From Glycomyces xiaoerkulensis (GTDB lineage Bacteria > Actinomycetota > Actinomycetes > Mycobacteriales > Micromonosporaceae), in contig NZ_PGGV01000004.1 of NCBI RefSeq assembly GCF_002798405.1, positions 1 through 64,000 of the forward strand: a stretch of 64,000 nucleotides of DNA, given 5' to 3'. The translations under genes and the position numbers were made by a program. This document shows positions 1 to 64,000 of the stretch, in pieces (position 1 is the stretch's first letter; every line of letters begins with the position of its first letter). The notes beneath the pieces are model-generated. The model made no database searches and was not told the origin of the DNA. It saw nothing but the letters and a program-made list of their open reading frames with translations.

Positions 1-1413
1 TACTCCAGTTGTAGGTTCGGGTTTCATGCGGCGAGGGTGAGTTGTCGCTGGTAGTGGAGCTGTTTCGCGGTGGCTTGGTGGCGGCGTCGCCAGGTCGACC
101 AGCGGAGCCGGTGTTGCCAGTTGAGGTCGGGCGCGGCTGCACTGACTATCAGGTGGCGGATTTCGTTGCAGGTCAACGGGATCATGTCGGACTCGTCCGG
201 GTCGGATTCGCGGGCGCGGGTCGCGGCGAGGAAGGCGTAGGCGAGCATCGCGAGGGTGACCCACCGGTGCCACGAGGTCCAGGTCCGGACTTGGTGCTCA
301 TCGAGTCCGGCGAGTTCCTTGGCGCCCTGGAAGGTCTCCTCGATCCTCCAGCGCATCCCGGCGACCGTGACCAGTGTCTGGAGCGGGACTGCTGTGAGGG
401 TCCAGGCCAGGTAGTAGGCGAGTTCGCCGGTGCGCCGGTTCCGGCGGGCCAGCAGATGCGCGTGCCCGCCGCGTTCGGGTACGAGATCGATCCAGGCCCA
501 GTCATAACACCGCAGGCCCTTCGCGCCGTCTCCGGCCGATCGGGGCTGCCAGGCGACTCCTGCCTGTTCGATGGCTTCGGCGGCGGTGGTCTTACCCGCT
601 TCGACAGCGACCGGGGTAGTGCAGGCGACGGCCAGGACATAGGGCAGGCCGCGGGCTTCGAGCCGGGCGCGCAGGTCGGGGTTGACGCCGTAGGCCTCGT
701 CGCCGACAGCGAAGTCGGCGCCGATTCCGGCATCGAGCGCGGCCTCGATCATATCGCCGGCCAGTTCGGGCTTGGTGGCGAAGCCGACCTGTTCGGGCAC
801 ACCCGCCGCCGCACACCGCCCGGGATCGTCGGTCCAGGACTTCGGCAGGTAGAGGCGGACATCGACCGGCGCGTGCCCGGCCGCGGTCGCCAGGGTGAGG
901 TAGACCCCCAACTGGCAGTTCTCGATCCGGCCCGCCGTCCCCGAGTACTGCCGCTGCACCCCAACCGTCCGATCGCCTTTCTTGACATCGCCGGTTTCGT
1001 CCACGGCCAGGACCCGCAGGCCCGCTCCGGTGCTCAGCTGCTCGGACGCCCAGGCGCGGATCTCGGACCGGACCTGTGCATCGTCCCAGCTCGCACGGGA
1101 GAGGAGGTGCTGGAACCGCCAGGGCCCGGCCTCGCCTGCATGCTCGGCCAGGGTCCAGCAGTTGCGCCGTTCCAGATGCGCCATCATCGCCTGCGTCAGG
1201 CGCTTCGCGTTCTGCCTGGTCTCGATCCGCCGGAACGCCGAAGCCAGGCGCGCCCACAGCGCGTCCAGGTCAGACCGCCAGCGGCCCACGTCTACACTCG
1301 CCAAAGCGGCCGTCGTGCTCTTCAGTTGCCTCACAACAACAATGATCACGGCGGCCGTCCCGCGCCCAGCGACGGCATCCCCGCAGCTCACAACCTGAAC
1401 TCTCACTGGAGTA
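1..1413 (-). mobile_element. IS701-like insertion sequence
   Basis: Imperfect terminal inverted repeats flank a transposase gene. The left end reads TACTCCAGT at 1-9, and its exact reverse complement ACTGGAGTA lies at 1405-1413; similarity continues inward with mismatches. The left boundary coincides with the window edge, so bases to the left (including any target duplication) cannot be seen. On the right the element runs directly into the 3' end of a lipoprotein gene on the same strand. Confidence 0.8.
24..1334 (-). CDS. IS701 family DDE transposase
   Basis: The product resembles IS701/IS4-group transposases, which cut and paste the element through an RNase H-fold DDE catalytic core. Visible acidic motifs are AVDETGD, GDEAYG and RWRIEETFQGAKE, which fit the three catalytic acids; WTLAEHAGEAGPWRFQHLLS is the conserved N-terminal block and QRQYSGTAGRIENCQ follows the first Asp. 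The frame is intact and ends 20 bases from the left terminal repeat. No good Shine-Dalgarno decides the start. The frame stays open to 1406; I chose the GTG at 1334, but a later GTG near 1289 is also possible. Family call is firm, exact N-terminus is not. Confidence 0.85.
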   Translation of the reverse strand: MRQLKSTTAALASVDVGRWRSDLDALWARLASAFRRIETRQNAKRLTQAMMAHLERRNCWTLAEHAGEAGPWRFQHLLSRASWDDAQVRSEIRAWASEQLSTGAGLRVLAVDETGDVKKGDRTVGVQRQYSGTAGRIENCQLGVYLTLATAAGHAPVDVRLYLPKSWTDDPGRCAAAGVPEQVGFATKPELAGDMIEAALDAGIGADFAVGDEAYGVNPDLRARLEARGLPYVLAVACTTPVAVEAGKTTAAEAIEQAGVAWQPRSAGDGAKGLRCYDWAWIDLVPERGGHAHLLARRNRRTGELAYYLAWTLTAVPLQTLVTVAGMRWRIEETFQGAKELAGLDEHQVRTWTSWHRWVTLAMLAYAFLAATRARESDPDESDMIPLTCNEIRHLIVSAAAPDLNWQHRLRWSTWRRRHQATAKQLHYQRQLTLAA

Positions 1414-2008
1414 CTAATTTGGCTTGGTCCCGCACCTTCGAGAACCTGTAGTACTCGTCACGCGGTTCATTCGGGTCTATCCCTATGTACAGCCACAGGG
1501 TTTCATCCTGATAATGCAGCTCAGCCCGGGAGCAGCCGGGCTCAACTGTGCCGTCCTCGATCCCGGACGTCAATTCACCTTGCCTATCAATAACATAGTC
1601 ACATGAAAGTGCGATTCGCAGATATCCAGAGTCACGGTCGCACTCCCTAACCTGCGACTCCCTTGTTCTGCATCCTTGCCACCAACCGGCCGCTGTGATC
1701 GAACTGCCGCTGGGGCCATGGTATTCCCAGACATTACCCGGAATACCTGCCGCGGTAAAAGTTCCATCTGATGCAAAATCGATGGCCGCCACCCCGTTCT
1801 CCCATGTTCCGACTATTTGCTCCTTCGTAACCGAGTATGGTGGATCCACGAGTGCCTTCCCTGGTACTCCGAAGCACCCGGACAGTAGGACTACGGGAAA
1901 CACGAACAGGATCTTAAGCAGGGGCGAAAGCACGTAACGACCACCCGAAGGCTCATAATCTGTTTGTCTGGCCCCGGTCCAGACTGTATCGACGCCGACA
2001 GCTCCCAT
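1403..2008 (-). CDS. Lipoprotein, C-terminus replaced by IS end
   Basis: Predicted secreted lipoprotein of unknown function. A hydrophobic stretch (LLKILFVFPVVLLSGC) ends in a lipobox-like LSGC, so the mature protein should start at that Cys. The mature part is soluble, with WENGVAAIDFASDGTFTA and several Cys residues, resembling small extracytoplasmic proteins common in actinomycetes. ATG at 2008 has AAGGGGGACC just upstream; GTG at 1933 would give a more usual signal-peptide length and remains an alternative. The last residues and the TGA stop (1403-1405) lie inside the terminal repeat of the insertion sequence, so the native C-terminus has been lost or altered. Probably only slightly shortened, because YRFSKV looks like a closing strand. 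Confidence 0.6.
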   Translation of the reverse strand: MGAVGVDTVWTGARQTDYEPSGGRYVLSPLLKILFVFPVVLLSGCFGVPGKALVDPPYSVTKEQIVGTWENGVAAIDFASDGTFTAAGIPGNVWEYHGPSGSSITAAGWWQGCRTRESQVRECDRDSGYLRIALSCDYVIDRQGELTSGIEDGTVEPGCSRAELHYQDETLWLYIGIDPNEPRDEYYRFSKVRDQAKLVLQ

Positions 2009-2171
2009 TGGTCCCCCTTTGTGTTCTCCTGAGAGCGCTTCAACAGACCAAGCGTAGGGCGTGGTCAGTCGGCGGTGAGCGACGGTTGAGACCGCCTGGG
2101 GCGCATCACAGGGCGGGCACGGCCCTCGCAGGCGCCGCGGCGCTCGAACCGCGGGTGCATTGCTCGATCTC

Positions 2172-2855
2172 TCAAGGCGCATAAGTCGTCCGGCGCCGCT
2201 CCCAGTCCTTTCGCAGCAGCACGCACGCCGCGAACGGCGCATCGTCCCGCTCCCCCTGGACGCCTTCGACCGTGCCGCGGCTCCGGATCTCACCGACGTA
2301 CCGCATACCGATGCGCTCCATCACGGCCCGTGAACGGACATTGTGGCGAAGCGTGCACGACACAACCGCCTGCACGCCGAGGACGTCGAACGCGAACGCC
2401 AGCGCGGCCCGACCAATCTCGGACGCGTAGCCGCGCCCCCAGAACCGTCGCCGCAGCGCCCAACCGATCTCGAGCCAGTTCGCGTGCGCGGTGAACGGGT
2501 GCTGGCTGCTGTGAGCTATGCGCACCCACGGCTCCGCCGGGAGGAACTCGTAGAGCTGACCCCAGTCGTCGTCGACCGGCGTGCGCGACAAGCCGCCGCG
2601 GCCGACGACCTCGCCGCTCTCCCGGTCGTAGGCGATCCACTTGTGGACGCCGTGGAACCGCCACGAGTCGCCCATGGACCTCGCCCGCCGCTCCGCCTGG
2701 GCCAGACCCGGCTTTTCCTCGCCGTACCAGGGCCAAACCGCGTCGTCGTCATGCACCTGCCACAGGTCACGTGTGCGGGCGGGTCCGACCGGTTCCAGCC
2801 GCAAGCGCTTGGTCAATCGGGCCGGAGCGGTATGGGTCGGTGACGGTCCTTCCAT
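2172..2855 (-). CDS. GNAT acetyltransferase (RimJ/RimL type)
   Basis: Member of the GNAT superfamily related to ribosomal-protein N-acetyltransferases; these move an acetyl group from acetyl-CoA to an amine, and the substrate cannot be read here. The N-terminal strand TKRLRLEPV is followed by the central EIGWALRRRFWGRGYASE segment carrying the RxxGRG(Y)A acetyl-CoA pyrophosphate-binding signature, and by a C-terminal NVRSRAVMERIGMRYVG motif typical of the family. ATG at 2855 (MEGPSPTH) is preferred over an upstream in-frame start because it leaves room for the divergent gene starting at 2864. Likely monocistronic. Confidence 0.85.
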   Translation of the reverse strand: MEGPSPTHTAPARLTKRLRLEPVGPARTRDLWQVHDDDAVWPWYGEEKPGLAQAERRARSMGDSWRFHGVHKWIAYDRESGEVVGRGGLSRTPVDDDWGQLYEFLPAEPWVRIAHSSQHPFTAHANWLEIGWALRRRFWGRGYASEIGRAALAFAFDVLGVQAVVSCTLRHNVRSRAVMERIGMRYVGEIRSRGTVEGVQGERDDAPFAACVLLRKDWERRRTTYAP

Positions 2856-2863
2856 GCGGCGCA

Positions 2864-3256
2864 GTGTCCCACGACGGCGACGAAGCCGCACGGATTGCCG
2901 CAGCGGCCCTCATTCTGTTCGGCATCTTCGGGATGGCGATCATGGGGGCGAGCAGCCAGGCGTTCTGCCCGAATTTCGGGTTCGGTGCCGACCGCTGCTG
3001 GCGCATCCGGAACAGCAACATCGCCCTGGGACGGGGACTCCTCATCGGAGCCGGCGCCTTCCTGCTGCTGCTCCTGATCGTCATCTTTGCCTCCGGTATC
3101 GGCAAGCAGGTGCCGAAGACCGACTACCGGCACCGCGACGACGAGATGGTCCGCCGCATCGCCGAGCTCGCGGCACTGCACGACCAGGGAGTCCTCTCCG
3201 ACGAGGAGTTCGAGAGCGCCAAACGCCGACTGCTCGTGGAGCCCGGATCAGGCTGA
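2864..3256 (+). CDS. SHOCT-domain membrane protein
   Basis: Small membrane protein of unknown role. Two hydrophobic segments (AAAALILFGIFGMAIMG and GLLIGAGAFLLLLLIVIFAS) are separated by a Cys-containing loop, and the C-terminus carries a SHOCT module (MVRRIAELAALHDQGVLSDE, then EFESAKRRLL), a short helical motif found at the ends of many bacterial membrane proteins. Start chosen at GTG 2864, which leaves 8 bases to the divergent acetyltransferase start; the two promoters must then overlap the opposite reading frames. GTG near 2840 is an alternative. Confidence 0.65.
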   Translation: MSHDGDEAARIAAAALILFGIFGMAIMGASSQAFCPNFGFGADRCWRIRNSNIALGRGLLIGAGAFLLLLLIVIFASGIGKQVPKTDYRHRDDEMVRRIAELAALHDQGVLSDEEFESAKRRLLVEPGSG

Positions 3257-3384
3257 GTCCCGCCACGGTGCCGGGTTTCATGGGCGGTGGGTGAGATTTC
3301 GGCCGCGGCTTCCGGGTCGGCGTTTCCCGGCGTCACCGGTTAAACTTGAATTTCCATACCATGGAAGCGCCCGCTGCGGCGGAT

Positions 3385-3407
3385 AGCCCCGGCCCTGTGC
3401 CGGGGCT
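3385..3407. terminator. Hairpin terminator, probably bidirectional
   Basis: Perfect 9-bp stem AGCCCCGGC / GCCGGGGCT with a 5-base loop, followed by TTTG. It lies between the plus-strand SHOCT gene and the convergent alpha/beta hydrolase gene. Confidence 0.75.
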
Positions 3408-3423
3408 TTGTCGTGTGCGGGAA

Positions 3424-4296
3424 CTACCCGGTCGCCTGTTCGGCCAGGAAAGAGCGCAGGAGACCGGTGAACTCCTCGGGCCGTTCCAGCGGCGCGCAGT
3501 GGCCGGTGTCGGGCAGATCGACGCGTCGGGCACCGGGGATCCCGGTGTCTTCACGGCTCAACAGGTCGGAAACCGCCTGGATCTCCGGTACATCCTCCAG
3601 CCCGTTGACCACCAGGGTCGGTGCCTCGACCTCGCGCAGCCGCTCCTGGGCCGGGACATCAGGGGCCGTCTCCTGCGGCGAGTCCTCCGTCCACATGCGC
3701 CGCAGGCGGGCGCGGAACATCGCCACCGCCCGCTCCCAGACACCTGCGGGCAGGTCGTCCTCGGTGCGGGCCGGACCGGCGATCATCCACCGGATGTGGG
3801 CCCCAGCGAAGACGTCGAGGTCGTGGTCGAGTTCGGGGACGTCGGCGCCGTCACCTTGCCGGTACACCGCCATCCGCTCGGCCGGGACCGTGCCGTGGAC
3901 GCGGGACTGGGCCTCCTGGACGAACGTCGGCGGCCACTCGTACCCGACCAGTCCGGCCGAGACCAGGACCATTCCGGCCACCCGATCCGGCGCGGCCAGC
4001 GCCGCCTCGACCGCGTGCCCGCCGCCGATCGAGTTCCCGACCAGCACGGCCCGCTCGACCGACAGCGCGTCCATCAGCGCCAGCAGATCCCGGTGGCCGG
4101 AGAACGGGCCCTCGCCGGTGTCCGACTCGCCGTGGCCGCGGGCGTCGTAGCGGACCGTCCGGTGGTCGGCCAGTGCCGCGAACTGGTCGTCCCACATCCG
4201 GCGGTCGGCGAGTCCGCCGTGGACGAAGACGACGGCTGGGCCGTCGCCGGTCTCTTCGTAGCAGAGTCTGATGTCTTCGACGGTGGCGTGTGGCAT
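3424..4296 (-). CDS. Alpha/beta hydrolase
   Basis: Full-length (290 aa) alpha/beta-hydrolase-fold enzyme. The oxyanion motif VFVHGG is at residues 23-28, the nucleophile elbow GNSIGG puts the catalytic Ser at 89, and NGLEDV and DTGHCAP supply Asp235 and His266, so the triad is complete. The YDARGHGESD block between strands is typical of lyases and esterases in the haloperoxidase/3-oxoadipate enol-lactonase branch. The substrate is not identifiable. It stands alone, convergent with the SHOCT gene across a shared terminator and divergent from the membrane-protein pair at 4546. Confidence 0.88.
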   Translation of the reverse strand: MPHATVEDIRLCYEETGDGPAVVFVHGGLADRRMWDDQFAALADHRTVRYDARGHGESDTGEGPFSGHRDLLALMDALSVERAVLVGNSIGGGHAVEAALAAPDRVAGMVLVSAGLVGYEWPPTFVQEAQSRVHGTVPAERMAVYRQGDGADVPELDHDLDVFAGAHIRWMIAGPARTEDDLPAGVWERAVAMFRARLRRMWTEDSPQETAPDVPAQERLREVEAPTLVVNGLEDVPEIQAVSDLLSREDTGIPGARRVDLPDTGHCAPLERPEEFTGLLRSFLAEQATG

Positions 4297-4545
4297 GGCG
4301 CGACGCTATCCGGAGCGGACTCGGACCGCCATGATGTTCGCCGACGGGTGAACCGCGGCCCCGGGGGGATCAGGGCGGTTCGGGGCGACGCCCGCCGACT
4401 GATCCCGCACCACCGCGGCGTGTCCGCCGTCACTGGTCTTCGCGGTTGCATCCGGTACCCGGATACGGGTTTACCTTCATTTCGGACAGTACGACGAATG
4501 CGGGGCGCGCAGGCGCGTCACCAGTATGACGGAATGAGGGAAACG

Positions 4546-5022
4546 ATGACGACCACCCGAGGCGAGGCGACGGTTCTCGACCGGCGGCGGCTGGCGGCGG
4601 GCGCCGGATGGGGCGCGCTGGCGACCGTGGCGATGAGCGTGGTGATGCTGGCGGCCACGGCGACCGGGATATCGCCGATGCCCAAGCCGATCCCCGCTGC
4701 CCTCGTGGCCCACGCGCTGGGAGAACTGCCTCGGCCGGGGATGGTCGCACTGGCGGCCGGAAGCCACCTGGCCTACGGTGCGGTCGCCGGGACGGCGCTG
4801 GCCGGGCTGTTCCGGCGGGTCAACCTGTGGACCGGAGCCGCGTACGGGGCGGCTCTGTGGGTCCTGATGGGGCTGGTCTGGCTGCCGGTCCTGGGGTGGG
4901 GTCCGTTCGGCACGTCCGTCGCCGCGCCGATCGCGGTGGCGACGCTGGTGCTGCACCTGATCTACGGGATCGTGCTCGGCGGCCTGCTCGGCCGGTCCGC
5001 GGCCTCAGGAGGTGCCCGGTGA
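4546..5022 (+). CDS. Four-helix membrane protein of unknown function
   Basis: A 158-aa integral membrane protein with four predicted hydrophobic helices (ALATVAMSVVMLAATATG, then MVALAAGSHLAYGAVAGTAL, AAYGAALWVLMGLVWLPVLG and PIAVATLVLHLIYGIVLGGL). GAGGG about six bases before ATG 4546 supports this start; an in-frame ATG at 4534 has no such site. The stop overlaps the GTG of the next gene (GTGA), so the two are translated together. I recognise no assigned family; it looks like a small conserved actinobacterial membrane protein. The 249 bases upstream (4297-4545) hold no gene and should contain both divergent promoters. Confidence 0.7.
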   Translation: MTTTRGEATVLDRRRLAAGAGWGALATVAMSVVMLAATATGISPMPKPIPAALVAHALGELPRPGMVALAAGSHLAYGAVAGTALAGLFRRVNLWTGAAYGAALWVLMGLVWLPVLGWGPFGTSVAAPIAVATLVLHLIYGIVLGGLLGRSAASGGAR

Positions 5023-5318
5023 GGACCGCCGTGGCGAAGGTCGACGAGGATCACCGACCCCCGCGAGCCCGGGGCCCCAAGGCGTTGGCCGGTCTGGCCG
5101 GGATCGCCTGCGTGGCATGCTGCCTGCTGCCGGTCCTGATCGCGATCGGAGTGCTCGGCGGCTCCGCGGCCGTCATCGTGGGGTGGCTGCCGGCCCTGGC
5201 CGTCGTCCTCGCCGCCCTCGCGGGGGCCCTGTGGTGGTTCCAACGGCGCCGGTCCCGGCACTGCTCCTGCCGCCGGTCCCCCACCGCCGAGGGCTGCACC
5301 TGCGCCCGTAGCGTCTAG
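5019..5318 (+). CDS. Small Cys-rich membrane protein, MerT-like
   Basis: A 99-aa protein with two membrane segments. The first contains a Cys cluster, C31-V-A-C34-C35-L-L-P, similar to the paired Cys of MerT-type metal-uptake proteins; a Gly-rich turn (IGVLGGSAAVIVGWLP) and a second helix follow. The basic C-terminal tail adds CSC and CTC motifs. This suggests thiophilic-metal binding or transport, by resemblance only. AGGAGG at 5007-5012 is an excellent ribosome-binding site for GTG 5019, which overlaps the stop of the upstream membrane-protein gene. No merR or merA neighbour is present, so a role in mercury resistance is unproven. Confidence 0.65.
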   Translation: MRTAVAKVDEDHRPPRARGPKALAGLAGIACVACCLLPVLIAIGVLGGSAAVIVGWLPALAVVLAALAGALWWFQRRRSRHCSCRRSPTAEGCTCARSV

Positions 5319-5326
5319 TCGCCATC

Positions 5327-5363
5327 GGGGCGCCGGGCGGCGGATTCCGTCGCCCGGCGCCCC
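5327..5363. terminator. Strong convergent hairpin
   Basis: Perfect 13-bp inverted repeat GGGGCGCCGGGCG / CGCCCGGCGCCCC with an 11-base loop, placed between the plus-strand operon ending at 5318 and the minus-strand oxidoreductase ending at 5376. It lacks a U-tract, as is usual in high-GC actinomycetes. Confidence 0.75.
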
Positions 5364-5375
5364 GGATCCGTTCGC

Positions 5376-6461
5376 TCAGCGGTCGGCCCGCCGGTATTGG
5401 GCCGGGAGCGGATGCTCGGCTCCGAGGCTGCGGGCGGCCTGGCGGGGCCAGTGCGGATTGCGGAGCAGTTCGCGGCCGAGCGCGACGGCGTCGGCTTCGC
5501 CGTTGGCGAGGATCTTCTCGGCCTGCTCGGCCTCGGTGATCATGCCGACCGCGACGGTCGGGAGGCCGGTCTCGCGGCGCACCCTCGCGGCGAAGGGGAC
5601 CTGGTACCCGGGGCCGGTCGGGATCGCCGCCCCGGTGAGGTTGCCGCCGGAGGAGACGTGCAGCAGGTCGACGCCGCGCGCGGTGAGCTCGGCGGCCAGG
5701 CGTACCGTGTCGTCGCCGGTCCAGCCGTCGGGTTCGATCCAGTCGGTGGCCGAGACGCGCACCAGCAGCGGCCGGTCAGGGCCGATGGCTTCTCGGACGG
5801 CGTCGACGATTTCGCGCAGGAGGCGGGTCCGGCCCTCGAAGGCGCCGCCGTAGGCGTCGTCGCGCCGGTTCGATACCGGGGAGAGGAATTCGTGCACCAG
5901 GTAGCCGTGGGCGGCGTGGACCTCGACGACCTCGTAGCCGGCTTCGACGGCCCGGCGCGCGGCCCGCGCGAAGGCGTCCACGGCGCCTCGGATCTCGTCG
6001 GCGCTCATTTCGTGCGGGGTGCGGTGGCGCTCGTCGAAGGCGATGGTGCTGGGGCCGACCGGCTCCCAGCCGCCTTCGTCGTCGGCGAGCGGTCTGCCGC
6101 CGTGGAATTCGACGTCGGTGGCGGCCTTGCGGCCGGCGTGGGCGAGCTGGATGCCGGGGACCACGCCCTGGGAGCGCATGAAGTCGGTCAGGCGCCGGTG
6201 GCCGGCGACCTGCTCGTCGTTCCAGATGCCGAGGTCGGCCGGGCTGATGCGGCCTTCGGGGACGACCCCGGTGGCCTCCACCAGGATCAGGCCGGGTCCG
6301 CCGACGGCTCGGGAGCCGTAGTGCTGGACGTGCCAGTCGTTCGGGGCGCCGGTCCGCGGCCCCTCGGTGGCGGCGCTGTACTGGCACATCGGCGCCATCC
6401 ATACCCGGTTGGGGATGACGGTGCCGCGCAGAGCGAGCGGGGTGAACAGGTTGCTGTCCAT
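5376..6461 (-). CDS. NADH:flavin oxidoreductase, YqjM-type Old Yellow Enzyme
   Basis: FMN-dependent ene-reductase of the thermophilic-like OYE class, which reduces activated C=C bonds with NAD(P)H. The N-terminus carries NRVWMAPMCQYSA with Cys26 and Tyr28 at the same positions as the redox-modulating Cys26 and Tyr28 of YqjM. VEVHAAHGYLVHEFLSP gives the substrate-binding His pair (His182, His185), and AVGMITEAEQAEKIL with GEADAVALGRELLRNPHWP forms the C-terminal FMN phosphate site. Length (361 aa) is slightly above the family norm. Divergently transcribed from a MarR regulator across an operator-like palindrome, which points to induction by electrophiles or another small ligand. Confidence 0.93.
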   Translation of the reverse strand: MDSNLFTPLALRGTVIPNRVWMAPMCQYSAATEGPRTGAPNDWHVQHYGSRAVGGPGLILVEATGVVPEGRISPADLGIWNDEQVAGHRRLTDFMRSQGVVPGIQLAHAGRKAATDVEFHGGRPLADDEGGWEPVGPSTIAFDERHRTPHEMSADEIRGAVDAFARAARRAVEAGYEVVEVHAAHGYLVHEFLSPVSNRRDDAYGGAFEGRTRLLREIVDAVREAIGPDRPLLVRVSATDWIEPDGWTGDDTVRLAAELTARGVDLLHVSSGGNLTGAAIPTGPGYQVPFAARVRRETGLPTVAVGMITEAEQAEKILANGEADAVALGRELLRNPHWPRQAARSLGAEHPLPAQYRRADR

Positions 6462-6582
6462 GGTTGACTCCCTATGTCGTCGGGACCGGGTTCACGGTGC
6501 CCTCGCCGAGCCGGTCGGGAGGCCGGCCGACGTCGGTCGATCGGTCACGCACGACAATACTTGCAGACGCGGGTTAATGCAA

Positions 6583-6599
6583 ACGACGATTATCGTCGT
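6583..6599. promoter_or_regulatory. Probable MarR operator
   Basis: Perfect palindrome ACGACGAT-T-ATCGTCGT in the 196-bp divergent region between the oxidoreductase and the MarR gene. A second copy of the half-site (GATTATCGTCG) lies at 6624-6634, and a near half-site ACGACAAT starts at 6551. The size and symmetry suit a winged-helix dimer; assignment to the adjacent MarR is inference. Confidence 0.65.
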
Positions 6600-6657
6600 G
6601 GAACTTATATCGCCGTGCGATAGGATTATCGTCGGTAGCCGCGAGGGGAGGAGTGCC

Positions 6658-7095
6658 GTGACCGCGACCATGCCGACCGCGCTGGCGCAGCATTGGTGCG
6701 CACTGTCGGTCCTGCACGAGCGCATCGCCGGTCGCATCGAGCGCCGGCTGCAGGACGAGCACGGGCTGAGCGCACGCGAGTTCTCCCTGCTCACCGTCCT
6801 GAACCGCCAGAGCGACGGACGGCACCTCCAGATGCGGCAGGTGGCCGACGCCGTGGCGCTGAGCCAGAGCGCCACCACGCGGTTGGTGGGGCGCCTGGAA
6901 GACCGCGGCCTGCTGGAGCGCACCATCTGCGAATCGGACCGGCGCGGCATCTATACCGACGTCACCGAGTCCGGCGCGGCCCTGCTCGAAGCTGCAGGCC
7001 CCACCCACGACCGTGCCCTTCAGGAGGCCCTCGACGAGGCCGAGGACGACGGCGAGTTCGCCCCGCTGGTCGAGGCACTCCGGAACATCGCCTGA
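6658..7095 (+). CDS. MarR family transcriptional regulator
   Basis: A 145-aa winged-helix regulator. The DNA-binding region shows LSAREFSLLTVLNRQ, the recognition-helix segment MRQVADAVALSQSATTRLVG and the wing RLEDRGLLERTICESDRRG, all characteristic of MarR proteins. GTG at 6658 follows GGGGAGGAG, a strong ribosome-binding site, so I prefer it over the ATG at 6670. It is divergent from an Old Yellow Enzyme gene and probably represses it and itself through the palindrome at 6583-6599. No ligand can be inferred. Confidence 0.9.
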   Translation: MTATMPTALAQHWCALSVLHERIAGRIERRLQDEHGLSAREFSLLTVLNRQSDGRHLQMRQVADAVALSQSATTRLVGRLEDRGLLERTICESDRRGIYTDVTESGAALLEAAGPTHDRALQEALDEAEDDGEFAPLVEALRNIA

Positions 7096-7245
7096 CGCGC
7101 GGGAAGCCCGCCGCGCCGATCGACCCCGGTCCGCCCTGCCGAATCGCCGGAAGTGCGAGACCTGCCGCGGCGACGGGGGCGTGGCGGTCCATCGGCTCTC
7201 GCGCCCGAGCCCTGCGGTGCAGAAGATCCGATCCCCAGTCCGCTG

Positions 7246-7707
7246 TTCGGCAGTCGAGCCCGACTGCCGCGAACCAGACCAGGCCGGCGGGAACGCCGAT
7301 CCGACCGGCTTCCGCAAGAATTGCCAGCTCAACCTGGTCGTGCACGTCCCGCAGGGGTTCACGTACGCGATCGCCAGCGCCGACTACCGCGGCTTCGGAC
7401 ACCTTGAGGAAGGCGCCGGCGGCGTTCAGAAGGCCAGCTACTACTTCACCGGCCACTCCGCCACCTCCAGCATCACCCACGAGCTGGAGGCCCCCACAGC
7501 GACAACTGGCAGTTCACCGATGAGGTCGAAGCGCCCCAACTCGTCTTTGAGCCTTGCGGCGAGGAGCGCAACTTCAACATCAACACCGAGGTGCGGGTGT
7601 CGGCGGGCGACAACCCCGCCAAGAAGAGCTTCATGACGATGGACTCCACTGACGGCGGCATCAGCACCGAGTACCACTTCGCCTGGAAGCGCTGCCCCCA
7701 CCACTAG
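7246..7707 (+). pseudogene. DUF4360 secreted protein remnant, frameshifted
   Basis: The sequence encodes most of a DUF4360-family secreted protein but in two frames. The first part reads GFRKNCQLNLVVHVPQGFTY and continues ASADYRGFGHLEEGA to ASYYFTGHS and THELEAP (to about 7495). The second part, in another frame from 7501, reads DNWQFTDEVEAPQLVFEPCG, then ERNFNINTEVRV, FMTMDSTDG and YHFAWKRCPHH, ending at TAG 7705-7707. Restoring one base between 7495 and 7496 would join them as EAP-YS-DNWQF, so a single-base deletion explains the break. The 5' end is also missing: nothing upstream encodes the signal peptide or the early strands. A sequencing error could explain the frameshift but not the missing start. 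Confidence 0.8.
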
Positions 7708-7715
7708 TTGGAGAC

Positions 7716-7784
7716 GGGGCCGCGCCGTGAGGCCGCGGCCCCGCGTCCGCGGCCCGGTGTGCCGTGCGGCCGGGCCGCGGACGC
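7716..7784. terminator. Tandem hairpins
   Basis: Two consecutive inverted repeats follow the DUF4360 remnant. The first is a 9-bp stem GGGGCCGCG (7716-7724) with CGCGGCCCC (7734-7742). The second is a perfect 14-bp stem between 7743-7756 and 7771-7784. They separate the remnant from the next plus-strand gene. Confidence 0.65.
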
Positions 7785-7831
7785 TCCCGTCGGGCCCCTC
7801 GGCGTGCTCCGGTAGTCTCGAGGCACGGAAC

Positions 7832-7845
7832 CGCAAGCGCTTACC
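7832..7845. promoter_or_regulatory. LacI-type operator candidate
   Basis: CGCAAGCGCTTACC contains the central AAGCGCTT palindrome (7835-7842) typical of LacI-family sugar regulators. It lies about 55 bases before the BNR_4 protein gene, which is probably carbohydrate-active. Weak evidence, as only the core is symmetric. Confidence 0.35.
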
Positions 7846-7897
7846 ATCAGGTCCGGCGGCCACCAAGCCGACTGGCCGACGAGGAAGGTGTCCACCC

Positions 7898-9220
7898 ATG
7901 AACCGACCGGACGCGGAACCCGCCGTGCAACCGCTAGTGGTCAACGACAACGGCGCCTGGTGCTGGTTCCAGGACGAGCGGGCGCTGGTCGACCCGCTGA
8001 CCCAGCAGCTCGTGGTCGGATCGATCGCGGCCCCCGAGGGCCCGGGCGGCGAATCGCGCGCGGGCAACGTCGAGCTCACCGTGGTCGACCTGCCGTCGGG
8101 GACGAGCCGGGTGGTCGTGCTGCACGAGCGCCTCGAGGCCGACGACCACGACGTGCCGGCGCTGTGGCGGCGCCCGGACGGGCGGTGGCTGGCCGTCTAC
8201 ACCAAGCACAGGACCGACGACCTGACCCGCTGGAGGATCAGCGAGCCCGGCGATCCGACGCGGTGGGGTCCGGAGCGGACGTTCGACTGGAGCGACCTGA
8301 CCGGGGGCCATGGGGTCACCTACTCCAACCTCCACGTCATGAGCGGCCGGCTGTACTGCTTCGCGCGGGCGGTCAACGACGACCAGTGCGCGATCGTCTC
8401 CGACGACAACGGCGACACCTGGGCGTACGCGGGCAAACTGTTCACGCGGCCCAAGGTCGGCTACGTCAACGGCTACACCCGCTACGTCTCCGGCGGCGGC
8501 CGGATCGATCTGGTCACCACCGACCACCACCCGCGGGACTACGACAACTCCATCTACCACGGATACCTGGAGGGCGGCGCGCTGCGGCGCAGCGACGGCG
8601 GCGTGGTCGACGGGGCCGCGCTGGACGGCGAGGCGCCCTCGCAGGTGGAGCTCACGACGGTGTTCGCGGCGAACTCGGAGTGGGATGGGGAGTGGATGTC
8701 GCACTGCTGGACCACCGACATCCGGCGCTCGGGCGACGGCACCCTCGCCGCGGTCCTGACCGCCAGGGCCGCCGACCGCCCCGACGGTTCGGAGCGGTTC
8801 GAGCGGGGGCGGCCGTCGCCGGACCTCCGCTTCTTCTACGCTCGCCGCTCCCCCGGCGGCGACTGGGAGGTCCATCGACTGGCCAAGGCCGGTCCGGGCC
8901 TGCTGCCGCACGAGGAGGACTACACCGGTCTGGTCGCGGTCGACCCGTACGACCTGGACTCGGTGTACGTCTCCACGCCGGTGGACCCGCGCGACGGGTC
9001 GTCCCTGCCGCACTACGAGATCTTCCGCGGGCGCACCCCGGACGGCGGGGCGACGTGGCGGTGGACCGCGGTCACCGAAGGGTCGGCCGTCGACAACCTG
9101 CGGCCGATCGTGGCGCCGGGCGACCGCGGCCGGGTCCCGCTGCTCTGGTTCCGCGGAACGATGACCGCGTCCCAGCATTTCCGCTGCGAGATCGTCCTGC
9201 GCGACCTGCCGCGCGACTGA
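7898..9220 (+). CDS. BNR_4 repeat protein, probable carbohydrate-active enzyme
   Basis: A 440-aa protein of the BNR_4 class of seven-bladed beta-propellers. VVNDNGAWCWFQDERALVDP near the N-terminus is the characteristic opening of this family, which includes ulvan lyases and rhamnose-glucuronate lyases or rhamnosidases. Asp-box-like turns recur (SDDNGDTWAYAG, PDGGATWRWT), and conserved aromatic and His blocks HGVTYSNLHV, TTDHHPRDYDN and WMSHCW probably line the active site. No signal peptide, so cytoplasmic action on oligosaccharides is likely. GAGGAAGG at 7881-7888 supports ATG 7898. The precise activity (lyase or glycosidase) cannot be decided. Confidence 0.75.
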   Translation: MNRPDAEPAVQPLVVNDNGAWCWFQDERALVDPLTQQLVVGSIAAPEGPGGESRAGNVELTVVDLPSGTSRVVVLHERLEADDHDVPALWRRPDGRWLAVYTKHRTDDLTRWRISEPGDPTRWGPERTFDWSDLTGGHGVTYSNLHVMSGRLYCFARAVNDDQCAIVSDDNGDTWAYAGKLFTRPKVGYVNGYTRYVSGGGRIDLVTTDHHPRDYDNSIYHGYLEGGALRRSDGGVVDGAALDGEAPSQVELTTVFAANSEWDGEWMSHCWTTDIRRSGDGTLAAVLTARAADRPDGSERFERGRPSPDLRFFYARRSPGGDWEVHRLAKAGPGLLPHEEDYTGLVAVDPYDLDSVYVSTPVDPRDGSSLPHYEIFRGRTPDGGATWRWTAVTEGSAVDNLRPIVAPGDRGRVPLLWFRGTMTASQHFRCEIVLRDLPRD

Positions 9221-9278
9221 CCGGCGCCGGTTCGGGTGGGCGCGGCGCGAGGCTCGGGCCGCCTCTAGCATCGACGGC

Positions 9279-10121
9279 ATGATTCCGACGATCAAGCTCA
9301 ACGACGAAACGGCGATCCCGCAACTCGGGTTCGGCACGTTCCTGGTCCCGCCCGAGGAGACCGCGCAGACCGTGGCGCAGGCGCTCGAGGTCGGCTACCG
9401 GCACATCGACACCGCGCAGGGGTACGCCAACGAGGCCGGCGTCGGCGAGGCGGTCCGCGCCTCCGGGATCCCGCGGGAGGACCTCTACATCACCAGCAAG
9501 CTCACCAACAGCATGCACGAGCCCGAGGACGTGGTCCGCTCGTTCGACCGGACACTCGAGGAGCTGGGCCTGGACTATCTGGACCTGTTCCTCATCCACT
9601 GGCCGCTGCCGACCCGGTACGAGGGCGACTTCGTCTCGACCTGGAACGCGATCATCGAGCTGCTCGGCGACGGGCGCCTGCGCACCGCGGGCGTGTCGAA
9701 CTTCGAGCCGGCCCACATCGAGCGGATCGTCGCCGAGACCGGCACGGTGCCGGCGGTCAACCAGGTCGAGATCCACCCGTACTTCCGCAACGAGGCGGTG
9801 CGCGAGGAGTGCGCCTCGCACGACATCGCCGTCGAGGCGTGGGGGCCGCTCGGCCAGGCCAAGTCCGGGGTCCTGGAGGACCCGGCGGTCGTCGAGGTCG
9901 CCCGCGCGCACGGCAAGACGCCGGCCCAGGCCGTCCTGCGCTGGCACCTGCAGCGCGGCGACATCGTCTTCCCCAAGTCGATGCGCCGGGAACGCATGGA
10001 GGAGAACTTCGACCTGTTCGACTTCGAGCTCACCGCCGCCGAGGCCGCCTCGATCGACGCGCTCGACCGCGGCGAGCAGGGCCGCATGGGGCCGGACCCG
10101 AACACCTTCGACCGCGTATAG
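9279..10121 (+). CDS. Aldo/keto reductase
   Basis: NADPH-dependent aldo/keto reductase (280 aa), cytosolic, reducing aldehydes and ketones. The full catalytic tetrad is visible: Asp44 and Tyr49 in YRHIDTAQGYANE, Lys74 in ITSKLTNS, and His107 in LFLIHWPLP. The C-terminal FPKSMRRERMEENFDLFDF block binds the cofactor 2'-phosphate. Length and motifs match the 2,5-diketo-gluconate reductase-like AKR group. It lies 58 bases after the BNR_4 gene in the same direction and may share its transcript, which would fit sugar-derived carbonyl reduction. Confidence 0.93.
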   Translation: MIPTIKLNDETAIPQLGFGTFLVPPEETAQTVAQALEVGYRHIDTAQGYANEAGVGEAVRASGIPREDLYITSKLTNSMHEPEDVVRSFDRTLEELGLDYLDLFLIHWPLPTRYEGDFVSTWNAIIELLGDGRLRTAGVSNFEPAHIERIVAETGTVPAVNQVEIHPYFRNEAVREECASHDIAVEAWGPLGQAKSGVLEDPAVVEVARAHGKTPAQAVLRWHLQRGDIVFPKSMRRERMEENFDLFDFELTAAEAASIDALDRGEQGRMGPDPNTFDRV

Positions 10122-10122
10122 A

Positions 10123-10734
10123 TCAGCCGGGGCGGGCCGTCCCCAGACGGCTCCGGAGGGCCCGCTCCGCCTCCGGCCACTCACTGTCGAGCATGGAGTA
10201 GAAAACCGCGTCGCGGCGGCGGCCCGACGGCATGTAGTTGTAGGAGCGGAAGACGCCTTCCTCCCGGGCGCCGATCGACTCCAGGGCCCTGCGGGCCGGG
10301 ACGTTGAGCACGTCGGTCTTGAATTCGACGCGCCTGCAGGCCAGGACCTCGAAGGCGTGCTTGAGCAGGAGGTACTTCGCCGCGCGGTTGAGCCCGAGGC
10401 CCTGGTGGGCGCGCGAGAGCCAGGTCCACCCGATCTCCAAGCGGTCGTTGGCCTCGTCCAGGCCGCCGTAGGCGGTGCTGCCGGCGAACTCGCCGGTGCG
10501 GACGTCGACCACGGCGAACGAGTAGCGGGTCCCGGCCCGCCGGTCGGCGAGCATGGCGTCGAAGAACGCCGCGAAGCCCGCTTCGGAGGCGGGCCACGCG
10601 GCGAAGTGGGTCCAGATGGCCTCGTCGCGGGCCAGCTCACGGAGCGGATCGCGGTGCGACTCCGCTATCGGATGCAGCTCGGCCGAATACCCGGCGAGCA
10701 GCGTCGGGGCGGTCTCGCTCCATGGACGCCGCAT
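10123..10734 (-). CDS. GNAT acetyltransferase (RimJ/RimL type)
   Basis: A 203-aa GNAT protein close to ribosomal-protein Ser/Ala N-acetyltransferases. Core features are the beta-4 block RLEIGWTWLSRAHQGLGLNR, the acetyl-CoA-binding Q-x-x-G-x-G/N segment, the AAKYLLLKHAFEVLACRRVE helix and the closing NVPARRALESIGAREEG motif. The substrate is unknown. The stop lies one base past the convergent aldo/keto reductase stop, so no terminator hairpin separates them. It is unlikely to be part of the biosynthetic cluster starting 38 bases upstream of it, although the same strand leaves read-through possible. Confidence 0.88.
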   Translation of the reverse strand: MRRPWSETAPTLLAGYSAELHPIAESHRDPLRELARDEAIWTHFAAWPASEAGFAAFFDAMLADRRAGTRYSFAVVDVRTGEFAGSTAYGGLDEANDRLEIGWTWLSRAHQGLGLNRAAKYLLLKHAFEVLACRRVEFKTDVLNVPARRALESIGAREEGVFRSYNYMPSGRRRDAVFYSMLDSEWPEAERALRSRLGTARPG

Positions 10735-10772
10735 GCTCCGCCCCCCGGTGATCGACTGGAATTGCGATCAGG

Positions 10773-12773
10773 TTACATCACAGGACTCCTATCGGCCCCG
10801 GACGCGGCCGGGACGATCCTCGCCGAGGCCAGGTCGCACCGGTTGCCCGGTTCGACCAGTTCCACTACCTCCGGCCAGCGCTCGAGCGGGTCCAGGCCGA
10901 GCGCTCGGTGGAGGCGGTCCGACAGGCGCGGCACCAGCGCGGCGGTGCCCGTCGCCAGGAGGCGCGCCGCGGCCAGTTCCAGGGCGACGGCGGTGCGGGC
11001 CTCGGAGGACCAGGTGTCGAGTTCGGACAGCAGTTCCTGGGTCCGCGAGAACTCGCGGGCGTCGTCGACCAGGTCGCACAGCTCGGCGGCGGCTCGGCGC
11101 GGCGAGAATCTGTCGGGGCTCAGTGCGGCCGTGATCGCCTCCAAGCGGCGGTTCAGATCGGCGTAGAAGGCGGTGTGTTCGTCGGTCCAGGTCCCGGCGT
11201 CGGGGATGGCGCCGTAGCGGTCCTCGACGCGGCGGCCCAGGTCGGTCAACCAGGTCTCCCACCGGCCGATGAGGACCGATTCGGTGAAGGTCTCGTACTC
11301 GGACCGCACGAAGTTGGTGCGCTCGCCTTCGGGGCGGGTCAGGCACAGGTAGAAGCGGACCGAGTCCACCGTCTCGGGCGTGAGGATCTCCCTGCCCCAG
11401 ATGGCGTGGCGCCGGCTGGTGGAGAACTTCTCGCCGTCGAGCAGGTAGAACTCATTGAGGTGGTAGTCGATGTCGGGGTGCCAGTCGGGGAAGGCCGTCC
11501 GGTACATCATCGGCCACAGGACGGTGCTGTAGACGGCGTGGTCGAAGCCGAGGAACATCACCATCTTCCAGTCCCGCTCCGGCCGGTCTGCGCGCCACGG
11601 CCGACCGAGGCGCTCGCCGATGCGGCCGATCGAGTAGAGGAAGCCGAACGCGGTCTCCGGCCAGGACCAGACGGTCTGGCCGGGCAGGGCCGAGTCGGCG
11701 GGCTCGACGCCCCACGTCGAAGGGTGGGTGAGGGCTATGTCGAGGTTCTTGCGGGCGAGGAAGCGCGCGGTCACCTCTCTGGCGCGGGCGGGGACGCGGC
11801 CCTTGCGATGGTGGTCGACGATCTCGTCGGCCAGCTCGTGGACGTCGATCGAGTAGCGTTCGACCTCGTCGGGCACGGGCGGGGCGCCCCCGAGCTTCGA
11901 GACGGGGTCGACCAGATCGGCCACGAGGTTCGGCACGCCGCACTCCTCGCAGCCGTTGCCTCCGGTGAGCTCTCCGCAGGCCGGGCACTTCCCGGCGACT
12001 TTGGCCTCGTAGAGGTACTCGCCGCTGCCGCCGTCGCGCAGTGCCAGGGTGGCGGACGGCCGCACCCTGCCCGAGGCGGTCAAGCGGGCGAAGCAGCCCC
12101 GGAGCGACTCCCGGTAGCCCTCGGCCTCGGAGGTCCTGGTGAACTGGTCGGGCACGATGTCCATGGCCCGCAGGGTCTGCTGTATCTCGGTGGCGTAGCG
12201 GGAGGCGACTTCGGACGGTTCGATCCCTTCCCGGCGGGCGCGGGCGGTCACGTAGCACTGGTAGTCGTCGGAGCCGGACACGTGCCACGCCTCGTTCCCG
12301 AGCAGCCTTTGGAAGCGGACGTAGACGTCGGCGCCGAGGTAGGGCCCGGAGAGGTGGCCCAGGTGCAGGTCGCCGTTGGGGGTGACCGTCGGGCTGCACA
12401 CGAACTGCGGGCGGCCGACGGGGCTGGGGCGCGTGGTCGACCGGGCCGAGGCCTCGGCTCGGCGCGGTCCGCGCCAGTACTGGGTGAACAGGATGAGGTC
12501 CTCGTCGCCGGTGTTGGTGACGGTGTGGGATTCGAACGGCTCGAACAGCGCCACGGTTCCCGGCCGCACCGGGTGGGCCCGGCCGTCCACGCACAGCTCC
12601 CCTCGTCCGGAGACGAACAGGAAGAACTCGGTCTCGTCGTGCTGGTGCCAGGTCGAGGTGGTCCCCGGTGCCACCCGCCCCCAGCCGGCGCCGACGCCGA
12701 GGCCTTGGACTTCGGCGACGTCGATCCCGAAGGCCTCGCCGTAGGTGTTCTGGTCGAAGTAGTCGAGGATCAT
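10773..12773 (-). CDS. Cupin / methionyl-tRNA synthetase-like fusion, N-N bond-forming enzyme
   Basis: A 666-aa two-domain protein. Residues 1-110 form a cupin with metal ligands WHQHDETE (His43, His45, Glu49) and His83. Residues 120-666 resemble MetRS: class I signature HLGH at 137-140, zinc knuckle Cys263/266/275/278, and KFSTS at 449-453 in place of KMSKS. This architecture is that of Spb40 from s56-p1 biosynthesis and its homologues in other hydrazine pathways, where the synthetase domain activates glycine and the cupin joins it to N6-hydroxylysine, forming an N-N bond. Its neighbours supply the hydroxylysine and cleave the product. ATG 12773 overlaps the preceding stop (ATGA). A housekeeping MetRS role is unlikely given the cupin and context. 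Confidence 0.9.
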   Translation of the reverse strand: MILDYFDQNTYGEAFGIDVAEVQGLGVGAGWGRVAPGTTSTWHQHDETEFFLFVSGRGELCVDGRAHPVRPGTVALFEPFESHTVTNTGDEDLILFTQYWRGPRRAEASARSTTRPSPVGRPQFVCSPTVTPNGDLHLGHLSGPYLGADVYVRFQRLLGNEAWHVSGSDDYQCYVTARARREGIEPSEVASRYATEIQQTLRAMDIVPDQFTRTSEAEGYRESLRGCFARLTASGRVRPSATLALRDGGSGEYLYEAKVAGKCPACGELTGGNGCEECGVPNLVADLVDPVSKLGGAPPVPDEVERYSIDVHELADEIVDHHRKGRVPARAREVTARFLARKNLDIALTHPSTWGVEPADSALPGQTVWSWPETAFGFLYSIGRIGERLGRPWRADRPERDWKMVMFLGFDHAVYSTVLWPMMYRTAFPDWHPDIDYHLNEFYLLDGEKFSTSRRHAIWGREILTPETVDSVRFYLCLTRPEGERTNFVRSEYETFTESVLIGRWETWLTDLGRRVEDRYGAIPDAGTWTDEHTAFYADLNRRLEAITAALSPDRFSPRRAAAELCDLVDDAREFSRTQELLSELDTWSSEARTAVALELAAARLLATGTAALVPRLSDRLHRALGLDPLERWPEVVELVEPGNRCDLASARIVPAASGADRSPVM

Positions 12774-13825
12774 GAGGCTCCCTTGTCGCGCTTGGAGATG
12801 AGGTCTTGGACCGCGTCTGCGACGGCCGGCGCCAGGCGGTATCCGGAGCCGTTCGCGGCCCCGGCGTAGAAGACGCCGTCGGCGACGGCCCTGATCACGG
12901 GTTCGCGGTGGGGCGAGTAGGTGTCGCAGAAGACCCGGCCGGAGACGCAGGCGTCGGCCAGGTCGGGGAAGTAGCGGCGCAGCACGGCCCTGCCCTGTTG
13001 GAGGGCCTCGTCGTCGAGTGCGCCGAGGGGCCGGTCGGGGTCGACGTCCCACTCGTCGCAGGTGTAGCTGAACAGCAGGTGCCCGCGTTCGAAGTAGGGG
13101 ACTATGAACGCGTCGTCGTCCTGGAGGATCGTCAGCGGCCGGCCCCGCCGAGGCTCGTGCTCGATGTGGAGGGCGACGATCTTCTTGACCCTGACCCCCA
13201 GCGGCGCCAGCAGGTCGGCCCAGGCCGGATGCCTGATCCACGGCCCGGGGGCCAGGACGACGGAGGCGGCCGTGAGGGTCCTGCCCTGGCCGAGGTCGAC
13301 CGCGGTGGCCCCGTCCAGCGGGCGGAGTCCGACCACTTCGCTGCCCTCCCAGACGGAGGCGCGGTCGCGGACGGCGCGGACGAGGCGCCCGGCGACGTCC
13401 TCCACGTCGGCGTAGTGGCTGCCCTCGGCCTCCCAGACGGCGGTGCCGTCCGGTGGCCGGAATCCGGGCGCGTCGAGGGCCGACCGGTCGGTCCGGCGGA
13501 TCGCGGCCTGCTGGAAGTACTGCTCGGCGATGCGGTCCTTGGAGTTCTCATCGGCGACGACGACGGTGGGGAGCTCCCGGATCGGCAGGTGGTGCCTGCT
13601 CGACCACTCCCGCCAGCGCATGTGGCTGAGCAGGGACATCTCGCGGACGCGGGGGGTGCCGCCCCGGAGCACGTGGACGCCTGCGGACCGGGCGGAGGCC
13701 CCGTGGCCGACCAGGCCGCGTTCGATGAGCGCGACACGCAGGCCGGGGCGGGATTGGAGCAGTTGGAAGGCGGTAGCGGCGCCGATAACGCCGCCACCGA
13801 CGATGGCGACGTCTACCCGTTCCAC
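12770..13825 (-). CDS. FAD-dependent DAO-family oxidoreductase
   Basis: A 351-aa D-amino-acid-oxidase/glycine-oxidase-type flavoenzyme. The N-terminal Rossmann motif VAIVGGGVIGAATA binds FAD, followed by ERGLVGHGASARSAGV, and the C-terminal AGAANGSGYRLAPAVADAV closes the FAD site. In the homologous hydrazinoacetate pathway this enzyme class (Spb39 in s56-p1) oxidatively cleaves N6-(carboxymethylamino)lysine to hydrazinoacetic acid and 2-aminoadipate 6-semialdehyde; that role is inferred here from gene order. GTG 13825 follows a GAGG site and overlaps the end of the lysine hydroxylase gene by 13 bases; the stop overlaps the next gene start. Confidence 0.88.
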   Translation of the reverse strand: MERVDVAIVGGGVIGAATAFQLLQSRPGLRVALIERGLVGHGASARSAGVHVLRGGTPRVREMSLLSHMRWREWSSRHHLPIRELPTVVVADENSKDRIAEQYFQQAAIRRTDRSALDAPGFRPPDGTAVWEAEGSHYADVEDVAGRLVRAVRDRASVWEGSEVVGLRPLDGATAVDLGQGRTLTAASVVLAPGPWIRHPAWADLLAPLGVRVKKIVALHIEHEPRRGRPLTILQDDDAFIVPYFERGHLLFSYTCDEWDVDPDRPLGALDDEALQQGRAVLRRYFPDLADACVSGRVFCDTYSPHREPVIRAVADGVFYAGAANGSGYRLAPAVADAVQDLISKRDKGAS

Positions 13826-15132
13826 GGCGCCTCGCTCTCGGTCTTGGCCGACCACTGGATGAAGGACGGCAGCGGGGATCTGCCGCAGTCGCCCCGCAGG
13901 CGGTTGACGATGCGCTGGGCGCGCCAGGCGTTCAGGCTCAGGTTCACGTCGGGCAGGCCGCGTTGGGCGCGCGCGGCGTTCTGGAGGAAGATCCGCCGGT
14001 CCGCCGGGCCGTCCCAGACCGCCGCGAAGTCGTCGTCCACTTTGAGTTCGCCGCCCTCGCTCTGCATGCGCGGCAGGAGCGGCTCCAGGAAGTCCTTGGG
14101 CGCCGGTCGGAAGCCGGTGGCCCAGACGGCGGCGTCGACGACCATGCTCTGGGAGTCCGCCTCGTCGTTGTGGGACACGACCAGCTCCCAGCGTCCGGAC
14201 GGGAGCCGCTGGAGGTCCTCGACGGTCCGGTTCGGGTACAGGCCGAACGGGTGGTCGCCGTCGTCGATGAAGCGGAGGTGGTATAGCTGCTGGTAGATCG
14301 ACCGGAGCGTGTCCTCGGAGATGCCGTCCGAGGTGAGGATGTGGGAGGCGATGATCTCGGAGCGGATGTCTCGGGGCAGCCGGTGGAAGTAGTCGGAGTA
14401 CTCCGGCATGAACAGGTCGTTGGTGAACGCGGAGTCGTCGATCGGGAAGAAGTTGCGGCGTTTGGCGATCCAGATGACGCTGGACGGGCGTTCGACGGCG
14501 GGCCTGCTGACGAGGTCGAGGAAGGCCTCGGCCCCCGACTGGCCCCCGCCGACGACGGCGACGGTCTTGCCGGCGAGGCCGGCGGCGTGGCGCAGGTGGC
14601 GGCTGACGTGAAAGTGGTCGGCGCCGAGGTGCGGGGCGACGAAGTCGGGAAGCCATGGGAGCGTTCCTACTCCGATGACGATGTTGTCGGCGGTCACTTC
14701 GCGTGCGTCGGTGCGGATTCGGAAGACGCCGTCGAAGTCGACCTCCCGGACGCCCTCGCCGAAGACCACGTTCTCGTTGGTCTCGGCGGCCCAGGACAGA
14801 TAGTTGCGGAACTCCCCCCTCGGCACGGCGGCGAACTGGGCATTGAGGAAGTGGTACATCCGCCCCTGCTGGTTGAGGTAGGCCGTGAAGCTGAACGGGC
14901 TGGTGGGGTCGGTCATGCTCACCAGGTCTTTGAACACCGACACTTGGAGCGTCGCCCCCGATATGAGCTGGTCGTCGTGCCAGGAGAATCGCTCCTTGCG
15001 GTCGACGAAGAGGTTCGGGAGGCCACCGTCCTCGTAGAGCAGGGCCGCCACGCTGAGATTGGCGGGGCCGGCGCCGATGCCGACGACGGAGTAGTGACCC
15101 CCGGGCGGAGGCGCGCGGTGGGGTCTGCGCAT
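13813..15132 (-). CDS. L-lysine N6-monooxygenase
   Basis: FAD- and NADPH-dependent amine N-hydroxylase of the IucD/SidA/PvdA family (439 aa). FAD motif VVGIGAGPANLSVAAL at residues 16-31, NADPH motif VAVVGGGQSGAEAF at 191-204 and the ATGF block (338-341) are all present; LISGATLQVSVFKDLVSMTD and SPFSFTAYL match the substrate-proximal region. The family hydroxylates lysine or ornithine for siderophores, but no siderophore synthetase lies nearby. Next to the cupin-MetRS fusion it most likely supplies N6-hydroxylysine for N-N bond formation. AAAGGAAA precedes ATG 15132. The gene opens a tightly overlapping three-gene unit. Confidence 0.92.
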   Translation of the reverse strand: MRRPHRAPPPGGHYSVVGIGAGPANLSVAALLYEDGGLPNLFVDRKERFSWHDDQLISGATLQVSVFKDLVSMTDPTSPFSFTAYLNQQGRMYHFLNAQFAAVPRGEFRNYLSWAAETNENVVFGEGVREVDFDGVFRIRTDAREVTADNIVIGVGTLPWLPDFVAPHLGADHFHVSRHLRHAAGLAGKTVAVVGGGQSGAEAFLDLVSRPAVERPSSVIWIAKRRNFFPIDDSAFTNDLFMPEYSDYFHRLPRDIRSEIIASHILTSDGISEDTLRSIYQQLYHLRFIDDGDHPFGLYPNRTVEDLQRLPSGRWELVVSHNDEADSQSMVVDAAVWATGFRPAPKDFLEPLLPRMQSEGGELKVDDDFAAVWDGPADRRIFLQNAARAQRGLPDVNLSLNAWRAQRIVNRLRGDCGRSPLPSFIQWSAKTESEAPWNG

Positions 15133-15186
15133 GCTGTTTCCTTTCGGTGACGGCGGGCGGTGGGTCCGGTTGCAGGTGGCGGCGGC

Positions 15187-16329
15187 TCAGGCGGGCAGGG
15201 CGACCGGCACTCCCCAGGAGCCGAGGCGGGTGATCCAGCGCTCTGCGGTGGCCGCGTCCTCGGTGGCGCGGTGGAGGCCCGGCGCGGTGACTCCTTCTAC
15301 AAGGTCGGTGAGGGCGCAGACCAGGGGCAGGGAGACGCAGCGCGCCATGGCGGTGTCGGCGTCGTCGCCGGTCAGGTCGAGTGTGGCGCGGGCGTCGAGG
15401 TCCCGTTCGTCCGCTCCGAGAGCGAGGTCGACGGCCATGACGACTCGGTCGCGGTCATCGGGGGTGGTCGGGTATCTCGCCTGGAGCTCCTCGGCCAGGT
15501 CGACCAACCGCCGCTCGTCTCCGGAGGCGACGACCTCGAACACCTCGGCCCAGGCCTCGGACCAGCCTTCGGGGCGCAGGGTGCCGCGCACGAAGGTGCC
15601 GACCGCGCCGCGGTCCAGCCCGTACTGGGCGATGAAGGGGCGGGAGTCCCGGTTGGGGTAGGCCTCGAAGCACTCCCCGTTGAGGCGGTAGGGCTCGACC
15701 GCCTCCCAGGGGCGGGCGACGGTCACGTCGTCCCCGTCGCGGACGTACGTCGCCGGCTGGCCCAGCGCCCGCAGCACCCCCACAGGGGCCCAGGAGAACC
15801 GGTATTTGAACTCGCCGGGCTCGGCCGGGACGCCGCCGCAATGGGAGCGCAGGGTCGCGCGCTCGGGCTCGGCGCCGAGACGGTCGCGCAGGCGTCCGAC
15901 CAGGATCGCCGTGAGCAGGTGGTCGATCCCCGGGTCGAGCCCGGTCTCGGTGACCACGGCGAGCCCGCGGGAGGCGGCCGCCGGGGCGAGCGCGGCGACC
16001 TCGGCGGAGGTGTAACTGGTGCAGGCGAAGTGCGCTCCGGCGGCCATGGCGACGCGCAGAAGGTCGGCGTGCATGGCCGGGGCCAGCATGGACACGACGA
16101 CGTCGCCGGGCCCGACGCGTTCGGCCAGCCCCTCGTCGAGGCCCCGGATCCGGACGGGCGCGGTGACGCCGAGCTCGGCGAGGCGGCGCTCGGCGCGAGC
16201 GCGGGTGCGGCCCCAGACCACCAGGTCCGCCTCCTGGTGGAGGCGTTCGATTCCGGCTCTCGCGGTAGAGAGCCCGGTTCCGAGCCAATGGACGGTCCCG
16301 CTCGGGGCGGCCAGGGGTGCGTCAAGCAT
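15187..16329 (-). CDS. Saccharopine dehydrogenase (reductase type, LYS9-like)
   Basis: A 380-aa protein of the saccharopine dehydrogenase/homospermidine synthase family. The N-terminal dinucleotide-binding region is modified (VHWLGTGLSTARAGIERLHQ), followed by GPGDVVVSMLAPAMHADLLR, FACTSYTSAEV and the family-typical VVTETGLDPGIDHLLT and SHCGGVPAEP motifs. LYS9-type enzymes condense 2-aminoadipate 6-semialdehyde with glutamate to saccharopine. Here they would act on the semialdehyde released by the DAO enzyme. GGAG supports ATG 16329, and the gene overlaps the stop of the upstream LYS1-like gene by 8 bases. The direction of catalysis is inferred. Confidence 0.82.
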   Translation of the reverse strand: MLDAPLAAPSGTVHWLGTGLSTARAGIERLHQEADLVVWGRTRARAERRLAELGVTAPVRIRGLDEGLAERVGPGDVVVSMLAPAMHADLLRVAMAAGAHFACTSYTSAEVAALAPAAASRGLAVVTETGLDPGIDHLLTAILVGRLRDRLGAEPERATLRSHCGGVPAEPGEFKYRFSWAPVGVLRALGQPATYVRDGDDVTVARPWEAVEPYRLNGECFEAYPNRDSRPFIAQYGLDRGAVGTFVRGTLRPEGWSEAWAEVFEVVASGDERRLVDLAEELQARYPTTPDDRDRVVMAVDLALGADERDLDARATLDLTGDDADTAMARCVSLPLVCALTDLVEGVTAPGLHRATEDAATAERWITRLGSWGVPVALPA

Positions 16330-17347
16330 GGGTGGTCTCCGATTCGGCGAGGGCGTCGCGGAAGGCGCCGCGGCTGCGGGCCCAGGATTCGTTTCGGGGG
16401 AAGTCGAGCAGGTACGGCAGGAGCTGCCGCGAGAAGTCCGAACTGGACTCTCGGGGCAGCAGCGAGGGAAGATTGTCGATGGCGATGACGGCGACTCCGG
16501 AGTCGGTGTCCGCGACCGGCGCGGCCCACGAGGTGCGGTCCCGGTAGAACGGCAGCAGGTGGTACGGCGTGCCGACATCGCAGGTGACGTCGGCGACGAG
16601 CGACAGGCGCCCGCCCGGGTCCAGGTGCCGCCGGGACAGGAAGGGCTCGGTCGGGCGGTCGGTGAGGACGGCGTTGATCAGGAGGTCGTGGTCGGTCAGC
16701 GCCTCGCGGTCGAGATCGCGGGTCTCCTCGACGTCCCAGCCGGTGGCCTCGACGCCGGCCGCGGCCAGGGCCTCCCGGGCGCCGCGGCCGCATCGTCCGG
16801 CCGAACCGGTGACGAGCACGCGAACCGGCCGGCGGCACCGGCGCAGCGAGGCGACCAGCGCGGACCGCTCCGTCGGCTCCAGCGGTGCCTCCAGTCGGCC
16901 GTTCCAGTGCAGCATCGCCAGTGCGGCGCCGGTGAATCCGGCCCAGTATCCGAAGGCGGCGACCCGCCGTCCGGCGGCGTCGGTCAGGGATTCCAGGTCG
17001 AGCAGTTCGCCGCCCCCGGCGGCGAAGCGGCCGAGCAGGTCACCGGCGCCCGGCTGACCCTTGTAGCAGTGCCCGAAGTAGGCGTGGCGTCCGCTCACCG
17101 GGCGATCGGTTCCGGGCAGCGCCTTGAGGCCGAGGACGAGCGCGTCGGCGGGTGCGGCGGGCCAGTGTCCGCGGCCCTCGAGGCGGCAGCCGGCGCGGCG
17201 GTATTCCTCGTCGGGGAAGCAGCGGGTATCGGATCGTTCGATGTGGACGGGGATGCCGTCGGCGATGAGCCTCCGGGCGTCCTGCGGGGTCAGCGGGGTC
17301 CTGGTTTCGTCGGGGTGGTGTTCGTGCCTGAGCCAGATGCGGTTCAA
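16322..17347 (-). CDS. Saccharopine dehydrogenase (L-lysine-forming, LYS1-like)
   Basis: A 341-aa protein of the alanine dehydrogenase/LYS1 fold. The N-terminus WLRHEHHPDETRTPLTPQDA is the conserved opening of LYS1-type enzymes; AYFGHCYKGQPG, FGYWAGFTGAALAM and the cofactor region RVLVTGSAGRCGRGAREAL follow, with LINAVLTDRP and SLVADVTCDVGTP downstream. Such enzymes split saccharopine to lysine and 2-oxoglutarate with NAD+. Together with the adjacent reductase it would regenerate lysine. The start is TTG 17347, preceded by GAGAGGGG; this agrees with the family N-terminus. It is the first gene of the minus-strand arm and faces the AT-rich promoter region. Confidence 0.82.
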   Translation of the reverse strand: MNRIWLRHEHHPDETRTPLTPQDARRLIADGIPVHIERSDTRCFPDEEYRRAGCRLEGRGHWPAAPADALVLGLKALPGTDRPVSGRHAYFGHCYKGQPGAGDLLGRFAAGGGELLDLESLTDAAGRRVAAFGYWAGFTGAALAMLHWNGRLEAPLEPTERSALVASLRRCRRPVRVLVTGSAGRCGRGAREALAAAGVEATGWDVEETRDLDREALTDHDLLINAVLTDRPTEPFLSRRHLDPGGRLSLVADVTCDVGTPYHLLPFYRDRTSWAAPVADTDSGVAVIAIDNLPSLLPRESSSDFSRQLLPYLLDFPRNESWARSRGAFRDALAESETTHA

Positions 17348-17623
17348 ACGGGTTCGCCCCTCTCTTCAGTTGCCGAGCGGGGGCCGTCACTGAGCGGAGT
17401 CAGGAGGCATACGCATGTTCAGCTCAGTATGACCCAAACGAGCACAGTCATGACAATATGATATATATCACATATCTAAGGCGTTCCGGAATAATGTAGC
17501 CTGTTACGGGCGCCTCCGGGATCGGTGCCAGCGCTCAGTGTAAGCGTTCCGTCGCACACGCACAGTACACACACCCCGCCACCGCGGCCTTCTTCTTCAC
17601 CCTTCGATCCAGAAAGCTGACCC
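17348..17623. promoter_or_regulatory. Bidirectional promoter region of the hydrazine cluster
   Basis: A 276-bp gap between the two divergent arms. It contains a markedly AT-rich core (about 17440-17500) in an otherwise very GC-rich sequence, including the perfect 12-bp palindrome TGATATATATCA at 17459-17470. No gene is visible. It should hold both promoters and perhaps the binding site of a cluster regulator; no regulator gene lies within the cluster itself. Confidence 0.6.
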
Positions 17624-18871
17624 ATGGCCACAGTCGACGACGTACGCGCCGAGAGGATCCCGGGCCGGATGCGACTCGCCGTGGCCGGCGACTACCTGCT
17701 CTCCCATCTCGGGTTCTTCACCGTCTCGCCGGTCTTGGCGGCCGTCCTCACCGCGAGCCCGGCTCCGAACGCCGAGCTCTACGTCGGCATCGCCCTGTTC
17801 TGCTTCGCCTTCGCCATGCGGGGCGCCTCGCTGTTCCTGGTCTCGGCTCTCCGGCACCTGCGGTACCGGACCGCCATGGCCGCCGGCCTCGGCGTGGCCG
17901 CGGTCGCGTTCCTCCTGCTGGGACTGGTGACCGAGCCGCTACCGGCGATCCCGCTGCTGCTGGCGGCGGGGTGCGGCATCAACATGAACGGTCTGATGGC
18001 GCGGGTCTACATCACCGACAGTCTCCGGGCCAAATCGAACCGGCACCGGATGTTCACGCTGATCCAGATCACCGTGAACGTCTCGGCCGCCGTCGGGCCG
18101 TTCATCGGGAACCTGCTGCTCGAAGTGGAGCCGCTGTACCTGTTCGGCGTCATCAGCGTCTGCTACGGATTCGCCGCGCTCGTCACGTTCGGGCTCGTCC
18201 CCGGGAGCCTCCGCCCCGACGCCGCCGCCATCCGGTCACCGCTGCGGTGGACGACCATCCGATCGATCGCCATGCACCCCAGGGTCAGGCTGACGGTCGG
18301 CATGGCGATCCTCGGCGGTTTCCTGTACGCCCAGCTCTTCTCCGGCATCTCCTTGCACGTGATCGACACGGTCGACAATTCGGCGCTGCGGGCCACCGTG
18401 TTCGCCGCCAACGCGGTCCTGGTGGTCGCGGTGCAGATACCGGTGACGGCGCTCGTGGCCCGATGGCTGGACCGCGAGGTGAACCCGGTGTCGGTGATGG
18501 CCATCGGCATCGGGCTGTTCTGCGCGGCGTTCGCCGTCATGGGGCTCGCGGGCGCCTGGTTCGCCGGATTGATCGCCATGATCGTGGTCTTCTCGGTCGG
18601 CGAGACCTTCTTCACGCCCACGATGGACACGGCGTTCACCGCGTTCGACAACGAGCTGTCCTCGATGGAGCTGGTGAATCTGCGCCTGATCTCCAACACC
18701 ATCGGCGAATCGACCGGGTCCTTCATCGGCGTCAGCGTCTTCCTCGCGGCCGTGGGCAGCGGCCTGGGGAGCCTGTACTGGTACGGCCTCGGCGCGATCG
18801 GGGCCGCCCTCGCGCTGATCCTGACAGCGCGGTCCAGATCGGCCGCCGCCGCGAGTAGAGAGGCGATGTGA
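17624..18871 (+). CDS. MFS transporter, probable product exporter
   Basis: A 415-aa major facilitator superfamily protein with about twelve hydrophobic segments. The N-terminal half has GDYLLSHLGFFTVSPVLAAV and the central loop carries RVYITDSLRAKSNRHRMFTL, a place where MFS exporters show the basic A-like motif; the second half includes GLIAMIVVFSVGETFFTPTM. It begins the plus-strand arm and overlaps the next gene by one base, so it is co-translated with the ATP-grasp ligases. Export of or self-resistance to the cluster product is the likely role. Only a weak site (AGAAAG) precedes ATG 17624. Confidence 0.85.
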   Translation: MATVDDVRAERIPGRMRLAVAGDYLLSHLGFFTVSPVLAAVLTASPAPNAELYVGIALFCFAFAMRGASLFLVSALRHLRYRTAMAAGLGVAAVAFLLLGLVTEPLPAIPLLLAAGCGINMNGLMARVYITDSLRAKSNRHRMFTLIQITVNVSAAVGPFIGNLLLEVEPLYLFGVISVCYGFAALVTFGLVPGSLRPDAAAIRSPLRWTTIRSIAMHPRVRLTVGMAILGGFLYAQLFSGISLHVIDTVDNSALRATVFAANAVLVVAVQIPVTALVARWLDREVNPVSVMAIGIGLFCAAFAVMGLAGAWFAGLIAMIVVFSVGETFFTPTMDTAFTAFDNELSSMELVNLRLISNTIGESTGSFIGVSVFLAAVGSGLGSLYWYGLGAIGAALALILTARSRSAAAASREAM

Positions 18872-20094
18872 TGCGAGCACTCATGGTGGGCTACAACGAG
18901 GGGGCCCTGGCCGCCCTCGACGCGCATCCCGACGAGTTCGAGGTGTGGGTCCTGGAGGAGCCGGACCTGTGGCGCAACAAGGGCCTGCAGAAAAAGGCCG
19001 ACGCGCACCCGGTCCTCGCCGAGACCGTGTTCGCCCCCTACCAGCAGAGCACCGGTTACCGCGAAGCCCTCGCCGGGCTGCCGCGGTTCGACGCCGTCGC
19101 CGCCGGCCTGGAGTACGCCGTCCCGGCCGCCGCCGACCTGGCCGAGCGGCTGGACCTGCCGGGCGCCGGCTCGCAGGCCGCGTCCATTTTGCGCAACAAG
19201 CTGCGGCTGCGCGAGGCGACCGCCGCCGCCGGCATGCGCTGCCCCGAGTTCCGCGAGGTCGCCTCCGCGGCGGAGGTCAGCGCCTTCCACTCCGCCGGTC
19301 CGTGCGTGGTGAAACCGGCCGAGCGCCAAGCGAGCCTCGGAGTGACGCTCCTGGGACCGGGCGACGATCCCGAGCGGGCTTGGGAGGCCGCCCTCGGGGC
19401 CGACGAGGGAGTCCAGCTCGCCGAACGCGACATGCGCTGGCAGTACATGGCCGAGCGGCGCCTGGAAGGGCCCGAGTACTCCACCGAGGTCCTCGTCTTC
19501 GAGGGCGAGACCCGGTTCCTCAACGTGACCCGCAAGGAGTGCTTCCCCGGCAGCCGCCCGGTGGAGGCGGGCCACCTGCTGCCGGTCGATTCCGGTTCGG
19601 ACCGCTGGGAGCGGGCGGTCGCCGATCTCGTCGCCGCCGTGGGCTTCTCCAGCGGAATCCTTCACGCCGAGTGGATCGACACCGATCCGGGTCCGACCCT
19701 CGTCGAGGTCGCCGGTCGCCCGCCCGGCGACTTCATCGTGGACCTGATCGACCGCGCCTGGGGGGTGGACCTGCACCGCCTCTGGCTCCGGATGCTGGCG
19801 GGCGAGGACATCGCAGCGCCGCGTTCACCCCGAGGAGGAGCCGCGATCCGGTTCCTCCGCTCCGAGCCCGGCACCATCGCCGCCGTCGAAGGGGCCGAAA
19901 CCGTCGCCGAACGCGACGAGGTCTGGAAGGCCGACGTCACCAAGAAGCCGGGCGACCGCGTCGCCGACGTCCAGTCGTCCTGGGACCGCGTCGGGTGCGT
20001 CGCGACCGTCGGCGCCGACGCCGAGACCGCCCGCGCCCTCGCCGTCGAGGCCGCATCGCACATCACCGTCACCGTGGAAGGTGCTCAACAGTGA
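18871..20094 (+). CDS. ATP-grasp ligase 1
   Basis: A 407-aa ATP-grasp enzyme of the carbamoyl-phosphate-synthase-like branch, which forms amide bonds through an acyl-phosphate. The N-terminal pre-ATP-grasp region is MRALMVGYNEGALAALDAHP; ILRNKLRLREATAAAGMRCP starts the ATP-grasp core, CVVKPAERQASLGVTLL gives the nucleotide-binding Lys and loop, and LVEVAGRPPGDFIVDLIDRA holds the Mg-binding acidic residue and Arg. Start ATG 18871 shares a base with the transporter stop and follows GAGAGG; its own stop overlaps the next start (GTGA). It probably joins one building block of the product; substrates are unknown. Confidence 0.85.
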   Translation: MRALMVGYNEGALAALDAHPDEFEVWVLEEPDLWRNKGLQKKADAHPVLAETVFAPYQQSTGYREALAGLPRFDAVAAGLEYAVPAAADLAERLDLPGAGSQAASILRNKLRLREATAAAGMRCPEFREVASAAEVSAFHSAGPCVVKPAERQASLGVTLLGPGDDPERAWEAALGADEGVQLAERDMRWQYMAERRLEGPEYSTEVLVFEGETRFLNVTRKECFPGSRPVEAGHLLPVDSGSDRWERAVADLVAAVGFSSGILHAEWIDTDPGPTLVEVAGRPPGDFIVDLIDRAWGVDLHRLWLRMLAGEDIAAPRSPRGGAAIRFLRSEPGTIAAVEGAETVAERDEVWKADVTKKPGDRVADVQSSWDRVGCVATVGADAETARALAVEAASHITVTVEGAQQ

Positions 20095-21350
20095 AACCCG
20101 CCGTCCTGTTCCTCAACACGCGCCGGACCGAGCTCGAGTACGCGCCGGCCTTCGAGGCCGCCCGCGAGCTCGGCTACGATCCGGTCCTGATCTGCGACGC
20201 CGATCCGGGACCGGCCAAACTCCGGTACGCGGCCGAGGTCCACGTCGTCGACACCTACGACGCGGACAAGACCGTGGACCTGGCCCGCGACATCGCCCGG
20301 CACCGCACCGTCGCCGGAGTCACCACCTGGTCGGACCGGGACGTGGTCACCGTGGCCCTCATCGCAGAGGCCCTCGGGCTCCCCGGCACGCCGGTAGAGG
20401 CGGCCCGCGCGGTCCGAAACAAGGCCCTCATGCGCCGCCGCCTCGCGCACCGCCCCGAGCTGATCCCACCGTTCCGCGTGGTGCGCGGCCGCGAGGACCT
20501 CGCGGAGGCGGTCGCCGCGATCGGGTTCCCCGCCGTGCTCAAGCCGACCGTCGGCTCCGGTTCCAAGGGCATCTACCTGCTCCACGACGAGACCGCTGCC
20601 GAACGCGCCTGGGAGGCGCTCGACGCCTACACCACCGCCGGCGGTGACCGGGTCTTCGAGTCCGCGCCCGGCGAACTGGTCTACGAGCGCATGCTCCAGG
20701 GCACCGAGCACAGCGTCGAGGGATTCGTCTCCGACGGCCGGATCGTCACCGCCGGCATCACCGACAAGGAAACGACTCCGGACTTCCGCCTCGAGGCCGC
20801 CCACGTCTTCCCCACCGCGCTCCCCGAGGAGTCGGCCGCAGTCGTGCACCGGTTCGCCGAGGCCGTGGTCGCCGAGTACGGCCTGGACAACTGCGCGTTC
20901 CACCTCGAATGCATCCTCGAGGACGACGGCGAGCCGCGCCTGGTCGAAGTCGCCGGACGCATCGGCGGGGACTACATCACCTCGCACCTGGTCCCGCTCG
21001 CTACCGGACGCTCCTACTACGCCGACGCCGTCCGAGTCGCGACCGGTGAGCCGCTGACCGGCGCGGATTACACCGCCGACCACATCGCCACGGTCCGCAA
21101 GGCCATGGCCGACCGCGCCGGGACCTTCCGCGGCATCGCGAACTGGGAGGAGACCGCCGCCGACGACCGACTGGTGGCCTGCTGCCTCGAGCACGCCGAC
21201 GGCGACGCCGTCCGACTGCCGCCCGACGACTTCATGAGCTGCGTCGTCGCGACCCTCATAGCCCGCCGGCCGCTCGGCGACCGGGAGCAGGCCGTCCACG
21301 ATGTCGCAGCGATCGCCGCCGACCTCGAAGTGGAGATCGAACGGCCATGA
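20091..21350 (+). CDS. ATP-grasp ligase 2
   Basis: A 419-aa ATP-grasp enzyme related to BacD/carnosine-synthase-like amino acid ligases. AVRNKALMRRRLAH opens the ATP-grasp core, VLKPTVGSGSKGIYLLHD supplies the ATP-binding Lys and Gly-rich loop, GTEHSVEGFVSDGRIV is the conserved strand pair, and CAFHLECILEDDGEPRLVEV with GRIGGDYITSHL forms the metal and acyl-phosphate site. GGAAGG precedes GTG 20091; both ends overlap neighbours by four bases. The three ligases differ enough in sequence that each probably makes a different bond. Confidence 0.87.
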   Translation: MKPAVLFLNTRRTELEYAPAFEAARELGYDPVLICDADPGPAKLRYAAEVHVVDTYDADKTVDLARDIARHRTVAGVTTWSDRDVVTVALIAEALGLPGTPVEAARAVRNKALMRRRLAHRPELIPPFRVVRGREDLAEAVAAIGFPAVLKPTVGSGSKGIYLLHDETAAERAWEALDAYTTAGGDRVFESAPGELVYERMLQGTEHSVEGFVSDGRIVTAGITDKETTPDFRLEAAHVFPTALPEESAAVVHRFAEAVVAEYGLDNCAFHLECILEDDGEPRLVEVAGRIGGDYITSHLVPLATGRSYYADAVRVATGEPLTGADYTADHIATVRKAMADRAGTFRGIANWEETAADDRLVACCLEHADGDAVRLPPDDFMSCVVATLIARRPLGDREQAVHDVAAIAADLEVEIERP

Positions 21351-22669
21351 GCGAACACCGGACCATCGTCGTCCTCGGCTGCACCTCGATCTACCCGCAC
21401 GGCGCGCATCAGCTCAGATGCGTCCGAGAGCAGGCCGAGCGCCGCGGTATCCGGCTGGTGGGGGCCGACACCGCCGCGCATCTGGAGCAGTTCGACGACG
21501 CGCTGGACGGCCTCGAGACGATCGCGGTCGACTTCTCCGACCACCGGGGGCTGGCCGAACGCGCGGCCTCGGCGGGCGCGGACGCCGTACTGACCTACAA
21601 GGAGGCCTACGTCGTCCTCGCGGCCAAGGTCGCGAAGGCGCTGGGGCTCAAGGGCAATACGCCGGAGGCCGTCGAGCGCCTCCGGCACAAGGACCGGTTC
21701 CGGTTGCACCTGGCCGCGCATGGATTCGACCAGCCCCGCCTCGCGCTTGCCGACTCCGCCGAAGCCGCCCTCGACATCGTCGACTTCGCCGAATCCGAGA
21801 CCTGGATCGTCAAGCCCCGCAGCGAGTCCGGCAGCGTCGGCGTCGCCGCCGTCCGCGACGCCGACCAGCTTCGCCGCGCCTGCTCGGGCCTGGAGCCGCC
21901 GTTCATCGTCGAGCACTTCGTCTCCGGCGACGAGTACTCGGTGGAGGGGATCTTCCTCAACGGGCGACCGGTGCCCCTGGGGATCACCGAGAAGCGGGTG
22001 AACCACCGGTTCGTCGAGACGGGACACCGCATCGACGCCGACACGCTCGACACGCCCTTCGGCAAGCGGGCGAGCCGGACCGTCGCCGACGCCATGGTCG
22101 CCAGCGGCCTGAGACACGGGGCCTTCCACGTCGAACTGTGGAAGCTCGGCGGACAGATCATCCTGGGCGAGGCCCACATCCGGCCCGGCGGCGACTTCAT
22201 CCACCTGCTGCTGCAGGCCAGCCGCCCCGGCCTCGAGCTCTACGGGCTGCTCATGGACGACCTGCTCGGCCGCCCCACCGACCCCGAGTCGATTCCACCG
22301 GCCACCCGCGCCGCCGGCATCGACTACCTCGACCTGCCCGTCGGCCGCGTGACCGCCGTCGGCGACTGGCGCTCCGAGGCCCGCCACCCGGGTCTCCTGG
22401 ACACCTGCCTCGACCTGTCCCCCGGCGACACCGTCGAGGAGTTGACCGACTCCACCCAGCGCCGCGGGCACGTCGCCGTGGCCGCCGACACCCGCACCGC
22501 GCTCGACGACGATCTGCCGCGCCTGGCGCGGCTTATCACCGAGACCGTGCGTACCGCCTTAACGCTTCCGCCCGATCCCGGCGGTTGCCACGTCCCCCCA
22601 CCGAGCGGCACCGCCGTCGCTCGGTCGCCCCTTCGGCACAAGGAGGCCCCGTGTCACGTCCCTCGCTGA
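21347..22669 (+). CDS. ATP-grasp ligase 3
   Basis: A 440-aa ATP-grasp enzyme. The N-terminal domain begins with IVVLGCTSIYPHGAHQLRCV; RLRHKDRFRLHLAAHGFDQP, WIVKPRSESGSVGVAAV, HFVSGDEYSVEGIFLNGRPV and LGEAHIRPGGDFIHLLLQA follow in the usual order. The last motif replaces the common N/E-V-x-x-R with EAHIRPGG, which still offers an acid and an Arg. The C-terminus is extended by a Pro-rich tail that runs into the start of the ferredoxin gene (19-base overlap). Role inferred as the third peptide-bond-forming step. Confidence 0.85.
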   Translation: MSEHRTIVVLGCTSIYPHGAHQLRCVREQAERRGIRLVGADTAAHLEQFDDALDGLETIAVDFSDHRGLAERAASAGADAVLTYKEAYVVLAAKVAKALGLKGNTPEAVERLRHKDRFRLHLAAHGFDQPRLALADSAEAALDIVDFAESETWIVKPRSESGSVGVAAVRDADQLRRACSGLEPPFIVEHFVSGDEYSVEGIFLNGRPVPLGITEKRVNHRFVETGHRIDADTLDTPFGKRASRTVADAMVASGLRHGAFHVELWKLGGQIILGEAHIRPGGDFIHLLLQASRPGLELYGLLMDDLLGRPTDPESIPPATRAAGIDYLDLPVGRVTAVGDWRSEARHPGLLDTCLDLSPGDTVEELTDSTQRRGHVAVAADTRTALDDDLPRLARLITETVRTALTLPPDPGGCHVPPPSGTAVARSPLRHKEAPCHVPR

Positions 22670-22965
22670 GCGACAGGAAGACCCGCATCGAACTGCGAAC
22701 CAGGGACCCCAGGTGGAAGGCGCCGCCGCGGTTCATCGCGGCCAATGAGTGCATCCACTGCAATTCCTGCGTCCGGGCCTGCCCGGAGTCCTTCGATGCC
22801 ATCGCCAACGTCTCCCACGACGTCGTGATCGTCCCCGAGCTCTGCTCGGGCTGCCCCAAATGCGTCGACGCCTGCCCGGTCGACTGCATCTACCCGGCCG
22901 CCGACTGGGAGCCGACCGTGCAGGACCGCGTCTGGAAGGAGGTTGCACGTGACGACGAGGACTGA
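22651..22965 (+). CDS. 2[4Fe-4S] ferredoxin
   Basis: A 104-aa electron carrier with two complete cluster motifs: Cys34-x2-Cys37-x2-Cys40-x3-Cys44 (in CIHCNSCVRACP) and Cys65-x2-Cys68-x2-Cys71-x3-Cys75 (in CSGCPKCVDACP), plus Cys79. A 30-residue N-terminal extension precedes the fold. AGGAGG before GTG 22651 is an ideal ribosome-binding site. It overlaps the ligase gene upstream and the unknown 559-aa gene downstream, so it is probably the dedicated redox partner of a cluster enzyme rather than a general ferredoxin. Confidence 0.92.
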   Translation: MSRPSLSDRKTRIELRTRDPRWKAPPRFIAANECIHCNSCVRACPESFDAIANVSHDVVIVPELCSGCPKCVDACPVDCIYPAADWEPTVQDRVWKEVARDDED

Positions 22966-24628
22966 TGGTGCGCGCAACCGGCGCGCCACCCGGAGCCGGC
23001 GCCCCTCCCGCGAAGGAGCGGTCGCCGGCTACTCCGATCCGCCCCCGGCGGAGGACCCGACGCCGCTGCGGCTCATGCGGGACCGCATGTCCGGACTGGC
23101 GGCCGAGGCCGGAGTCGCCGCGGTGCTGCCGAGACTGATCAGCATGGACGGCAGGATCGATCCCGGATCGGCACCGCTCCAGCTCACCAGGGCCGAGCGA
23201 CGCGCCCTGCCGCTCCTGACCGGCGACGACGGCGAGGCGGGCAGGACCGTCTTCAAAGGCGCCGTGGGTTACACCGCCTGCGGCAAGCCCTTCCTGGACA
23301 CCCCGAGCGGACCGCCGGCGGCCTCGACGGTCGCCGTCCTCGAACCGGTCGGGCTCCTGGCGTGGTCCGACGCGCGGGTCGAGGCGTTCCTTGGATCCGA
23401 TGCGGCGGCGGAGGACGAGGCGGAACTCGATCGCGCGAGGGCGTATTTGGGAGCACTCCATACTCGTGGCGGCCTCGGCGACGCCGTCACCGCGATCCGC
23501 AGGACCCTGCCGCACGTCGCACCGATCACGACCCACTGCGGCCAGTTCACCATCACCAACCTCCACTCTCCGCGCACGCTCACCGGGCAGTCCCAGGTCA
23601 CCGCCAACCCCGACTGCGTCCTGCACGGTCTGGAGCGCGCACCACTGTCCGAGTGGCCCGACCGCTCCGTGCTGTTCACCGCACTCGCCTGGCGGCTCAT
23701 GCGCCAGTGGGGGCCGAACGGGCTCGAGTACCTCAACGGGATGCAGCTCGGCCACGACCTGCTCACCACCGAGACGCCGTCGACCGAGATCGGCACAGGC
23801 GCCACGTTCCGGTTCCGGCGCATCGACGGCGTGCTCCGCCGAAAGCGGATCGAATCGGTGAGCCACGGGGAGGTCGCCTCCCCCGAGCTCGAACGCCTAC
23901 TGCCGGAGGACCCGGAGCGCCCTGCCGGCACCGCCGCCGGACGCGTCGAGGCGTTCGAGCTGCTCGTGGACGGCCTGCTGCGTTTCATCCGCCGCGCCAC
24001 CGACGCCGAACTGGCCATGAGCCGCGGCTTCCGCGACCTTCCCCTCCTGGCCGAGGTCGCCGAGACCGGCGACCGGCGGGGCCTGGTCGACTCCCACATG
24101 GACGACCAGTACTGCTGCGTCGAGGCCGAGCCCCCGCCCGGCGATCCGGACTCGGCCGACCGGCTGTGGGCGATCTCGTCGCGGATGCGCTACAACTCCT
24201 GGCACTTCCGACCCTGGGGCGGGACCGAAGGGGAGCGCCCCGAACTGGAGACCTACTACCCGCCGGCCCTCCCGGACATCACCACCCACGCCGACTTCCA
24301 CCACCCCGGCCACATCAACTACCGGGTCAAGCACGCGATCCGCGCGCCGCAGGCGGTCGCGGTCGGCCCCACCGAGTTCACCGGCCTACTGGACGTGCGG
24401 CTGTCGCGCTCCCAGGACAGGCCGTTCACCCTGAACGACCTGGTGCTGGCGGTAGAGGTGTCGCGGCGCATCGCCGAGGCGTACCGGGGACTCCTGCTCG
24501 CCGAGCTCGACGGGCGGGGCCCGCACCGGCTTCTCGGATTCGACCTCGACTGGTACCGCTGCCGCTATCTGCCGCAAGGCACGACCGCCGCCGAAACTTC
24601 GGAACCGGGACCTCCGTCGAGCCCATGA
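22949..24628 (+). CDS. Unknown 559-aa biosynthetic protein
   Basis: I do not recognise a family. It is soluble, with no signal peptide or membrane helix. Notable blocks are FKGAVGYTACGKPFLDTP (about 102-119), THCGQFTITNLHSPRTLTG (195-213), HMDDQYCCVEAE (383-394), RMRYNSWHFRPWGG (412-425) and a His-rich THADFHHPGHINYRVKHA (446-463) that could bind a metal. AAGGAGG at 22936-22942 sits six bases before GTG 22949, inside the ferredoxin gene, whose last 17 bases it overlaps. The tight coupling to a ferredoxin suggests a metal-dependent redox step late in the pathway, but this is inference from position only. Confidence 0.7.
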   Translation: MTTRTDGARNRRATRSRRPSREGAVAGYSDPPPAEDPTPLRLMRDRMSGLAAEAGVAAVLPRLISMDGRIDPGSAPLQLTRAERRALPLLTGDDGEAGRTVFKGAVGYTACGKPFLDTPSGPPAASTVAVLEPVGLLAWSDARVEAFLGSDAAAEDEAELDRARAYLGALHTRGGLGDAVTAIRRTLPHVAPITTHCGQFTITNLHSPRTLTGQSQVTANPDCVLHGLERAPLSEWPDRSVLFTALAWRLMRQWGPNGLEYLNGMQLGHDLLTTETPSTEIGTGATFRFRRIDGVLRRKRIESVSHGEVASPELERLLPEDPERPAGTAAGRVEAFELLVDGLLRFIRRATDAELAMSRGFRDLPLLAEVAETGDRRGLVDSHMDDQYCCVEAEPPPGDPDSADRLWAISSRMRYNSWHFRPWGGTEGERPELETYYPPALPDITTHADFHHPGHINYRVKHAIRAPQAVAVGPTEFTGLLDVRLSRSQDRPFTLNDLVLAVEVSRRIAEAYRGLLLAELDGRGPHRLLGFDLDWYRCRYLPQGTTAAETSEPGPPSSP

Positions 24629-24688
24629 GGAGCCGCCTCCCGCCTGGGGCCGCGCGGGACCGCGCTCGTCACCGCCGCACCGCCCCGG

Positions 24689-26326
24689 TCAGGAAGCGTC
24701 GGCGACCAGACGGGCCAGTTCTACCCGGGACCGGACGCCGAGGACGGCGAAGATGTTCCGCAGGTGGTGGTCTACGGTGCGCACGCTGATGGAGAGCCGC
24801 TGCGCCACCTCGCGGTTGGTGGCGCCGGTCGCCACGTGGCGCGCGATGCGCCGCTGGTGCGGGGTGAGCGCGTCCAGGGGACCGTCCTCGCCTGGGGCGG
24901 CGCTCGGGCGCGGTCCCGGTTCGCCGGTGGCCCGCAGCTCGGCGCGGGCCTGGTCGGCGCAGGCGCGCGCCCCGCAGCGTTCGAACGCGTGCAGGGCCTC
25001 GCGCAGGACGGTGCGGGCCTCGCGGGGGCGCCGCCGTCGTCGCAGCCACTTGCCGTAGAGCAGTTGCGTGCGGGCGCGCTCGTAGTCGCCGGTCTCGTCC
25101 GTGTGCCGGTCGAGGGCGTCCAGGTACAGGCCGTCGGCGGATTCGGGGGCACCGGAGCCCGCGATCAGGGCCCGGCAGCGGGCGAGCTGGGCGGTCGCGG
25201 CCCGGTCGAGTCCGAAGCCCGCCCATTCCTGGAAGGCGTCGGCGACCGGCCGCGCCTCCTCGGGCCGCCCGGCCAGTACCGCCGCTTCGATGTAGCAGGG
25301 CATGAGCAGCGGCTGCACCGCGAAGTGGCCGCCGTCGGGCCGGGCGAGCCCGCCGAGTCTGGCGGCGGCCGCCTCCGGACGGCCGCGACCGAGGTCGGCT
25401 CGGGCCAGCGCCCATTCGGCGAGGGTCCGGGTCTGCGCCAGACCGTGGCGGCGGGCGGTGGTCAGCGCCAGCGCGGCCTGGACGGACACCTCGTCGGCGT
25501 CGCCTTCGACCGAGGCGGTGAGCGCCAGGACCGCCCGGTGGTGGGCGGCGGTGTTCGACCGTCCGGATCGCAGCGCGGTGCGCAGTCCCTCCCCGGCGTG
25601 GGTGCGGGCTCGGGCGTGCCGTCCGGCCCGCATTTCGGCGTAGGCGAGGTATTCGAGGATCTGGGCCGCCAGGCCGTCGCGGCCTTGGGCGCGGGCGGCG
25701 GCGAGGGCGGCTGTGCCTTCGCGGCAGGCGGTCTCGACTTCGCCGAGCAGGAGCGCCGCGGCCGAGGCTCGGTGGAGCGAGTCGGGGGAGCCTTCGCCGG
25801 TCCCGTGCGCGAGGACGCGACGCAGCGGCCCGGCCGCGTCCTCGGGGCGCTGCTCGAGCAGGGCGCGGAGGCCGAGCAGGTGGTCGCGGCGGGGGTCGCG
25901 GTCGCCGGGGCGGTCGGTCGCGAGGGAGGACCGGGCCGCTTCGAGCGCGGCGAGGCAGGCGGGGCGGTCGCCGGCGGCCCAGGCGGCTTCGGCGGCGGCG
26001 AGGATCGCGGTGAGGGTCAGGCGCGGGTCGGCGGCCGAGATGGAGGCGGCCAGCAGGAGGGAGGCGTAGGCGTCGCCGAGCGGTCCGTCGCCGAGGGCTT
26101 CCATGCCACGGGCGAGTTCGGTGCGGGCGCGGCTCGCATCGCCGGTGGCGAGGTGGACCAGCAGGGGCCCGCCGGAGCGGGTCGCCTCGTCGAGGAGTGG
26201 CGCGTCGGAGTCGGCGAGTACGAGGGCGAGGCTGCCGTCGTCGAGCCTGCGGACCGTCGCCAGGGCGCGGCCGCTCGGCGCGGGCGTCCCGGCCCCGATG
26301 GTGGGCCGCAGTGAGCTCCGTTCCAT
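24689..26326 (-). CDS. LuxR family regulator with TPR-like sensor region
   Basis: A 545-aa protein with a long helical, Ala/Leu/Arg-rich N-terminal region made of degenerate TPR-like repeats and a C-terminal LuxR helix-turn-helix. The HTH reads LTPHQRRIARHVATGATNRE with VAQRLSISVRTVDHHLRNIF. It lacks an obvious N-terminal Walker A, so it is a shortened relative of LAL regulators. It sits convergent to the hydrazine cluster, 60 bases from its end, and could regulate it; the sequence does not prove this. A 16-bp palindrome lies 15 bases before ATG 26326. Confidence 0.85.
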   Translation of the reverse strand: MERSSLRPTIGAGTPAPSGRALATVRRLDDGSLALVLADSDAPLLDEATRSGGPLLVHLATGDASRARTELARGMEALGDGPLGDAYASLLLAASISAADPRLTLTAILAAAEAAWAAGDRPACLAALEAARSSLATDRPGDRDPRRDHLLGLRALLEQRPEDAAGPLRRVLAHGTGEGSPDSLHRASAAALLLGEVETACREGTAALAAARAQGRDGLAAQILEYLAYAEMRAGRHARARTHAGEGLRTALRSGRSNTAAHHRAVLALTASVEGDADEVSVQAALALTTARRHGLAQTRTLAEWALARADLGRGRPEAAAARLGGLARPDGGHFAVQPLLMPCYIEAAVLAGRPEEARPVADAFQEWAGFGLDRAATAQLARCRALIAGSGAPESADGLYLDALDRHTDETGDYERARTQLLYGKWLRRRRRPREARTVLREALHAFERCGARACADQARAELRATGEPGPRPSAAPGEDGPLDALTPHQRRIARHVATGATNREVAQRLSISVRTVDHHLRNIFAVLGVRSRVELARLVADAS

Positions 26327-26341
26327 CGACCAATGGTACAA

Positions 26342-26357
26342 AACCGACCAGTCGGTT
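26342..26357. promoter_or_regulatory. TetR-type palindrome upstream of luxR gene
   Basis: AACCGACCAGTCGGTT is a perfect palindrome with a 2-base centre, 15 bases before the LuxR start. Its core matches the operator-like sites at 27367, 33238, 38927, 48101 and 51241, although the outer bases are AA/TT instead of TA/TA. It may be a weaker member of the set. Confidence 0.5.
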
Positions 26358-26380
26358 CTGAAGGGTCGAGGCGAAGGAAT

Positions 26381-26410
26381 CCGGACGGCGGCCCCAGGGC
26401 CGCCGTCCGG
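26381..26410. terminator. 14-bp hairpin terminator
   Basis: Perfect 14-bp stem between 26381-26394 and 26397-26410, separated by only two bases. It directly follows the polyester hydrolase gene on the minus strand and isolates it from the LuxR promoter. Confidence 0.8.
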
Positions 26411-26432
26411 TGGTCGCCTCACTTGGCCGCGG

Positions 26433-27317
26433 TCAGCCCAGCGGGCAGTCCCCGCGGGACTCTTCGACGGCGTATTCGCTCGGCAGCGGGCAGAGGAACT
26501 GCTCGTACCGGGTGTCGTCGTCGACGAACCGTTTCAGCCACGAGATCGAGTACTTCGCGATCGTCGTGTTCGAGAAGTTCGGCGCGAAGTGCGAGGACCC
26601 GTTGAGCTCGAGGTACATCTTGCCGGTCGAACTCGGGATCGAGTTGTAGAACGGGATGGCGTGCGAGTTCACCGAGGCGACCGAGTCGTTCTCCGCCCCG
26701 AAGATCAGCGTCGGGGTGGTGACGGTGTACCACGACTTGTTCAGGTGCCACGGCGTCATCGGGATGCTCGCCTTGATCGCCGGGTTGTCGCGGGTCGCCT
26801 CGATCGAGCCGCCGCCGCCCATCGAGTGGCCCATGACCGCCAGGCGGTCGGCATCAACGCGGTCGGCCACGTCGCTGCGGTCGACCAGGTAGTCGAGCGC
26901 GTTCTGCAGTTGGTCGGCACGCGAGCCGGGCTGGTCGTATCGGGAGTTGGTGTCGATGGTGAAGACCACGAAGCCCTGGGAGGCGATACGCGGGCCGAGC
27001 CAGTCGATCGAGGACTCGGTGCCGGTGTAGCCGGGCACCACCGCGACCGCTCCGAACGTGCCGTCCCTGCGGGTGGTCGGGTAGTGGATGGTGCCGCCGC
27101 CGAAGCCTGAGACCCAGCTCGAGACGCTCGTGGTTGAGACCGAGTAGTGTCCGCGGCCGGCCTCGATGCTGGACTCGGTCGGTTCGGGGCCGCGCTCGTG
27201 GGGATTGCCCTGCGCGTTCGCGGGGTCGGCCAGCGCGCCGACGCCGAGCACGGCGGCCACGGCCGAGGCCAGGAACGCCGCGAGCCACGCGCGGCGGCGG
27301 TTGATCGTTGAGTGCAT
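26433..27317 (-). CDS. Secreted polyester hydrolase (cutinase / PET hydrolase type I)
   Basis: A 294-aa extracellular esterase closely matching Thermobifida cutinases. A Sec signal peptide ends near ANA-Q at residue 35. Catalytic Ser165 lies in GHSMGGGG, Asp211 in GAENDS and His243 in SSHFAPN; Tyr97 (GYTGTESS) and Met166 form the oxyanion hole, and Trp190 ([11 protein letters not shown]) the substrate clamp. Phe244 after the catalytic His marks type I rather than Ideonella-like type II enzymes. Cys276 and Cys291 can form the C-terminal disulfide. AAGGAGG precedes ATG 27317. Family members cut cutin and synthetic polyesters; activity on PET is inference. A regulon palindrome sits 50 bases upstream. 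Confidence 0.93.
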
Positions 27318-27366
27318 GTTCGTCCTCCTTGACGAGACTCGACGAGTGATACATGTCAATGTCTCG

Positions 27367-27382
27367 TACCGACTGGACGGTA
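27367..27382. promoter_or_regulatory. TetR-type operator upstream of polyester hydrolase
   Basis: TACCGACTGGACGGTA, a near-palindrome with one half-site mismatch, 50 bases before the hydrolase ATG. It matches the site at 48101 at 15 of 16 positions, hinting that the secreted hydrolase belongs to the same regulon as the CoA catabolic genes. Confidence 0.65.
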
Positions 27383-27401
27383 TGCATCGGCGAAATCACC
27401 G

Positions 27402-27430
27402 GCCCCCGACCGGTTCGACCGGTCGGGGGC
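27402..27430. terminator. 12-bp hairpin terminator
   Basis: Perfect stem GCCCCCGACCGG / CCGGTCGGGGGC with a TTCGA loop, immediately after the methyltransferase gene on the minus strand. Confidence 0.75.
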
Positions 27431-27442
27431 GGTGCGCCTCGA

Positions 27443-28273
27443 TCATTTGGTGCCGCGGCCGATGTTGACCTCGGTTCGGATCACTGCCTCCGGTCCGCCG
27501 CCGGAGCGCTCGCGGAACATGCCGTCCAGCACCTGCCGGACCTGGTCCCGCTGCTCACCGGTCAGACCGTCGGTCATCTGCTTCCAGGCCGGGTTGGCCG
27601 AACAGAAGGTCGCCCAGAACTCGGCGGCCGATTCGAATCGCATCTCCCACGTGGCGGTATCGATCGACACGGCCTCGAGGCCGGCGCCGGTCAGCTTCCG
27701 GCGCATGACCTCCGGGTCGGCGAGCTGGAACGCCTGCGGCGGCGACTCGGGCGGCGCGAAGTCCGGGACGACGGCCTTCATCGCGCCCGCGAGGAAGCCG
27801 AACGGTTCGGCCCTGCCGAAGGACCCGAACGCCGCAATGTGGATCCCGCCGCCGGGCCCGGTGACCCGGACCAGTTCGGACAGGCCGCGGTCGAAGTCCG
27901 GGAACAGCGACACGCCCTGGTTCGAGACCGCGGCGTCGAACGACTCGTCCGGCAGGTCCAGGGCCTGGCCGTCCATCACGCGGGCTTCGAGGTTCGCCAG
28001 CCCCTCGGCGCGGGCGTTCGCCCGCAGGCATTCGATCATCCGCGGCGCATGGTCGACGGCGACGACCTGCGCGCCGGTCCGGGCGGCCCGGACACTGACG
28101 GCGCCGGTCCCGGCCGCCACGTCCAGGCACCTGCGGCCGGGACCGAGGTCGACGCCGGCCAGGAGTTGGTCGGCGAACGCCCCGGTGTGCGGTGACACGT
28201 GCCGGTCGTAGTCGTCGGCGAGCGCGTCCCAGGCGTTCCGGATCTGCTCGGCGGTCGGTGCGGTGGTGGTCAT
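27443..28273 (-). CDS. Class I SAM-dependent methyltransferase
   Basis: A 276-aa methyltransferase of the UbiE/methyltransf_11 type. SAM motif I is CLDVAAGTGAVSVRAA (about residues 49-64), followed by the acidic strand end VVAVDHAPRMIE, motif II-like LPDESFDAAVSNQGVSLFPD and the post-motif GPGGGIHIAAFGSFG. The substrate is not evident. ATG 28273 overlaps the stop of the upstream hydrolase-like gene (ATGA), so the two products are made together; this may point to a functional pair. Confidence 0.88.
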   Translation of the reverse strand: MTTTAPTAEQIRNAWDALADDYDRHVSPHTGAFADQLLAGVDLGPGRRCLDVAAGTGAVSVRAARTGAQVVAVDHAPRMIECLRANARAEGLANLEARVMDGQALDLPDESFDAAVSNQGVSLFPDFDRGLSELVRVTGPGGGIHIAAFGSFGRAEPFGFLAGAMKAVVPDFAPPESPPQAFQLADPEVMRRKLTGAGLEAVSIDTATWEMRFESAAEFWATFCSANPAWKQMTDGLTGEQRDQVRQVLDGMFRERSGGGPEAVIRTEVNIGRGTK

Positions 28274-29163
28274 GATGTCTCCGTTTCCTCAGTGGTCCCT
28301 AGCACGGTCCGCATCGCGTCCAGGAAGGCGCGTGGCTGTTCGGCGGCCGGGTCGTCGCGGCAGTCCTCGATCACGTGCAGCGGCCAGCCGTATTCGGCGG
28401 CGGCCGCTTCGGCGGTGCTCAGGTCCACCTGGAGGTCGTGGCGGCCGTGGATCAGCGTCGTGGGGACGCCGATCCGCGCCAGCTCGCCGGACGGGATCGG
28501 CCTCATGCCGAGGCGGGGGATGATCCGGCGCATCGCTTTCTGCACGTTCGGGTCCCGGGCGCGGTCGAGGGCGTAGTCGAGCAGCGGGTCCCACTGGGCT
28601 CCGGTGCCCTCGCCGACACGGTCCATGTCGTGGAAGCACCGGTCGAACAGGCGGTCCCGGCTGCGCGGCGTCGGCCGGGCGACGAACCGCATCATCGGGA
28701 TCGCGAAGCTCGGCTTCGGCCGGAACCAGCCGAGCCCCAGCGTGTCCACCAGGACCAGGTGCGCGAGCCGGTCGCCGTGGCGCGCCGCGTAGCGGGCGGC
28801 GATCGCGCCGCCGAGCAGGTGCCCGGCCACGACCGGCTTCGACTCGCAGGTGCGGTCGATGAGCGCGCCGAGCCAGTCCGGGACCGTGTCGGTGTCGAGT
28901 CGGGCGCCGGTGGCGTCTGAGGCGCCGTGTCCGGGCAGGTCGGGCACGATCACCCGATGACGTTGGGCCAGTTCGGGAATCACCCGGAGCCAGACGCCGG
29001 CGAATTCGCCGTGGCCGTGCAGGAGCACGATCGGCGGTCCCTCACCGCCCACCCACACGGCGGTGGACACCTCGCCCAACCGGAGCCGCCGCTCGGTGAT
29101 CGGCAGCGAGTCCACCAGGCTGCCGCGGGCCCGGCGTCCGGCCGCGCCGTCTTGCGTCTTCAT
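28270..29163 (-). CDS. Alpha/beta hydrolase-like protein lacking the catalytic Ser and His
   Basis: The 297-aa product has the alpha/beta hydrolase fold: VLLHGHGEFAGVW after strand 3, VIVPDLPGHGASD, and GRHDLQVD with the acidic triad residue Asp243. The nucleophile elbow, however, is GHLLGG, so residue 116 is Leu instead of Ser. The region where GHDP should give the catalytic His reads DCRDDPAAEQP, with Asp270 at the His position. Two of three triad residues are thus gone, while the rest of the sequence is intact. It is probably a non-hydrolytic family member (binding, lyase or partner role) coupled to the methyltransferase. Confidence 0.8.
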   Translation of the reverse strand: MKTQDGAAGRRARGSLVDSLPITERRLRLGEVSTAVWVGGEGPPIVLLHGHGEFAGVWLRVIPELAQRHRVIVPDLPGHGASDATGARLDTDTVPDWLGALIDRTCESKPVVAGHLLGGAIAARYAARHGDRLAHLVLVDTLGLGWFRPKPSFAIPMMRFVARPTPRSRDRLFDRCFHDMDRVGEGTGAQWDPLLDYALDRARDPNVQKAMRRIIPRLGMRPIPSGELARIGVPTTLIHGRHDLQVDLSTAEAAAAEYGWPLHVIEDCRDDPAAEQPRAFLDAMRTVLGTTEETETS

Positions 29164-29290
29164 CGCAGTCCCCCTTCCTCATCGGTCATGAGATAAGGGT
29201 CCGCCGGGGGCGGCACCGTCCGCATCGGGCGGATCAACCATCTTTCCGGAGCGGCGGGGCGTGGGTAATTCTTCGCAGTCCCTGCGGCGG

Positions 29291-30919
29291 TCAGACGAGG
29301 TCGTGCTCGTAGGCGTAGGCGGTGGCGGCCGACCGCGAGGCGACGCCGAGTTTGGTGAACATGTTGCTCAGATGCCGGGCTACGGTCTTGTCGCTTATCA
29401 CGAGGGTTTCGGCGATCTCGCGGTTGGTCGCGCCGGTGGCGACCAGGCGGAGCACCTCGGCCTCGCGGGGCGTCAGCCCGCCGGTCGGCGGCGGCGAGTC
29501 CGCGAGCTTCCGGACCTCCGCGAGCGCGGGGCCCGCCCCGAGCTGCTCGAAGACGCGCCGGGCCGCGTCGAGTTCCATTTCGGCGGTGTCCCGGTCGCCG
29601 AGCCGGCGGCACGCCTGCGCCATCCGCAGGCGGACCCGCCCGGTCTCGTAGGGCGCTTCGAGCCGGTGCCAGGCGATCCAGGCGCGACGCAAGGCGGCGC
29701 AGGCGGATTCGGTGTCGCCGGAGGCGAGCAGCACCGATCCGCGGGCGTATCCGACCACGGCGCTGAGGTAGGGGGCCTGGAAGCGAGCGGCGATCCGGTC
29801 GAGTTGGTCCACCGCCGCCCGCGCGTCGTCGACCTCGCCGGCGGCGAGCGCGATCTCGGCGTAAGCGGCGAGCACTTTGGACCGCTCGACGTCGCCTTCG
29901 GCCTCGGCGGCGGCCCGCCGGATGGCGGCGCTCGCGTCGGCGAGGCGCCCCTGGGCGAGCCGGAGCAGGGAGAACCCGGGCTGGACGGTGTGGCCCCAGG
30001 CGCTCGCCTCGCGGTAGGCCGACTCGGCGTCGGTGAAGGCGCCGCGGAGCCGGAGCAGTTCGGCCCGCTGGTACATGGCCATGCCGGTCACCGGGTCACC
30101 GGGCGGGTCGGCCAGGTGGTCGCAGGCCTGGCGCACCTCGTCCATCGCGTCGGACCAATCGCCGCGGAGCTGCATGATCTCCGAGCGGTGGACCAGGCAC
30201 TGGCCGCGGTAGGGCCGGAGGTCCTGCTGCGTAGCGCACCAGCGGCCGAGGGCGGCCGTCCACTGCTGCACGCGGTTGACGTCGAAGATGTCGCGGCAGG
30301 CGAGGACCATGGCGCAGTAGACGATGCCGGCCGCGAGGGCGGACACTTCACCGCTCGTGATCGCCACCATCGCCTCGTCGAGCATCGCGACGCCGTCGGC
30401 GGCGCGGCCCTGGGCGACCAGCGCCTGGCCTTGCCCCAGCCTGCCGAGTGCCCGCAGGTCGGAGTCGCCGAACCGGTCGGCGGTCTCGGTGACCGCGACG
30501 AAGGTGCCGTGCGCGGCCTCGGGGTCGGTGCCGAGCGCCTGGACCCCTGCGGGAACCTGCAGGTAGCCGCGCTCCACGCAGTCCAGGGACGACTCTTCGA
30601 GGAGGCGGTGGGCCCGTCCCATCCAGCCTCCGCCTCGGGCGTGTTCGCCGCGCTGGAGGAGCGTCAGGCCCAGCCAGAACGCGCACCGGACCGCCCGGGG
30701 GACCTCGCCGCGGTCGAGGTAGCTCCGGTGCGTCCGCTCCCAGGACTCGCCGGCCTCCTCGTACCGGCCGATGAGGTAGGCGGCCCGGGCGAGCCGGTCG
30801 AGGTCCTCGGCTCCCAGTCGCCGGTCTCGGTCGGCCTCGGAGAGGCGCTGGTAGGCGTCTCGCCACGCCATCCGTTCGAAGGCTTCGCGGCCGGACGCGA
30901 GCGGTTCGTCGGCGGGCAT
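29291..30919 (-). CDS. LuxR family regulator with TPR repeats
   Basis: A 542-aa regulator. The N-terminal 470 residues form TPR-like helical pairs (for example GRYEEAGESWERTHRSYLDR and LRGAFTDAESAYREASAWG) without a Walker A ATPase domain. The C-terminal HTH is LTPREAEVLRLVATGATNRE with IAETLVISDKTVARHLSNMF, a typical LuxR DNA-binding unit. The domain layout parallels the regulator at 24689-26326, so the two may be distant paralogues. The 127-bp gap after it holds the promoter of the hydrolase/methyltransferase pair, which it may control. Confidence 0.88.
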   Translation of the reverse strand: MPADEPLASGREAFERMAWRDAYQRLSEADRDRRLGAEDLDRLARAAYLIGRYEEAGESWERTHRSYLDRGEVPRAVRCAFWLGLTLLQRGEHARGGGWMGRAHRLLEESSLDCVERGYLQVPAGVQALGTDPEAAHGTFVAVTETADRFGDSDLRALGRLGQGQALVAQGRAADGVAMLDEAMVAITSGEVSALAAGIVYCAMVLACRDIFDVNRVQQWTAALGRWCATQQDLRPYRGQCLVHRSEIMQLRGDWSDAMDEVRQACDHLADPPGDPVTGMAMYQRAELLRLRGAFTDAESAYREASAWGHTVQPGFSLLRLAQGRLADASAAIRRAAAEAEGDVERSKVLAAYAEIALAAGEVDDARAAVDQLDRIAARFQAPYLSAVVGYARGSVLLASGDTESACAALRRAWIAWHRLEAPYETGRVRLRMAQACRRLGDRDTAEMELDAARRVFEQLGAGPALAEVRKLADSPPPTGGLTPREAEVLRLVATGATNREIAETLVISDKTVARHLSNMFTKLGVASRSAATAYAYEHDLV

Positions 30920-31037
30920 CGGTGCTCCTGTTCGGCCGGGCGGGCGTTCGGGCGCGGCGGTGGCGGCATTCTATCCCGGTCCGGGCCGGCGCCACGCGAT
31001 CGCCGTGCGCCACGCGCCGCGGGTGCGAGGACGCGGC

Positions 31038-32549
31038 TCATGGTCTATCGCCGCCGGCCGGGACGGATCTGAGGACGATCGCGGCGAAGACCGCGGTCGC
31101 CGCGAGGGTGGCCGCGCCCGCGGCCGCGACGGTGGTGAATCCGTCGGTGTAGGCGCCGAACGCCTCGTTCAGCAGGATGGCGGCCTGCTCCGGCGGCAGG
31201 CGATCGGCCGCCGCCACCGCACCGCCGACGGTGTCGGTCGCCTGCGGCGCCCGCTCGAATCCGGTCCGCTCCATCCTGTCGCGGTAGACGAAGGAGGCCA
31301 GGGTCCCGAAGGCGGCGATGCCGATCGCGCCGCCGACCTGGAGACCGGTCTCGGAGATGCTGGCGGCGGCACCGGCCCGCCCGGGCGGGGCGGAGGTCAG
31401 GATGAGCCCGTTGGCCAAGGTGCCGACCATGCCGGCGCCGGAGGTGAGGATCGTGTAGCCGGTGATGGTGGTGACCACGCTGGAGCCGACGTCGGCGAAG
31501 GCGATGACGCCCATCCCGATCGCGCCGAGCAGCAGCCCCGAGGCCACCAGGACGGCGGGCCGGATCCGCCCGGCGAGCGCCGAGGCGAGCGAGGCACCGG
31601 CCGCGGCGCCGGCGAAGGTCGGCAGGGCGACCAGGGCGGCCCGCAGCGGGCTCATCCCGTGGACGGTCTGCAGGAAGGTGAACGCGAGCAGTCCGAGTCC
31701 GACCATCGCGACGGCGACCAGGACGTTGGTGACCGCCGCTCCGCTGAACGCCGGACGGCGGAACAGCGCCGGGTCGATCAGCGGGTGGGCGGCGCGCCGC
31801 TGCCGCCGCGCGAAGAGGGCGAGCATGCCGATGCCGACCAGCAGGCTCCCACCGGCGACCATGTCGGCGCGCTCGTCGGCGATCCGCTTGACGGCGAACA
31901 CGATGCCGAACATCGCCATCAGGGACAGCGCGGCGCCGGGGAGGTCGAATCCCGCGCCCTCGGGGTCCCGGGATTCGGGGATCAGCATCGGGGCTGCGAT
32001 CAGCAGCAGCGCCATGACCGGCAGATTGATCAGGAACACCGAACCCCAGCCGAAGTGTTCCAGCAGGAAGCCGCCGAGGATCGGGCCGGCGACGGCGCCG
32101 CCGCTGTAGGCGACCGTCCAGGACGCGACCGCCGAGCGGCGCTGCGACTCGTCGGCGAACATGCCGCGGATGAGCGCGAGGGTCGAGGGGGCGAGGGTGG
32201 CCGCGCCGATGCCCAGCAGCACGCGGGCGGCGATGAACGGTTCGGGCCCGGGCGCGTACGCCAGCGCGAGGGAGGCCGCGCCGAAGGCGGCGGCGCCGAT
32301 CATGAGCAGGCGGCGCCGTCCGATGCGGTCGCCGAGGCCGCCCATGGTCACCAGCAAGCAGGCGACGACCAGGCTGTAGGCGTCCATCATCCACAGCCAT
32401 TGCTCGGCGGTGGGGCGCAGGTCGGCGGTGATCGACGGGCTGGCGACGAACAGGATCGAGATGTCCATGGACACCAGCAGGGCCGGCGTGAGCAGGACGG
32501 CCAGCCCCAGCCAGGTGCGGGCGTTCGCTCGGGCGGTGGTTCTCTCCAT
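31038..32549 (-). CDS. MFS drug-efflux transporter, DHA2 (EmrB/QacA) family
   Basis: A 503-aa proton-driven exporter with about fourteen hydrophobic segments, the DHA2 topology. Motif A after helix 2 reads GGLGDRIGRRRLLMIGAAAF, and WLWMMDAYSLVVACLLVTMG is the helix-1/2 region; motif C-like ASWTVAYSGGAVAGPILGGF lies in helix 5, the antiporter signature. Divergent from a TetR repressor across a 70-bp region containing two ACGTACGT sites, the classic arrangement of ligand-inducible multidrug or antibiotic export. Confidence 0.93.
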   Translation of the reverse strand: MERTTARANARTWLGLAVLLTPALLVSMDISILFVASPSITADLRPTAEQWLWMMDAYSLVVACLLVTMGGLGDRIGRRRLLMIGAAAFGAASLALAYAPGPEPFIAARVLLGIGAATLAPSTLALIRGMFADESQRRSAVASWTVAYSGGAVAGPILGGFLLEHFGWGSVFLINLPVMALLLIAAPMLIPESRDPEGAGFDLPGAALSLMAMFGIVFAVKRIADERADMVAGGSLLVGIGMLALFARRQRRAAHPLIDPALFRRPAFSGAAVTNVLVAVAMVGLGLLAFTFLQTVHGMSPLRAALVALPTFAGAAAGASLASALAGRIRPAVLVASGLLLGAIGMGVIAFADVGSSVVTTITGYTILTSGAGMVGTLANGLILTSAPPGRAGAAASISETGLQVGGAIGIAAFGTLASFVYRDRMERTGFERAPQATDTVGGAVAAADRLPPEQAAILLNEAFGAYTDGFTTVAAAGAATLAATAVFAAIVLRSVPAGGDRP

Positions 32550-32560
32550 GATTTGATTGT

Positions 32561-32593
32561 ACGTACGTTCATCATCGAGTCAAGGACGTACGT
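32561..32593. promoter_or_regulatory. Paired TetR operator of the efflux unit
   Basis: Two identical palindromes ACGTACGT at 32561-32568 and 32586-32593, spaced 25 bp start to start, inside the short divergent region. This spacing fits two repressor dimers bound on one DNA stretch, or one dimer per promoter. Confidence 0.7.
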
Positions 32594-32619
32594 GCAAACG
32601 GGCGGCTATGATCGCCACC

Positions 32620-33192
32620 ATGACCCAACGCGACGCCCTGCTCGAAGGCGCGAAACGGTGCCTGGTCGAGAAGGGCTACGGCAGCACCACCGCCCGGGAC
32701 ATCGCCGCCGCCTCCGGGGCCCACCTGGGCTCCATCGGCTACCACTTCGGCTCCAAGGACCACCTGCTGAACCTCGCCGTGATCGAGCTGAGCGGCGAAT
32801 GGGGCGACGCCATAGAGCGGGCGGCGCGGGCGGCCGGAGGGACGAACCCCGCCGCGCGCCTCGAATCGCTCCTGGCGGAGCTGCTCGCCACGCTCCCCGG
32901 GTCGCTCGACGTGCAGTCGGCGAGCATCCAGGCTCTGGCCCAGGCCCAGTTCGACGACGAGCTGCGCCGGGAGCTGGCGGCCGGGCAGCCGGGTGCGCGG
33001 AGGGAACTGGCCGCCATCGTCCTCGGCGTGCGGGCCGAGGAGGTCGACGAGCCGACCGCGCACGGGCTCGGGAGCCTGGTCTACGCGCTGGTGACCGGGA
33101 TGCTCGCTCAGGCGCTGATCGATCTCGACGCGCTGCCGGACCGCGAGCTGATCGCCGCCGCGCTGGGCATGCTCACCGGAGTCCGGTCTTAG
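32620..33192 (+). CDS. TetR family repressor of the efflux pump
   Basis: A 190-aa TetR protein. The HTH is KGYGSTTARDIAAASGAHLG with the recognition segment SIGYHFGSKDHLLNLAV. The C-terminal ligand domain resembles the TetR_C_6-type efflux repressors and is not specific enough to name the ligand. No clear ribosome-binding site decides between ATG 32620 and the in-frame ATG 32608. It is divergent from the DHA2 exporter and should repress both genes through the ACGTACGT pair. Confidence 0.9.
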   Translation: MTQRDALLEGAKRCLVEKGYGSTTARDIAAASGAHLGSIGYHFGSKDHLLNLAVIELSGEWGDAIERAARAAGGTNPAARLESLLAELLATLPGSLDVQSASIQALAQAQFDDELRRELAAGQPGARRELAAIVLGVRAEEVDEPTAHGLGSLVYALVTGMLAQALIDLDALPDRELIAAALGMLTGVRS

Positions 33193-33237
33193 CCGGGACC
33201 GGGCGCGAAGTCGTGGCCGGGGCGGGGTAGCCGCACA

Positions 33238-33253
33238 TACCGGATGGTCGGTA
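33238..33253. promoter_or_regulatory. TetR-type operator upstream of alcohol dehydrogenase operon
   Basis: TACCGGATGGTCGGTA, lying in a longer palindrome CATACCG-N6-CGGTATG (33236-33255). It is 40 bases before the dehydrogenase start and matches the shared regulon motif. Confidence 0.65.
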
Positions 33254-33293
33254 TGCTGTGGTGAACCCTCACCCGGACGACGAGGAGGTCTCC

Positions 33294-34391
33294 GTGCAGA
33301 TCACCGGTGCCGTGCTGGAGCGCTGCGGCGCGCCGGCGCCCTTCGCCGAATCGCGGCCCATCACCATCGGCCCGCTCGATCTCGACCCACCCGGCCCCGG
33401 CGAGGTCCTGGTCCGGATCGAGACCGCCGGACTGTGCCATTCAGACCTGTCAGTGGTCGACGGCAACCGCATACGCCCCACGCCGATGCTGCTGGGACAC
33501 GAGGCCGCCGGCATCGTCGAGCGGGCGGGCCCGAACACCCGGACCGAACCCGGTCGGCGCGTGGTGACGACGTTCCTCCCCCGCTGCGGCGACTGCGACG
33601 CCTGCCGCACCGACGGCCGCCTCCCCTGCACCGTCGGCGGGGCCGCCAACGCCGCCGGGACCCTGGTCGGCGGCGGCCTCCGCCTGCGCCGCGACGGGGA
33701 GCGGGTGCACCACCACCTGGGCGTGAGCGCCTTCGCCACGCATGCGGTGGTCTCCGAAGCCTCCGTCGTGCCCGTCGACGACGACGTCCCGCCCGACATC
33801 GCCGCCCTGCTCGGCTGCGCCGTCCTCACCGGCGGCGGCGCGGTCGTCAACGCCGGGCGCCCCGGCCCCGACGACGCGGTGGCCGTGGTCGGCCTGGGCG
33901 GCGTCGGCATGGCCGCACTCCTGGTGGCCTCCGCCCTCGGCCACAAGGTGATCGGCGTCGACTCCGTGCCGGACAAACTGGACCTGGCCCGGCGGTTCGG
34001 CGCCGCCGCCTCCCACACCCCGGCCGAGGCGCTCGACGCCGAGCTCCGCGCCCCGGTCGTGATCGAGGCGGCCGGATCGGCCCGCGCCTTCGAGACCGCC
34101 TACGCCGTGACCGCCCCGGGCGGCACCACCGTCACCGTCGGGCTGCCCCACCCCGAGGCCCGCGCCGGCATCGCCCCGCTGAGCCTCACCGCCGAAGCCC
34201 GCACCGTCGTCGGCTCCTACCTCGGCTCGGCCGTGCCGAGCCGGGACATCCCGCGCTATGTGGAACTCTGGCGGGCGGGCCGGCTGCCGCTCGACCGGCT
34301 CGTCTCCGACCGCATCGCCCTGGCCGACCTGCCGAGCGCGCTCGACCGCCTCGCCTCCGGTCGGGCGCTGCGCCAACTCATCACGTTCTGA
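33294..34391 (+). CDS. Zinc-dependent alcohol dehydrogenase (MDR family)
   Basis: A 365-aa medium-chain dehydrogenase resembling class III/aryl-alcohol dehydrogenases. The catalytic zinc Cys is in AGLCHSDLSVV and the His in MLLGHEAAGIV; structural-zinc Cys residues are in RCGDCDACRTDGRLPC. NAD-binding motif is VVGLGGVGMAALL. GAGGAGG at 33282-33288 fixes GTG 33294 as the start. It begins a three-gene plus-strand operon with an SDR and a MaoC hydratase and lies behind a regulon palindrome, so a catabolic role on an alcohol or hydroxyacyl intermediate is likely. Confidence 0.9.
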   Translation: MQITGAVLERCGAPAPFAESRPITIGPLDLDPPGPGEVLVRIETAGLCHSDLSVVDGNRIRPTPMLLGHEAAGIVERAGPNTRTEPGRRVVTTFLPRCGDCDACRTDGRLPCTVGGAANAAGTLVGGGLRLRRDGERVHHHLGVSAFATHAVVSEASVVPVDDDVPPDIAALLGCAVLTGGGAVVNAGRPGPDDAVAVVGLGGVGMAALLVASALGHKVIGVDSVPDKLDLARRFGAAASHTPAEALDAELRAPVVIEAAGSARAFETAYAVTAPGGTTVTVGLPHPEARAGIAPLSLTAEARTVVGSYLGSAVPSRDIPRYVELWRAGRLPLDRLVSDRIALADLPSALDRLASGRALRQLITF

Positions 34392-34412
34392 CCGGACTGA
34401 AAGGACCGCTTC

Positions 34413-35165
34413 ATGACCCCACGCACCGCCATCGTCACCGGCGCCGCCCGCGGCATCGGTGCCGCCACGGCCCGCCGACTCGCCGCCGACGGCCACGCCG
34501 TCGCCGTGCTCGACCTGGCCGAGGACCAGGCCCGCGCCACCGCCGACGCCATCACCGCCGACGGGGGCCGGGCGATCGCCGTAGGCGTCGACGTCGCCGA
34601 CGAGCAGGCGGTGGCCGCCGCCGTCGAAAGAGTTGCCACCGAGTTGGGAGCGCCCTCGATCCTGGTGAACAACGCCGGCATCCTGCGCGACAACCTGCTG
34701 TTCAAGATGTCGGCCGACGACTGGGACTCGGTGCTGACCGTCCACCTGCGCGGCGCCTTCCTCATGTCCAGGGCGGTCCAGTCGCACATGGTCGAGGCCC
34801 GCTGGGGCCGGATCGTGAACCTCTCCAGCACCTCGGCGCTGGGCAACCGCGGCCAGATCAACTACTCGGCGGCCAAGTCCGGCATGCAGGGTCTCACCAA
34901 GACCCTCGCGATCGAGCTCGGCAAGTTCGGCGTCACCGCCAACGCCGTCGCGCCCGGGTTCATCGAGACCGAGATGACCAGGGCCACCGCCGAACGCGTC
35001 GGCGTGCCCTTCGAGGACTTCGTCGCCGCGGCGGCCAAGGAGACGCCGGTGGGACGCTCCGGCCGGCCCGAGGACATCGCGGGCGCGGTCGCCTACTTCT
35101 GCTCCGAGGAGGCCGGATTCGTCTCCGGGCAGGTGCTGTACGTCGCGGGAGGGCCGAAGGCATGA
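34413..35165 (+). CDS. SDR oxidoreductase, 3-oxoacyl-(ACP/CoA) reductase type
   Basis: A 250-aa short-chain dehydrogenase closest to FabG. Cofactor motif TGAARGIG, NNAG at the strand-4 end (ILVNNAGILRD), catalytic Ser in NLSSTSALG and YSAAK with Tyr and Lys are all present; C-terminal PVGRSGRPEDIAGAVAYFCS is family-typical. Next to a MaoC hydratase and not in a fatty-acid synthase locus, it probably oxidises a 3-hydroxyacyl-CoA. Its stop overlaps the MaoC start (ATGA). Confidence 0.92.
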   Translation: MTPRTAIVTGAARGIGAATARRLAADGHAVAVLDLAEDQARATADAITADGGRAIAVGVDVADEQAVAAAVERVATELGAPSILVNNAGILRDNLLFKMSADDWDSVLTVHLRGAFLMSRAVQSHMVEARWGRIVNLSSTSALGNRGQINYSAAKSGMQGLTKTLAIELGKFGVTANAVAPGFIETEMTRATAERVGVPFEDFVAAAAKETPVGRSGRPEDIAGAVAYFCSEEAGFVSGQVLYVAGGPKA

Positions 35166-35626
35166 GCGCACCGATCAAGGTCGCCTCGCCGGGCGAACTG
35201 CCCGGCGCGGTCGGCCGCCGGGCCACCGGCGAGTGGTTCGCCGTCGGCCAGGACCGCATCGACGCCTTCGCCGACGCCACCGAGGACCACCAGTGGATCC
35301 ACGTCGACCCCGAGCGGGCCGCCTCCGGGCCGTTCGGCGCGACCATCGCCCACGGCTACCTCACCCTGTCGCTGCTGCCGCACCTGGCCTCGCCGCTGAT
35401 CGAAGTGGACGGCTCGGCCATGACGGTCAACTACGGCATGGACAAGGTGCGGTTCCTGACCCCGGTGACCGCCGGCTCGCGCGTGCGGGCCTCGACCGAG
35501 ATCACCGGGGCCGAGGAGACCTCGATGGGGGTGCGGCTCGCCTCCGCCGTGACCGTCGAGATCGACGGGGCCGAGAAACCGGCCCTGATCGCCGAGACGA
35601 TCACGCTGTACGTGCCCGCGACCTGA
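35162..35626 (+). CDS. MaoC-like (R)-enoyl-CoA hydratase
   Basis: A 154-aa hot-dog-fold hydratase. The hydratase-2 motif is intact: FADATEDHQWIHVDPERA supplies the catalytic Asp and His, and FGATIAHGYLTLSLLP the second conserved block. It should hydrate a trans-2-enoyl-CoA to the (R)-3-hydroxyacyl-CoA, which the upstream SDR could oxidise. ATG 35162 lies in the SDR stop overlap. A strong terminator follows 17 bases after the stop. Confidence 0.92.
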   Translation: MSAPIKVASPGELPGAVGRRATGEWFAVGQDRIDAFADATEDHQWIHVDPERAASGPFGATIAHGYLTLSLLPHLASPLIEVDGSAMTVNYGMDKVRFLTPVTAGSRVRASTEITGAEETSMGVRLASAVTVEIDGAEKPALIAETITLYVPAT

Positions 35627-35643
35627 CCGGTACCCACCGAAAA

Positions 35644-35671
35644 GGCCCGGACGACTTCCGTCGTCCGGGCC
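35644..35671. terminator. Bidirectional 12-bp hairpin
   Basis: Perfect stem GGCCCGGACGAC / GTCGTCCGGGCC with a TTCC tetraloop, between the MaoC operon and the convergent toxin-antitoxin operon. Confidence 0.85.
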
Positions 35672-35696
35672 CGAGGCTCCAGTGTCTGAAACCAGG

Positions 35697-36104
35697 TCAA
35701 GTCGGAGCGATCACCTTCAGCCCCTGCACTTCGGCCGCGGCGGCCAGCTCCTTGTCGTAGGTGACGACGTTCCCCAACTCCGACCTGAACAGTTCCGCCG
35801 TCGCCAGATGGATGGCATCCAGCGAGCCCAGCCGTTGGATGCGGTAACCGATCGCGGTACACAGGACCACCTTGGACAGGACGGCCACGTCGACCATGTC
35901 CAGGACCTCATTGACCAGATCGGCGATGATTCCGGACTCCACTCCATGCCGAGTCAGACTCCGGGTCAGTTCGAGCTCGGCCAGCTCGGAGGTCACGAGT
36001 GCCTCGTCCGCGCTCAGGCCCTTCACCCAGGACCGCAACGCGGCGGTCTCCGACTCGGCCTTGACCAGTTTCAACAGCGCGCACGTGTCGACATAGTGCA
36101 TCAA
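35697..36104 (-). CDS. PIN-domain toxin (VapC family)
   Basis: A 135-aa PIN-fold ribonuclease. The acidic metal-binding residues are visible: Asp6 (YVDTCALLKL), Glu43/Glu45 (SELAELELTRS), Asp96 (LGSLDAIHLATA) and Asp117 (VTYDKEL). VapC toxins cleave RNA and are neutralised by the co-encoded antitoxin. ATG 36104 overlaps the antitoxin stop (ATGA), the standard VapBC arrangement. The frame and active site look intact, so the toxin is probably functional. Confidence 0.9.
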   Translation of the reverse strand: MMHYVDTCALLKLVKAESETAALRSWVKGLSADEALVTSELAELELTRSLTRHGVESGIIADLVNEVLDMVDVAVLSKVVLCTAIGYRIQRLGSLDAIHLATAELFRSELGNVVTYDKELAAAAEVQGLKVIAPT

Positions 36105-36388
36105 CGCTCGCGGTCCTTGTCCCGGTCGGAGGCGATCATATCGGCACTATCGGGAAGCTCCGTGAGCTGCGGCTGAAGCGACGGCAGGCGGCGCCGCTTA
36201 TTGGCCGGGCGCAGCAGTCCCTCGGCGATGAGCTCGTCGCGAACCGTCGGCGACTTCGAGCTCGTGTGCGGTACCAGATCGGCTATGGGCCTTCCCCGAT
36301 CGGTGATGACCAGGGAGGCGCCGGCAGCAACCCTGGCCATGACACTCGACAGGTTGTGGTTGAGCTCTCGCAGTCCGATGACTTCCAT
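36101..36388 (-). CDS. Phd/YefM-type antitoxin (VapB-like)
   Basis: A 95-aa antitoxin. The N-terminal Phd/YefM DNA-binding domain reads IGLRELNHNLSSVMARVAAG, with LVITDRGRPIADLVP closing it; the C-terminal tail (LLRPANKRRRLPSLQPQLTE) should wrap the toxin. It precedes and overlaps the PIN toxin gene. Two GTANTAC palindromes lie 10-30 bases upstream of ATG 36388 and are probable autoregulatory operators. Confidence 0.88.
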   Translation of the reverse strand: MEVIGLRELNHNLSSVMARVAAGASLVITDRGRPIADLVPHTSSKSPTVRDELIAEGLLRPANKRRRLPSLQPQLTELPDSADMIASDRDKDRER

Positions 36389-36397
36389 AAGCCAATT

Positions 36398-36417
36398 GTA
36401 CTACGTGAAAGTATTAC
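36398..36417. promoter_or_regulatory. Antitoxin operator pair
   Basis: GTACTAC (36398-36404) and GTATTAC (36411-36417): two 7-bp GTA-N-TAC palindromes, 13 bp apart, in an AT-rich promoter stretch immediately before the antitoxin gene. The spacing of about one helical turn plus suits cooperative antitoxin dimers. Confidence 0.6.
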
Positions 36418-36445
36418 ATTGCGCGTTTCGTGGGGGTAGGTGGAC

Positions 36446-37669
36446 TCAGAGCCTCTCGATCACCATCGCCATGCCCTGGCCGCCTCCGACGCACATCGTC
36501 TCCAGTCCGTAGCGGCCGCCGGTGTCGGCCAGCGCGTTGATGAGGGTGGAGGTGATGCGCGCCCCGGTCATGCCGAAGGGGTGGCCGACGGCGATCGCGC
36601 CGCCCTTGACGTTGAGCTTGTCCTCGTCGATGCCGAGTTCTCGGGCCGAGGGGATCACCTGGGCGGCGAAGGCCTCGTTGATCTCGACCAGGTCCATGTC
36701 GTCGATCCCGAGGCCGGCGCGCGCCAGCGCCCGCTTGCTGGCCTCGACCGGCCCCAGGCCCATGATCTCGGGCGACAGTCCGGTGACGCCGGTCGAGACG
36801 ATCCGGGCGAGCGGTTGGAGGCCGAGTTCGTCCACGAGGCGTCCGGAGGCCACGACCAGGGCGGCGGCGCCGTCGTTGAGCGGGCAGGCGTTGCCGGCGG
36901 TGACGGTGCCGTCGGGGCGGAAGGCCGGGTCGAGTCCGGCGAGCTTCTCGACGGTGGTCCCGGGCCGGGGGCCGTCGTCGGCCGAGACGACCGTGCCGTC
37001 GGCGAGGGTGACCGGGGTGATGTCGCCGGCCCAGAACCCGTCGGCGATGGCCCGCTCGGCGCGCTGCTGGCTGCGGGCGGCGAAGGCGTCCTGCTCTGCG
37101 CGTCTGATCCCGCGCATGGCGGCGACGTTCTCGGCGGTCTGACCCATCGCGATGTAGGGGTCCGGCAGGCGGTCGTCCTCGCGCGGGTCGGTCCAGGTCG
37201 GTTCGCCCCCGGCGGTGCGTTTCTCGGTGCGCGCCAGGGCGTCGGCGAAGACGGGATTGGTCAGGTCGGTGCCGGGCAGGTGGTCGGCGGAGCCGACGTC
37301 CATGCCGCTGACCGACTCGACGCCCGCGGAGACGAACAGGTCGCCCTCTCCGGCCCTGATGGCGTGGAAGGCCATACGGGTGGTCTGGAGGCTGGAGGAG
37401 CAGTAGCGGGTGACGGTGGCGCCGGGGACGGCGTCCCAGCCGAGCATCACCGCCACGATGCGCGCCATGTTCATACCCTGCCGGGCGCCGGGCAGGCCGC
37501 AGCCGAGCAGCAGGTCGTCGATGCGGCCGGGGTCCAGGCCCGGCACGCGGTCGACGGCCGCCCGGACCATCTGGACGGCGAGGTCGTCGGCGCGGGTGTC
37601 CTTGAGCGACCCTTTGTGCGCCCGGCCGATGGGCGAGCGAGCGGTCGCGACTATGTAGGCCTCGTTCAT
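36446..37669 (-). CDS. Thiolase (acetyl-CoA acyltransferase)
   Basis: A 407-aa biosynthetic/degradative thiolase. Catalytic residues are Cys90 (VTRYCSSSLQT), His363 (VGHPFGMTGAR) and Cys393 (TMCVGGGQGMA), with EINEAFAAQ before the His. In a beta-oxidation setting it splits 3-ketoacyl-CoA with CoA. It lies upstream of an acyl-CoA dehydrogenase gene on the same strand (38-base gap runs from 37670), with which it probably forms an operon, the dehydrogenase first. Confidence 0.93.
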   Translation of the reverse strand: MNEAYIVATARSPIGRAHKGSLKDTRADDLAVQMVRAAVDRVPGLDPGRIDDLLLGCGLPGARQGMNMARIVAVMLGWDAVPGATVTRYCSSSLQTTRMAFHAIRAGEGDLFVSAGVESVSGMDVGSADHLPGTDLTNPVFADALARTEKRTAGGEPTWTDPREDDRLPDPYIAMGQTAENVAAMRGIRRAEQDAFAARSQQRAERAIADGFWAGDITPVTLADGTVVSADDGPRPGTTVEKLAGLDPAFRPDGTVTAGNACPLNDGAAALVVASGRLVDELGLQPLARIVSTGVTGLSPEIMGLGPVEASKRALARAGLGIDDMDLVEINEAFAAQVIPSARELGIDEDKLNVKGGAIAVGHPFGMTGARITSTLINALADTGGRYGLETMCVGGGQGMAMVIERL

Positions 37670-37707
37670 GCGTAGCTCCTTGTCTCGTTCCGTCCGCGCG
37701 AGGCGGT

Positions 37708-38892
37708 TCAGACGAATGCCTGGTGGCCGGTGATCGCCCGGCCCACGATGAGGGTGTTCATGTCCCGGGTGCCTTCGTAGGAGTAGACGGCTTCAGCGTC
37801 GGCGAAGGGCCTGGCGACGCCGTGGTCGAGTTGGATTCCGTTGCCGCCCAGGAGTTCTCGGCACCAGGCGACGGTCTCGCGGGCCCGGGTGGTGACGAAG
37901 GACTTGGCCATGGCGGCGTGCTCGTCGCGCTGGGCGCCCTCGTCCTCCATGCGGGAGACCCGCATGCACATGCCGAGACTGGCGGTGATGTTGGCCAGGG
38001 CGCCGGCGAGTTTGTCCTGCACGAGTTGGAACGAGGCGACCGGGCGGCCGAACTGCTCGCGTTCGGCGGTGTAGCGGACGGCGGCCTCGTAGGCGCCGAT
38101 GGCGAGGCCGACCGCCTCCCAGGCGACACCCGGGCGGGTGAGCCGGAGGACGCCGGCGACGTCGCGGAAGGAGTCGATGCGCTGGAGGCGGTCGCTCTCG
38201 GGTACTTCGACGCCGGTGAGGGTGATGTCGGCGTTCTGGAGGGAGCGCAGGGACTGCTTGCGTTCGATCTTGCGGGCCTCGAATCCGGGTGCGTCTTTGC
38301 GGACGAGGAATCCTTTGACGCGGTCGTCGGCGGTGTCCTTGGCAAAGACGACGGTGACGTCGGCGAAGGTGGCGTTGCCGATCCAGCGCTTGGCGCCGTC
38401 GAGGGTCCAGGTGTCGCCGCGGCGGGTGGCGGTGGTGCGGAGCCCTTTGGCGGCGTCGGAGCCGGATTCGGGTTCGGTCAGGCCGAAGGCGCCGACGGCC
38501 TCGCAGCGGCCCATCCGGGGCAGCCATTCGGCGCGCTGGGCGTCGGAGCCTCCGGCGCCGATCGAGCTCATCGCCAGGCCGCTGGTGACGCCGACGAAGG
38601 TGGCGAAGGAGGCGTCCACGCGCGCCAGTTCGAGAGCGGCCCAGCCGCGGAAGACGGCGCTGTTGTCGAATCGGGCCGATTCGGGCCAGGCGGCGCCGAT
38701 GACGCCGGTCTCGGCGATGCCGGGGATGAGGTGGTGGGGGAACTCGGCGCGTTCCCAGTATTCGTCGGCGACCGGGCGGACTTCGCGTTCCATGAACTCG
38801 CGCAGACCGAGCGCGGCTTCCTGCTCGACGGGGGTGAGGAGGTCTTGGTAGGAGTAGAAGTCGGCGTCGAGCCGAGCGGGTGCGGGTGTCAT
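37708..38892 (-). CDS. Acyl-CoA dehydrogenase, glutaryl-CoA dehydrogenase-like
   Basis: A 394-aa FAD flavoenzyme. GLTEPESGSD is the FAD/substrate loop, WIGNATFADV the second conserved block, YTAEREQFGRPVASFQLVQD the helix typical of glutaryl-CoA-type members, and YSYEGTRDMNTLIVGRAITG contains the catalytic Glu. It oxidises an acyl-CoA to the enoyl-CoA. The frame stays open far upstream, but ATG 38892 (MTPAPARLD) is the plausible start because the divergent thioesterase and a regulon palindrome occupy the region beyond. It is the first gene of a unit with the thiolase. Confidence 0.9.
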   Translation of the reverse strand: MTPAPARLDADFYSYQDLLTPVEQEAALGLREFMEREVRPVADEYWERAEFPHHLIPGIAETGVIGAAWPESARFDNSAVFRGWAALELARVDASFATFVGVTSGLAMSSIGAGGSDAQRAEWLPRMGRCEAVGAFGLTEPESGSDAAKGLRTTATRRGDTWTLDGAKRWIGNATFADVTVVFAKDTADDRVKGFLVRKDAPGFEARKIERKQSLRSLQNADITLTGVEVPESDRLQRIDSFRDVAGVLRLTRPGVAWEAVGLAIGAYEAAVRYTAEREQFGRPVASFQLVQDKLAGALANITASLGMCMRVSRMEDEGAQRDEHAAMAKSFVTTRARETVAWCRELLGGNGIQLDHGVARPFADAEAVYSYEGTRDMNTLIVGRAITGHQAFV

Positions 38893-38926
38893 GGTGTCGG
38901 TGGTCCTCCTTGATCGGGGTCGAACA

Positions 38927-38942
38927 TTCCGACCGGTCGGTC
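38927..38942. promoter_or_regulatory. TetR-type operator in divergent promoter
   Basis: TTCCGACCGGTCGGTC with the perfect 12-bp core CCGACCGGTCGG, midway between the divergent acyl-CoA dehydrogenase and thioesterase starts. Outer bases deviate from the stronger sites. Confidence 0.6.
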
Positions 38943-38988
38943 TGTGTCTAGTATGCAGTGCAGTCAGCGAGATTTCCAAGGAGTTGCC

Positions 38989-39405
38989 TTGACCGGATAC
39001 CGTCACATGTTCCCGCTGCGCTGGAACGACAACGACCAGTACGGCCACATGAACAACGCCGTCTACTACGAGGCGATGGACAGCGCGGTGAACGCGTGGA
39101 TGATCCGCCGCGCCGGGCTCGACCCGGCCGGAGACGTCATCGCCGTGGCGCGGGCCTCGTCGTGCGAGTTCTTCGAGTCTACGTCGTTCCCCGAGGAAGT
39201 GGAGGTCGACGTGGCCGTCGCCCGGCTCGGCCGCACCTCGATCACCTGGGACCTGGCGATCGTGCCGCGCGGCGCGGCCGACCGAGACTCCCCGCTGGCG
39301 CTGGGGCGGTTCACGCACGTGTTCGTCGACGAGGCCGAGCGGCGCCCGGTGCCGGTGCCGGACAAGATCCGGGCGGCGGTCGCCGAGCAGCTCGAGGTGG
39401 GCTGA
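38989..39405 (+). CDS. Acyl-CoA thioesterase (4HBT hot-dog fold)
   Basis: A 138-aa hot-dog thioesterase of the 4-hydroxybenzoyl-CoA thioesterase type. The active-site block is LRWNDNDQYGHMNNAVYYEA, including the catalytic Asp. It hydrolyses acyl-CoA to free acid and CoA, perhaps relieving CoA sequestration. I chose TTG 38989 because AAGGAG lies five bases before it and it gives the family's usual N-terminus; an in-frame ATG at 38953 would add twelve residues without a good site. Confidence 0.87.
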   Translation: MTGYRHMFPLRWNDNDQYGHMNNAVYYEAMDSAVNAWMIRRAGLDPAGDVIAVARASSCEFFESTSFPEEVEVDVAVARLGRTSITWDLAIVPRGAADRDSPLALGRFTHVFVDEAERRPVPVPDKIRAAVAEQLEVG

Positions 39406-39418
39406 GCGCCCCGCTCCC

Positions 39419-41020
39419 CTACGGCTTGAACCGCTCCACCAACTCGCGCTTGAGGACCTTCCCGCTCGGACCGAGCGGGAGGTCCTCGACCACGTGCACC
39501 ACCCGCGGGTACTTGAAGGCGGCCACCTTCTCCTTCATGTACGCCACCAGCTCCTCCGGGTCGGGATCCTGCCCGGTCGCGGCCACGACCGCGGCGTGGA
39601 TCTCCTGCCCGCGGACCTCGTCCGGCAGCCCGAAGACGGCCGCCAGCGACACCGCCGGGTGCCGGGCCAGGACCGCCTCGACCTCGGTCGGATAGACGTT
39701 GTAGCCGTTGCGGATGATCATGTCCTTCTTGCGGTCCACGATCGTGACGATCTCGTCGGAGTCGATCGTGCCGAGGTCGCCGGTGCGGAACCAGCCGTCC
39801 AGCACCGCGGCCTCGGTCGCCTCGGGCCGCCCCAGGTAGCCCTTCATGAGGTTGTGGCCGCGCACCACGATCTCGCCCAGGCCGCTCTGCTCGCCCGGGG
39901 CGGGCTCGGGCAGCAGCTCGACGCGGTCCTCGGTCTCGGGGTCGGCGACGGCCACCTCCACGCCCCACATCGGGCGCCCGACCGTCCCGGGACGGATCGG
40001 CTCGGAGATGACGTTGAAGGTGCACGACGGCGAGGTCTCGGTCAGCCCGTATCCCTCGTGGACCTGCGCGCCGTACTGCTCCTCGAACGCCTCCAGCAGC
40101 GCCACCGGCAGCGCCGCCCCGCCGGACACGGCGTAGCGCAGCGGCGGCCGCTCCGCCGAGCGCTTGGCGGCCTCGACCATCCCGGCGAAGTTGGTCGGCA
40201 CGGCGGTGAACACCGTCGCCCCGTGCCGCACCAGCAGCGCCAGCGCCTGGTCGGGGTCGAACTGCGGCAGCAGGATGATCGACGCCCCGCCCCGGAAGGC
40301 GATGTTGAGCACCGCCATCTGCCCGAAGGAGTGGAAGAACGGCAGGCCCCCGTAGACCACGTCGTCGCCGCGCATCTCGAACGAGTCGATCAGCGAGCAG
40401 TGCACCTGCTCGATCATCGCCAGGTGCGAACCGACCGCGCCCTTGGGCGTGCCGGTGGTCCCGGAGGTGTACAGGATGGTCGCCGCATCGAGCGGGTTGA
40501 CCGCCCGGTGGCGCGCGATCGGGGTCGAGGCCGCCGCCTCCTGCTCCAGTCGGGCGACCGGCGCGCCGCCGACCTCGAGGTCCTCGGGCGCCAGCACGGT
40601 GACCAGGGGGACCCCCGCCCGCGCCGCGGCGGGCGCGGCCTCGCCGAGCATCGGCGCGGCGACCACCACCAGGTCGGCGCCGGCGTCTTCGAGGACGAAC
40701 TCGATCTCCTCGGTCTTGAACAGCAGGTGGATCGGGACGACCACCGCCCCGAGCGACAGGGCCGCGTAGTAGACCCGCGGGAAGTCCGGCACGTTCGGCA
40801 CGATCATCGCCACCCGCGAACCGGGTCCGATCCCGCGCGCGGCCAGCGCGCCCGCGTAGGCGCGCGTCTGGTCCCACAGCTCGCCGTACCGGATGGTCTG
40901 GTCCATGAAGTGCAGGGCCGGGCGGTCGGGTCGGCGGCGGGCGGCCTCGGCGAGGATGCTCGCGATCGAAAGGGTGCCGTGTCCCGGGCCGTCGACGGCC
41001 GGGTCTGGCTGGTGCGTCAT
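39419..41020 (-). CDS. Acyl-CoA synthetase (AMP-forming)
   Basis: A 533-aa ANL-superfamily ligase that activates a carboxylic acid with ATP and CoA. P-loop-like motif LYTSGTTGTPKGAVG, the A5 block EGYGLTETSP, the hinge region GWFRTGDLGTID / DRKKDMIIRNGYNVYP, and the catalytic Lys521 in PSGKVLKREL are all present. It resembles long-chain-fatty-acid and 4-coumarate-type ligases. It is the last gene of an eight-gene operon with an ABC importer, so it probably activates the imported acid. Confidence 0.93.
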   Translation of the reverse strand: MTHQPDPAVDGPGHGTLSIASILAEAARRRPDRPALHFMDQTIRYGELWDQTRAYAGALAARGIGPGSRVAMIVPNVPDFPRVYYAALSLGAVVVPIHLLFKTEEIEFVLEDAGADLVVVAAPMLGEAAPAAARAGVPLVTVLAPEDLEVGGAPVARLEQEAAASTPIARHRAVNPLDAATILYTSGTTGTPKGAVGSHLAMIEQVHCSLIDSFEMRGDDVVYGGLPFFHSFGQMAVLNIAFRGGASIILLPQFDPDQALALLVRHGATVFTAVPTNFAGMVEAAKRSAERPPLRYAVSGGAALPVALLEAFEEQYGAQVHEGYGLTETSPSCTFNVISEPIRPGTVGRPMWGVEVAVADPETEDRVELLPEPAPGEQSGLGEIVVRGHNLMKGYLGRPEATEAAVLDGWFRTGDLGTIDSDEIVTIVDRKKDMIIRNGYNVYPTEVEAVLARHPAVSLAAVFGLPDEVRGQEIHAAVVAATGQDPDPEELVAYMKEKVAAFKYPRVVHVVEDLPLGPSGKVLKRELVERFKP

Positions 41021-41047
41021 TGCATTTGCTCCTTTCAGCGGGGCGGG

Positions 41048-42265
41048 TCAGGGTCGCGGCCGCAGCTCGGCCTTGCCGAGCGCGGCCAGGTGGACCTCGT
41101 CGGGTCCGTCGGCCAGGCGCATCGCCCGGGCCGCGGCGAACATCTCTGCCAGCGGCCGGTCGTCGGTCAGGCCCGCGGCGCCGAACAACTGGATGGCGTG
41201 GTCGAGGATGCGCTGGACCGCCCGGGGCACGGCGATCTTGATCGCCTGGATCTCGGTCATGGCCCGCCGGTTGCCGACGGTGTCCATCAGCCAGGCGGTC
41301 TTGAACACGAGCAGGCGCAGCGATTCGATCTCGATGCGGGAGTCGGCGGCCCAGGAGCGGACGACGCCCTTCTCGGCGAGCGGCCCGCCGAAGGCGACGC
41401 GCTCGCAGGCGCGTTCGCGCACCAGGTCGAGCGCGCGTTCGGCCATGCCGAGCGCCCGCATGCAGTGGTGGATGCGGCCCGGGCCGAGCCGGGCCTGCGC
41501 GATGGCGAAGCCCTCGCCCTCGCCGCCCAGCAGGGCGTCGGCCGGGATCCGGACCTCGTCGAAGTCCACTTCGGCGTGGCCGCCGTGGTCGCGGTCGTCG
41601 TAGCCGAGGACGGTCAGGGGCCGGACCACCCGCACGCCGGGGGTGCCGCGTGGGACCAGGACCATCGACTGCTGCCGGTGGCGCGGGGCCTCGGGGTCGG
41701 TCTTGCCCATGACGATGAGGAGTTCGCAGTCGGGGTTCATCGCGCCGGTGGCGAACCACTTGCGGCCGCTGATGACGTATTCGCCGCCCTCGCGGCGGAT
41801 GCGGGTGCCGATCTGGGAGGCGTCCGAGGAGGCCGTGTCCGGTTCGGTCATGCAGAACGCCGACCGGATGCGGGCCTCCAGGAGCGGCCGGAGCCACCGC
41901 TCGCGCTGCTCGGCGGTGCCGAAATGCGCCAGCAGTTCCATGTTGCCGGTGTCGGGGGCGGCGCAGTTCATCGCCGGGGGCGCGAGCCGGGGGCTGCGCC
42001 CCGACAACTCCGCGACCGGCGCGTACTGCAGGTTGGTCAGGCCGCCGCCGTGGCCGTGGGGGCCCGGAGGCAGGAACAGGTTCCACAGTCCCCGGCTCCG
42101 GGCCTCGTTCTGCAGGCTCCGGATCACGGGCCGCAGGGTCCAGTCGCCCGGGGTCGACTCCACTTCGGCGGCGAGCACCGGTTCGGCGGGGATGAGGTGC
42201 TGGTCGAGGAAGTCCCGGGCGCGGGCGGTCGTGTCGGCGGTGATCGCGTCGGGGGCGAAGTCCAT
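41048..42265 (-). CDS. Acyl-CoA dehydrogenase, ACAD10/11-like
   Basis: A 405-aa acyl-CoA dehydrogenase of the ACAD11 branch. Typical blocks are FCMTEPDTASSDASQIGTRI, GRKWFATGAMNPDCELLIVM, LGPGRIHHCMRALGMAERAL and LFGAAGLTDDRPLAEMFAA, with LADGPDEVHLAALGK at the C-terminus. ATG 42265 shares a base with the stop of the kinase-fold gene upstream. In animals these two domains are fused in ACAD10/11, which process 4-hydroxyacyl-CoAs through phosphorylation and elimination; the adjacent genes here suggest the same chemistry. Confidence 0.92.
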   Translation of the reverse strand: MDFAPDAITADTTARARDFLDQHLIPAEPVLAAEVESTPGDWTLRPVIRSLQNEARSRGLWNLFLPPGPHGHGGGLTNLQYAPVAELSGRSPRLAPPAMNCAAPDTGNMELLAHFGTAEQRERWLRPLLEARIRSAFCMTEPDTASSDASQIGTRIRREGGEYVISGRKWFATGAMNPDCELLIVMGKTDPEAPRHRQQSMVLVPRGTPGVRVVRPLTVLGYDDRDHGGHAEVDFDEVRIPADALLGGEGEGFAIAQARLGPGRIHHCMRALGMAERALDLVRERACERVAFGGPLAEKGVVRSWAADSRIEIESLRLLVFKTAWLMDTVGNRRAMTEIQAIKIAVPRAVQRILDHAIQLFGAAGLTDDRPLAEMFAAARAMRLADGPDEVHLAALGKAELRPRP

Positions 42266-43326
42266 CAGGTGTCCTTTCCGGCCGGCGCGCGCGCCAGCCC
42301 TTCCTCGGCCAGCGGCCTCACCAGGGTGCCGATGGTGTCGAAGCCCTCGCCTACGGTCTGCCCGCCGGTGTAGCGGTAGTGGATGCCCTCGAGGATGACC
42401 GCGAGTTTGTAGCAGGCGAAGGCCCGGTACCAGGACAGATCCGGGACGGCGATCCCCGAGCGGGCCGCGTAGGCGTCCACGACCTCCTCGAAGTCGGGGT
42501 AGCCTGCGCCGGCCACGATCGATCCGGCGGCGGCCTCGCCGCCGCTGAGTTCGCGGATGTGCCAGTACATGCCGAGCATCCCGAGGTCGACCAGGGGGTC
42601 GCCGAGGGTGGCCATCTCCCAGTCGAGCACGGCCGCGATGCGGGGGGCGCCGGGTTCGCCGGCGATGAGGACGTTGTCGAGCCGGTAGTCGCCGTGGACG
42701 ATGCCCGTTCCGGTCCCGCCGGCGGGCGCGGAGGCGGCGAGCCGCTCCTGGAGGGCGTCGAGGGCCGGCAGGTCGCGGGAGCGGGAGGCGTCGTACTGGC
42801 GCCGCCAGGTCCGCATCTGCCGGTCGAGGTAGCCGTCGGGGCGGCCGAAGTCGCCCAGGCCGACCGCGGCCGGGTCGACCGCGTGGAGGTCGGCCAGAAC
42901 CTCGGCCAGCTCGATGCCGAGCCGGCCGAGGCCCTTCGGCTCCCACGAGGCGTTCTGCTCGGGGCCGGACATCACCGTTCCGGCGACGTGTTCCATGACG
43001 AAGAAGTCGGTGCCGGTCACTTCGCGGGCCTCGGTGTCGTCGACCAGGTCGATCGTCCGCGGCACCGGGATGATGCCGTGCAGGGCGGTGATGATCCGGT
43101 GCTCGCGGCGCATGTCGTGCGCGGTCGACAGGACGTGGCCCAGCGGCGGGCGCCGCAGCACCAGCGGTGTCTTCGCACCGTCCACCCGGTAGGTGAGGTT
43201 GCTGCGGCCGCCGGGGATCAGGCTCGCGGTGAGCGGCCCCGGCCCGGCGAGGTCCGGGTGGGACCGTCCCAGCCACCGGCTCAGGCCGTCCACGTCGAGC
43301 CCGGGCGGCCCAGTCGCCTCCGTCAT
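42265..43326 (-). CDS. Phosphotransferase-fold protein, ACAD10/11 kinase-like
   Basis: A 353-aa APH/choline-kinase-fold protein. SLIPGGRSNLTYRV is the nucleotide loop, HGDYRLDNVLI the catalytic (Brenner) motif with Asp, and VLDWEMATLGDP the metal-binding motif. The kinase residues are intact. In the ACAD10/11 family this domain phosphorylates 4-hydroxyacyl-CoA before elimination by the dehydrogenase; the coupled dehydrogenase gene supports that role by inference rather than aminoglycoside resistance. AAAGGAAA precedes ATG 43326. Confidence 0.9.
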   Translation of the reverse strand: MTEATGPPGLDVDGLSRWLGRSHPDLAGPGPLTASLIPGGRSNLTYRVDGAKTPLVLRRPPLGHVLSTAHDMRREHRIITALHGIIPVPRTIDLVDDTEAREVTGTDFFVMEHVAGTVMSGPEQNASWEPKGLGRLGIELAEVLADLHAVDPAAVGLGDFGRPDGYLDRQMRTWRRQYDASRSRDLPALDALQERLAASAPAGGTGTGIVHGDYRLDNVLIAGEPGAPRIAAVLDWEMATLGDPLVDLGMLGMYWHIRELSGGEAAAGSIVAGAGYPDFEEVVDAYAARSGIAVPDLSWYRAFACYKLAVILEGIHYRYTGGQTVGEGFDTIGTLVRPLAEEGLARAPAGKDT

Positions 43327-43379
43327 GCGGTTTCCTTTCCGTTCGGGGTGCGGGCGCCGCGGCGGCGCCCGCACCCGGG

Positions 43380-44639
43380 TCACTGGCCGGGGACGCCGTC
43401 GTTCTCCAGCGGCACCGGGTCGGCCTCGATCTGCTCGACGGTCCCGTCGTCGACGCGGTAGGTGGTGCCCACGAAGTCCTGGACGCCCTCGTCGACGACG
43501 GCGATACCGACCGAGCGGTAGGCGGCGTGGTCGTCCTCGCTGTAGGACAGCGGGACGATGCCGTTGCCGGCCAGGTCGCCCGACTCGATGGCGGCCACCA
43601 GCGACTCGCGGGTGGGGTCTTCGCCGGCGGCGGCCAGGGCCTCGGCGAACAGGTAGCCGACGCTCATGCCGAACACCGTGTTGCCGGTGAAGTCGGCGCC
43701 GTCGTTGTAGTCCTCGTTGATCTGCCGGAACAGGTCGTACCAGTCGCTGCCGGGGCTGTTGGGGAGGTAGTTGACGCTGGCCATCCCCTGCAGCAGCAGC
43801 GGCGCCTCCTCTTCGCCGAGGTACTCCACGAGCGTGGGGTAGTCGGCTCCGGAGGAGGAGACGTACCACTGCGGGAACCACTCCATCTGCGCGGCCGTGC
43901 CGACCGCGAGCGCGGTGAACCCGTTGATGGTGCCGAGGATGTTGACCTCGCATTCGGCGGCCATCATGGCACCGATCTGCGCGGTGACGTCCTCATTGGA
44001 TGAGGAGTATTCCTGGGCCTCGGCGACCTCGTCGCCGACGACGGTCTCGACCCCTTGGAGGATGCCCGCGCCGAAGTCGTCGTCCTGGCCGAGTACGCAG
44101 ACGGTGGCGTCGGGGTTCTGGTCGACCGCGTACTGGGCCAGGGCCGCGCCCTCGGTGACGTAGTCGGCGTTGAAGGCGAAGGTGTTCGGGTAGGTCTCGG
44201 GCTGGTTCCAGGTGAGCGAGCCGGAGGAGACGAACAGGTCCGGCACCCCCTGCTGGTCGAGGTAGTCGAGCACCGAGGTGTGGGTCGGGGTGCCGAGCCC
44301 GTTGACGATCGCGAAGACCTCGTCCTCGCCGACCAGTTCGCGTACGGCGGTCTGGGTTTCGGACGGGTTGTAGGCGTCGTCCTTGACCAGGTACTCGATT
44401 TCGCGGCCGTGGACGCCGCCGTTGTCGTTGAGGTACTGGAAGTAGGCGTCGGTGGCCGCCGAGATCGAGGCGTAGCCGGCGGCGGCCGGTCCGGTGAGCG
44501 GCTGGTGGGTGCCGATGGTCACCGTGTCGTCGGTGACGCCCGGCACGTCGTCTTCGTCGGGTGTGGAGCAGGCGGCGAGGCCGGCGGCCGCGAGCGCGGC
44601 CGCGGCGGCCAGGGCCGTCTTCTTGGAAGGGGCTGGCAT
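43380..44639 (-). CDS. ABC transporter substrate-binding lipoprotein (LivK-type)
   Basis: A 419-aa periplasmic-binding-fold type I protein of the branched-chain-amino-acid class. The signal peptide ends in LAAAGLAACSTPDEDD with lipobox LAAC, so it is anchored outside the membrane. TVTIGTHQPLTGPAAAG opens the binding fold. In this class such proteins bind amino acids, aromatic acids, amides or other small acids; the operon with an acyl-CoA synthetase favours a carboxylic acid. ATG 44639 (MPAPSKK) with GAGAGG upstream is preferred to an earlier in-frame start at 44648. Confidence 0.9.
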   Translation of the reverse strand: MPAPSKKTALAAAAALAAAGLAACSTPDEDDVPGVTDDTVTIGTHQPLTGPAAAGYASISAATDAYFQYLNDNGGVHGREIEYLVKDDAYNPSETQTAVRELVGEDEVFAIVNGLGTPTHTSVLDYLDQQGVPDLFVSSGSLTWNQPETYPNTFAFNADYVTEGAALAQYAVDQNPDATVCVLGQDDDFGAGILQGVETVVGDEVAEAQEYSSSNEDVTAQIGAMMAAECEVNILGTINGFTALAVGTAAQMEWFPQWYVSSSGADYPTLVEYLGEEEAPLLLQGMASVNYLPNSPGSDWYDLFRQINEDYNDGADFTGNTVFGMSVGYLFAEALAAAGEDPTRESLVAAIESGDLAGNGIVPLSYSEDDHAAYRSVGIAVVDEGVQDFVGTTYRVDDGTVEQIEADPVPLENDGVPGQ

Positions 44640-44644
44640 GCAGA

Positions 44645-45703
44645 TCACCTCTCTGTGTTCTGGTTCGGCTCGGTCTCAGGGGTCCGGGTGTTCCGGGTGA
44701 ACGGGGGCCGGGGCAGGCGCCTCGGCAGTCCGGCGATGCCGCCGGGCCGGGCGGCGGTCACCGCGATGACGACGGCGCCGAAGAGGAGGACGGCGAGATT
44801 GCCGTTGAGGCGCTGCCCCAGGTCGGCCGGGAGTGCGCTCGCGGCGGAGTCGACCAGCCACGGCAGGACGACGATGATCGCCGAGCCGGCGGCGGCGCCG
44901 CCGATGCTGCCGAGCCCGCCGACCACGGCGGCGACCACGAGCAGCAGCGAGAACCCGAGGCCGTAGGCGCCGGGGCTCACCGACTGGGTGGCGACCGCCA
45001 GCACGGCGCCGCCGAGGCCAGCCGCGAGCGAGCTGACGGTGAAGGCCCCGGTCTTGACCTTCGCGGGGTCGACCGCGGCGAGGCGGGCGGCGGTCTCGTC
45101 GCCGAGGACGGCGCGCATCCGCAGTCCGGCGCGGCCGCGGCGCATCGCCGCCAAGGGGGTGACCGCGACCGCGGCGACGGCGATGGCGAGCCAGGCGTGC
45201 CACTGCTCCACGGCGATCAGCGACGACAGCGCTTCGGGGACCGGGAAGAAGGGGGCGCCTCGCCCCTGGTCGCCGGCGAGGGCGGGGATCACGTTCGCGG
45301 CCGAGGGCAGGGCGATGACCATCGCGAGCGTGAGGCCGGCCAGGTAGGGGCCGCGGAGGCGCGCGGCGGCCAGGCCGAGCAGGAGGCCGAGGACGCCGGA
45401 GACGGCGACCGCTCCGCCGAGCCCGGCCAGGAAGGGGAGGGCGTCGCTGCCGGGGAGGGCTTCGGCGGCGGCGGTGGAGGCGATGGCGTAGCCGTAGCCT
45501 CCGGCGGCCATGAGCACGGCGTGGCCCAGCGACAACTGCCCGGTCAGTCCGACCAGGACGGTCAGTCCGGCGACGGCCGCGAAGCAGCCGGCGGCGGTGG
45601 CGAGCTGGTAGTTGCGGAAGGGGTCCAGGGCGAAGGTCGCGGCGATGGCGACGAGGGTGAGGAGCGCGGCGCGCAGCACCAGGCGCGAGGTGGGGGCGTT
45701 CAT
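44645..45703 (-). CDS. ABC transporter permease (LivM-type)
   Basis: A 352-aa integral membrane permease with about nine to ten hydrophobic segments. GLTGQLSLGHAVLMAAGGYG is the LivM/LivH signature stretch, MRAVLGDETAARLAAVDPAK the cytoplasmic EAA-like coupling loop, and VVGGLGSIGGAAAGSAIIVV the C-terminal conserved block. ATG 45703 overlaps the LivH stop (ATGA). It pairs with the LivH-type permease to form the pore. Confidence 0.92.
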   Translation of the reverse strand: MNAPTSRLVLRAALLTLVAIAATFALDPFRNYQLATAAGCFAAVAGLTVLVGLTGQLSLGHAVLMAAGGYGYAIASTAAAEALPGSDALPFLAGLGGAVAVSGVLGLLLGLAAARLRGPYLAGLTLAMVIALPSAANVIPALAGDQGRGAPFFPVPEALSSLIAVEQWHAWLAIAVAAVAVTPLAAMRRGRAGLRMRAVLGDETAARLAAVDPAKVKTGAFTVSSLAAGLGGAVLAVATQSVSPGAYGLGFSLLLVVAAVVGGLGSIGGAAAGSAIIVVLPWLVDSAASALPADLGQRLNGNLAVLLFGAVVIAVTAARPGGIAGLPRRLPRPPFTRNTRTPETEPNQNTER

Positions 45704-46578
45704 GCGGATCGGGCCTCCTTGGCGGCGAACAGGCCGCCGGGTCGCACCAGTAGGACCGCGGTGAGCAGTCCGAGGACGGCCAGCGGTGCGGCGGCGGCCG
45801 ACACGTAGCCGGTGACGAGGCTGACCAGGACGCCGACGGCGAGGCCGGCGATCAGGGCGCCGAGCGGGGAGTCGAGGCCGCCGACGACGGCGACGGCGAA
45901 GGCGTTGACGAACAGCAGGTCGGCGGCGTGCGGGTTGAGGCCGAGTTCGGTGGGCACCAGCAGCAGCGCCGCCAGGGCGGCGGTGGCGACCGACAGCATC
46001 CAGCCGGCGGTCACCATGCGCGGGACCCGCACGCCGAGCAGGCGGGAGGTCTCGGGCGCGAAGGCGGCGGCGCGCAGTTGCAGGCCCAGGGAGGTCCGGC
46101 CGAACAGCAGGGCAAGGACGGCCATCACGCCGCCGGCGAGCAGCAGCACGAACAGGGCGTAGGCCGACAGGACGGGGATGTCGCCGAGCAGGAAGGGGCG
46201 CTGGGAGAACGGGGCGCGGACCGGCCGGTGGTCGGGCCCGAAGGCGATGGCCAGTCCGGATTGGAGCACCATGACCAGTCCGATCGCGACGATCATGCCG
46301 GGCAGCGGGGTGTCGCGCGGGACCAGCTTGAGCGGCCCGCGTTCGACCAGGGCGCCGAGCACGGCGCCGGCCGCGAGCGCGCCGGCCAGGCCGAGCCAGT
46401 AGGAGCCGGAGGCGGCGGTGAGGGCGAACGCGACGTAGACGGCGACGATGGCCATGGCCGCCTGGGCGAAGTTGATGACGCGGGCGGCGCGCCAGACGAT
46501 CACCAGCGACAGGGCGAACAGCGCCAGGACGGCCCCGCGGGCCAGGCCGGTGGAGAGCAGGAATACGAGTCGGTCCAT
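45700..46578 (-). CDS. ABC transporter permease (LivH-type)
   Basis: A 292-aa permease with about eight hydrophobic segments. RVINFAQAAMAIVAVYVAFA is the family's N-terminal NFAQG-like motif, LRAAAFAPETSRLLGVRVPR the cytoplasmic coupling loop, and VNAFAVAVVGGLDSPLGALI the conserved GG-(S)-P-G block. The start ATG 46578 shares a base with the LivF stop, indicating coupled translation. Confidence 0.92.
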   Translation of the reverse strand: MDRLVFLLSTGLARGAVLALFALSLVIVWRAARVINFAQAAMAIVAVYVAFALTAASGSYWLGLAGALAAGAVLGALVERGPLKLVPRDTPLPGMIVAIGLVMVLQSGLAIAFGPDHRPVRAPFSQRPFLLGDIPVLSAYALFVLLLAGGVMAVLALLFGRTSLGLQLRAAAFAPETSRLLGVRVPRMVTAGWMLSVATAALAALLLVPTELGLNPHAADLLFVNAFAVAVVGGLDSPLGALIAGLAVGVLVSLVTGYVSAAAAPLAVLGLLTAVLLVRPGGLFAAKEARSA

Positions 46579-47287
46579 CAGAACCCCAGGTAGGCGTGCC
46601 GGAGGGCGGGATCGGCGGCGAGGGCGGCGGCGGGCCGGTCGGCCACCACCTCGCCGAGGGACAGCACCACGCCGCGGTCGGCCACCGACAGGGCGCCGGT
46701 GACGTTCTGCTCGGCCAGCAGCACGGTCAGGCCGCGCCGGGAGGCGGTCTCGCGGAGCACGCCGAGGAGCTGGGCGACCACGAGCGGGGCGAGGCCGAGC
46801 GACGGTTCGTCCAGCAGCAGCACGTCCGGTCGCGCGATGAGGGCGCGGGCCAGCGCGAGCATCTGGCGTTCGCCGCCCGAGAGGGTGTGGCCGGGGGCGT
46901 GGCGGCGGCGGGCGAGCGGTTCGAACAGCTCGTACATCTCCGCGACGGCGGCCCGGCGGGCGGCGCCGCGGTGGCGCCAGAGGGCGCCGAGCCGGAGGTT
47001 CTCCTCGACGGTGAGTTCGACGACGGTGCTGCGGCCTTCGGGCACGAGCGCGAGTCCGCCCCGCACGCGGTCCTCGGTGGCGGTGCCGGTCAGGTCGGCG
47101 CCGTCGAGCAGGACCCGGCCGCCGGCGGGGACGAGTCCGGTGAGGGCGCGCAGGAGGGTGGTCTTGCCGGCGCCGTTGGCGCCGAGGAGGGCGAGGACGG
47201 TGCCGTCGCCGATGTGGAGGTCGAGGCCGTCGAGGACGGGGGCGCCGTCGCCGTAGGCGACGGTCAGGTCCTCGATCGTCAGGGTGC

Positions 47288-47291
<4 letters not shown>
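46578..47291 (-). CDS. ABC transporter ATPase (LivF-type)
   Basis: A 237-aa ATPase. Walker A LLGANGAGKTTLL, ABC signature TLSGGERQMLALARAL, Walker B VLLLDEPSLGLAP and H-loop-region LAEQNVTGAL (Gln-Asn in place of the common His) are visible; this Q-N variation is normal for LivF proteins. It supplies one of the two nucleotide-binding sites of the importer and has the canonical signature that its LivG partner lacks. Confidence 0.93.
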
Positions 47292-48052
<761 letters not shown>

Positions 48053-48100
48053 CTCGGGCTCGCACCTCTTCGTGTCGGAGTACCGCCACTGTATCGCAAA

Positions 48101-48116
48101 TACCGACTAGACGGTA
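48101..48116. promoter_or_regulatory. TetR-type operator upstream of importer operon
   Basis: TACCGACTAGACGGTA between the importer operon and the SDR gene behind it. With the site at 51241 (TACCGTCTAGTCGGTT) it defines the shared motif most clearly. Confidence 0.7.
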
Positions 48117-48170
48117 TGTGACCGGCGCGACTTTTCGGTTTCGATTCGGACAACACCGCTCCGGCCGGGC

Positions 48171-48920
48171 TCAGCGGTGGGCGATACCGGCGGTCATGCC
48201 GCCGTCGACGACCATCTCGGTGCCCGAGACGTAGGCCGAGGCATCGCTCGCCAGGAACACCACCGCCCCGGCCGGGTCGTCGGGCACGCCCGGCCGCTGC
48301 AGCGGGATGATCAGGTCGTCGGGGTCGATGCGGGTGCTCATGTCGGTGCCGATGAAACCGGGGTGGACCGAGTTGACCCGGATCCCCGACGGGCCGAGTT
48401 CGACCGCGAGGGACTTCGACAGCCCGCGCACGGCGAACTTCGAGGCGGTGTAGCCGTGCAGGCGCACGCTGCCCCGCATCCCCTCCACCGAGGAGACGTT
48501 GACGATCGAACCGCGCCCGGCGGCCTTCATCGGCGGCACCACCGCCCGGCAGCCCAGGAACGTGCCGGTGAGGTTGACCTCCAGCACCCGGTTCCACTTC
48601 TCGAGCGTGAAGTGCTCGATCGGGGCGGCGTTGGCGATCCCGGCGTTGTTCACCAGCACGTCGACCGCTCCGAACGAGGCGACCGCCTCGGCGACGGTGC
48701 GCTCCCAGGCGTCCTCGTCGGTGACGTCGAGCTCGGCGAACCGGACACGCTCGCCCAGCTCGGCGGCCAGCGCATCGCCCTCTTCGGTCAGGACGTCGGC
48801 GATCAGCACCCGCGCGCCGGCCTCGTGCAGGGCCCGCACGCAGGCCGCGCCGATCCCGCGCGAACCGCCGGTCACGATCGCGACGCGGCCGTCCAGACCG
48901 GTCGCCGCGCCGCCGCTCAC
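48171..48920 (-). CDS. SDR oxidoreductase
   Basis: A 249-aa short-chain dehydrogenase. VTGGSRGIGAA binds the cofactor, DVLVNNAGIANAAPI ends strand 4, and NVSSVEGMRG with YTASKFAVRG gives catalytic Ser, Tyr and Lys. HPGFIGTDMSTRIDP and AVVFLASDASAYVSGTEM are typical C-terminal motifs. Start GTG 48920 overlaps the stop of the quinone reductase gene (GTGA). It is the last of a four-gene operon; the substrate is probably a hydroxyacyl-CoA or alcohol of the regional pathway. Confidence 0.92.
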   Translation of the reverse strand: MSGGAATGLDGRVAIVTGGSRGIGAACVRALHEAGARVLIADVLTEEGDALAAELGERVRFAELDVTDEDAWERTVAEAVASFGAVDVLVNNAGIANAAPIEHFTLEKWNRVLEVNLTGTFLGCRAVVPPMKAAGRGSIVNVSSVEGMRGSVRLHGYTASKFAVRGLSKSLAVELGPSGIRVNSVHPGFIGTDMSTRIDPDDLIIPLQRPGVPDDPAGAVVFLASDASAYVSGTEMVVDGGMTAGIAHR

Positions 48921-49900
48921 GCGGCCACCCGCACCACGAGCCGCCCGGTGGTCCCGCCGCCGGCCAGGCGCTGGACCGCGGCCGGGGCCTGGTCGAAGGC
49001 CACCGTCTCGGCCACCGCCGGCCGCACGGCGCCCTCGTCGGCCAGGCGGGTGAGCGCCTCGTGCGCCTGGTCGACCAGGTCGGGGCGGCGCTGCTGGTAG
49101 AGGGCCCAGTGGAGCCCGAGCACCCCGTAGTTCTTCACCAGGGCGTGTCCGGGGTGGACCGCCTGCTGCTCACCGCCGGCGAACCCGACCACGACGATGC
49201 GGCCCTCGAAGGCCACGCACTTGGTCGAGCGCTCGAACGCCGCGCCGCCGACCGGGTCGAACACCACGTCGGCGCCGCGGTGGTCCCGCTTGACCGCCGC
49301 GGGCCAGTCGTCGTCGCGCATCAGGACCTCGTCGGCGCCGGCGGCCGCGGCGGCCGCGGCCTTGTCCCTGTTTCCGACCACGCCGACCACGGTCGCGCCG
49401 GCGGCGGCGCCGAGCTGGCAGGCGGCGGTGCCGACGCCCCCGGCCGCGGCGTGGACGAGCAGGGTCTCGCCGGACCGGATCGCGGCGCGGCGGTGGAGTC
49501 CGAACCAGGCGGTCTGGTAGGCGATGGTCAGGGAGGCGGCGGCCGCGTCGTCGAGGCTCGGCGGCGCGGGGCGGACCGCCTCGGCGGGGACGGCCGCGTA
49601 CTCGGCCATCACGCCGATCTTCGAGCCGACCACGCGCTCGCCCACCTGCAGACCGCTCGCACCGTCACCGAGCGCGGCGACCTCGCCGCACAGTTCGATG
49701 CCGGGGATGAACGGCGGTTCGGGGCGCTCCTGGTACTGGCCGCGGGCCAGCAGGACGTCGGGGAAGTTCACGGCCACGGCGCGCACCCGGATCAGGACCT
49801 CGCCGGGGCCGGGGGACGGCACGTCGACCTCGTCGAGCGCCATGACCCGTTCGGGTTCGCCGTGCGCGGTCACGCGCCAGGCGCGCATGGATTCAGCCAT
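48917..49900 (-). CDS. NADPH:quinone reductase-like MDR oxidoreductase
   Basis: A 327-aa zinc-free medium-chain reductase. NFPDVLLARGQYQERPEPPF and IPGIELCGEVAALGDG are typical of the QOR group; the cofactor loop is VHAAAGGVGTAACQLGAAAG, which prefers NADPH. No structural-zinc Cys cluster is present. This subgroup includes quinone and enoyl/acryloyl-CoA reductases, so it could reduce an acyl-CoA intermediate. The start lies inside the last bases of the TetR gene. Confidence 0.9.
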   Translation of the reverse strand: MAESMRAWRVTAHGEPERVMALDEVDVPSPGPGEVLIRVRAVAVNFPDVLLARGQYQERPEPPFIPGIELCGEVAALGDGASGLQVGERVVGSKIGVMAEYAAVPAEAVRPAPPSLDDAAAASLTIAYQTAWFGLHRRAAIRSGETLLVHAAAGGVGTAACQLGAAAGATVVGVVGNRDKAAAAAAAGADEVLMRDDDWPAAVKRDHRGADVVFDPVGGAAFERSTKCVAFEGRIVVVGFAGGEQQAVHPGHALVKNYGVLGLHWALYQQRRPDLVDQAHEALTRLADEGAVRPAVAETVAFDQAPAAVQRLAGGGTTGRLVVRVAA

Positions 49901-50486
49901 CGGTGCTCCTGATCCCTCGGAGGAACAGCTCGGTGAGCTGCTGGGCCACTTCGGTCTTGTCTTCGGGTCCTTCGGGCGAGTACCAGTGCGGCAGATAGTG
50001 GACGTCGGAGAAGAAGTGCGCGATGAGCACCGAGATCGGGACGTCGTCGCGGAAGCGTCCCTCGTCCCGGCCGCGGGCGATCAGCTCGGCGAACGCGTCG
50101 TGGTACTCGCGGCGGCGGCGCTTGACCTCCTTCTGCCGCTCGGGGACCAGCATGTGCTGGCTGCGGAAGAAGATGGTGCCCTCCTGCAGGAAGTCGATGG
50201 AGGTGACCACCACGTCCTCGCAGGCGGCCCTGACGACCTCCTCGGTCTCGCCGCCGGAGGCGATGATCTCGTCCAGGCGGCGCCGCTGGAGCGACAGCAT
50301 CCGCTCGTAGATCGCGAACAGCAGGTCGTCTTTGGACGAGAAGTAGTGGTAGAGGGCGCCCTTGGTGACTCCGGCGGCAGCGACGATCTGCTGCACGCTG
50401 GTGTTGGCGTACCCTTGGGAGGCGAACAGGTCGAGGGCGGCCCGGAGGACCTCGTCGGCGACGCTGGTGGTCTTCATGGTCCCCAT
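49893..50486 (-). CDS. TetR family regulator, candidate regulator of the catabolic regulon
   Basis: A 197-aa TetR protein. The HTH is QGYANTSVQQIVAAAGVTKG with ALYHYFSSKDDLLFAIYERM. The C-terminal half resembles KstR2/FadR-like TetR proteins that sense acyl-CoA esters, by general layout only. It lies inside the operon headed by the SDR with a regulon palindrome at its promoter, so it probably autoregulates and is the best candidate to bind the scattered TACCG...CGGTA sites. ATG 50486 follows GGAGTGAAGA; ATG 50477 is an alternative. Confidence 0.9.
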   Translation of the reverse strand: MGTMKTTSVADEVLRAALDLFASQGYANTSVQQIVAAAGVTKGALYHYFSSKDDLLFAIYERMLSLQRRRLDEIIASGGETEEVVRAACEDVVVTSIDFLQEGTIFFRSQHMLVPERQKEVKRRRREYHDAFAELIARGRDEGRFRDDVPISVLIAHFFSDVHYLPHWYSPEGPEDKTEVAQQLTELFLRGIRSTDG

Positions 50487-50489
50487 TCT

Positions 50490-51230
50490 TCACTCCGCCT
50501 GCCTGATGCTGACCCCGCCGTCGATCAGCAGGGTCTGTCCGGTGACCCACGCGGCGTCCTCTGACAGCAGGAACGAGGCGGGTCCGGCCACGTCCTCGGG
50601 CACGCCGAGGCGGGCGAGCGGGTAGCCGCCTGCGACCGCCTCCTCGCGGCCGTCGTAGAGGGCCTTGGAGAACTTGGTCTTGACCACCGCCGGCGCGAGC
50701 GCGTTCACCCGCACCTCGGGGGCGAGCTCCTCGGCCTGCTGGACGGTGAGGTTGATCAGCGCGGCCTTCGAGACCCCGTAGAAGCCGATGTTGGGGCTGG
50801 CGGCGGTCCCCGAGATCGAGGCCATGTTCACCACCGAGCGCAGGCCGCCGGTGGCGGCGGCCTCGCGCGTCCATTCCAGGGCCGCGATGACGTTGACCTC
50901 GAAGGTCTTGCGGGCGGCCTCGGGGTCGAGTTCGCTCAGCGGCCCCCAGGCGGGATTGACGCCCGCGTTGTTCACCAGGTGGTCGAGCGCGCCGAACCGC
51001 TGGAGCGCGTGCCCGATCGCCGCGGCGCGGTGCTCGGGGTCGTCGGCCTTGCCCGCGACGCCCGAGGCGCGGTTCTCGCCGAGGCTCGCGACCGCCGCCT
51101 CCAGGGCGTCCCGGTCGCGGCCGGTGATAACCACCGCTGCGCCCTCGGACACCAGCCGTTCGGCGATCGCGAGTCCGATGCCGCGGCTCGCTCCGGTGAT
51201 CAGGGCGACTCTGCCTTCGAATCTGCTCAC
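50490..51230 (-). CDS. SDR oxidoreductase
   Basis: A 246-aa short-chain dehydrogenase. ALITGASRGIGLAIAERL binds the cofactor, HLVNNAGVNPAWGP ends strand 4, and NMASISGTAASPNIGFYGVS-K gives catalytic Ser, Tyr and Lys. The layout resembles glucose/ribitol dehydrogenase-like and dehydrogenases of acyl-CoA catabolism. I place the start at GTG 51230 because GGAG sits five bases upstream; the longer frame would run through the operator at 51241. First gene of the operon with TetR, quinone reductase and a second SDR. Confidence 0.9.
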   Translation of the reverse strand: MSRFEGRVALITGASRGIGLAIAERLVSEGAAVVITGRDRDALEAAVASLGENRASGVAGKADDPEHRAAAIGHALQRFGALDHLVNNAGVNPAWGPLSELDPEAARKTFEVNVIAALEWTREAAATGGLRSVVNMASISGTAASPNIGFYGVSKAALINLTVQQAEELAPEVRVNALAPAVVKTKFSKALYDGREEAVAGGYPLARLGVPEDVAGPASFLLSEDAAWVTGQTLLIDGGVSIRQAE

Positions 51231-51240
51231 CACAACTCCA

Positions 51241-51256
51241 TACCGTCTAGTCGGTT
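51241..51256. promoter_or_regulatory. TetR-type operator upstream of SDR-TetR operon
   Basis: TACCGTCTAGTCGGTT, eleven bases before the SDR start, overlapping where the promoter must be. Its position before the operon containing the TetR gene suggests autoregulation. Confidence 0.7.
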
Positions 51257-51364
51257 TGTGAGACCGTACCATACGGCCGGCCCGCGCGGTACGCTTCAGG
51301 CGCCCGCGGCTGCGATGATCGCCGCCGCGCCCGCCCTGGCATCCTAAGCGAATTTGGAGCGACC

Positions 51365-52408
51365 GTGCTGTCTGTCAACGCCTATGCGGCCCCCTCTGCG
51401 AACGATCCGCTGGTGGCGACCACCGTCGAGCGGCGCGATCTCGGCCCGCGCGACGTGCTGATCGAAATCCGGTACGCCGGAATCTGCCACTCCGACATCC
51501 ACACCGTCCGCGGCGATTGGGGCCGGCAGTCCTACCCGCTGGTGCCCGGCCACGAGATCGTCGGCACCGTGGCCGAGACCGGCGCCGAGGTCGCCTCCCA
51601 CGCGGTCGGCGACCGGGTCGGCGTCGGCTGCATGGTGAACTCCTGCCGGGACTGCGACACCTGCCGCCGCGGACTGGAGCAGTACTGTCTGCGCGGCAAC
51701 ACCATGACCTACGGCGGGATCGACGCCGACGGCACCGTCACCCAGGGCGGGTACTCGACCCACATCGTCGTGGACGAGGACTTCGTGCTCAAGGTGCCCG
51801 AATCGATCCCCTACGAGGCCGCCGCTCCCCTGCTGTGCGCGGGGATCACCATGTACTCGCCGCTGCGCCGCTGGGGCGCCGGCCCCGGCAAGCGGGTCGC
51901 CGTGGTCGGCCTCGGCGGACTGGGGCACATGGCGGTCAAGATCGCCCACGCCATGGGCGCCGAGGTGACCGTCCTGTCGCAGTCGCTCAAGAAGCGCGAG
52001 GACGGCCTGCGGCTCGGCGCCGACCACTACTACGCCACCTCCGACCCGAAGACGTTCTCGGAACTGGGTTTCAGCTTCGACCTGATCGTCAACACCGTCA
52101 GCGCGGGCATCGACCCGAACGCCTACCTCGGTCTGCTGAAGGTCGACGGCACCATGGTCGCGGTGGGCGCCCCGGCCGAACCGATGCCCGTGGCCGCGTT
52201 CAGCCTGCTGCAGTGGCGCCGCAACTTCGCCGGGTCCACCATCGGCGGCATCGCCGAGACCCAGGAGATGCTCGACTTCTGCGCCGAGCACGGCATCGCC
52301 TCCGAAGTGGAGGTCATCGCCGCCGACCGGGTCAACGAGGCCTACGAGCGGGTCCTGGCCTCCGACGTGCGCTACCGGTTCGTCATCGACGCCGAAACCC
52401 TGCGCTGA
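51365..52408 (+). CDS. NAD(P)-dependent alcohol dehydrogenase, CAD/YahK type
   Basis: A 347-aa zinc MDR of the cinnamyl-alcohol-dehydrogenase group, cytosolic, reducing aldehydes to alcohols. Catalytic zinc ligands are in [15 protein letters not shown] and [10 protein letters not shown]; structural zinc Cys are in [17 protein letters not shown]. Cofactor loop [19 protein letters not shown]. The CMVNSCR and [12 protein letters not shown] blocks match YahK-like broad-range aldehyde reductases. GGAG lies six bases before GTG 51365. Monocistronic by spacing. Confidence 0.93.
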
Positions 52409-52446
52409 GGCCACGAAGAAGCGGGCCGCGGCCCATGAATGCGAGG

Positions 52447-52469
52447 CTATTGCATATTCCTTGCAATAG
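52447..52469. promoter_or_regulatory. Inverted repeat upstream of ornithine aminotransferase
   Basis: CTATTGCA-N7-TGCAATAG, a perfect 8-bp inverted repeat in an AT-rich patch 36 bases before the rocD start. The size and TTGCA/TGCAA symmetry suit an Lrp/AsnC-type or similar amino-acid regulator; which protein binds is unknown. Confidence 0.55.
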
Positions 52470-52504
52470 TAGGATCGCCTGCAGCCGTCCACGAGGGAGT
52501 GACC

Positions 52505-53707
52505 GTGAACCGAACGACCGACCTGATCGCGCTCGAAGAGCACCGCGGCGCACACAACTACCATCCGCTGCCGGTGGTGCTCGCCGAAGGCGAGGGCGCG
52601 TGGGTCACCGACACCGAGGGCCGCCGCTACCTCGACTGGCTCTCGGCGTATTCGGCGGTCAACTTCGGCCACCGGCACCCGAAACTGGTGGCCGCCGCCC
52701 GCGACCAGCTCGACCGGCTCACCCTGGCCAGCCGCGCCTTCCACACCGACCAGCTCGGCCCCTTCTGCGACGAACTGGCCGACCTGTGCGGCATGGACGC
52801 GGTGCTGCCGATGAACACCGGCGCCGAAGCGGTCGAGACCGCCGTCAAGGCCGCCCGCAGGTGGGGCTACACCCGCAAGGGCGTGCCCGCCGACCGGGCC
52901 CGGATCGCCGTGTTCGACGGGAACTTCCACGGCCGCACCACCACCGTCGTCGGCTTCTCCACCGACCGGGACGCCCGCGCCCACTACGGCCCCTTCGCGC
53001 CCGGCTTCGACGTGGTGCCCTACGGCGACACCGCCGCGCTGCGGGAGGCGATCGGCCCCGACACCGTCGCGGTGCTGCTCGAACCGGTCCAGGGCGAGGC
53101 CGGGGTCGTCATGCCGCCGGCCGGATGGCTCGCCGATGTGCGGGAACTGTGCAGCGCAGAGAACGTGCTGATGATCGCCGACGAGATCCAATCCGGACTC
53201 GGACGCACCGGCCACACCTTCGCCTGCGAGCGCGAGCAGGTCCGGCCCGACCTCTACCTGCTGGGCAAGGCGCTCGGCGGCGGGATCGTCCCGGTCTCGG
53301 CGGTCGCGGCCGACCGGGAGGTGATGGACGTGTTCACGCCCGGCTCCCACGGATCGACCTTCGGCGGCAACCCGCTCGCGGCCGCGGTAGGCCGCGAGGT
53401 GGTCGCCATGCTGGGCACCGGCGAGTGGCAGCACCGCGCCCGCGACCTCGGCAAGCACCTGGAATCGGCGCTGGCCGGACTCGACCGGTCCAAGGTGGCC
53501 GCGATCCGGGTGTGCGGGCTGTGGGCCGGAGTCGACCTGGCCGAGCCGGGCCCGTCGGCCCGGGAGGTGTGCGAGCGGATGGCCGAGCAGGGCGTGCTGT
53601 GCAAGGAGACCCACCGGACCACGGTGCGCATCGCCCCTCCCCTGGTCATCGAGCCGACCGAGATCGACCGGGGCGTGGCGGCCCTGGCCGAGGCCCTCGA
53701 GGGCTAG
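52505..53707 (+). CDS. rocD: Ornithine aminotransferase
   Basis: A 400-aa class III PLP aminotransferase that converts ornithine and 2-oxoglutarate to glutamate semialdehyde and glutamate. NYHPLPVVLAEGEGAWVTD and DWLSAYSAVNFGHRHPK are characteristic of ornithine aminotransferases; LPMNTGAEAVETAVKAARRW binds PLP phosphate, LMIADEIQSGLGRTG carries the PLP Asp, and LLGKALGGG the Schiff-base Lys. GAGGGAG precedes GTG 52505. The last 62 bases overlap the convergent dnaE2 gene, with no terminator between them. Confidence 0.92.
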   Translation: MNRTTDLIALEEHRGAHNYHPLPVVLAEGEGAWVTDTEGRRYLDWLSAYSAVNFGHRHPKLVAAARDQLDRLTLASRAFHTDQLGPFCDELADLCGMDAVLPMNTGAEAVETAVKAARRWGYTRKGVPADRARIAVFDGNFHGRTTTVVGFSTDRDARAHYGPFAPGFDVVPYGDTAALREAIGPDTVAVLLEPVQGEAGVVMPPAGWLADVRELCSAENVLMIADEIQSGLGRTGHTFACEREQVRPDLYLLGKALGGGIVPVSAVAADREVMDVFTPGSHGSTFGGNPLAAAVGREVVAMLGTGEWQHRARDLGKHLESALAGLDRSKVAAIRVCGLWAGVDLAEPGPSAREVCERMAEQGVLCKETHRTTVRIAPPLVIEPTEIDRGVAALAEALEG

Positions 53708-56700
53708 GAGCCGGTAACCGGAAGTCGCGGGAGCCCGGGGTGGGGGTCTCGATGTCGAGGTCGGCGAGCCTGTAGGCGATGAGGTTGGGCATAACGCGGC
53801 CCTCGGCGTCGGAGGCGTGTTCGACGGTGCCCTTGATGCGCATGGCCTTCGCCCCGGCCGCGATCGACCGCCAGCGCTTCCAGAGCCCCTGGGAGCAGAT
53901 GACGTTGCCGATACCGGTCTCGTCTTCGACGGACAGGAAGGTCACGCCGCGGGCGGTCGCGGGGCGCTGGCGGTGGGTGACCACGCCGGCGATCTCGACG
54001 CGGGTGCCGTCGGCGGTGTCGGGGAGCCGGTCCATGGGAACGACGCCTTCGGTGGTGAGGCGGTCGCGGACGAGTTCGAGCGGGTGGGTCCGGGTCGACA
54101 GGCCGAGCCCGAGGTAGTCGGCGCGGGCCAGTTCGGTCTCGCTCATGCCCGGCAGGGTCGGGGGCCGGGCGGCCGGTCCGGTGCCGGGGAGCATGTCGGG
54201 GTGCTCGCGCACGGCACCGGCCGTCCACAGCGCCTTGCGGCGGTCGGGTTCGAGGCTGTCGAGGACGCCCGCGAGGGACAGCGACTCCAGATGTCCCTGG
54301 TTTAGTCCGGTGCGGCGGGCCAGGTCGGGCAGGTCGCGGAAGGGGCCGTCGGCGCGGGCGGCGACGATGCGGTCGGCGGCGTCGCCGCCGAGGCCCTTGA
54401 CGCCGTCGAATCCCAGCCGGATCGTCGCGGTGCCGCGGACGGGACCCTCCGGGGGCCGGTCGGCCTCGATCAGGGAGGCGACCCGGGCGCTGGCGTTGAT
54501 CTCGGGGGCGAGGACGTCGATGCCGTGGCGCCCCGCGTCGGCGATCAGACTGGCCGGTGAGTAGAACCCCATGGGCTGGCTGGCCAGCAGCCCGGCGTAG
54601 AACGCGGCCGGGTAGTGGCATTTGAGCCAGGCCGAGGAGTAGACCAGGTGGGCGAAGCTCGCGGCGTGGCTCTCGGGGAAGCCGAAGTCGGCGAAGGCCT
54701 TGAGCTGCTCGTATACCTGGTCGGCCCGGGCGCCGGTGAGACCCTTGGAGGCCATGCCGTCGTAGAGGCGCTCGCGCAGCCGTTCCATGCGTTCTTCGGA
54801 CCGTTTGGCGCCCATGGCGCGGCGCAGCCGGTCGGCCTCGCCGCCGTCGAATCCGGCGGCGTCGATGGCGATGCGCATCAACTGCTCCTGGAACAGCGGC
54901 ACCCCGTAGGTCTTGGCGAGCGCGTCGTGGAGGACCTCGGGGACCTGGTCGTGCCAGGGTTCGCCGTGGCGGCGGCGCAGGTAGGGGTGGACGGCCCCGC
55001 CCTGGATCGGTCCAGGGCGGATGAGGGCGACCTCGGCGACCAGGTCCTGGAACTCCTTCGGGCGCAGTCGGGGCAGGGTGGCCATCTGGGCGCGCGACTC
55101 CACTTGGAACACGCCGACGGTGTCGGCGCGGCAGAGCATCGCGTAGACCTCCTCGTCGTCGGGCGGCAAGTGCGCCAGGTCGATGCGGTCGCCGTGGCTG
55201 TCGGCGACGAGGTCGACCATCCGGTGCAGCGCCTCCAGCATGCCCAGGCCCAGCAGGTCGAACTTGACCAGTCCGGCGTCGGCGCAGGCCTCCTTGTCCC
55301 ATTGGACGACGGTCCGGTCGTCCATGCGCGCCTGTTCGACCGGGACTATCTCCGAGACCGGCTGGTCGGTGAGGACCATCCCGCCGGGGTGGATGCCCAG
55401 GTGCTGGGGCAGGTCGGTCATTTCGGCGGCCAGGTCCTGGACGGCGGCGGGGATGGCCTCGGCCTCGTCGGCGTCCAGGCCGCGGTGGCGGTGGAGCCGC
55501 CCCGACCAGGCCGTGGCCTGGTCGTGGGGGTAGCCGAGTGCCTTGGCGGCGTCGCGGACGGCGCTGCGGGGCCGGTAGGTGATGACGTTGGCTACCAGGG
55601 CGGCCCGCTGGCGGGTGTACTTGCCGTAGACGTACTGGATCGCCTCCTCGCGGCGGCCGGACTCGATGTCGATGTCGATGTCGGGCGGGCCGTCGCGCTC
55701 GGCCGAGAGGAACCGCTCGAACAGCAGCCCGAATCCGACCGGGTCGACGTTGGTGATGCCCAGGGCGTAGCACACGGCGCTGTTGGCCGCCGAGCCTCGG
55801 CCCTGGCAGTAGATGTCGTGTCGGCGGCAGAAGTCGACGATGTCGGCGACGATCAGGAAGTACCCGGCGAAGCCCAGGTCGTAGATCACCCGGAGTTCGT
55901 ATTCCAACTGCCGCCAGGCTCCGGGGATCCGCTCGGCCTCCCGCGGTCCGTAGCGCTGCTGCGCGCCGTCGATGATGAGGCGGGCCAGGTAGGAGAAGTC
56001 GTCGTGGTCCGGCGGGACCGGGAAGCGCGGCAGCCGGGGGTCGAGCAGTTTGAGGTCGAAGGCGATCTCTTTCGCCAGGTGCGCGGCGTACTCGACCGCT
56101 TCGGGGTGGTCGGCGAAGCGCACGAACATCTCGTCGGCGCTGCGCAGGTGCGCGCCGGGGCCGGCCGGCAGCCACGGGTCGGCCCGGTCGAGCGGCCGCC
56201 GGGCTCGGGTGGCGGCCAGCGCGGCCGCGACCCGGGCGCGGCGGGGCGTGGCGTAGTGGACGTTGTTGGTCGCGACGGCGGGGACGCCGCTGCGGCGGGC
56301 GATCGCGGCGAGCGCTTCGATCCGTTCGCCGTCGCCGGGGGCGTCGTGGCAGGTGAGTTCTACGGCGAGGTTGTCGCGGCCGCAGTAGTCGATGAGTTCG
56401 CGCAGGCGGCGTTCGGCGGCGTCGGGGCCGTCGGTCTCGAGTGCGGTGTTGAGGGGTCCTTTGCGGCAGCCGGTGAGGACGGTCCAGTGCCCCAGTCGGG
56501 CGTGTTCGGTGAGTTTGGCGAGCTTCTCGTACTGCGGCAGGTCCTTTTCCTCGGCGGCCTCGGACTTGGCCTTGGTGATCGCCTTGGACAGCCGCCGGTA
56601 GCCGGCGGGGCCGCGGGTCAGCACCACCAGGTGCTCTCCGTCGGGGTCGGGCCGGCCGCGGCGGGCCCGGGTCATGTCCAGGTTCAGTTCGGCGCCGAAG

Positions 56701-56888
56701 ACGGTGGGCAGGCCGGCCTCGCCGGCGGCGGCGGCCAGCTCGGGGACGCCGTAGAGGCCGTCGTGGTCGGTGACGGCCAGGCCGGTCAGTCCCAGGCGGA
56801 CGGCCTCGGCCACCAGTTCGGCCGGGGTGTCGGCGCCGTCGGCGAAGGAGTAGCAGGAGTGGCAGTGGAGTTCGGCGTAGTCAGTCAT
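53646..56888 (-). CDS. dnaE2: Error-prone DNA polymerase DnaE2
   Basis: A 1080-aa C-family polymerase used for damage-induced translesion synthesis. The N-terminal PHP domain begins YAELHCHSCYSFADG (His8, His10) and AVTDHDGLYGV; the catalytic Asp pair lies in PPDIDIDIESGRREE (Asp403, Asp405), after YCQGRGSAANSAVCYALG. FGFPESHAASFAHLVY marks the DnaE2 subfamily, and a C-terminal OB fold (RVEIAGVVTHRQRP) follows. No imuA or imuB gene is adjacent, unlike in mycobacteria. Two SOS boxes lie upstream. The native ATG has a poor ribosome-binding site, and a 20-codon upstream frame ends just at it. Confidence 0.95.
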   Translation of the reverse strand: MTDYAELHCHSCYSFADGADTPAELVAEAVRLGLTGLAVTDHDGLYGVPELAAAAGEAGLPTVFGAELNLDMTRARRGRPDPDGEHLVVLTRGPAGYRRLSKAITKAKSEAAEEKDLPQYEKLAKLTEHARLGHWTVLTGCRKGPLNTALETDGPDAAERRLRELIDYCGRDNLAVELTCHDAPGDGERIEALAAIARRSGVPAVATNNVHYATPRRARVAAALAATRARRPLDRADPWLPAGPGAHLRSADEMFVRFADHPEAVEYAAHLAKEIAFDLKLLDPRLPRFPVPPDHDDFSYLARLIIDGAQQRYGPREAERIPGAWRQLEYELRVIYDLGFAGYFLIVADIVDFCRRHDIYCQGRGSAANSAVCYALGITNVDPVGFGLLFERFLSAERDGPPDIDIDIESGRREEAIQYVYGKYTRQRAALVANVITYRPRSAVRDAAKALGYPHDQATAWSGRLHRHRGLDADEAEAIPAAVQDLAAEMTDLPQHLGIHPGGMVLTDQPVSEIVPVEQARMDDRTVVQWDKEACADAGLVKFDLLGLGMLEALHRMVDLVADSHGDRIDLAHLPPDDEEVYAMLCRADTVGVFQVESRAQMATLPRLRPKEFQDLVAEVALIRPGPIQGGAVHPYLRRRHGEPWHDQVPEVLHDALAKTYGVPLFQEQLMRIAIDAAGFDGGEADRLRRAMGAKRSEERMERLRERLYDGMASKGLTGARADQVYEQLKAFADFGFPESHAASFAHLVYSSAWLKCHYPAAFYAGLLASQPMGFYSPASLIADAGRHGIDVLAPEINASARVASLIEADRPPEGPVRGTATIRLGFDGVKGLGGDAADRIVAARADGPFRDLPDLARRTGLNQGHLESLSLAGVLDSLEPDRRKALWTAGAVREHPDMLPGTGPAARPPTLPGMSETELARADYLGLGLSTRTHPLELVRDRLTTEGVVPMDRLPDTADGTRVEIAGVVTHRQRPATARGVTFLSVEDETGIGNVICSQGLWKRWRSIAAGAKAMRIKGTVEHASDAEGRVMPNLIAYRLADLDIETPTPGSRDFRLPAPSPRGPRPGPPRPGRSRSAR

Positions 56889-56943
56889 CCGGGCCGGCCG
56901 CCTTGGGGCGGGCCGGGCCGGCGGTGGTTTCGCGGTCCGCCAT
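56881..56943 (-). CDS. Possible 20-aa leader peptide of dnaE2
   Basis: A short frame (MADRETTAGPARPKAAGPDD) starts at ATG 56943 after a GGGGG ribosome-binding site and ends at TGA 56881-56883, overlapping the first codons of dnaE2 in another frame. Because dnaE2 itself has a weak site, the leader could feed ribosomes to it. No homology is recognisable, and it might instead be the tail of a lost upstream gene. Speculative. Confidence 0.3.
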   Translation of the reverse strand: MADRETTAGPARPKAAGPDD

Positions 56944-56960
56944 CTCGACCCCCGTGGAAA

Positions 56961-57026
56961 TCGAACATGCGTATGAGTTCAACATACCGAATCGGTGGCA
57001 CGGCACAAGCGCGAACGCGTGTTCGA
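56961..57026 (-). promoter_or_regulatory. LexA (SOS) boxes upstream of dnaE2
   Basis: GCGAACGCGTGTTCGA at 57011-57026 matches the actinobacterial/Bacillus-type consensus TCGAAC-N4-GTTCGA at all but the first base. TCGAACATGCGTATGA at 56961-56976 is a second, half-degenerate copy. They sit 73-138 bases before the polymerase start, so dnaE2 should be induced by DNA damage through LexA. Confidence 0.8.
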
Positions 57027-57064
57027 TAAATCTCAGGCGGGCGGCGGTCCGGCGGCGGACCGCT

Positions 57065-57598
57065 TCAATCGGTGATGTAGACGATCCATTCCTCGAGCGT
57101 GACACCGTCGAGGTAGCCGGTGTGGAGCAGTCCCTCCTCCGGGTCGATGATCGCGTACGAGCTCTGCGAGATCGCCCCGAATCGTTCCCAGACCTCGCCT
57201 TCGGGGTCGGACAGGTGGGTGATGCCCCCGGTGCCGGTGCGCTCGATGAACTCCGGCAGGGCCTCGGAGTCGGCCATGCCGCCGACGCCGATGAGGTTGA
57301 TCTCATCGCCCCACCGGTCGGCCGCGGCGTTGACGTCGGAGCCCTGGGCGGCGCAGGTCGGGCACCACGGCGCCCAGAACCAGAGCACCGTCGGCGCGCC
57401 CTTCAGGGAGGTGCCCTCGAAGGGCTCGCCGTCCACGGTCGTGGCGGTGAAGTCGTAGTCGACCGGCTCGCCGACGCGTTCGGACTCCGCGGGGATGCCC
57501 GCCCCGGAGTCGGCGGGTTCGTCGCCGTCGGCGCCGCAGGAGGCCGCGGCGAGCAGCAGAACCGCCGCAAGCGCTGTCATCGCCGGTCGTACTCGCAC
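57065..57598 (-). CDS. TlpA/ResA-like thiol-disulfide lipoprotein
   Basis: A 177-aa extracytoplasmic thioredoxin-fold protein. The signal peptide ends in a lipobox (LLLAAASCGADG), so it should be membrane-anchored outside the cell. The redox site is WAPWCPTC (CxxC), preceded by DFTATTVDGEPFEGTSLKG, the usual TlpA/AhpC-TSA N-terminal strand. The cis-Pro region of classic thioredoxins is replaced by SSYAIIDPEEG. GGAGGG precedes GTG 57598. It could reduce or oxidise secreted-protein cysteines; the partner is not evident. Confidence 0.87.
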   Translation of the reverse strand: MRVRPAMTALAAVLLLAAASCGADGDEPADSGAGIPAESERVGEPVDYDFTATTVDGEPFEGTSLKGAPTVLWFWAPWCPTCAAQGSDVNAAADRWGDEINLIGVGGMADSEALPEFIERTGTGGITHLSDPEGEVWERFGAISQSSYAIIDPEEGLLHTGYLDGVTLEEWIVYITD

Positions 57599-57664
57599 GT
57601 CGTTCCCTCCGCCTTCGGTGTCGTCCCGCCCTCGGCTTCCATTATGAGCCCTCGGCACCGTACA

Positions 57665-57693
57665 CCGGGCACGACCTACTCGGTCGTGCCCGG
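57665..57693. terminator. 12-bp hairpin terminator
   Basis: Perfect stem CCGGGCACGACC / GGTCGTGCCCGG with a TACTC loop, just downstream of the secreted-protein gene (minus strand) and before the TlpA-like gene's promoter. Confidence 0.75.
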
Positions 57694-57700
57694 CCGCGGG

Positions 57701-58156
57701 TCAGCAGGTGATGGAGACGGTCGGCGTGGTGTAGTTCCAGTATTGCGGTATACCCTCGCCGCTGGCGGATCCGCTCACCCTGGCGTGGTAGTCGCCGGAC
57801 TGGCAGTTCTGCTCGAACGCGATCGCGGAGGCGAAGCCGAGCCCGCTGTAGGCGGAGCCCGAGTCCACGTGAGTGCCGTCGCGGAACAGGTGGACGTCCG
57901 CGGTGGCGGTGACGAGGCCGGAACCGGGGCAGTTGACCTGGGCGGTGGCGTAGACGGTGCCCGAACTGTTGGTACTAGGCAGGTCGAAATTGAAGTAGCA
58001 CGAGGGCGCCGCCTGCGCGCTGGGCGCGACCATTACCTGGACTCCGAACGCCGCCGCCAGCGCTGCGGTGACGGCGGCGACCCGCATGGCGATCCGGCGG
58101 GGCGCACCCGGCCTCTCCCGTTTCGGGAGGCCGGTCGGGATGAGACGTTTAAGCAT
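57701..58156 (-). CDS. Small secreted protein with four cysteines
   Basis: A 151-aa protein of unrecognised family. The N-terminus is basic (MLKRLIPTGLPKRERPGAPR), followed by a hydrophobic core and a Sec cleavage site after APSAQA-A. The mature domain of about 100 residues is Ser/Thr/Gly-rich and has four Cys, one as the very last residue, probably forming two disulfides; repeated VTATADVHLF and DYHARVSGSAS strands suggest a beta-sandwich. GGGGA supports ATG 58156 over ATG 58162. Extracellular role unknown. Confidence 0.65.
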   Translation of the reverse strand: MLKRLIPTGLPKRERPGAPRRIAMRVAAVTAALAAAFGVQVMVAPSAQAAPSCYFNFDLPSTNSSGTVYATAQVNCPGSGLVTATADVHLFRDGTHVDSGSAYSGLGFASAIAFEQNCQSGDYHARVSGSASGEGIPQYWNYTTPTVSITC

Positions 58157-58492
58157 ACGCATTCCCCTATCTCTCTGCTGAGCTGTCGATCTCGGTTTCG
58201 AATGGTCGGATTCGCGATACCGCCACGGCCCGATGGTTCGGCCGCGCCTCATTCTGTCGGCTTGTCTCCCAATCGATCGGGGCGCCGCCGGACGGCCGGG
58301 GCGACAACAGGACCGTATGCCGGGGCCGTGCCCCCGTCCAGACGGCCGAACGGTCGTCTGGACACGGGAGGCCCGTTTCTGGTATGAGTTCGCGCTTTTC
58401 GGTGCCTCCATCGGGGCGGGCCGGATTCGCAATCGGATGAGCCAGGATTCCGGTTTACATCAGGTTCACAGGCCCGTTCCTACGGTGGCGGC
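58157..58492. other. Divergent intergenic region
   Basis: 336 bases between the small secreted-protein gene and the serine-hydrolase lipoprotein gene. I see no gene. It holds both divergent promoters and one clear hairpin, a 9-bp stem GTCCAGACG (58336-58344) with CGTCTGGAC (58355-58363), which may be a regulatory RNA structure or simply an inverted repeat. Confidence 0.5.
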
Positions 58493-60178
58493 ATGAGGAA
58501 CCTACTGGTGATGGCGGCGGCTGTCGTGATATTGGCCGCCTGCACTTCCGAAGCCGAAGGCCCGGACGGCGATCCGCCCGAAGAGAAGGCCGCGGTGTGC
58601 GACCCCGAACTGGCCGAAGCGCTGAGCCGGTGGGCCGACGCCGGATACAGCGGCTCCATCGCGATCACTTCGGGCGGCGAGTTCGGCTGCCGCGCGGCCT
58701 TCGGCATGGCCGACGCCGAAGCGGGGGTCGCCAACATGCCCGAGACGGTCTTCGCCATCGGCTCGGTGAGCAAGGCCTTCACCGCCGCGGCCGTGTTCGA
58801 CCTGGTCGACGCCGGAGCGCTGGCGCTCGGGGACCGGGCGGGCGACCTGCTGCCGGGGCTCGGCGGGCCCGCGGCCGAGGCCACGGTGGAGCAACTGCTG
58901 CTCCATACCGGGGGCCTGGCCGGGGCGCACGGCACCGACCACGAGCCGCTCGGGCGCGAGGAGGCGGTCACAGCGTTGGGCGCCTTGGAGACCGCGTTCG
59001 AACCCGGCACCGACTACCGGTACTCGAACGCCGGCTACTCGCTGCTGGCGCTCCTCGTCGACGAGCTCTCGGAGTCCTCCTACCGCGAGTACCTGGCCGA
59101 GCGGATCCTCACCGTGGGAGACGGGCGGGTCGGCGGCTTCTGGGACGGAGAACCGGCCGCGCCCGGGCCGCGGGCGGCCGGCTACGAGGACGGCGAGCGC
59201 GCCGCCTCGGACGGGGGCTTCGACGGCCCGCACTGGGCGCTCGACGGCAACGGCGGCCTCGCCATGAGCGCGGTCGACCTGGCCGCGTGGACCGCGGCGC
59301 TGTTCGGAGGCGAGGTGGTCGCCCCGGAGGCGGTCGAGGCGCTCACCGCGACCGGCTTCGACCACGGCGACGGATCGACCGAGGTTCCCGGCTGGATTCG
59401 GTTCGGCCGGCAGAGGTACGGCGTGCCGGTCTACATGGCCTCCGGCGGCGGAGGCGGCACCGGGCACCACGCGGTCTCGGCATGGCTGCCGGAGTCGGAC
59501 CGGTCGGTCGCCGTCACCTCGAACACCGACGAGATCACGGCCGCAGAGCTGTTGGAAGCGGTGGGCCCGGCGCTGGCCGCCGGAGAGCCGGTGCCGGTGC
59601 CCGAAGGGCAGGACGTCGAGGTGGATGCGGCGGAGCTGGAGCGGCTCGCGGGCCCGTACTCGCTCGAGTCGGGCGGGACCTTGACCGTGGCCGCTGAAGC
59701 CGGCCGTCTCGTGGTCGCGGCCGACGGCGCCGACGCGGTCGCGGCGATGTCCGAGCCCGGCGGCGGCTTCTCGGCAGAGGAGGTCGAACGGCACGAGGAG
59801 GCGGTGCTGGCGCTGCTCCGCGGCGAGTCCGAAGCCGGGTCGGCCGAGCGCGAGGCGGTGGAGTCCGAGCTCGGGGCGATCGAGGGCCTCGATCCGGTCG
59901 GCACCGTCGTCGAGGACTTCGAGCTGCGCACTTACGTGCACGTCCAAGGGGCGGACGGGACCCGGCTGGCCTGGTATGCCCTCGACGAACACGGCGGCCT
60001 CGCCGCGGCCTGGCTGGAGGCCGAGCCGCCGGAGTTTAGTCTGGTGCCGGTCGGCGACGACGAATACCGGCAGGGGAACCTCAGCGGCGCCGGCCTGGGT
60101 CTGCGGGTGCGCTTCGAGGGCGACCTGATGGTCGTCACCGGGTCCGAGGGCACCGTCGAGGCCCGCCGCACCACCTGA
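58493..60178 (+). CDS. Beta-lactamase-fold serine hydrolase lipoprotein
   Basis: A 561-aa class C beta-lactamase/penicillin-binding-like protein anchored by a lipobox (VILAACTS, Cys17). The catalytic SxxK is SVSK at 91-94, YSN is Tyr177-Ser178-Asn179, and GGGGGTGHH near residue 325 takes the place of the KTG/HxG motif. A 200-residue C-terminal extension (DUF3471-like beta domain) follows the catalytic domain. Such proteins are peptidases or esterases acting on cell-wall or secreted substrates. It ends 14 bases before a two-component system that may sense its action. Confidence 0.88.
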   Translation: MRNLLVMAAAVVILAACTSEAEGPDGDPPEEKAAVCDPELAEALSRWADAGYSGSIAITSGGEFGCRAAFGMADAEAGVANMPETVFAIGSVSKAFTAAAVFDLVDAGALALGDRAGDLLPGLGGPAAEATVEQLLLHTGGLAGAHGTDHEPLGREEAVTALGALETAFEPGTDYRYSNAGYSLLALLVDELSESSYREYLAERILTVGDGRVGGFWDGEPAAPGPRAAGYEDGERAASDGGFDGPHWALDGNGGLAMSAVDLAAWTAALFGGEVVAPEAVEALTATGFDHGDGSTEVPGWIRFGRQRYGVPVYMASGGGGGTGHHAVSAWLPESDRSVAVTSNTDEITAAELLEAVGPALAAGEPVPVPEGQDVEVDAAELERLAGPYSLESGGTLTVAAEAGRLVVAADGADAVAAMSEPGGGFSAEEVERHEEAVLALLRGESEAGSAEREAVESELGAIEGLDPVGTVVEDFELRTYVHVQGADGTRLAWYALDEHGGLAAAWLEAEPPEFSLVPVGDDEYRQGNLSGAGLGLRVRFEGDLMVVTGSEGTVEARRTT

Positions 60179-60192
60179 GAGGAGGCGGGGTC

Positions 60193-60864
60193 TTGCGCGT
60201 TCTGCTGGTCGAGGACGACCCCGAGCTGGGCCCGGTGGTCGCCATGGGCCTGCGCAACGAGGCCTACGCGGTCGACCACGTCCGTTCCCGCGCGGAAGCC
60301 GAGGAGCTGCTGTGCGCGGGCGAGTACGACGTGGCCTGCCTGGACCTGGGCCTGCCCGACGGGGACGGCATGGAGCTGATCGGGCGGCTCGGGGAGGACG
60401 ACCACCTGCGCCGCCCGCGGCGCATCCTGGTGCTGACCGCCCGGGACGCGATCGACGACCGGGTGGCCGGGCTCGACGCCGGCGCCGACGACTACCTGGT
60501 CAAGCCGTTCAGCTTCCAGGAGCTGGCCGCACGGCTGCGGGCCCTGGCTCGGCGGGCCGACCACCGGAGCGCGGTCCTGAACGTCGGCGACCTGCGGCTC
60601 GACCCGGCCTCGCACCGGGTCTGGCGGGGCGGGGCGGAACTGCGGCTGACCGCGCGGGAGTTCTCGATGCTGCGGTACTTCATGCACCGGCCCGGCCTGG
60701 CGGTGTCGGCCGAGGACCTGCTCGAACACGTCTGGGACGCGCACGCCGATCCGTTCACCGCCTCGGTGCGGGTCATCCTGAGCCGCTTGCGGCGCAAGCT
60801 CGGCCGACCGGACCCGATCGCCACCGTCACCGGCGTCGGCTACCGGCTGGAGGAGGCGCCGTGA
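60193..60864 (+). CDS. OmpR-family response regulator
   Basis: A 223-aa regulator. The receiver domain has acidic pocket EDD (Glu7-Asp8-Asp9), phospho-acceptor Asp51 in CLDLGLPDGDG, Thr in ILVLTARD and Lys in DYLVKPFSF; the C-terminal winged helix contains LTAREFSMLRYFMHRPGLAV and ASVRVILSRLRRKLG. The start is TTG 60193, eight bases after AGGAGG; no ATG is available nearby. The stop overlaps the kinase start (GTGA). It pairs with the following histidine kinase. Confidence 0.93.
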   Translation: MRVLLVEDDPELGPVVAMGLRNEAYAVDHVRSRAEAEELLCAGEYDVACLDLGLPDGDGMELIGRLGEDDHLRRPRRILVLTARDAIDDRVAGLDAGADDYLVKPFSFQELAARLRALARRADHRSAVLNVGDLRLDPASHRVWRGGAELRLTAREFSMLRYFMHRPGLAVSAEDLLEHVWDAHADPFTASVRVILSRLRRKLGRPDPIATVTGVGYRLEEAP

Positions 60865-61931
60865 TCGGTGCGCTGCGGTCCCTGCGGGCCCGGCTGGCGC
60901 TCGCCGGCGCCCTCGCCATCTACCTGCCGGTGCTGCTGGTCTTCGCGGTCACCACCGTCACCGAGCGGGAGTTCACCGAGATCGGCCCGGACGGCGCGGG
61001 CTGGGCCGCCTCGGAGACGACCGTGGCCCCGTCGGCGTGGGCGGTCGCCACCGTGGTGGCGCTCGCGCCGGTCGCGGTGGGGCTGGCCTGGTGGTGGTCG
61101 GGCCGGGCGGTGCGGCCGTTCATGCGGGTCCGCGCGGCCGCCGAGCGGATCGAGGCCTCCGACCTGAGTCTGCGGATCGGGATGCGTCGCGGCACGACCG
61201 AGGCGGTGGCGCTGGCCGCGGCGTTCGACGCCATGCTCGACCGACTGGAGCGGTCGGCCCGGGTGCAGCGGCGGCTCATCGAGGAGGCCAGCCACGAGCT
61301 GCGCACGCCGCTGTCGGTCATGATCACCGGCGCCGAGGTGCTGCTCGACCATCCCGAGCCGGATCCGGCGCTGTACCGCGAAGGGCTGGAGCGGACGAGG
61401 ACCGCCGCCGAGCGGATGCGGGCGACGATCGGGGATCTGCTGGTCGACGCGCGCGGCAGGGCCCGCACCATCGAGCGGCGGCCGGTGGACCTGGTGGCGC
61501 TGGTGCGCACGGTCTTCGAGGAGTTCGCCGGGGCGGCGGCCTCCGGCCCGGTCGAGCTGGTGCTGCGCGAGTCGGGGCCGGTCGAGGCCGGTGTGGACGG
61601 CCCGACCGTGGCCAGAGCGGTCGCGAACCTGGTCGAGAACGCGGTCAAGCACTCCCCGGGCGGCTCGGCGGTCGAGGTCGAGGTGGCCCGGAACGGAACC
61701 GACGCCGTGGTCGCGGTGACCGACCACGGTCCGGGGATCCCCGAGCCCGAACGGGAATCGGTCTTCGAGCGGTTCTGGCGCGGCGACCGGGCGCCGGGGA
61801 CCGGGCTCGGGCTGCCGATAGCCCGCCAGATCGCGCAGGCGCACGGCGGCGAGGTCGAGGTGGCCTCGCCGGGTCCGGCCGGGGACGGTTGCCGGTTCGA
61901 GCTGCGCCTCCCGGTCGGCCCGGATCAGTGA
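60861..61931 (+). CDS. Sensor histidine kinase
   Basis: A 356-aa membrane kinase. Two transmembrane segments (LAGALAIYLPVLLVFAV and AVATVVALAPVAVGLAWWW) enclose a very short extracellular loop of about 30 residues, so sensing may be within the membrane or through a partner. A HAMP linker, phospho-acceptor His145 in EEASHELRTPLSV, N box NLVENAVKHS, G1 DHGPGIPEPE and G2 GTGLGLPIA follow. Start GTG 60861 overlaps the regulator stop. The lipoprotein hydrolase upstream is a possible signal source. Confidence 0.92.
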   Translation: MIGALRSLRARLALAGALAIYLPVLLVFAVTTVTEREFTEIGPDGAGWAASETTVAPSAWAVATVVALAPVAVGLAWWWSGRAVRPFMRVRAAAERIEASDLSLRIGMRRGTTEAVALAAAFDAMLDRLERSARVQRRLIEEASHELRTPLSVMITGAEVLLDHPEPDPALYREGLERTRTAAERMRATIGDLLVDARGRARTIERRPVDLVALVRTVFEEFAGAAASGPVELVLRESGPVEAGVDGPTVARAVANLVENAVKHSPGGSAVEVEVARNGTDAVVAVTDHGPGIPEPERESVFERFWRGDRAPGTGLGLPIARQIAQAHGGEVEVASPGPAGDGCRFELRLPVGPDQ

Positions 61932-61987
61932 CCGGCCGGCGAGGTCGGGATCTCACCCGGGTGCGCGAGCAATGGCTGGATTCCGTC

Positions 61988-62023
61988 GATAACACTAGTA
62001 TATTTCCAACGATAACATTATCG
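61988..62023. promoter_or_regulatory. TetR operator candidate, AT-rich
   Basis: CGATAACATTATCG at 62010-62023 is a perfect palindrome (CGATAA-CA-TTATCG); a second CGATAAC half-site starts at 61988. The stretch 61985-62050 is strongly AT-rich for this genome and lies directly before the TetR gene, so autoregulation is likely. Confidence 0.6.
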
Positions 62024-62050
62024 CTAGCAAAATGATGTTACCGTTGTTAC

Positions 62051-62818
62051 ATGGGAGAACGAGGTGAAGTGCGCAGGCGGATCGTCGAGGCGGCGGCGAA
62101 ACTGCTGGAGGAGCAGGGCCGCGAGGCGGTGACCACCAGGGCCGTCAGCGCCGCCGCCGGTGTGCAGCCACCGACCCTCTACCGGCTGTTCACCGACATG
62201 CGGGGCCTACTGGACGCGGTCGCGGCCGCCGGATTCGACGACTACCTGGCTCGCAAACACGGTCAGACCCTGACCGACGACCCGGTCGAGGACCTGCGCG
62301 AGGGCTGGAACCTCCACATCGAGTTCGGGCTCCAGCACCCGGCGCACTACCTGCTCATGTACGGGCGGCCCGACCCCGACCACCCCAACCCGGCCTCAGA
62401 GGCGGCTATGGACCGCCTGCGGATGCTCGTGGAGCGCGTCGCGGCGGCCGGGAAACTCGCGGTCGGAGTCGAGACCGCCGTGAGCATGATCAGCGCCGGC
62501 GGTCGCGGCCTGGCCCTGCACCTGATCGGGACGCCGCCCGAACATCGCGATCTCGACCTGTCGCGGCGGATGCGGGAGTCGACGATCGGTGCGATCACCG
62601 GCCAAGCCCGCCGGGCCGAGCCCCCCGATTTCGCCAGGCGGGCGACCGCCCTGAAGGCGGTGCTGGGCGAGACCGGAGCCCTGTTCACCGACGGGGAGCG
62701 TGCGCTCCTCGAGGAACTGCTCGACCGCCTGGCCGACGCCCCGCCACCGGACGGGGAGCAGACCGCCTCGACCCCGACCGGTCGGCGCGCGGAGTCCGAG
62801 CTCCAGCCCTGGCGGTGA
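62051..62818 (+). CDS. TetR family regulator
   Basis: A 255-aa TetR protein. The HTH is GREAVTTRAVSAAAGVQPPT with LYRLFTDMRGLLDAVAAAGF. The ligand domain begins DYLARKHGQTLTDDPVEDLR and matches TetR_C_33-like proteins in general layout; the C-terminal 50 residues are a Pro-rich extension. ATG 62051 follows the AT-rich operator stretch with little Shine-Dalgarno. It is followed by a convergent methyltransferase gene, so its regulatory targets are not obvious beyond itself. Confidence 0.9.
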   Translation: MGERGEVRRRIVEAAAKLLEEQGREAVTTRAVSAAAGVQPPTLYRLFTDMRGLLDAVAAAGFDDYLARKHGQTLTDDPVEDLREGWNLHIEFGLQHPAHYLLMYGRPDPDHPNPASEAAMDRLRMLVERVAAAGKLAVGVETAVSMISAGGRGLALHLIGTPPEHRDLDLSRRMRESTIGAITGQARRAEPPDFARRATALKAVLGETGALFTDGERALLEELLDRLADAPPPDGEQTASTPTGRRAESELQPWR

Positions 62819-62949
62819 AGCCGTTCGAAACCGTCCAGCAGCACGTCGAGAGCGAACTCGAACGGCCGCCGCCCACGACCGCGTCGGCGCTGGGGCCGGT
62901 CTGCAAGGGGTTCGGGGCCGAGACCCTGGACCTTCCGGCGCCGTGGCCA

Positions 62950-63576
62950 TCAGGTGGTCTTGCGGGCGACCAGGCGCTCGATCAGGCCCTTTTTGAAGCG
63001 GTCCCGCTCCTCGATGACGAGCCCGGCGGCCTCGACGTGCCGGAGCGGGCGCCGGCGGAAGTGCTCGCCGCCGAGCGGGACCGAGCCGAACTCCACCGTG
63101 CGCTGGATCGCGCGGATCCACCAGGCGCCGCCGACGACGTGGTCGGCCAGCAGCAGGCGGCCGCCCGGGCGCAGCACCCGCACCATCTCGGACACACTCT
63201 TCGCGTCGTCGGGCACGGCGCACAGGGAGAAGGTGCACACCGCCGAGTCGAAGGAGCCGTCGGGGAAGCCGAGCCGCTGGGCGTCGCCCTGGCGCAGGTC
63301 GGCGTCGATGCCGAGCTCCCGGGCCCGCCGCCTGGCGCCGTCGAGCATCCGCGGGCTCAGATCCACGCCGGTCAGCTCCACATCCCGGCGGTAGTGCTCG
63401 AGGTTCAGGCCGGTGCCGATGGCGACCTCCAGGGTCCGGCCGCGGGCCCGGCCCCCGATCCAGGCCCGGGTGTCCTCGAAGAACCGGCGCTCGGCCCACT
63501 CCATGTTCCGGTCGTAGGAGGGCGCGTGCTTGTCCCAGCGGCGACGCAGGTCGTCGAGGGTCTTGATGCGTGCCAT
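62950..63576 (-). CDS. Class I SAM-dependent methyltransferase
   Basis: A 208-aa methyltransferase of the UbiE/Methyltransf_11 group. SAM motif I is TLEVAIGTGLNLEHYR, the acidic residue after strand 2 is in TGVDLSPRML, and GDAQRLGFPDGSFDSAVC plus RVLRPGGRLLLADHV complete the cofactor site. The family includes phosphatidylethanolamine and quinone methyltransferases; a C-terminal helix pair (AIQRTVEFGSVPLGGEH) hints at a lipid-like substrate. Divergent from the GH51 gene. Confidence 0.88.
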   Translation of the reverse strand: MARIKTLDDLRRRWDKHAPSYDRNMEWAERRFFEDTRAWIGGRARGRTLEVAIGTGLNLEHYRRDVELTGVDLSPRMLDGARRRARELGIDADLRQGDAQRLGFPDGSFDSAVCTFSLCAVPDDAKSVSEMVRVLRPGGRLLLADHVVGGAWWIRAIQRTVEFGSVPLGGEHFRRRPLRHVEAAGLVIEERDRFKKGLIERLVARKTT

Positions 63577-63652
63577 GACGGGTCCTCGTCCCTGAACGGT
63601 TTCGCGCTGCCGAACCCAGCCTACGGCGGCGGGCCGCGGCGGGAGAGCGCGC

Positions 63653-63684
63653 TTGACAAGCGCCGCTGTATCGGTACAGTACCG
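63653..63684 (+). promoter_or_regulatory. Promoter with overlapping operator before GH51 gene
   Basis: TTGACA at 63653-63658 and TACAGT at 63675-63680 form a housekeeping-type promoter with a 16-base spacer. The -10 element lies inside the perfect 13-bp palindrome CGGTACAGTACCG (63672-63684), so a sugar-responsive repressor bound there would block transcription of the arabinofuranosidase gene. Confidence 0.65.
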
Positions 63685-63716
63685 TTTGCCGCATCACCGA
63701 ACCGAAGGATGGAACC

Positions 63717-64000
63717 ATGGCCGGCGACGTCGTGCCCGCAGTAGTCAACCTGGACCTCGAGGGTCCCCGGATCAACCGGCACGTGTACGGCCACTTCGCC
63801 GAGCACCTGGGCCGGTGCATCTACGGCGGGTTCTACGTCGGCGAGGACTCCGGCATCCCCAACGAGGGCGGGATCCGCCTGGACGCGGTCGAGGCACTGC
63901 GCGCGCTCGACATCCCCAACCTGCGCTGGCCCGGCGGCTGCTTCGCCGACGAGTACCACTGGAAGGACGGCATCGGCCCCAAGGCCGACCGCCCGGCCAT
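63717..64000 (+). CDS. Alpha-L-arabinofuranosidase GH51 (partial, N-terminus)
   Basis: Only the first 94 residues are in the window. [20 protein letters not shown] and [20 protein letters not shown], then KDGIGP, are the diagnostic N-terminal blocks of GH51 arabinofuranosidases, which release arabinose from arabinoxylan and arabinan oligosaccharides. No signal peptide, so it acts inside the cell on imported oligosaccharides. GAAGGA precedes ATG 63717. The catalytic acids lie beyond the window edge. Confidence 0.92.

What the first reader, a model, noticed from the sequence alone, without database searches (positions are those of the whole stretch)
10773..17347. Hydrazinoacetate pathway with a built-in lysine-regeneration cycle
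Seen: lysine N6-hydroxylase, cupin-MetRS fusion and DAO flavoenzyme overlap in one operon, and two saccharopine-dehydrogenase-type genes (LYS9-like and LYS1-like) lie directly upstream of them in the same direction. Known: the first three types make hydrazinoacetic acid from N6-hydroxylysine and glycine in s56-p1 biosynthesis (Spb38, Spb40, Spb39) and leave 2-aminoadipate 6-semialdehyde. Inferred: the two extra enzymes turn that semialdehyde back to lysine through saccharopine, making lysine a reusable nitrogen carrier and glutamate the real nitrogen donor.
Basis: partly seen in the sequence, partly recalled or inferred. Interest (0 to 1): 0.92.

Follow-up and report, generated by a model that had tools for sequence, protein, structure and literature searches.

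The report
Lysine-recycling cassette beside hydrazine genes
Next to the genes that take a nitrogen from lysine to build a reactive hydrazine, this bacterium carries two enzymes that probably turn the leftover back into lysine; the same gene pair is already known, though barely explained, in relatives that make azaserine and triacsin.

Summary
In detail: LYS1-like, LYS9-like, lysine N6-hydroxylase, FAD oxidase and cupin-MetRS genes lie on the minus strand, 17347-10773, overlapping or closely spaced. A GNAT gene akin to those of other hydrazine clusters follows (10734-10123).

The arrangement is not new. Azaserine (AzsH/AzsI) and triacsin (Tri23/Tri24) clusters carry the pair; the azaserine paper guessed "lysine supply" and cites that tri23/tri24 disruption did not change triacsin.

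New here: in 392 sampled genomes of one genus (taken as Streptomyces), 17 of 24 fusion loci carry the pair. It keeps saccharopine-enzyme residues, diverges in step with the hydrazine genes, and two genomes have a matching cluster in which just these two genes are missing. The host has its own lysA.

Best reading: the pair regenerates lysine, with nitrogen from glutamate, from the semialdehyde that the oxidase releases. No activity, direction or substrate was shown.

Against it: 9 of 12 pair-bearing genomes of a wider sample have it in an unrelated operon (LYS9 there forms a separate group), and 7 of 24 fusion loci lack it.

The parts
16322..17347 (-). LYS1-like saccharopine dehydrogenase (NAD, lysine-forming type), P0005
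   Evidence: yeast Lys1 structures 2q99/2qrj/3ugk at 1.4e-59 to 3.2e-58; K77, H96, E16, R18, E122, D319 kept; K13 is H and E78 is A
15187..16329 (-). LYS9-like saccharopine reductase, P0004
   Evidence: Sacchrp_dh_C 6.8e-34; 1e5l at 1.8e-30; keeps the 49 positions that are invariant between 35 bacterial rows and the M. grisea segment, and differs at two more (P77, P236) that all other rows keep
13813..15132 (-). lysine N6-hydroxylase (Spb38/Tri26/AzsL type), P0003
   Evidence: PF13434 9.3e-94; 66-67% identical to LysOH of G402/G481
12770..13825 (-). FAD oxidase of the DAO family (Spb39/Tri27/AzsM type), P0002
   Evidence: PF01266 1.1e-39; 52% to the G402 homologue
10773..12773 (-). cupin-MetRS hydrazine synthetase (Spb40/Tri28 type; no carrier-protein domain reported by Pfam, unlike AzsN), P0001
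   Evidence: Cupin_2 and tRNA-synt_1g; H43, H45, E49, H83, HLGH and KFSTS motifs present; 61% to G402/G481
10123..10734 (-). GNAT acyltransferase, likely HAA N-acyl (succinyl) transferase, sixth gene of the operon
   Evidence: 44-59% identical to GNATs in other hydrazine loci; the AzsS role is from PMC10445470
17624..18871 (+). MFS transporter, first gene of the divergent operon
   Evidence: PF07690 1.4e-12
18868..20094 (+). ATP-grasp amino-acid-ligase-like protein 1
   Evidence: PF18603, PF13535
20091..21350 (+). ATP-grasp ligase-like protein 2
   Evidence: PF13535 5.2e-20
21347..22669 (+). ATP-grasp ligase-like protein 3
   Evidence: PF13535, PF18603
22651..22965 (+). 4Fe-4S dicluster ferredoxin
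   Evidence: PF14697 5.9e-12
22949..24628 (+). 559-aa protein of unknown function; membership of the cluster uncertain
   Evidence: no Pfam match up to E 1; distant relatives in 8 plasmid records (0 of 8 covering 80% of it) and in 6 other genomes of 394, in none of them within a fusion locus seen here; AlphaFold model unusable, mean pLDDT 37

Best explanation
The leftward operon is an HAA operon with a lysine-regeneration cassette. LysOH makes N6-hydroxylysine; cupin-MetRS joins it to glycine; the DAO oxidase cuts the C-N bond, giving HAA and 2-aminoadipate 6-semialdehyde (steps known from homologues, inferred here). The LYS9-like reductase condenses the semialdehyde with glutamate to saccharopine, and the LYS1-like dehydrogenase splits saccharopine into lysine and 2-oxoglutarate (inferred from sequence). 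Lysine would thus be a returning carrier, with its epsilon nitrogen renewed from glutamate. The cycle saves lysine and removes a reactive aldehyde, but HAA formation does not depend on it. The GNAT probably acylates HAA; what the divergent ATP-grasp operon then makes is unknown.
For: (1) True saccharopine enzymes by sequence: K77 and H96 (named catalytic from recall) in 46 of 46 LYS1 rows; 49 positions identical between the M. grisea enzyme segment and all 35 LYS9 rows. (2) Linkage: 17 of 24 fusion loci in the genus sample carry LYS1 with LYS9 next to it, 16 in the gene run upstream of LysOH (LYS1 3.6-6.7 kb from the fusion gene) and 1 (G617) about 12 kb away; a rough chance estimate is 0.2 loci. 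In the plasmid collection the 6 of 7 LYS9 records with at least 80% coverage are all fusion records. (3) Shared history: pairwise identities of LYS1, LYS9, LysOH, DAO and fusion across 23 loci correlate at Spearman 0.83-0.94, 0 of 999 permutations as high for each of 10 comparisons (relatedness of strains alone adds to this). LYS1, LYS9 and fusion trees all join the window to G402/G481. (4) Clean presence/absence: G572 and G656, in the same fusion clade as G402/G481, have LysOH 121 and 76 bp after the acyl-CoA-dehydrogenase-like gene, where G402/G481 have about 2.3 kb holding the pair, and no LYS1 elsewhere at E 1e-10. (5) The host has a lysA over the curated cut-off, 444.9 vs 297.9 bits, so the pair is not needed for ordinary lysine synthesis; its substrate semialdehyde is what the oxidase releases (PMC13274452 passage).
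Against: No enzyme activity or direction was shown; the Lys1 reaction is reversible (recalled). Disruption of tri23 and tri24 did not affect triacsin (PMC10445470, citing earlier work I could not read). 7 of 24 fusion loci in the genus sample and 4 of 7 full-length fusion genomes in the class sample lack the pair. The pair also occurs without hydrazine genes nearby in 9 of 12 class-sample genomes that have it; in two of those nine one gene is broken (G301 LYS1, G018 LYS9). The window LYS1 has H for K13 and A for E78, shared only with G402 and G481 among 46 rows. In S. noursei, 15N-aspartate gave no label in N-nitroglycine while epsilon-15N-lysine did; I could not see whether that cluster has the pair.
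Confidence: 0.7

Rival explanations
1. Generic lysine supply or yield booster, as the azaserine authors wrote: the pair raises precursor lysine without being a closed cycle with the oxidase.
For: Published wording. Another cluster may solve supply differently: the Rhizobium rhizogenes triad has a dapA-annotated gene about 2 kb away.
Against: A saccharopine route makes lysine only if 2-aminoadipate semialdehyde is present; the host has lysA of the DAP route, and the cluster itself releases the semialdehyde, so supply and recycling nearly coincide.
Confidence: 0.12
2. Aldehyde clearance: the pair exists mainly to remove toxic semialdehyde/piperideine carboxylate; the lysine regained is a by-product.
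For: Same chemistry; explains why mutants may show no loss of product.
Against: A single dehydrogenase to aminoadipate would do for clearance; two co-diverging genes that end in lysine suggest the product matters.
Confidence: 0.1
3. One or both enzymes act on the hydrazine adduct itself, as PyrL was suggested to do in pyrazomycin biosynthesis, giving a second way to cut the C-N bond.
For: A putative saccharopine dehydrogenase, PyrL, was suggested to convert an adduct to 2-hydrazinoglutaric acid (PMC8664883 passage).
Against: The oxidase for this cut is present in every locus that holds both LYS1 and the fusion; the pair-less loci of the genus sample keep the triad; saccharopine-enzyme residues are conserved.
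Confidence: 0.05
4. The pair is a passenger: recruited from an actinomycete saccharopine operon and little used.
For: Same pair in an unrelated operon (L055-L063); tri23/tri24 disruption silent; pair absent from G572/G656.
Against: Kept in 17 of 24 loci; all 24 hydrazine-linked rows give LYS1 and LYS9 as one stop-free piece with active-site residues; LYS9 of hydrazine loci is one group.
Confidence: 0.03

Closest known systems
azaserine cluster azsH-azsI-(azsJ-azsK)-azsL-azsM-azsN (PMC10445470)
   Same: Same gene order: saccharopine pair, then LysOH, DAO, cupin-MetRS; GNAT (AzsS) present
   Different: In window 1-30000 no match at 1e-10 to azaserine-type NRPS, AMP ligase, carrier protein, C45 peptidase, acyl-CoA-dehydrogenase-like or HDO genes; an AMP ligase and acyl-CoA dehydrogenases at 37.7-43.3 kb are only 27-32% identical to those references. 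Instead three ATP-grasp ligases, ferredoxin and a 559-aa protein, divergent
triacsin cluster tri22-tri30
   Same: Tri23/Tri24 then Tri26/27/28 by the azaserine paper's table; window genes group with G402/G481, which I call triacsin-like by gene order only
   Different: Carrier-protein hydrazone module not found
s56-p1 genes spb38-39-40
   Same: The three HAA enzymes
   Different: Saccharopine pair: I saw no statement that spb has one; not tested
SAT1-like clusters with lysine 2,3-aminomutase and peptide ligase (negamycin-like by my recall of the structure)
   Same: HAA triad with ATP-grasp/PGM1-type ligases nearby (L013; L106, L111 by similarity)
   Different: No saccharopine pair at these three loci; aminomutase, SET and PGM1-type genes not matched in window 1-30000
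Operon with GTP cyclohydrolase II, PTPS, creatininase, FAD oxidase, LYS1, LYS9 (L055-L063)
   Same: Same two enzymes, LYS1 then LYS9, behind an FAD oxidase of the DAO family (8 of 9 loci)
   Different: No match to LysOH or fusion in the 20 kb fetched; own group in LYS1 and LYS9 trees; oxidase only 25% identical to the window's

Membership tests
HAA-forming triad (Spb38/39/40, AzsLMN, Tri26-28) | LysOH, DAO and cupin-MetRS genes adjacent and colinear | tested here: met
HAA-forming triad (Spb38/39/40, AzsLMN, Tri26-28) | Cupin metal-site residues and class I synthetase motifs in the fusion | tested here: met
   H43/H45/E49/H83, HLGH, KFSTS; ligand roles recalled
HAA-forming triad (Spb38/39/40, AzsLMN, Tri26-28) | Glycine as acceptor, HAA as product | not testable with these tools
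   Inferred from nesting among azaserine-, triacsin- and SAT1-like loci
Saccharopine pair of azs/tri (AzsH/AzsI, Tri23/Tri24) | LYS1-like then LYS9-like, upstream of LysOH | tested here: met
Saccharopine pair of azs/tri (AzsH/AzsI, Tri23/Tri24) | Catalytic residues of saccharopine dehydrogenase and reductase | tested here: met
   K13H and E78A noted
Saccharopine pair of azs/tri (AzsH/AzsI, Tri23/Tri24) | Turns semialdehyde plus glutamate into lysine | not testable with these tools
   needs assay
Azaserine/triacsin-type hydrazone cluster | AMP ligase, carrier protein, acyl-CoA-dehydrogenase-like oxidase and C45 peptidase | tested here: not met
   no match at 1e-10 in window 1-30000; in 30001-64000 no carrier protein or C45 match at 1e-5, and AMP ligase/acyl-CoA dehydrogenases only 27-32% identical, against at least 48% (34 rows) and 54% (20 rows) for hits at 1e-40 among the compared loci; they sit beside a thiolase and a branched-chain-type ABC transporter. 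Such genes elsewhere in the genome were not sought
SAT1-like (negamycin-like) cluster | lysine 2,3-aminomutase and PGM1-type ligase beside the triad | tested here: not met
   no match at 1e-10 in window 1-30000 nor at 1e-5 in 30001-64000

The most novel reading that the evidence does not exclude
Lysine works as a true recyclable nitrogen carrier, with glutamate as the real donor, in most Streptomyces HAA pathways; and LYS1-LYS9 is a portable regeneration cassette placed behind C-N-cleaving flavoenzymes, used also in an apparently undescribed operon (FAD oxidase-LYS1-LYS9 with GTP cyclohydrolase II, PTPS and creatininase).
Probability: 0.2. Interest if true: 0.75.

Novelty: new member of a known kind. 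Interest (0 to 1): 0.45.

Why it matters
It gives a concrete, testable job to two genes that the azaserine paper lists but hardly explains. If right, cupin-MetRS hydrazine formation is glutamate-fed and lysine is catalytic, which changes how isotope feeding is read and how such pathways are fed in heterologous hosts. The loci in which just these two genes are missing (G572, G656) are a natural control.

Tried and rejected
Rejected: pair needed for HAA (clusters without it; published mutants). Rejected: ordinary lysine biosynthesis (lysA present). Rejected: pair or LYS1 unique to hydrazine loci (operon L055-L063; LYS1 without LYS9 or hydrazine genes in the fetched flanks of L010, L011, L012, L019, L066-L069). 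Rejected as an independent role for one lone LYS1: on plasmid p2 of W1SF4 (L010) it looks like a remnant of a lost azaserine-type cluster, with stretches 89% and 93% identical to L007. Led nowhere: structure of the 559-aa protein (pLDDT 37); one genome-contig scan gave 1 locus only; three papers sought by DOI on triacsin and azaserine not held; one literature search for the GTP-cyclohydrolase operon gave 0 papers. In print: I searched for lysine regeneration with HAA or triacsin and found only the 'lysine supply' remark; the word saccharopine does not occur in the main texts of PMC13274452, PMC13061610 and PMC11705231 (passages only seen). Subscription papers were not searchable.

Tree rows are best tblastn pieces; G301 LYS1 (two pieces) was dropped, L009 was dropped as a duplicate of L114, and L055 (G018) LYS9 is a 69% piece. 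Of the 11 rows called RIB in the trees, 8 come from the inspected operon loci and 3 (L127, L140, L144) were put there without seeing their wider surroundings. The operon was Pfam-scanned in L059 only; the other eight loci were matched by clustering. The class-sample association excludes chance only moderately without the window's own genome (2 of 6 fusion genomes with pair, hypergeometric 0.01; with it 3 of 7, 0.0007). 'Full-length fusion' means the 7 matches at E <= 1e-222 of the 16 at E <= 1e-60; G191 holds one 49% partial match on another contig than its pair. Of 22 plasmid records with at least 80% of the fusion, the 20-row listing was seen and 11 were opened as regions.
Full report
WHAT IS THERE. 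Five minus-strand genes run 17347 to 10773: LYS1-like (341 aa), LYS9-like (380 aa), lysine N6-hydroxylase (439 aa), DAO-family oxidase (351 aa) and cupin-MetRS fusion (666 aa), with overlaps of 8, 13 and 4 bp and one gap of 54 bp. A GNAT gene follows after 38 bp (10734-10123); it is 44-59% identical to GNATs in other hydrazine loci, and the azaserine GNAT, AzsS, succinylates HAA (PMC10445470, passages read). On the other strand starts an operon of MFS, three ATP-grasp ligases, a 4Fe-4S ferredoxin and a 559-aa protein of unknown family. In window 1-30000 no called gene matches the AMP ligase, carrier protein, C45 peptidase, acyl-CoA-dehydrogenase-like enzyme or NRPS of azaserine-type clusters at 1e-10. 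At 37.7-43.3 kb there are an AMP ligase and two acyl-CoA dehydrogenases, but they are only 27-32% identical to the hydrazine-cluster references and sit beside a thiolase and a branched-chain-type ABC transporter. So the product class is probably different from azaserine and triacsin.

ARE THE TWO ENZYMES WHAT THEY LOOK LIKE? The LYS1-like protein is closest among solved structures to yeast lysine-forming saccharopine dehydrogenase (1.4e-59), the LYS9-like protein to Magnaporthe saccharopine reductase (1.8e-30). Over 46 LYS1 rows K77, H96, E16, R18, E122 and D319 do not vary; over 35 LYS9 rows 49 positions equal the Magnaporthe segment. Two positions, K13 (here H) and E78 (here A), carry H and A in the window, G402 and G481 only. 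The roles of these residues are recalled, not from a call.

HOW COMMON IS THE ARRANGEMENT? In 392 genomes of the genus of G293, 23 genomes have 24 full-length fusion loci. Seventeen of the 24 loci have LYS1 with LYS9 next to it: 6 directly before LysOH, 2 with one small unlabelled ORF call between, 8 with an ATP-grasp and an MFS gene between, 1 (G617) about 12 kb downstream of the fusion. Without the pair: G396, G427, G534, G572, G656, G681 and the second locus of G532. In 394 genomes of the class, 15 have LYS1, 12 of these 15 have LYS9, 7 have a full-length fusion, and 3, the window's own included, have both in one locus. In the plasmid collection 22 records hold at least 80% of the fusion, 10 hold LYS1, 7 hold LYS9; the 6 LYS9 records with at least 80% coverage are all fusion records, while for 4 of 10 LYS1 records no hydrazine gene of the window matched in the 12-15 kb fetched on each side.

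RESULTS AGAINST. Nine of the 12 pair-bearing genomes of the class sample have the pair in another operon (L055-L063); in L059 it reads Zn-ADH-like, PTPS, glycosyltransferase, methyltransferase-like, LPG-synthase-TM, creatininase (opposite strand), GTP cyclohydrolase II, FAD oxidase, LYS1, LYS9. In two of the nine one gene is broken (G301 LYS1, G018 LYS9). In the LYS9 tree hydrazine-linked rows and these rows fall on the two sides of one branch (100/100); in the LYS1 tree the operon rows are one side of a branch (100/99) but the hydrazine-linked rows are not one group (6 changes), partly because lone LYS1 copies nest among them. So recruitment from, or exchange with, ordinary saccharopine genes is likely. 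tri23/tri24 disruption was reported to leave triacsin unchanged. S. noursei cells took epsilon-15N-lysine but not 15N-aspartate label into N-nitroglycine (PMC13274452, passages); whether its cluster has the pair I could not see.

SHARED HISTORY AND NATURAL ABSENCE. For 23 pair-bearing loci, identity matrices of the five proteins correlate at 0.83-0.94, none of 999 permutations as high in any of 10 comparisons. G402 is the nearest row to the window for all five proteins, and trees of LYS1, LYS9 and fusion put window, G402 and G481 together. G572 and G656 sit inside this group in the fusion tree; the node joining them to G402 is weak (89/48) but the four-locus node is firm (100/99). Between their acyl-CoA-dehydrogenase-like gene and LysOH are 121 and 76 bp, against 2355 and 2288 bp in G402/G481, where the pair lies. 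They have no LYS1 elsewhere at E 1e-10; LYS9 elsewhere was not searched. The simplest reading is loss of the cassette as a unit; gain in the others is not excluded.

MECHANISM. Known for homologues: lysine to N6-hydroxylysine, coupling to glycine, oxidation to HAA plus 2-aminoadipate 6-semialdehyde (PMC13274452 and PMC10445470 passages). Inferred here: semialdehyde + glutamate + NADPH to saccharopine (LYS9-like), saccharopine + NAD to lysine + 2-oxoglutarate (LYS1-like). Net: glycine + glutamate to HAA + 2-oxoglutarate, lysine catalytic. The host's lysA (444.9 bits against a cut-off of 297.9) fits an accessory role.

WHAT IS KNOWN. [quoted passage not shown] I found no explicit statement of a lysine/glutamate cycle in the held open-access library; three papers on triacsin and azaserine that I asked for by DOI are not held, so it may be in print. 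Hence: a new member of a known kind, in a cluster whose product looks new.

Noticed in passing
window 17624-24628 (+): Divergent operon with three tandem ATP-grasp ligases, ferredoxin and a 559-aa orphan protein: suggests an HAA-containing product ligated without NRPS or carrier protein.
   Followed up: partly
L055-L063 (e.g. L059 1178-11221): Conserved operon with PTPS, glycosyltransferase, GTP cyclohydrolase II, creatininase, FAD oxidase, LYS1 and LYS9 and no hydrazine gene matched; oxidase and LYS1 overlap by 4 bp in L059. One literature search found no description.
   Followed up: partly
L010 14983-16062 (plasmid p2 of Streptomyces sp. W1SF4): Lone LYS1 whose surroundings are 89% and 93% identical to two separate stretches of an azaserine-type plasmid locus (L007): probable remnant after loss of the cluster.
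   Followed up: yes
L020 2677-3591 (Rhizobium rhizogenes plasmid): HAA-type triad without the pair has a dapA-annotated gene nearby, perhaps another way to secure lysine.
   Followed up: no
fusion residue H43 (window 12647-12645, -): The first histidine of the cupin HxH motif is D or Q in 6 of 17 pair-less fusion rows (L015, L072, L073, L099, L100, L119) and in 0 of 24 pair-bearing rows; on the fusion tree these are three sister pairs, so about three changes. Unexplained.
   Followed up: no
window 24-1406 (-): DDE transposase gene at the very start of the window, which is also the start of contig C34.
   Followed up: no
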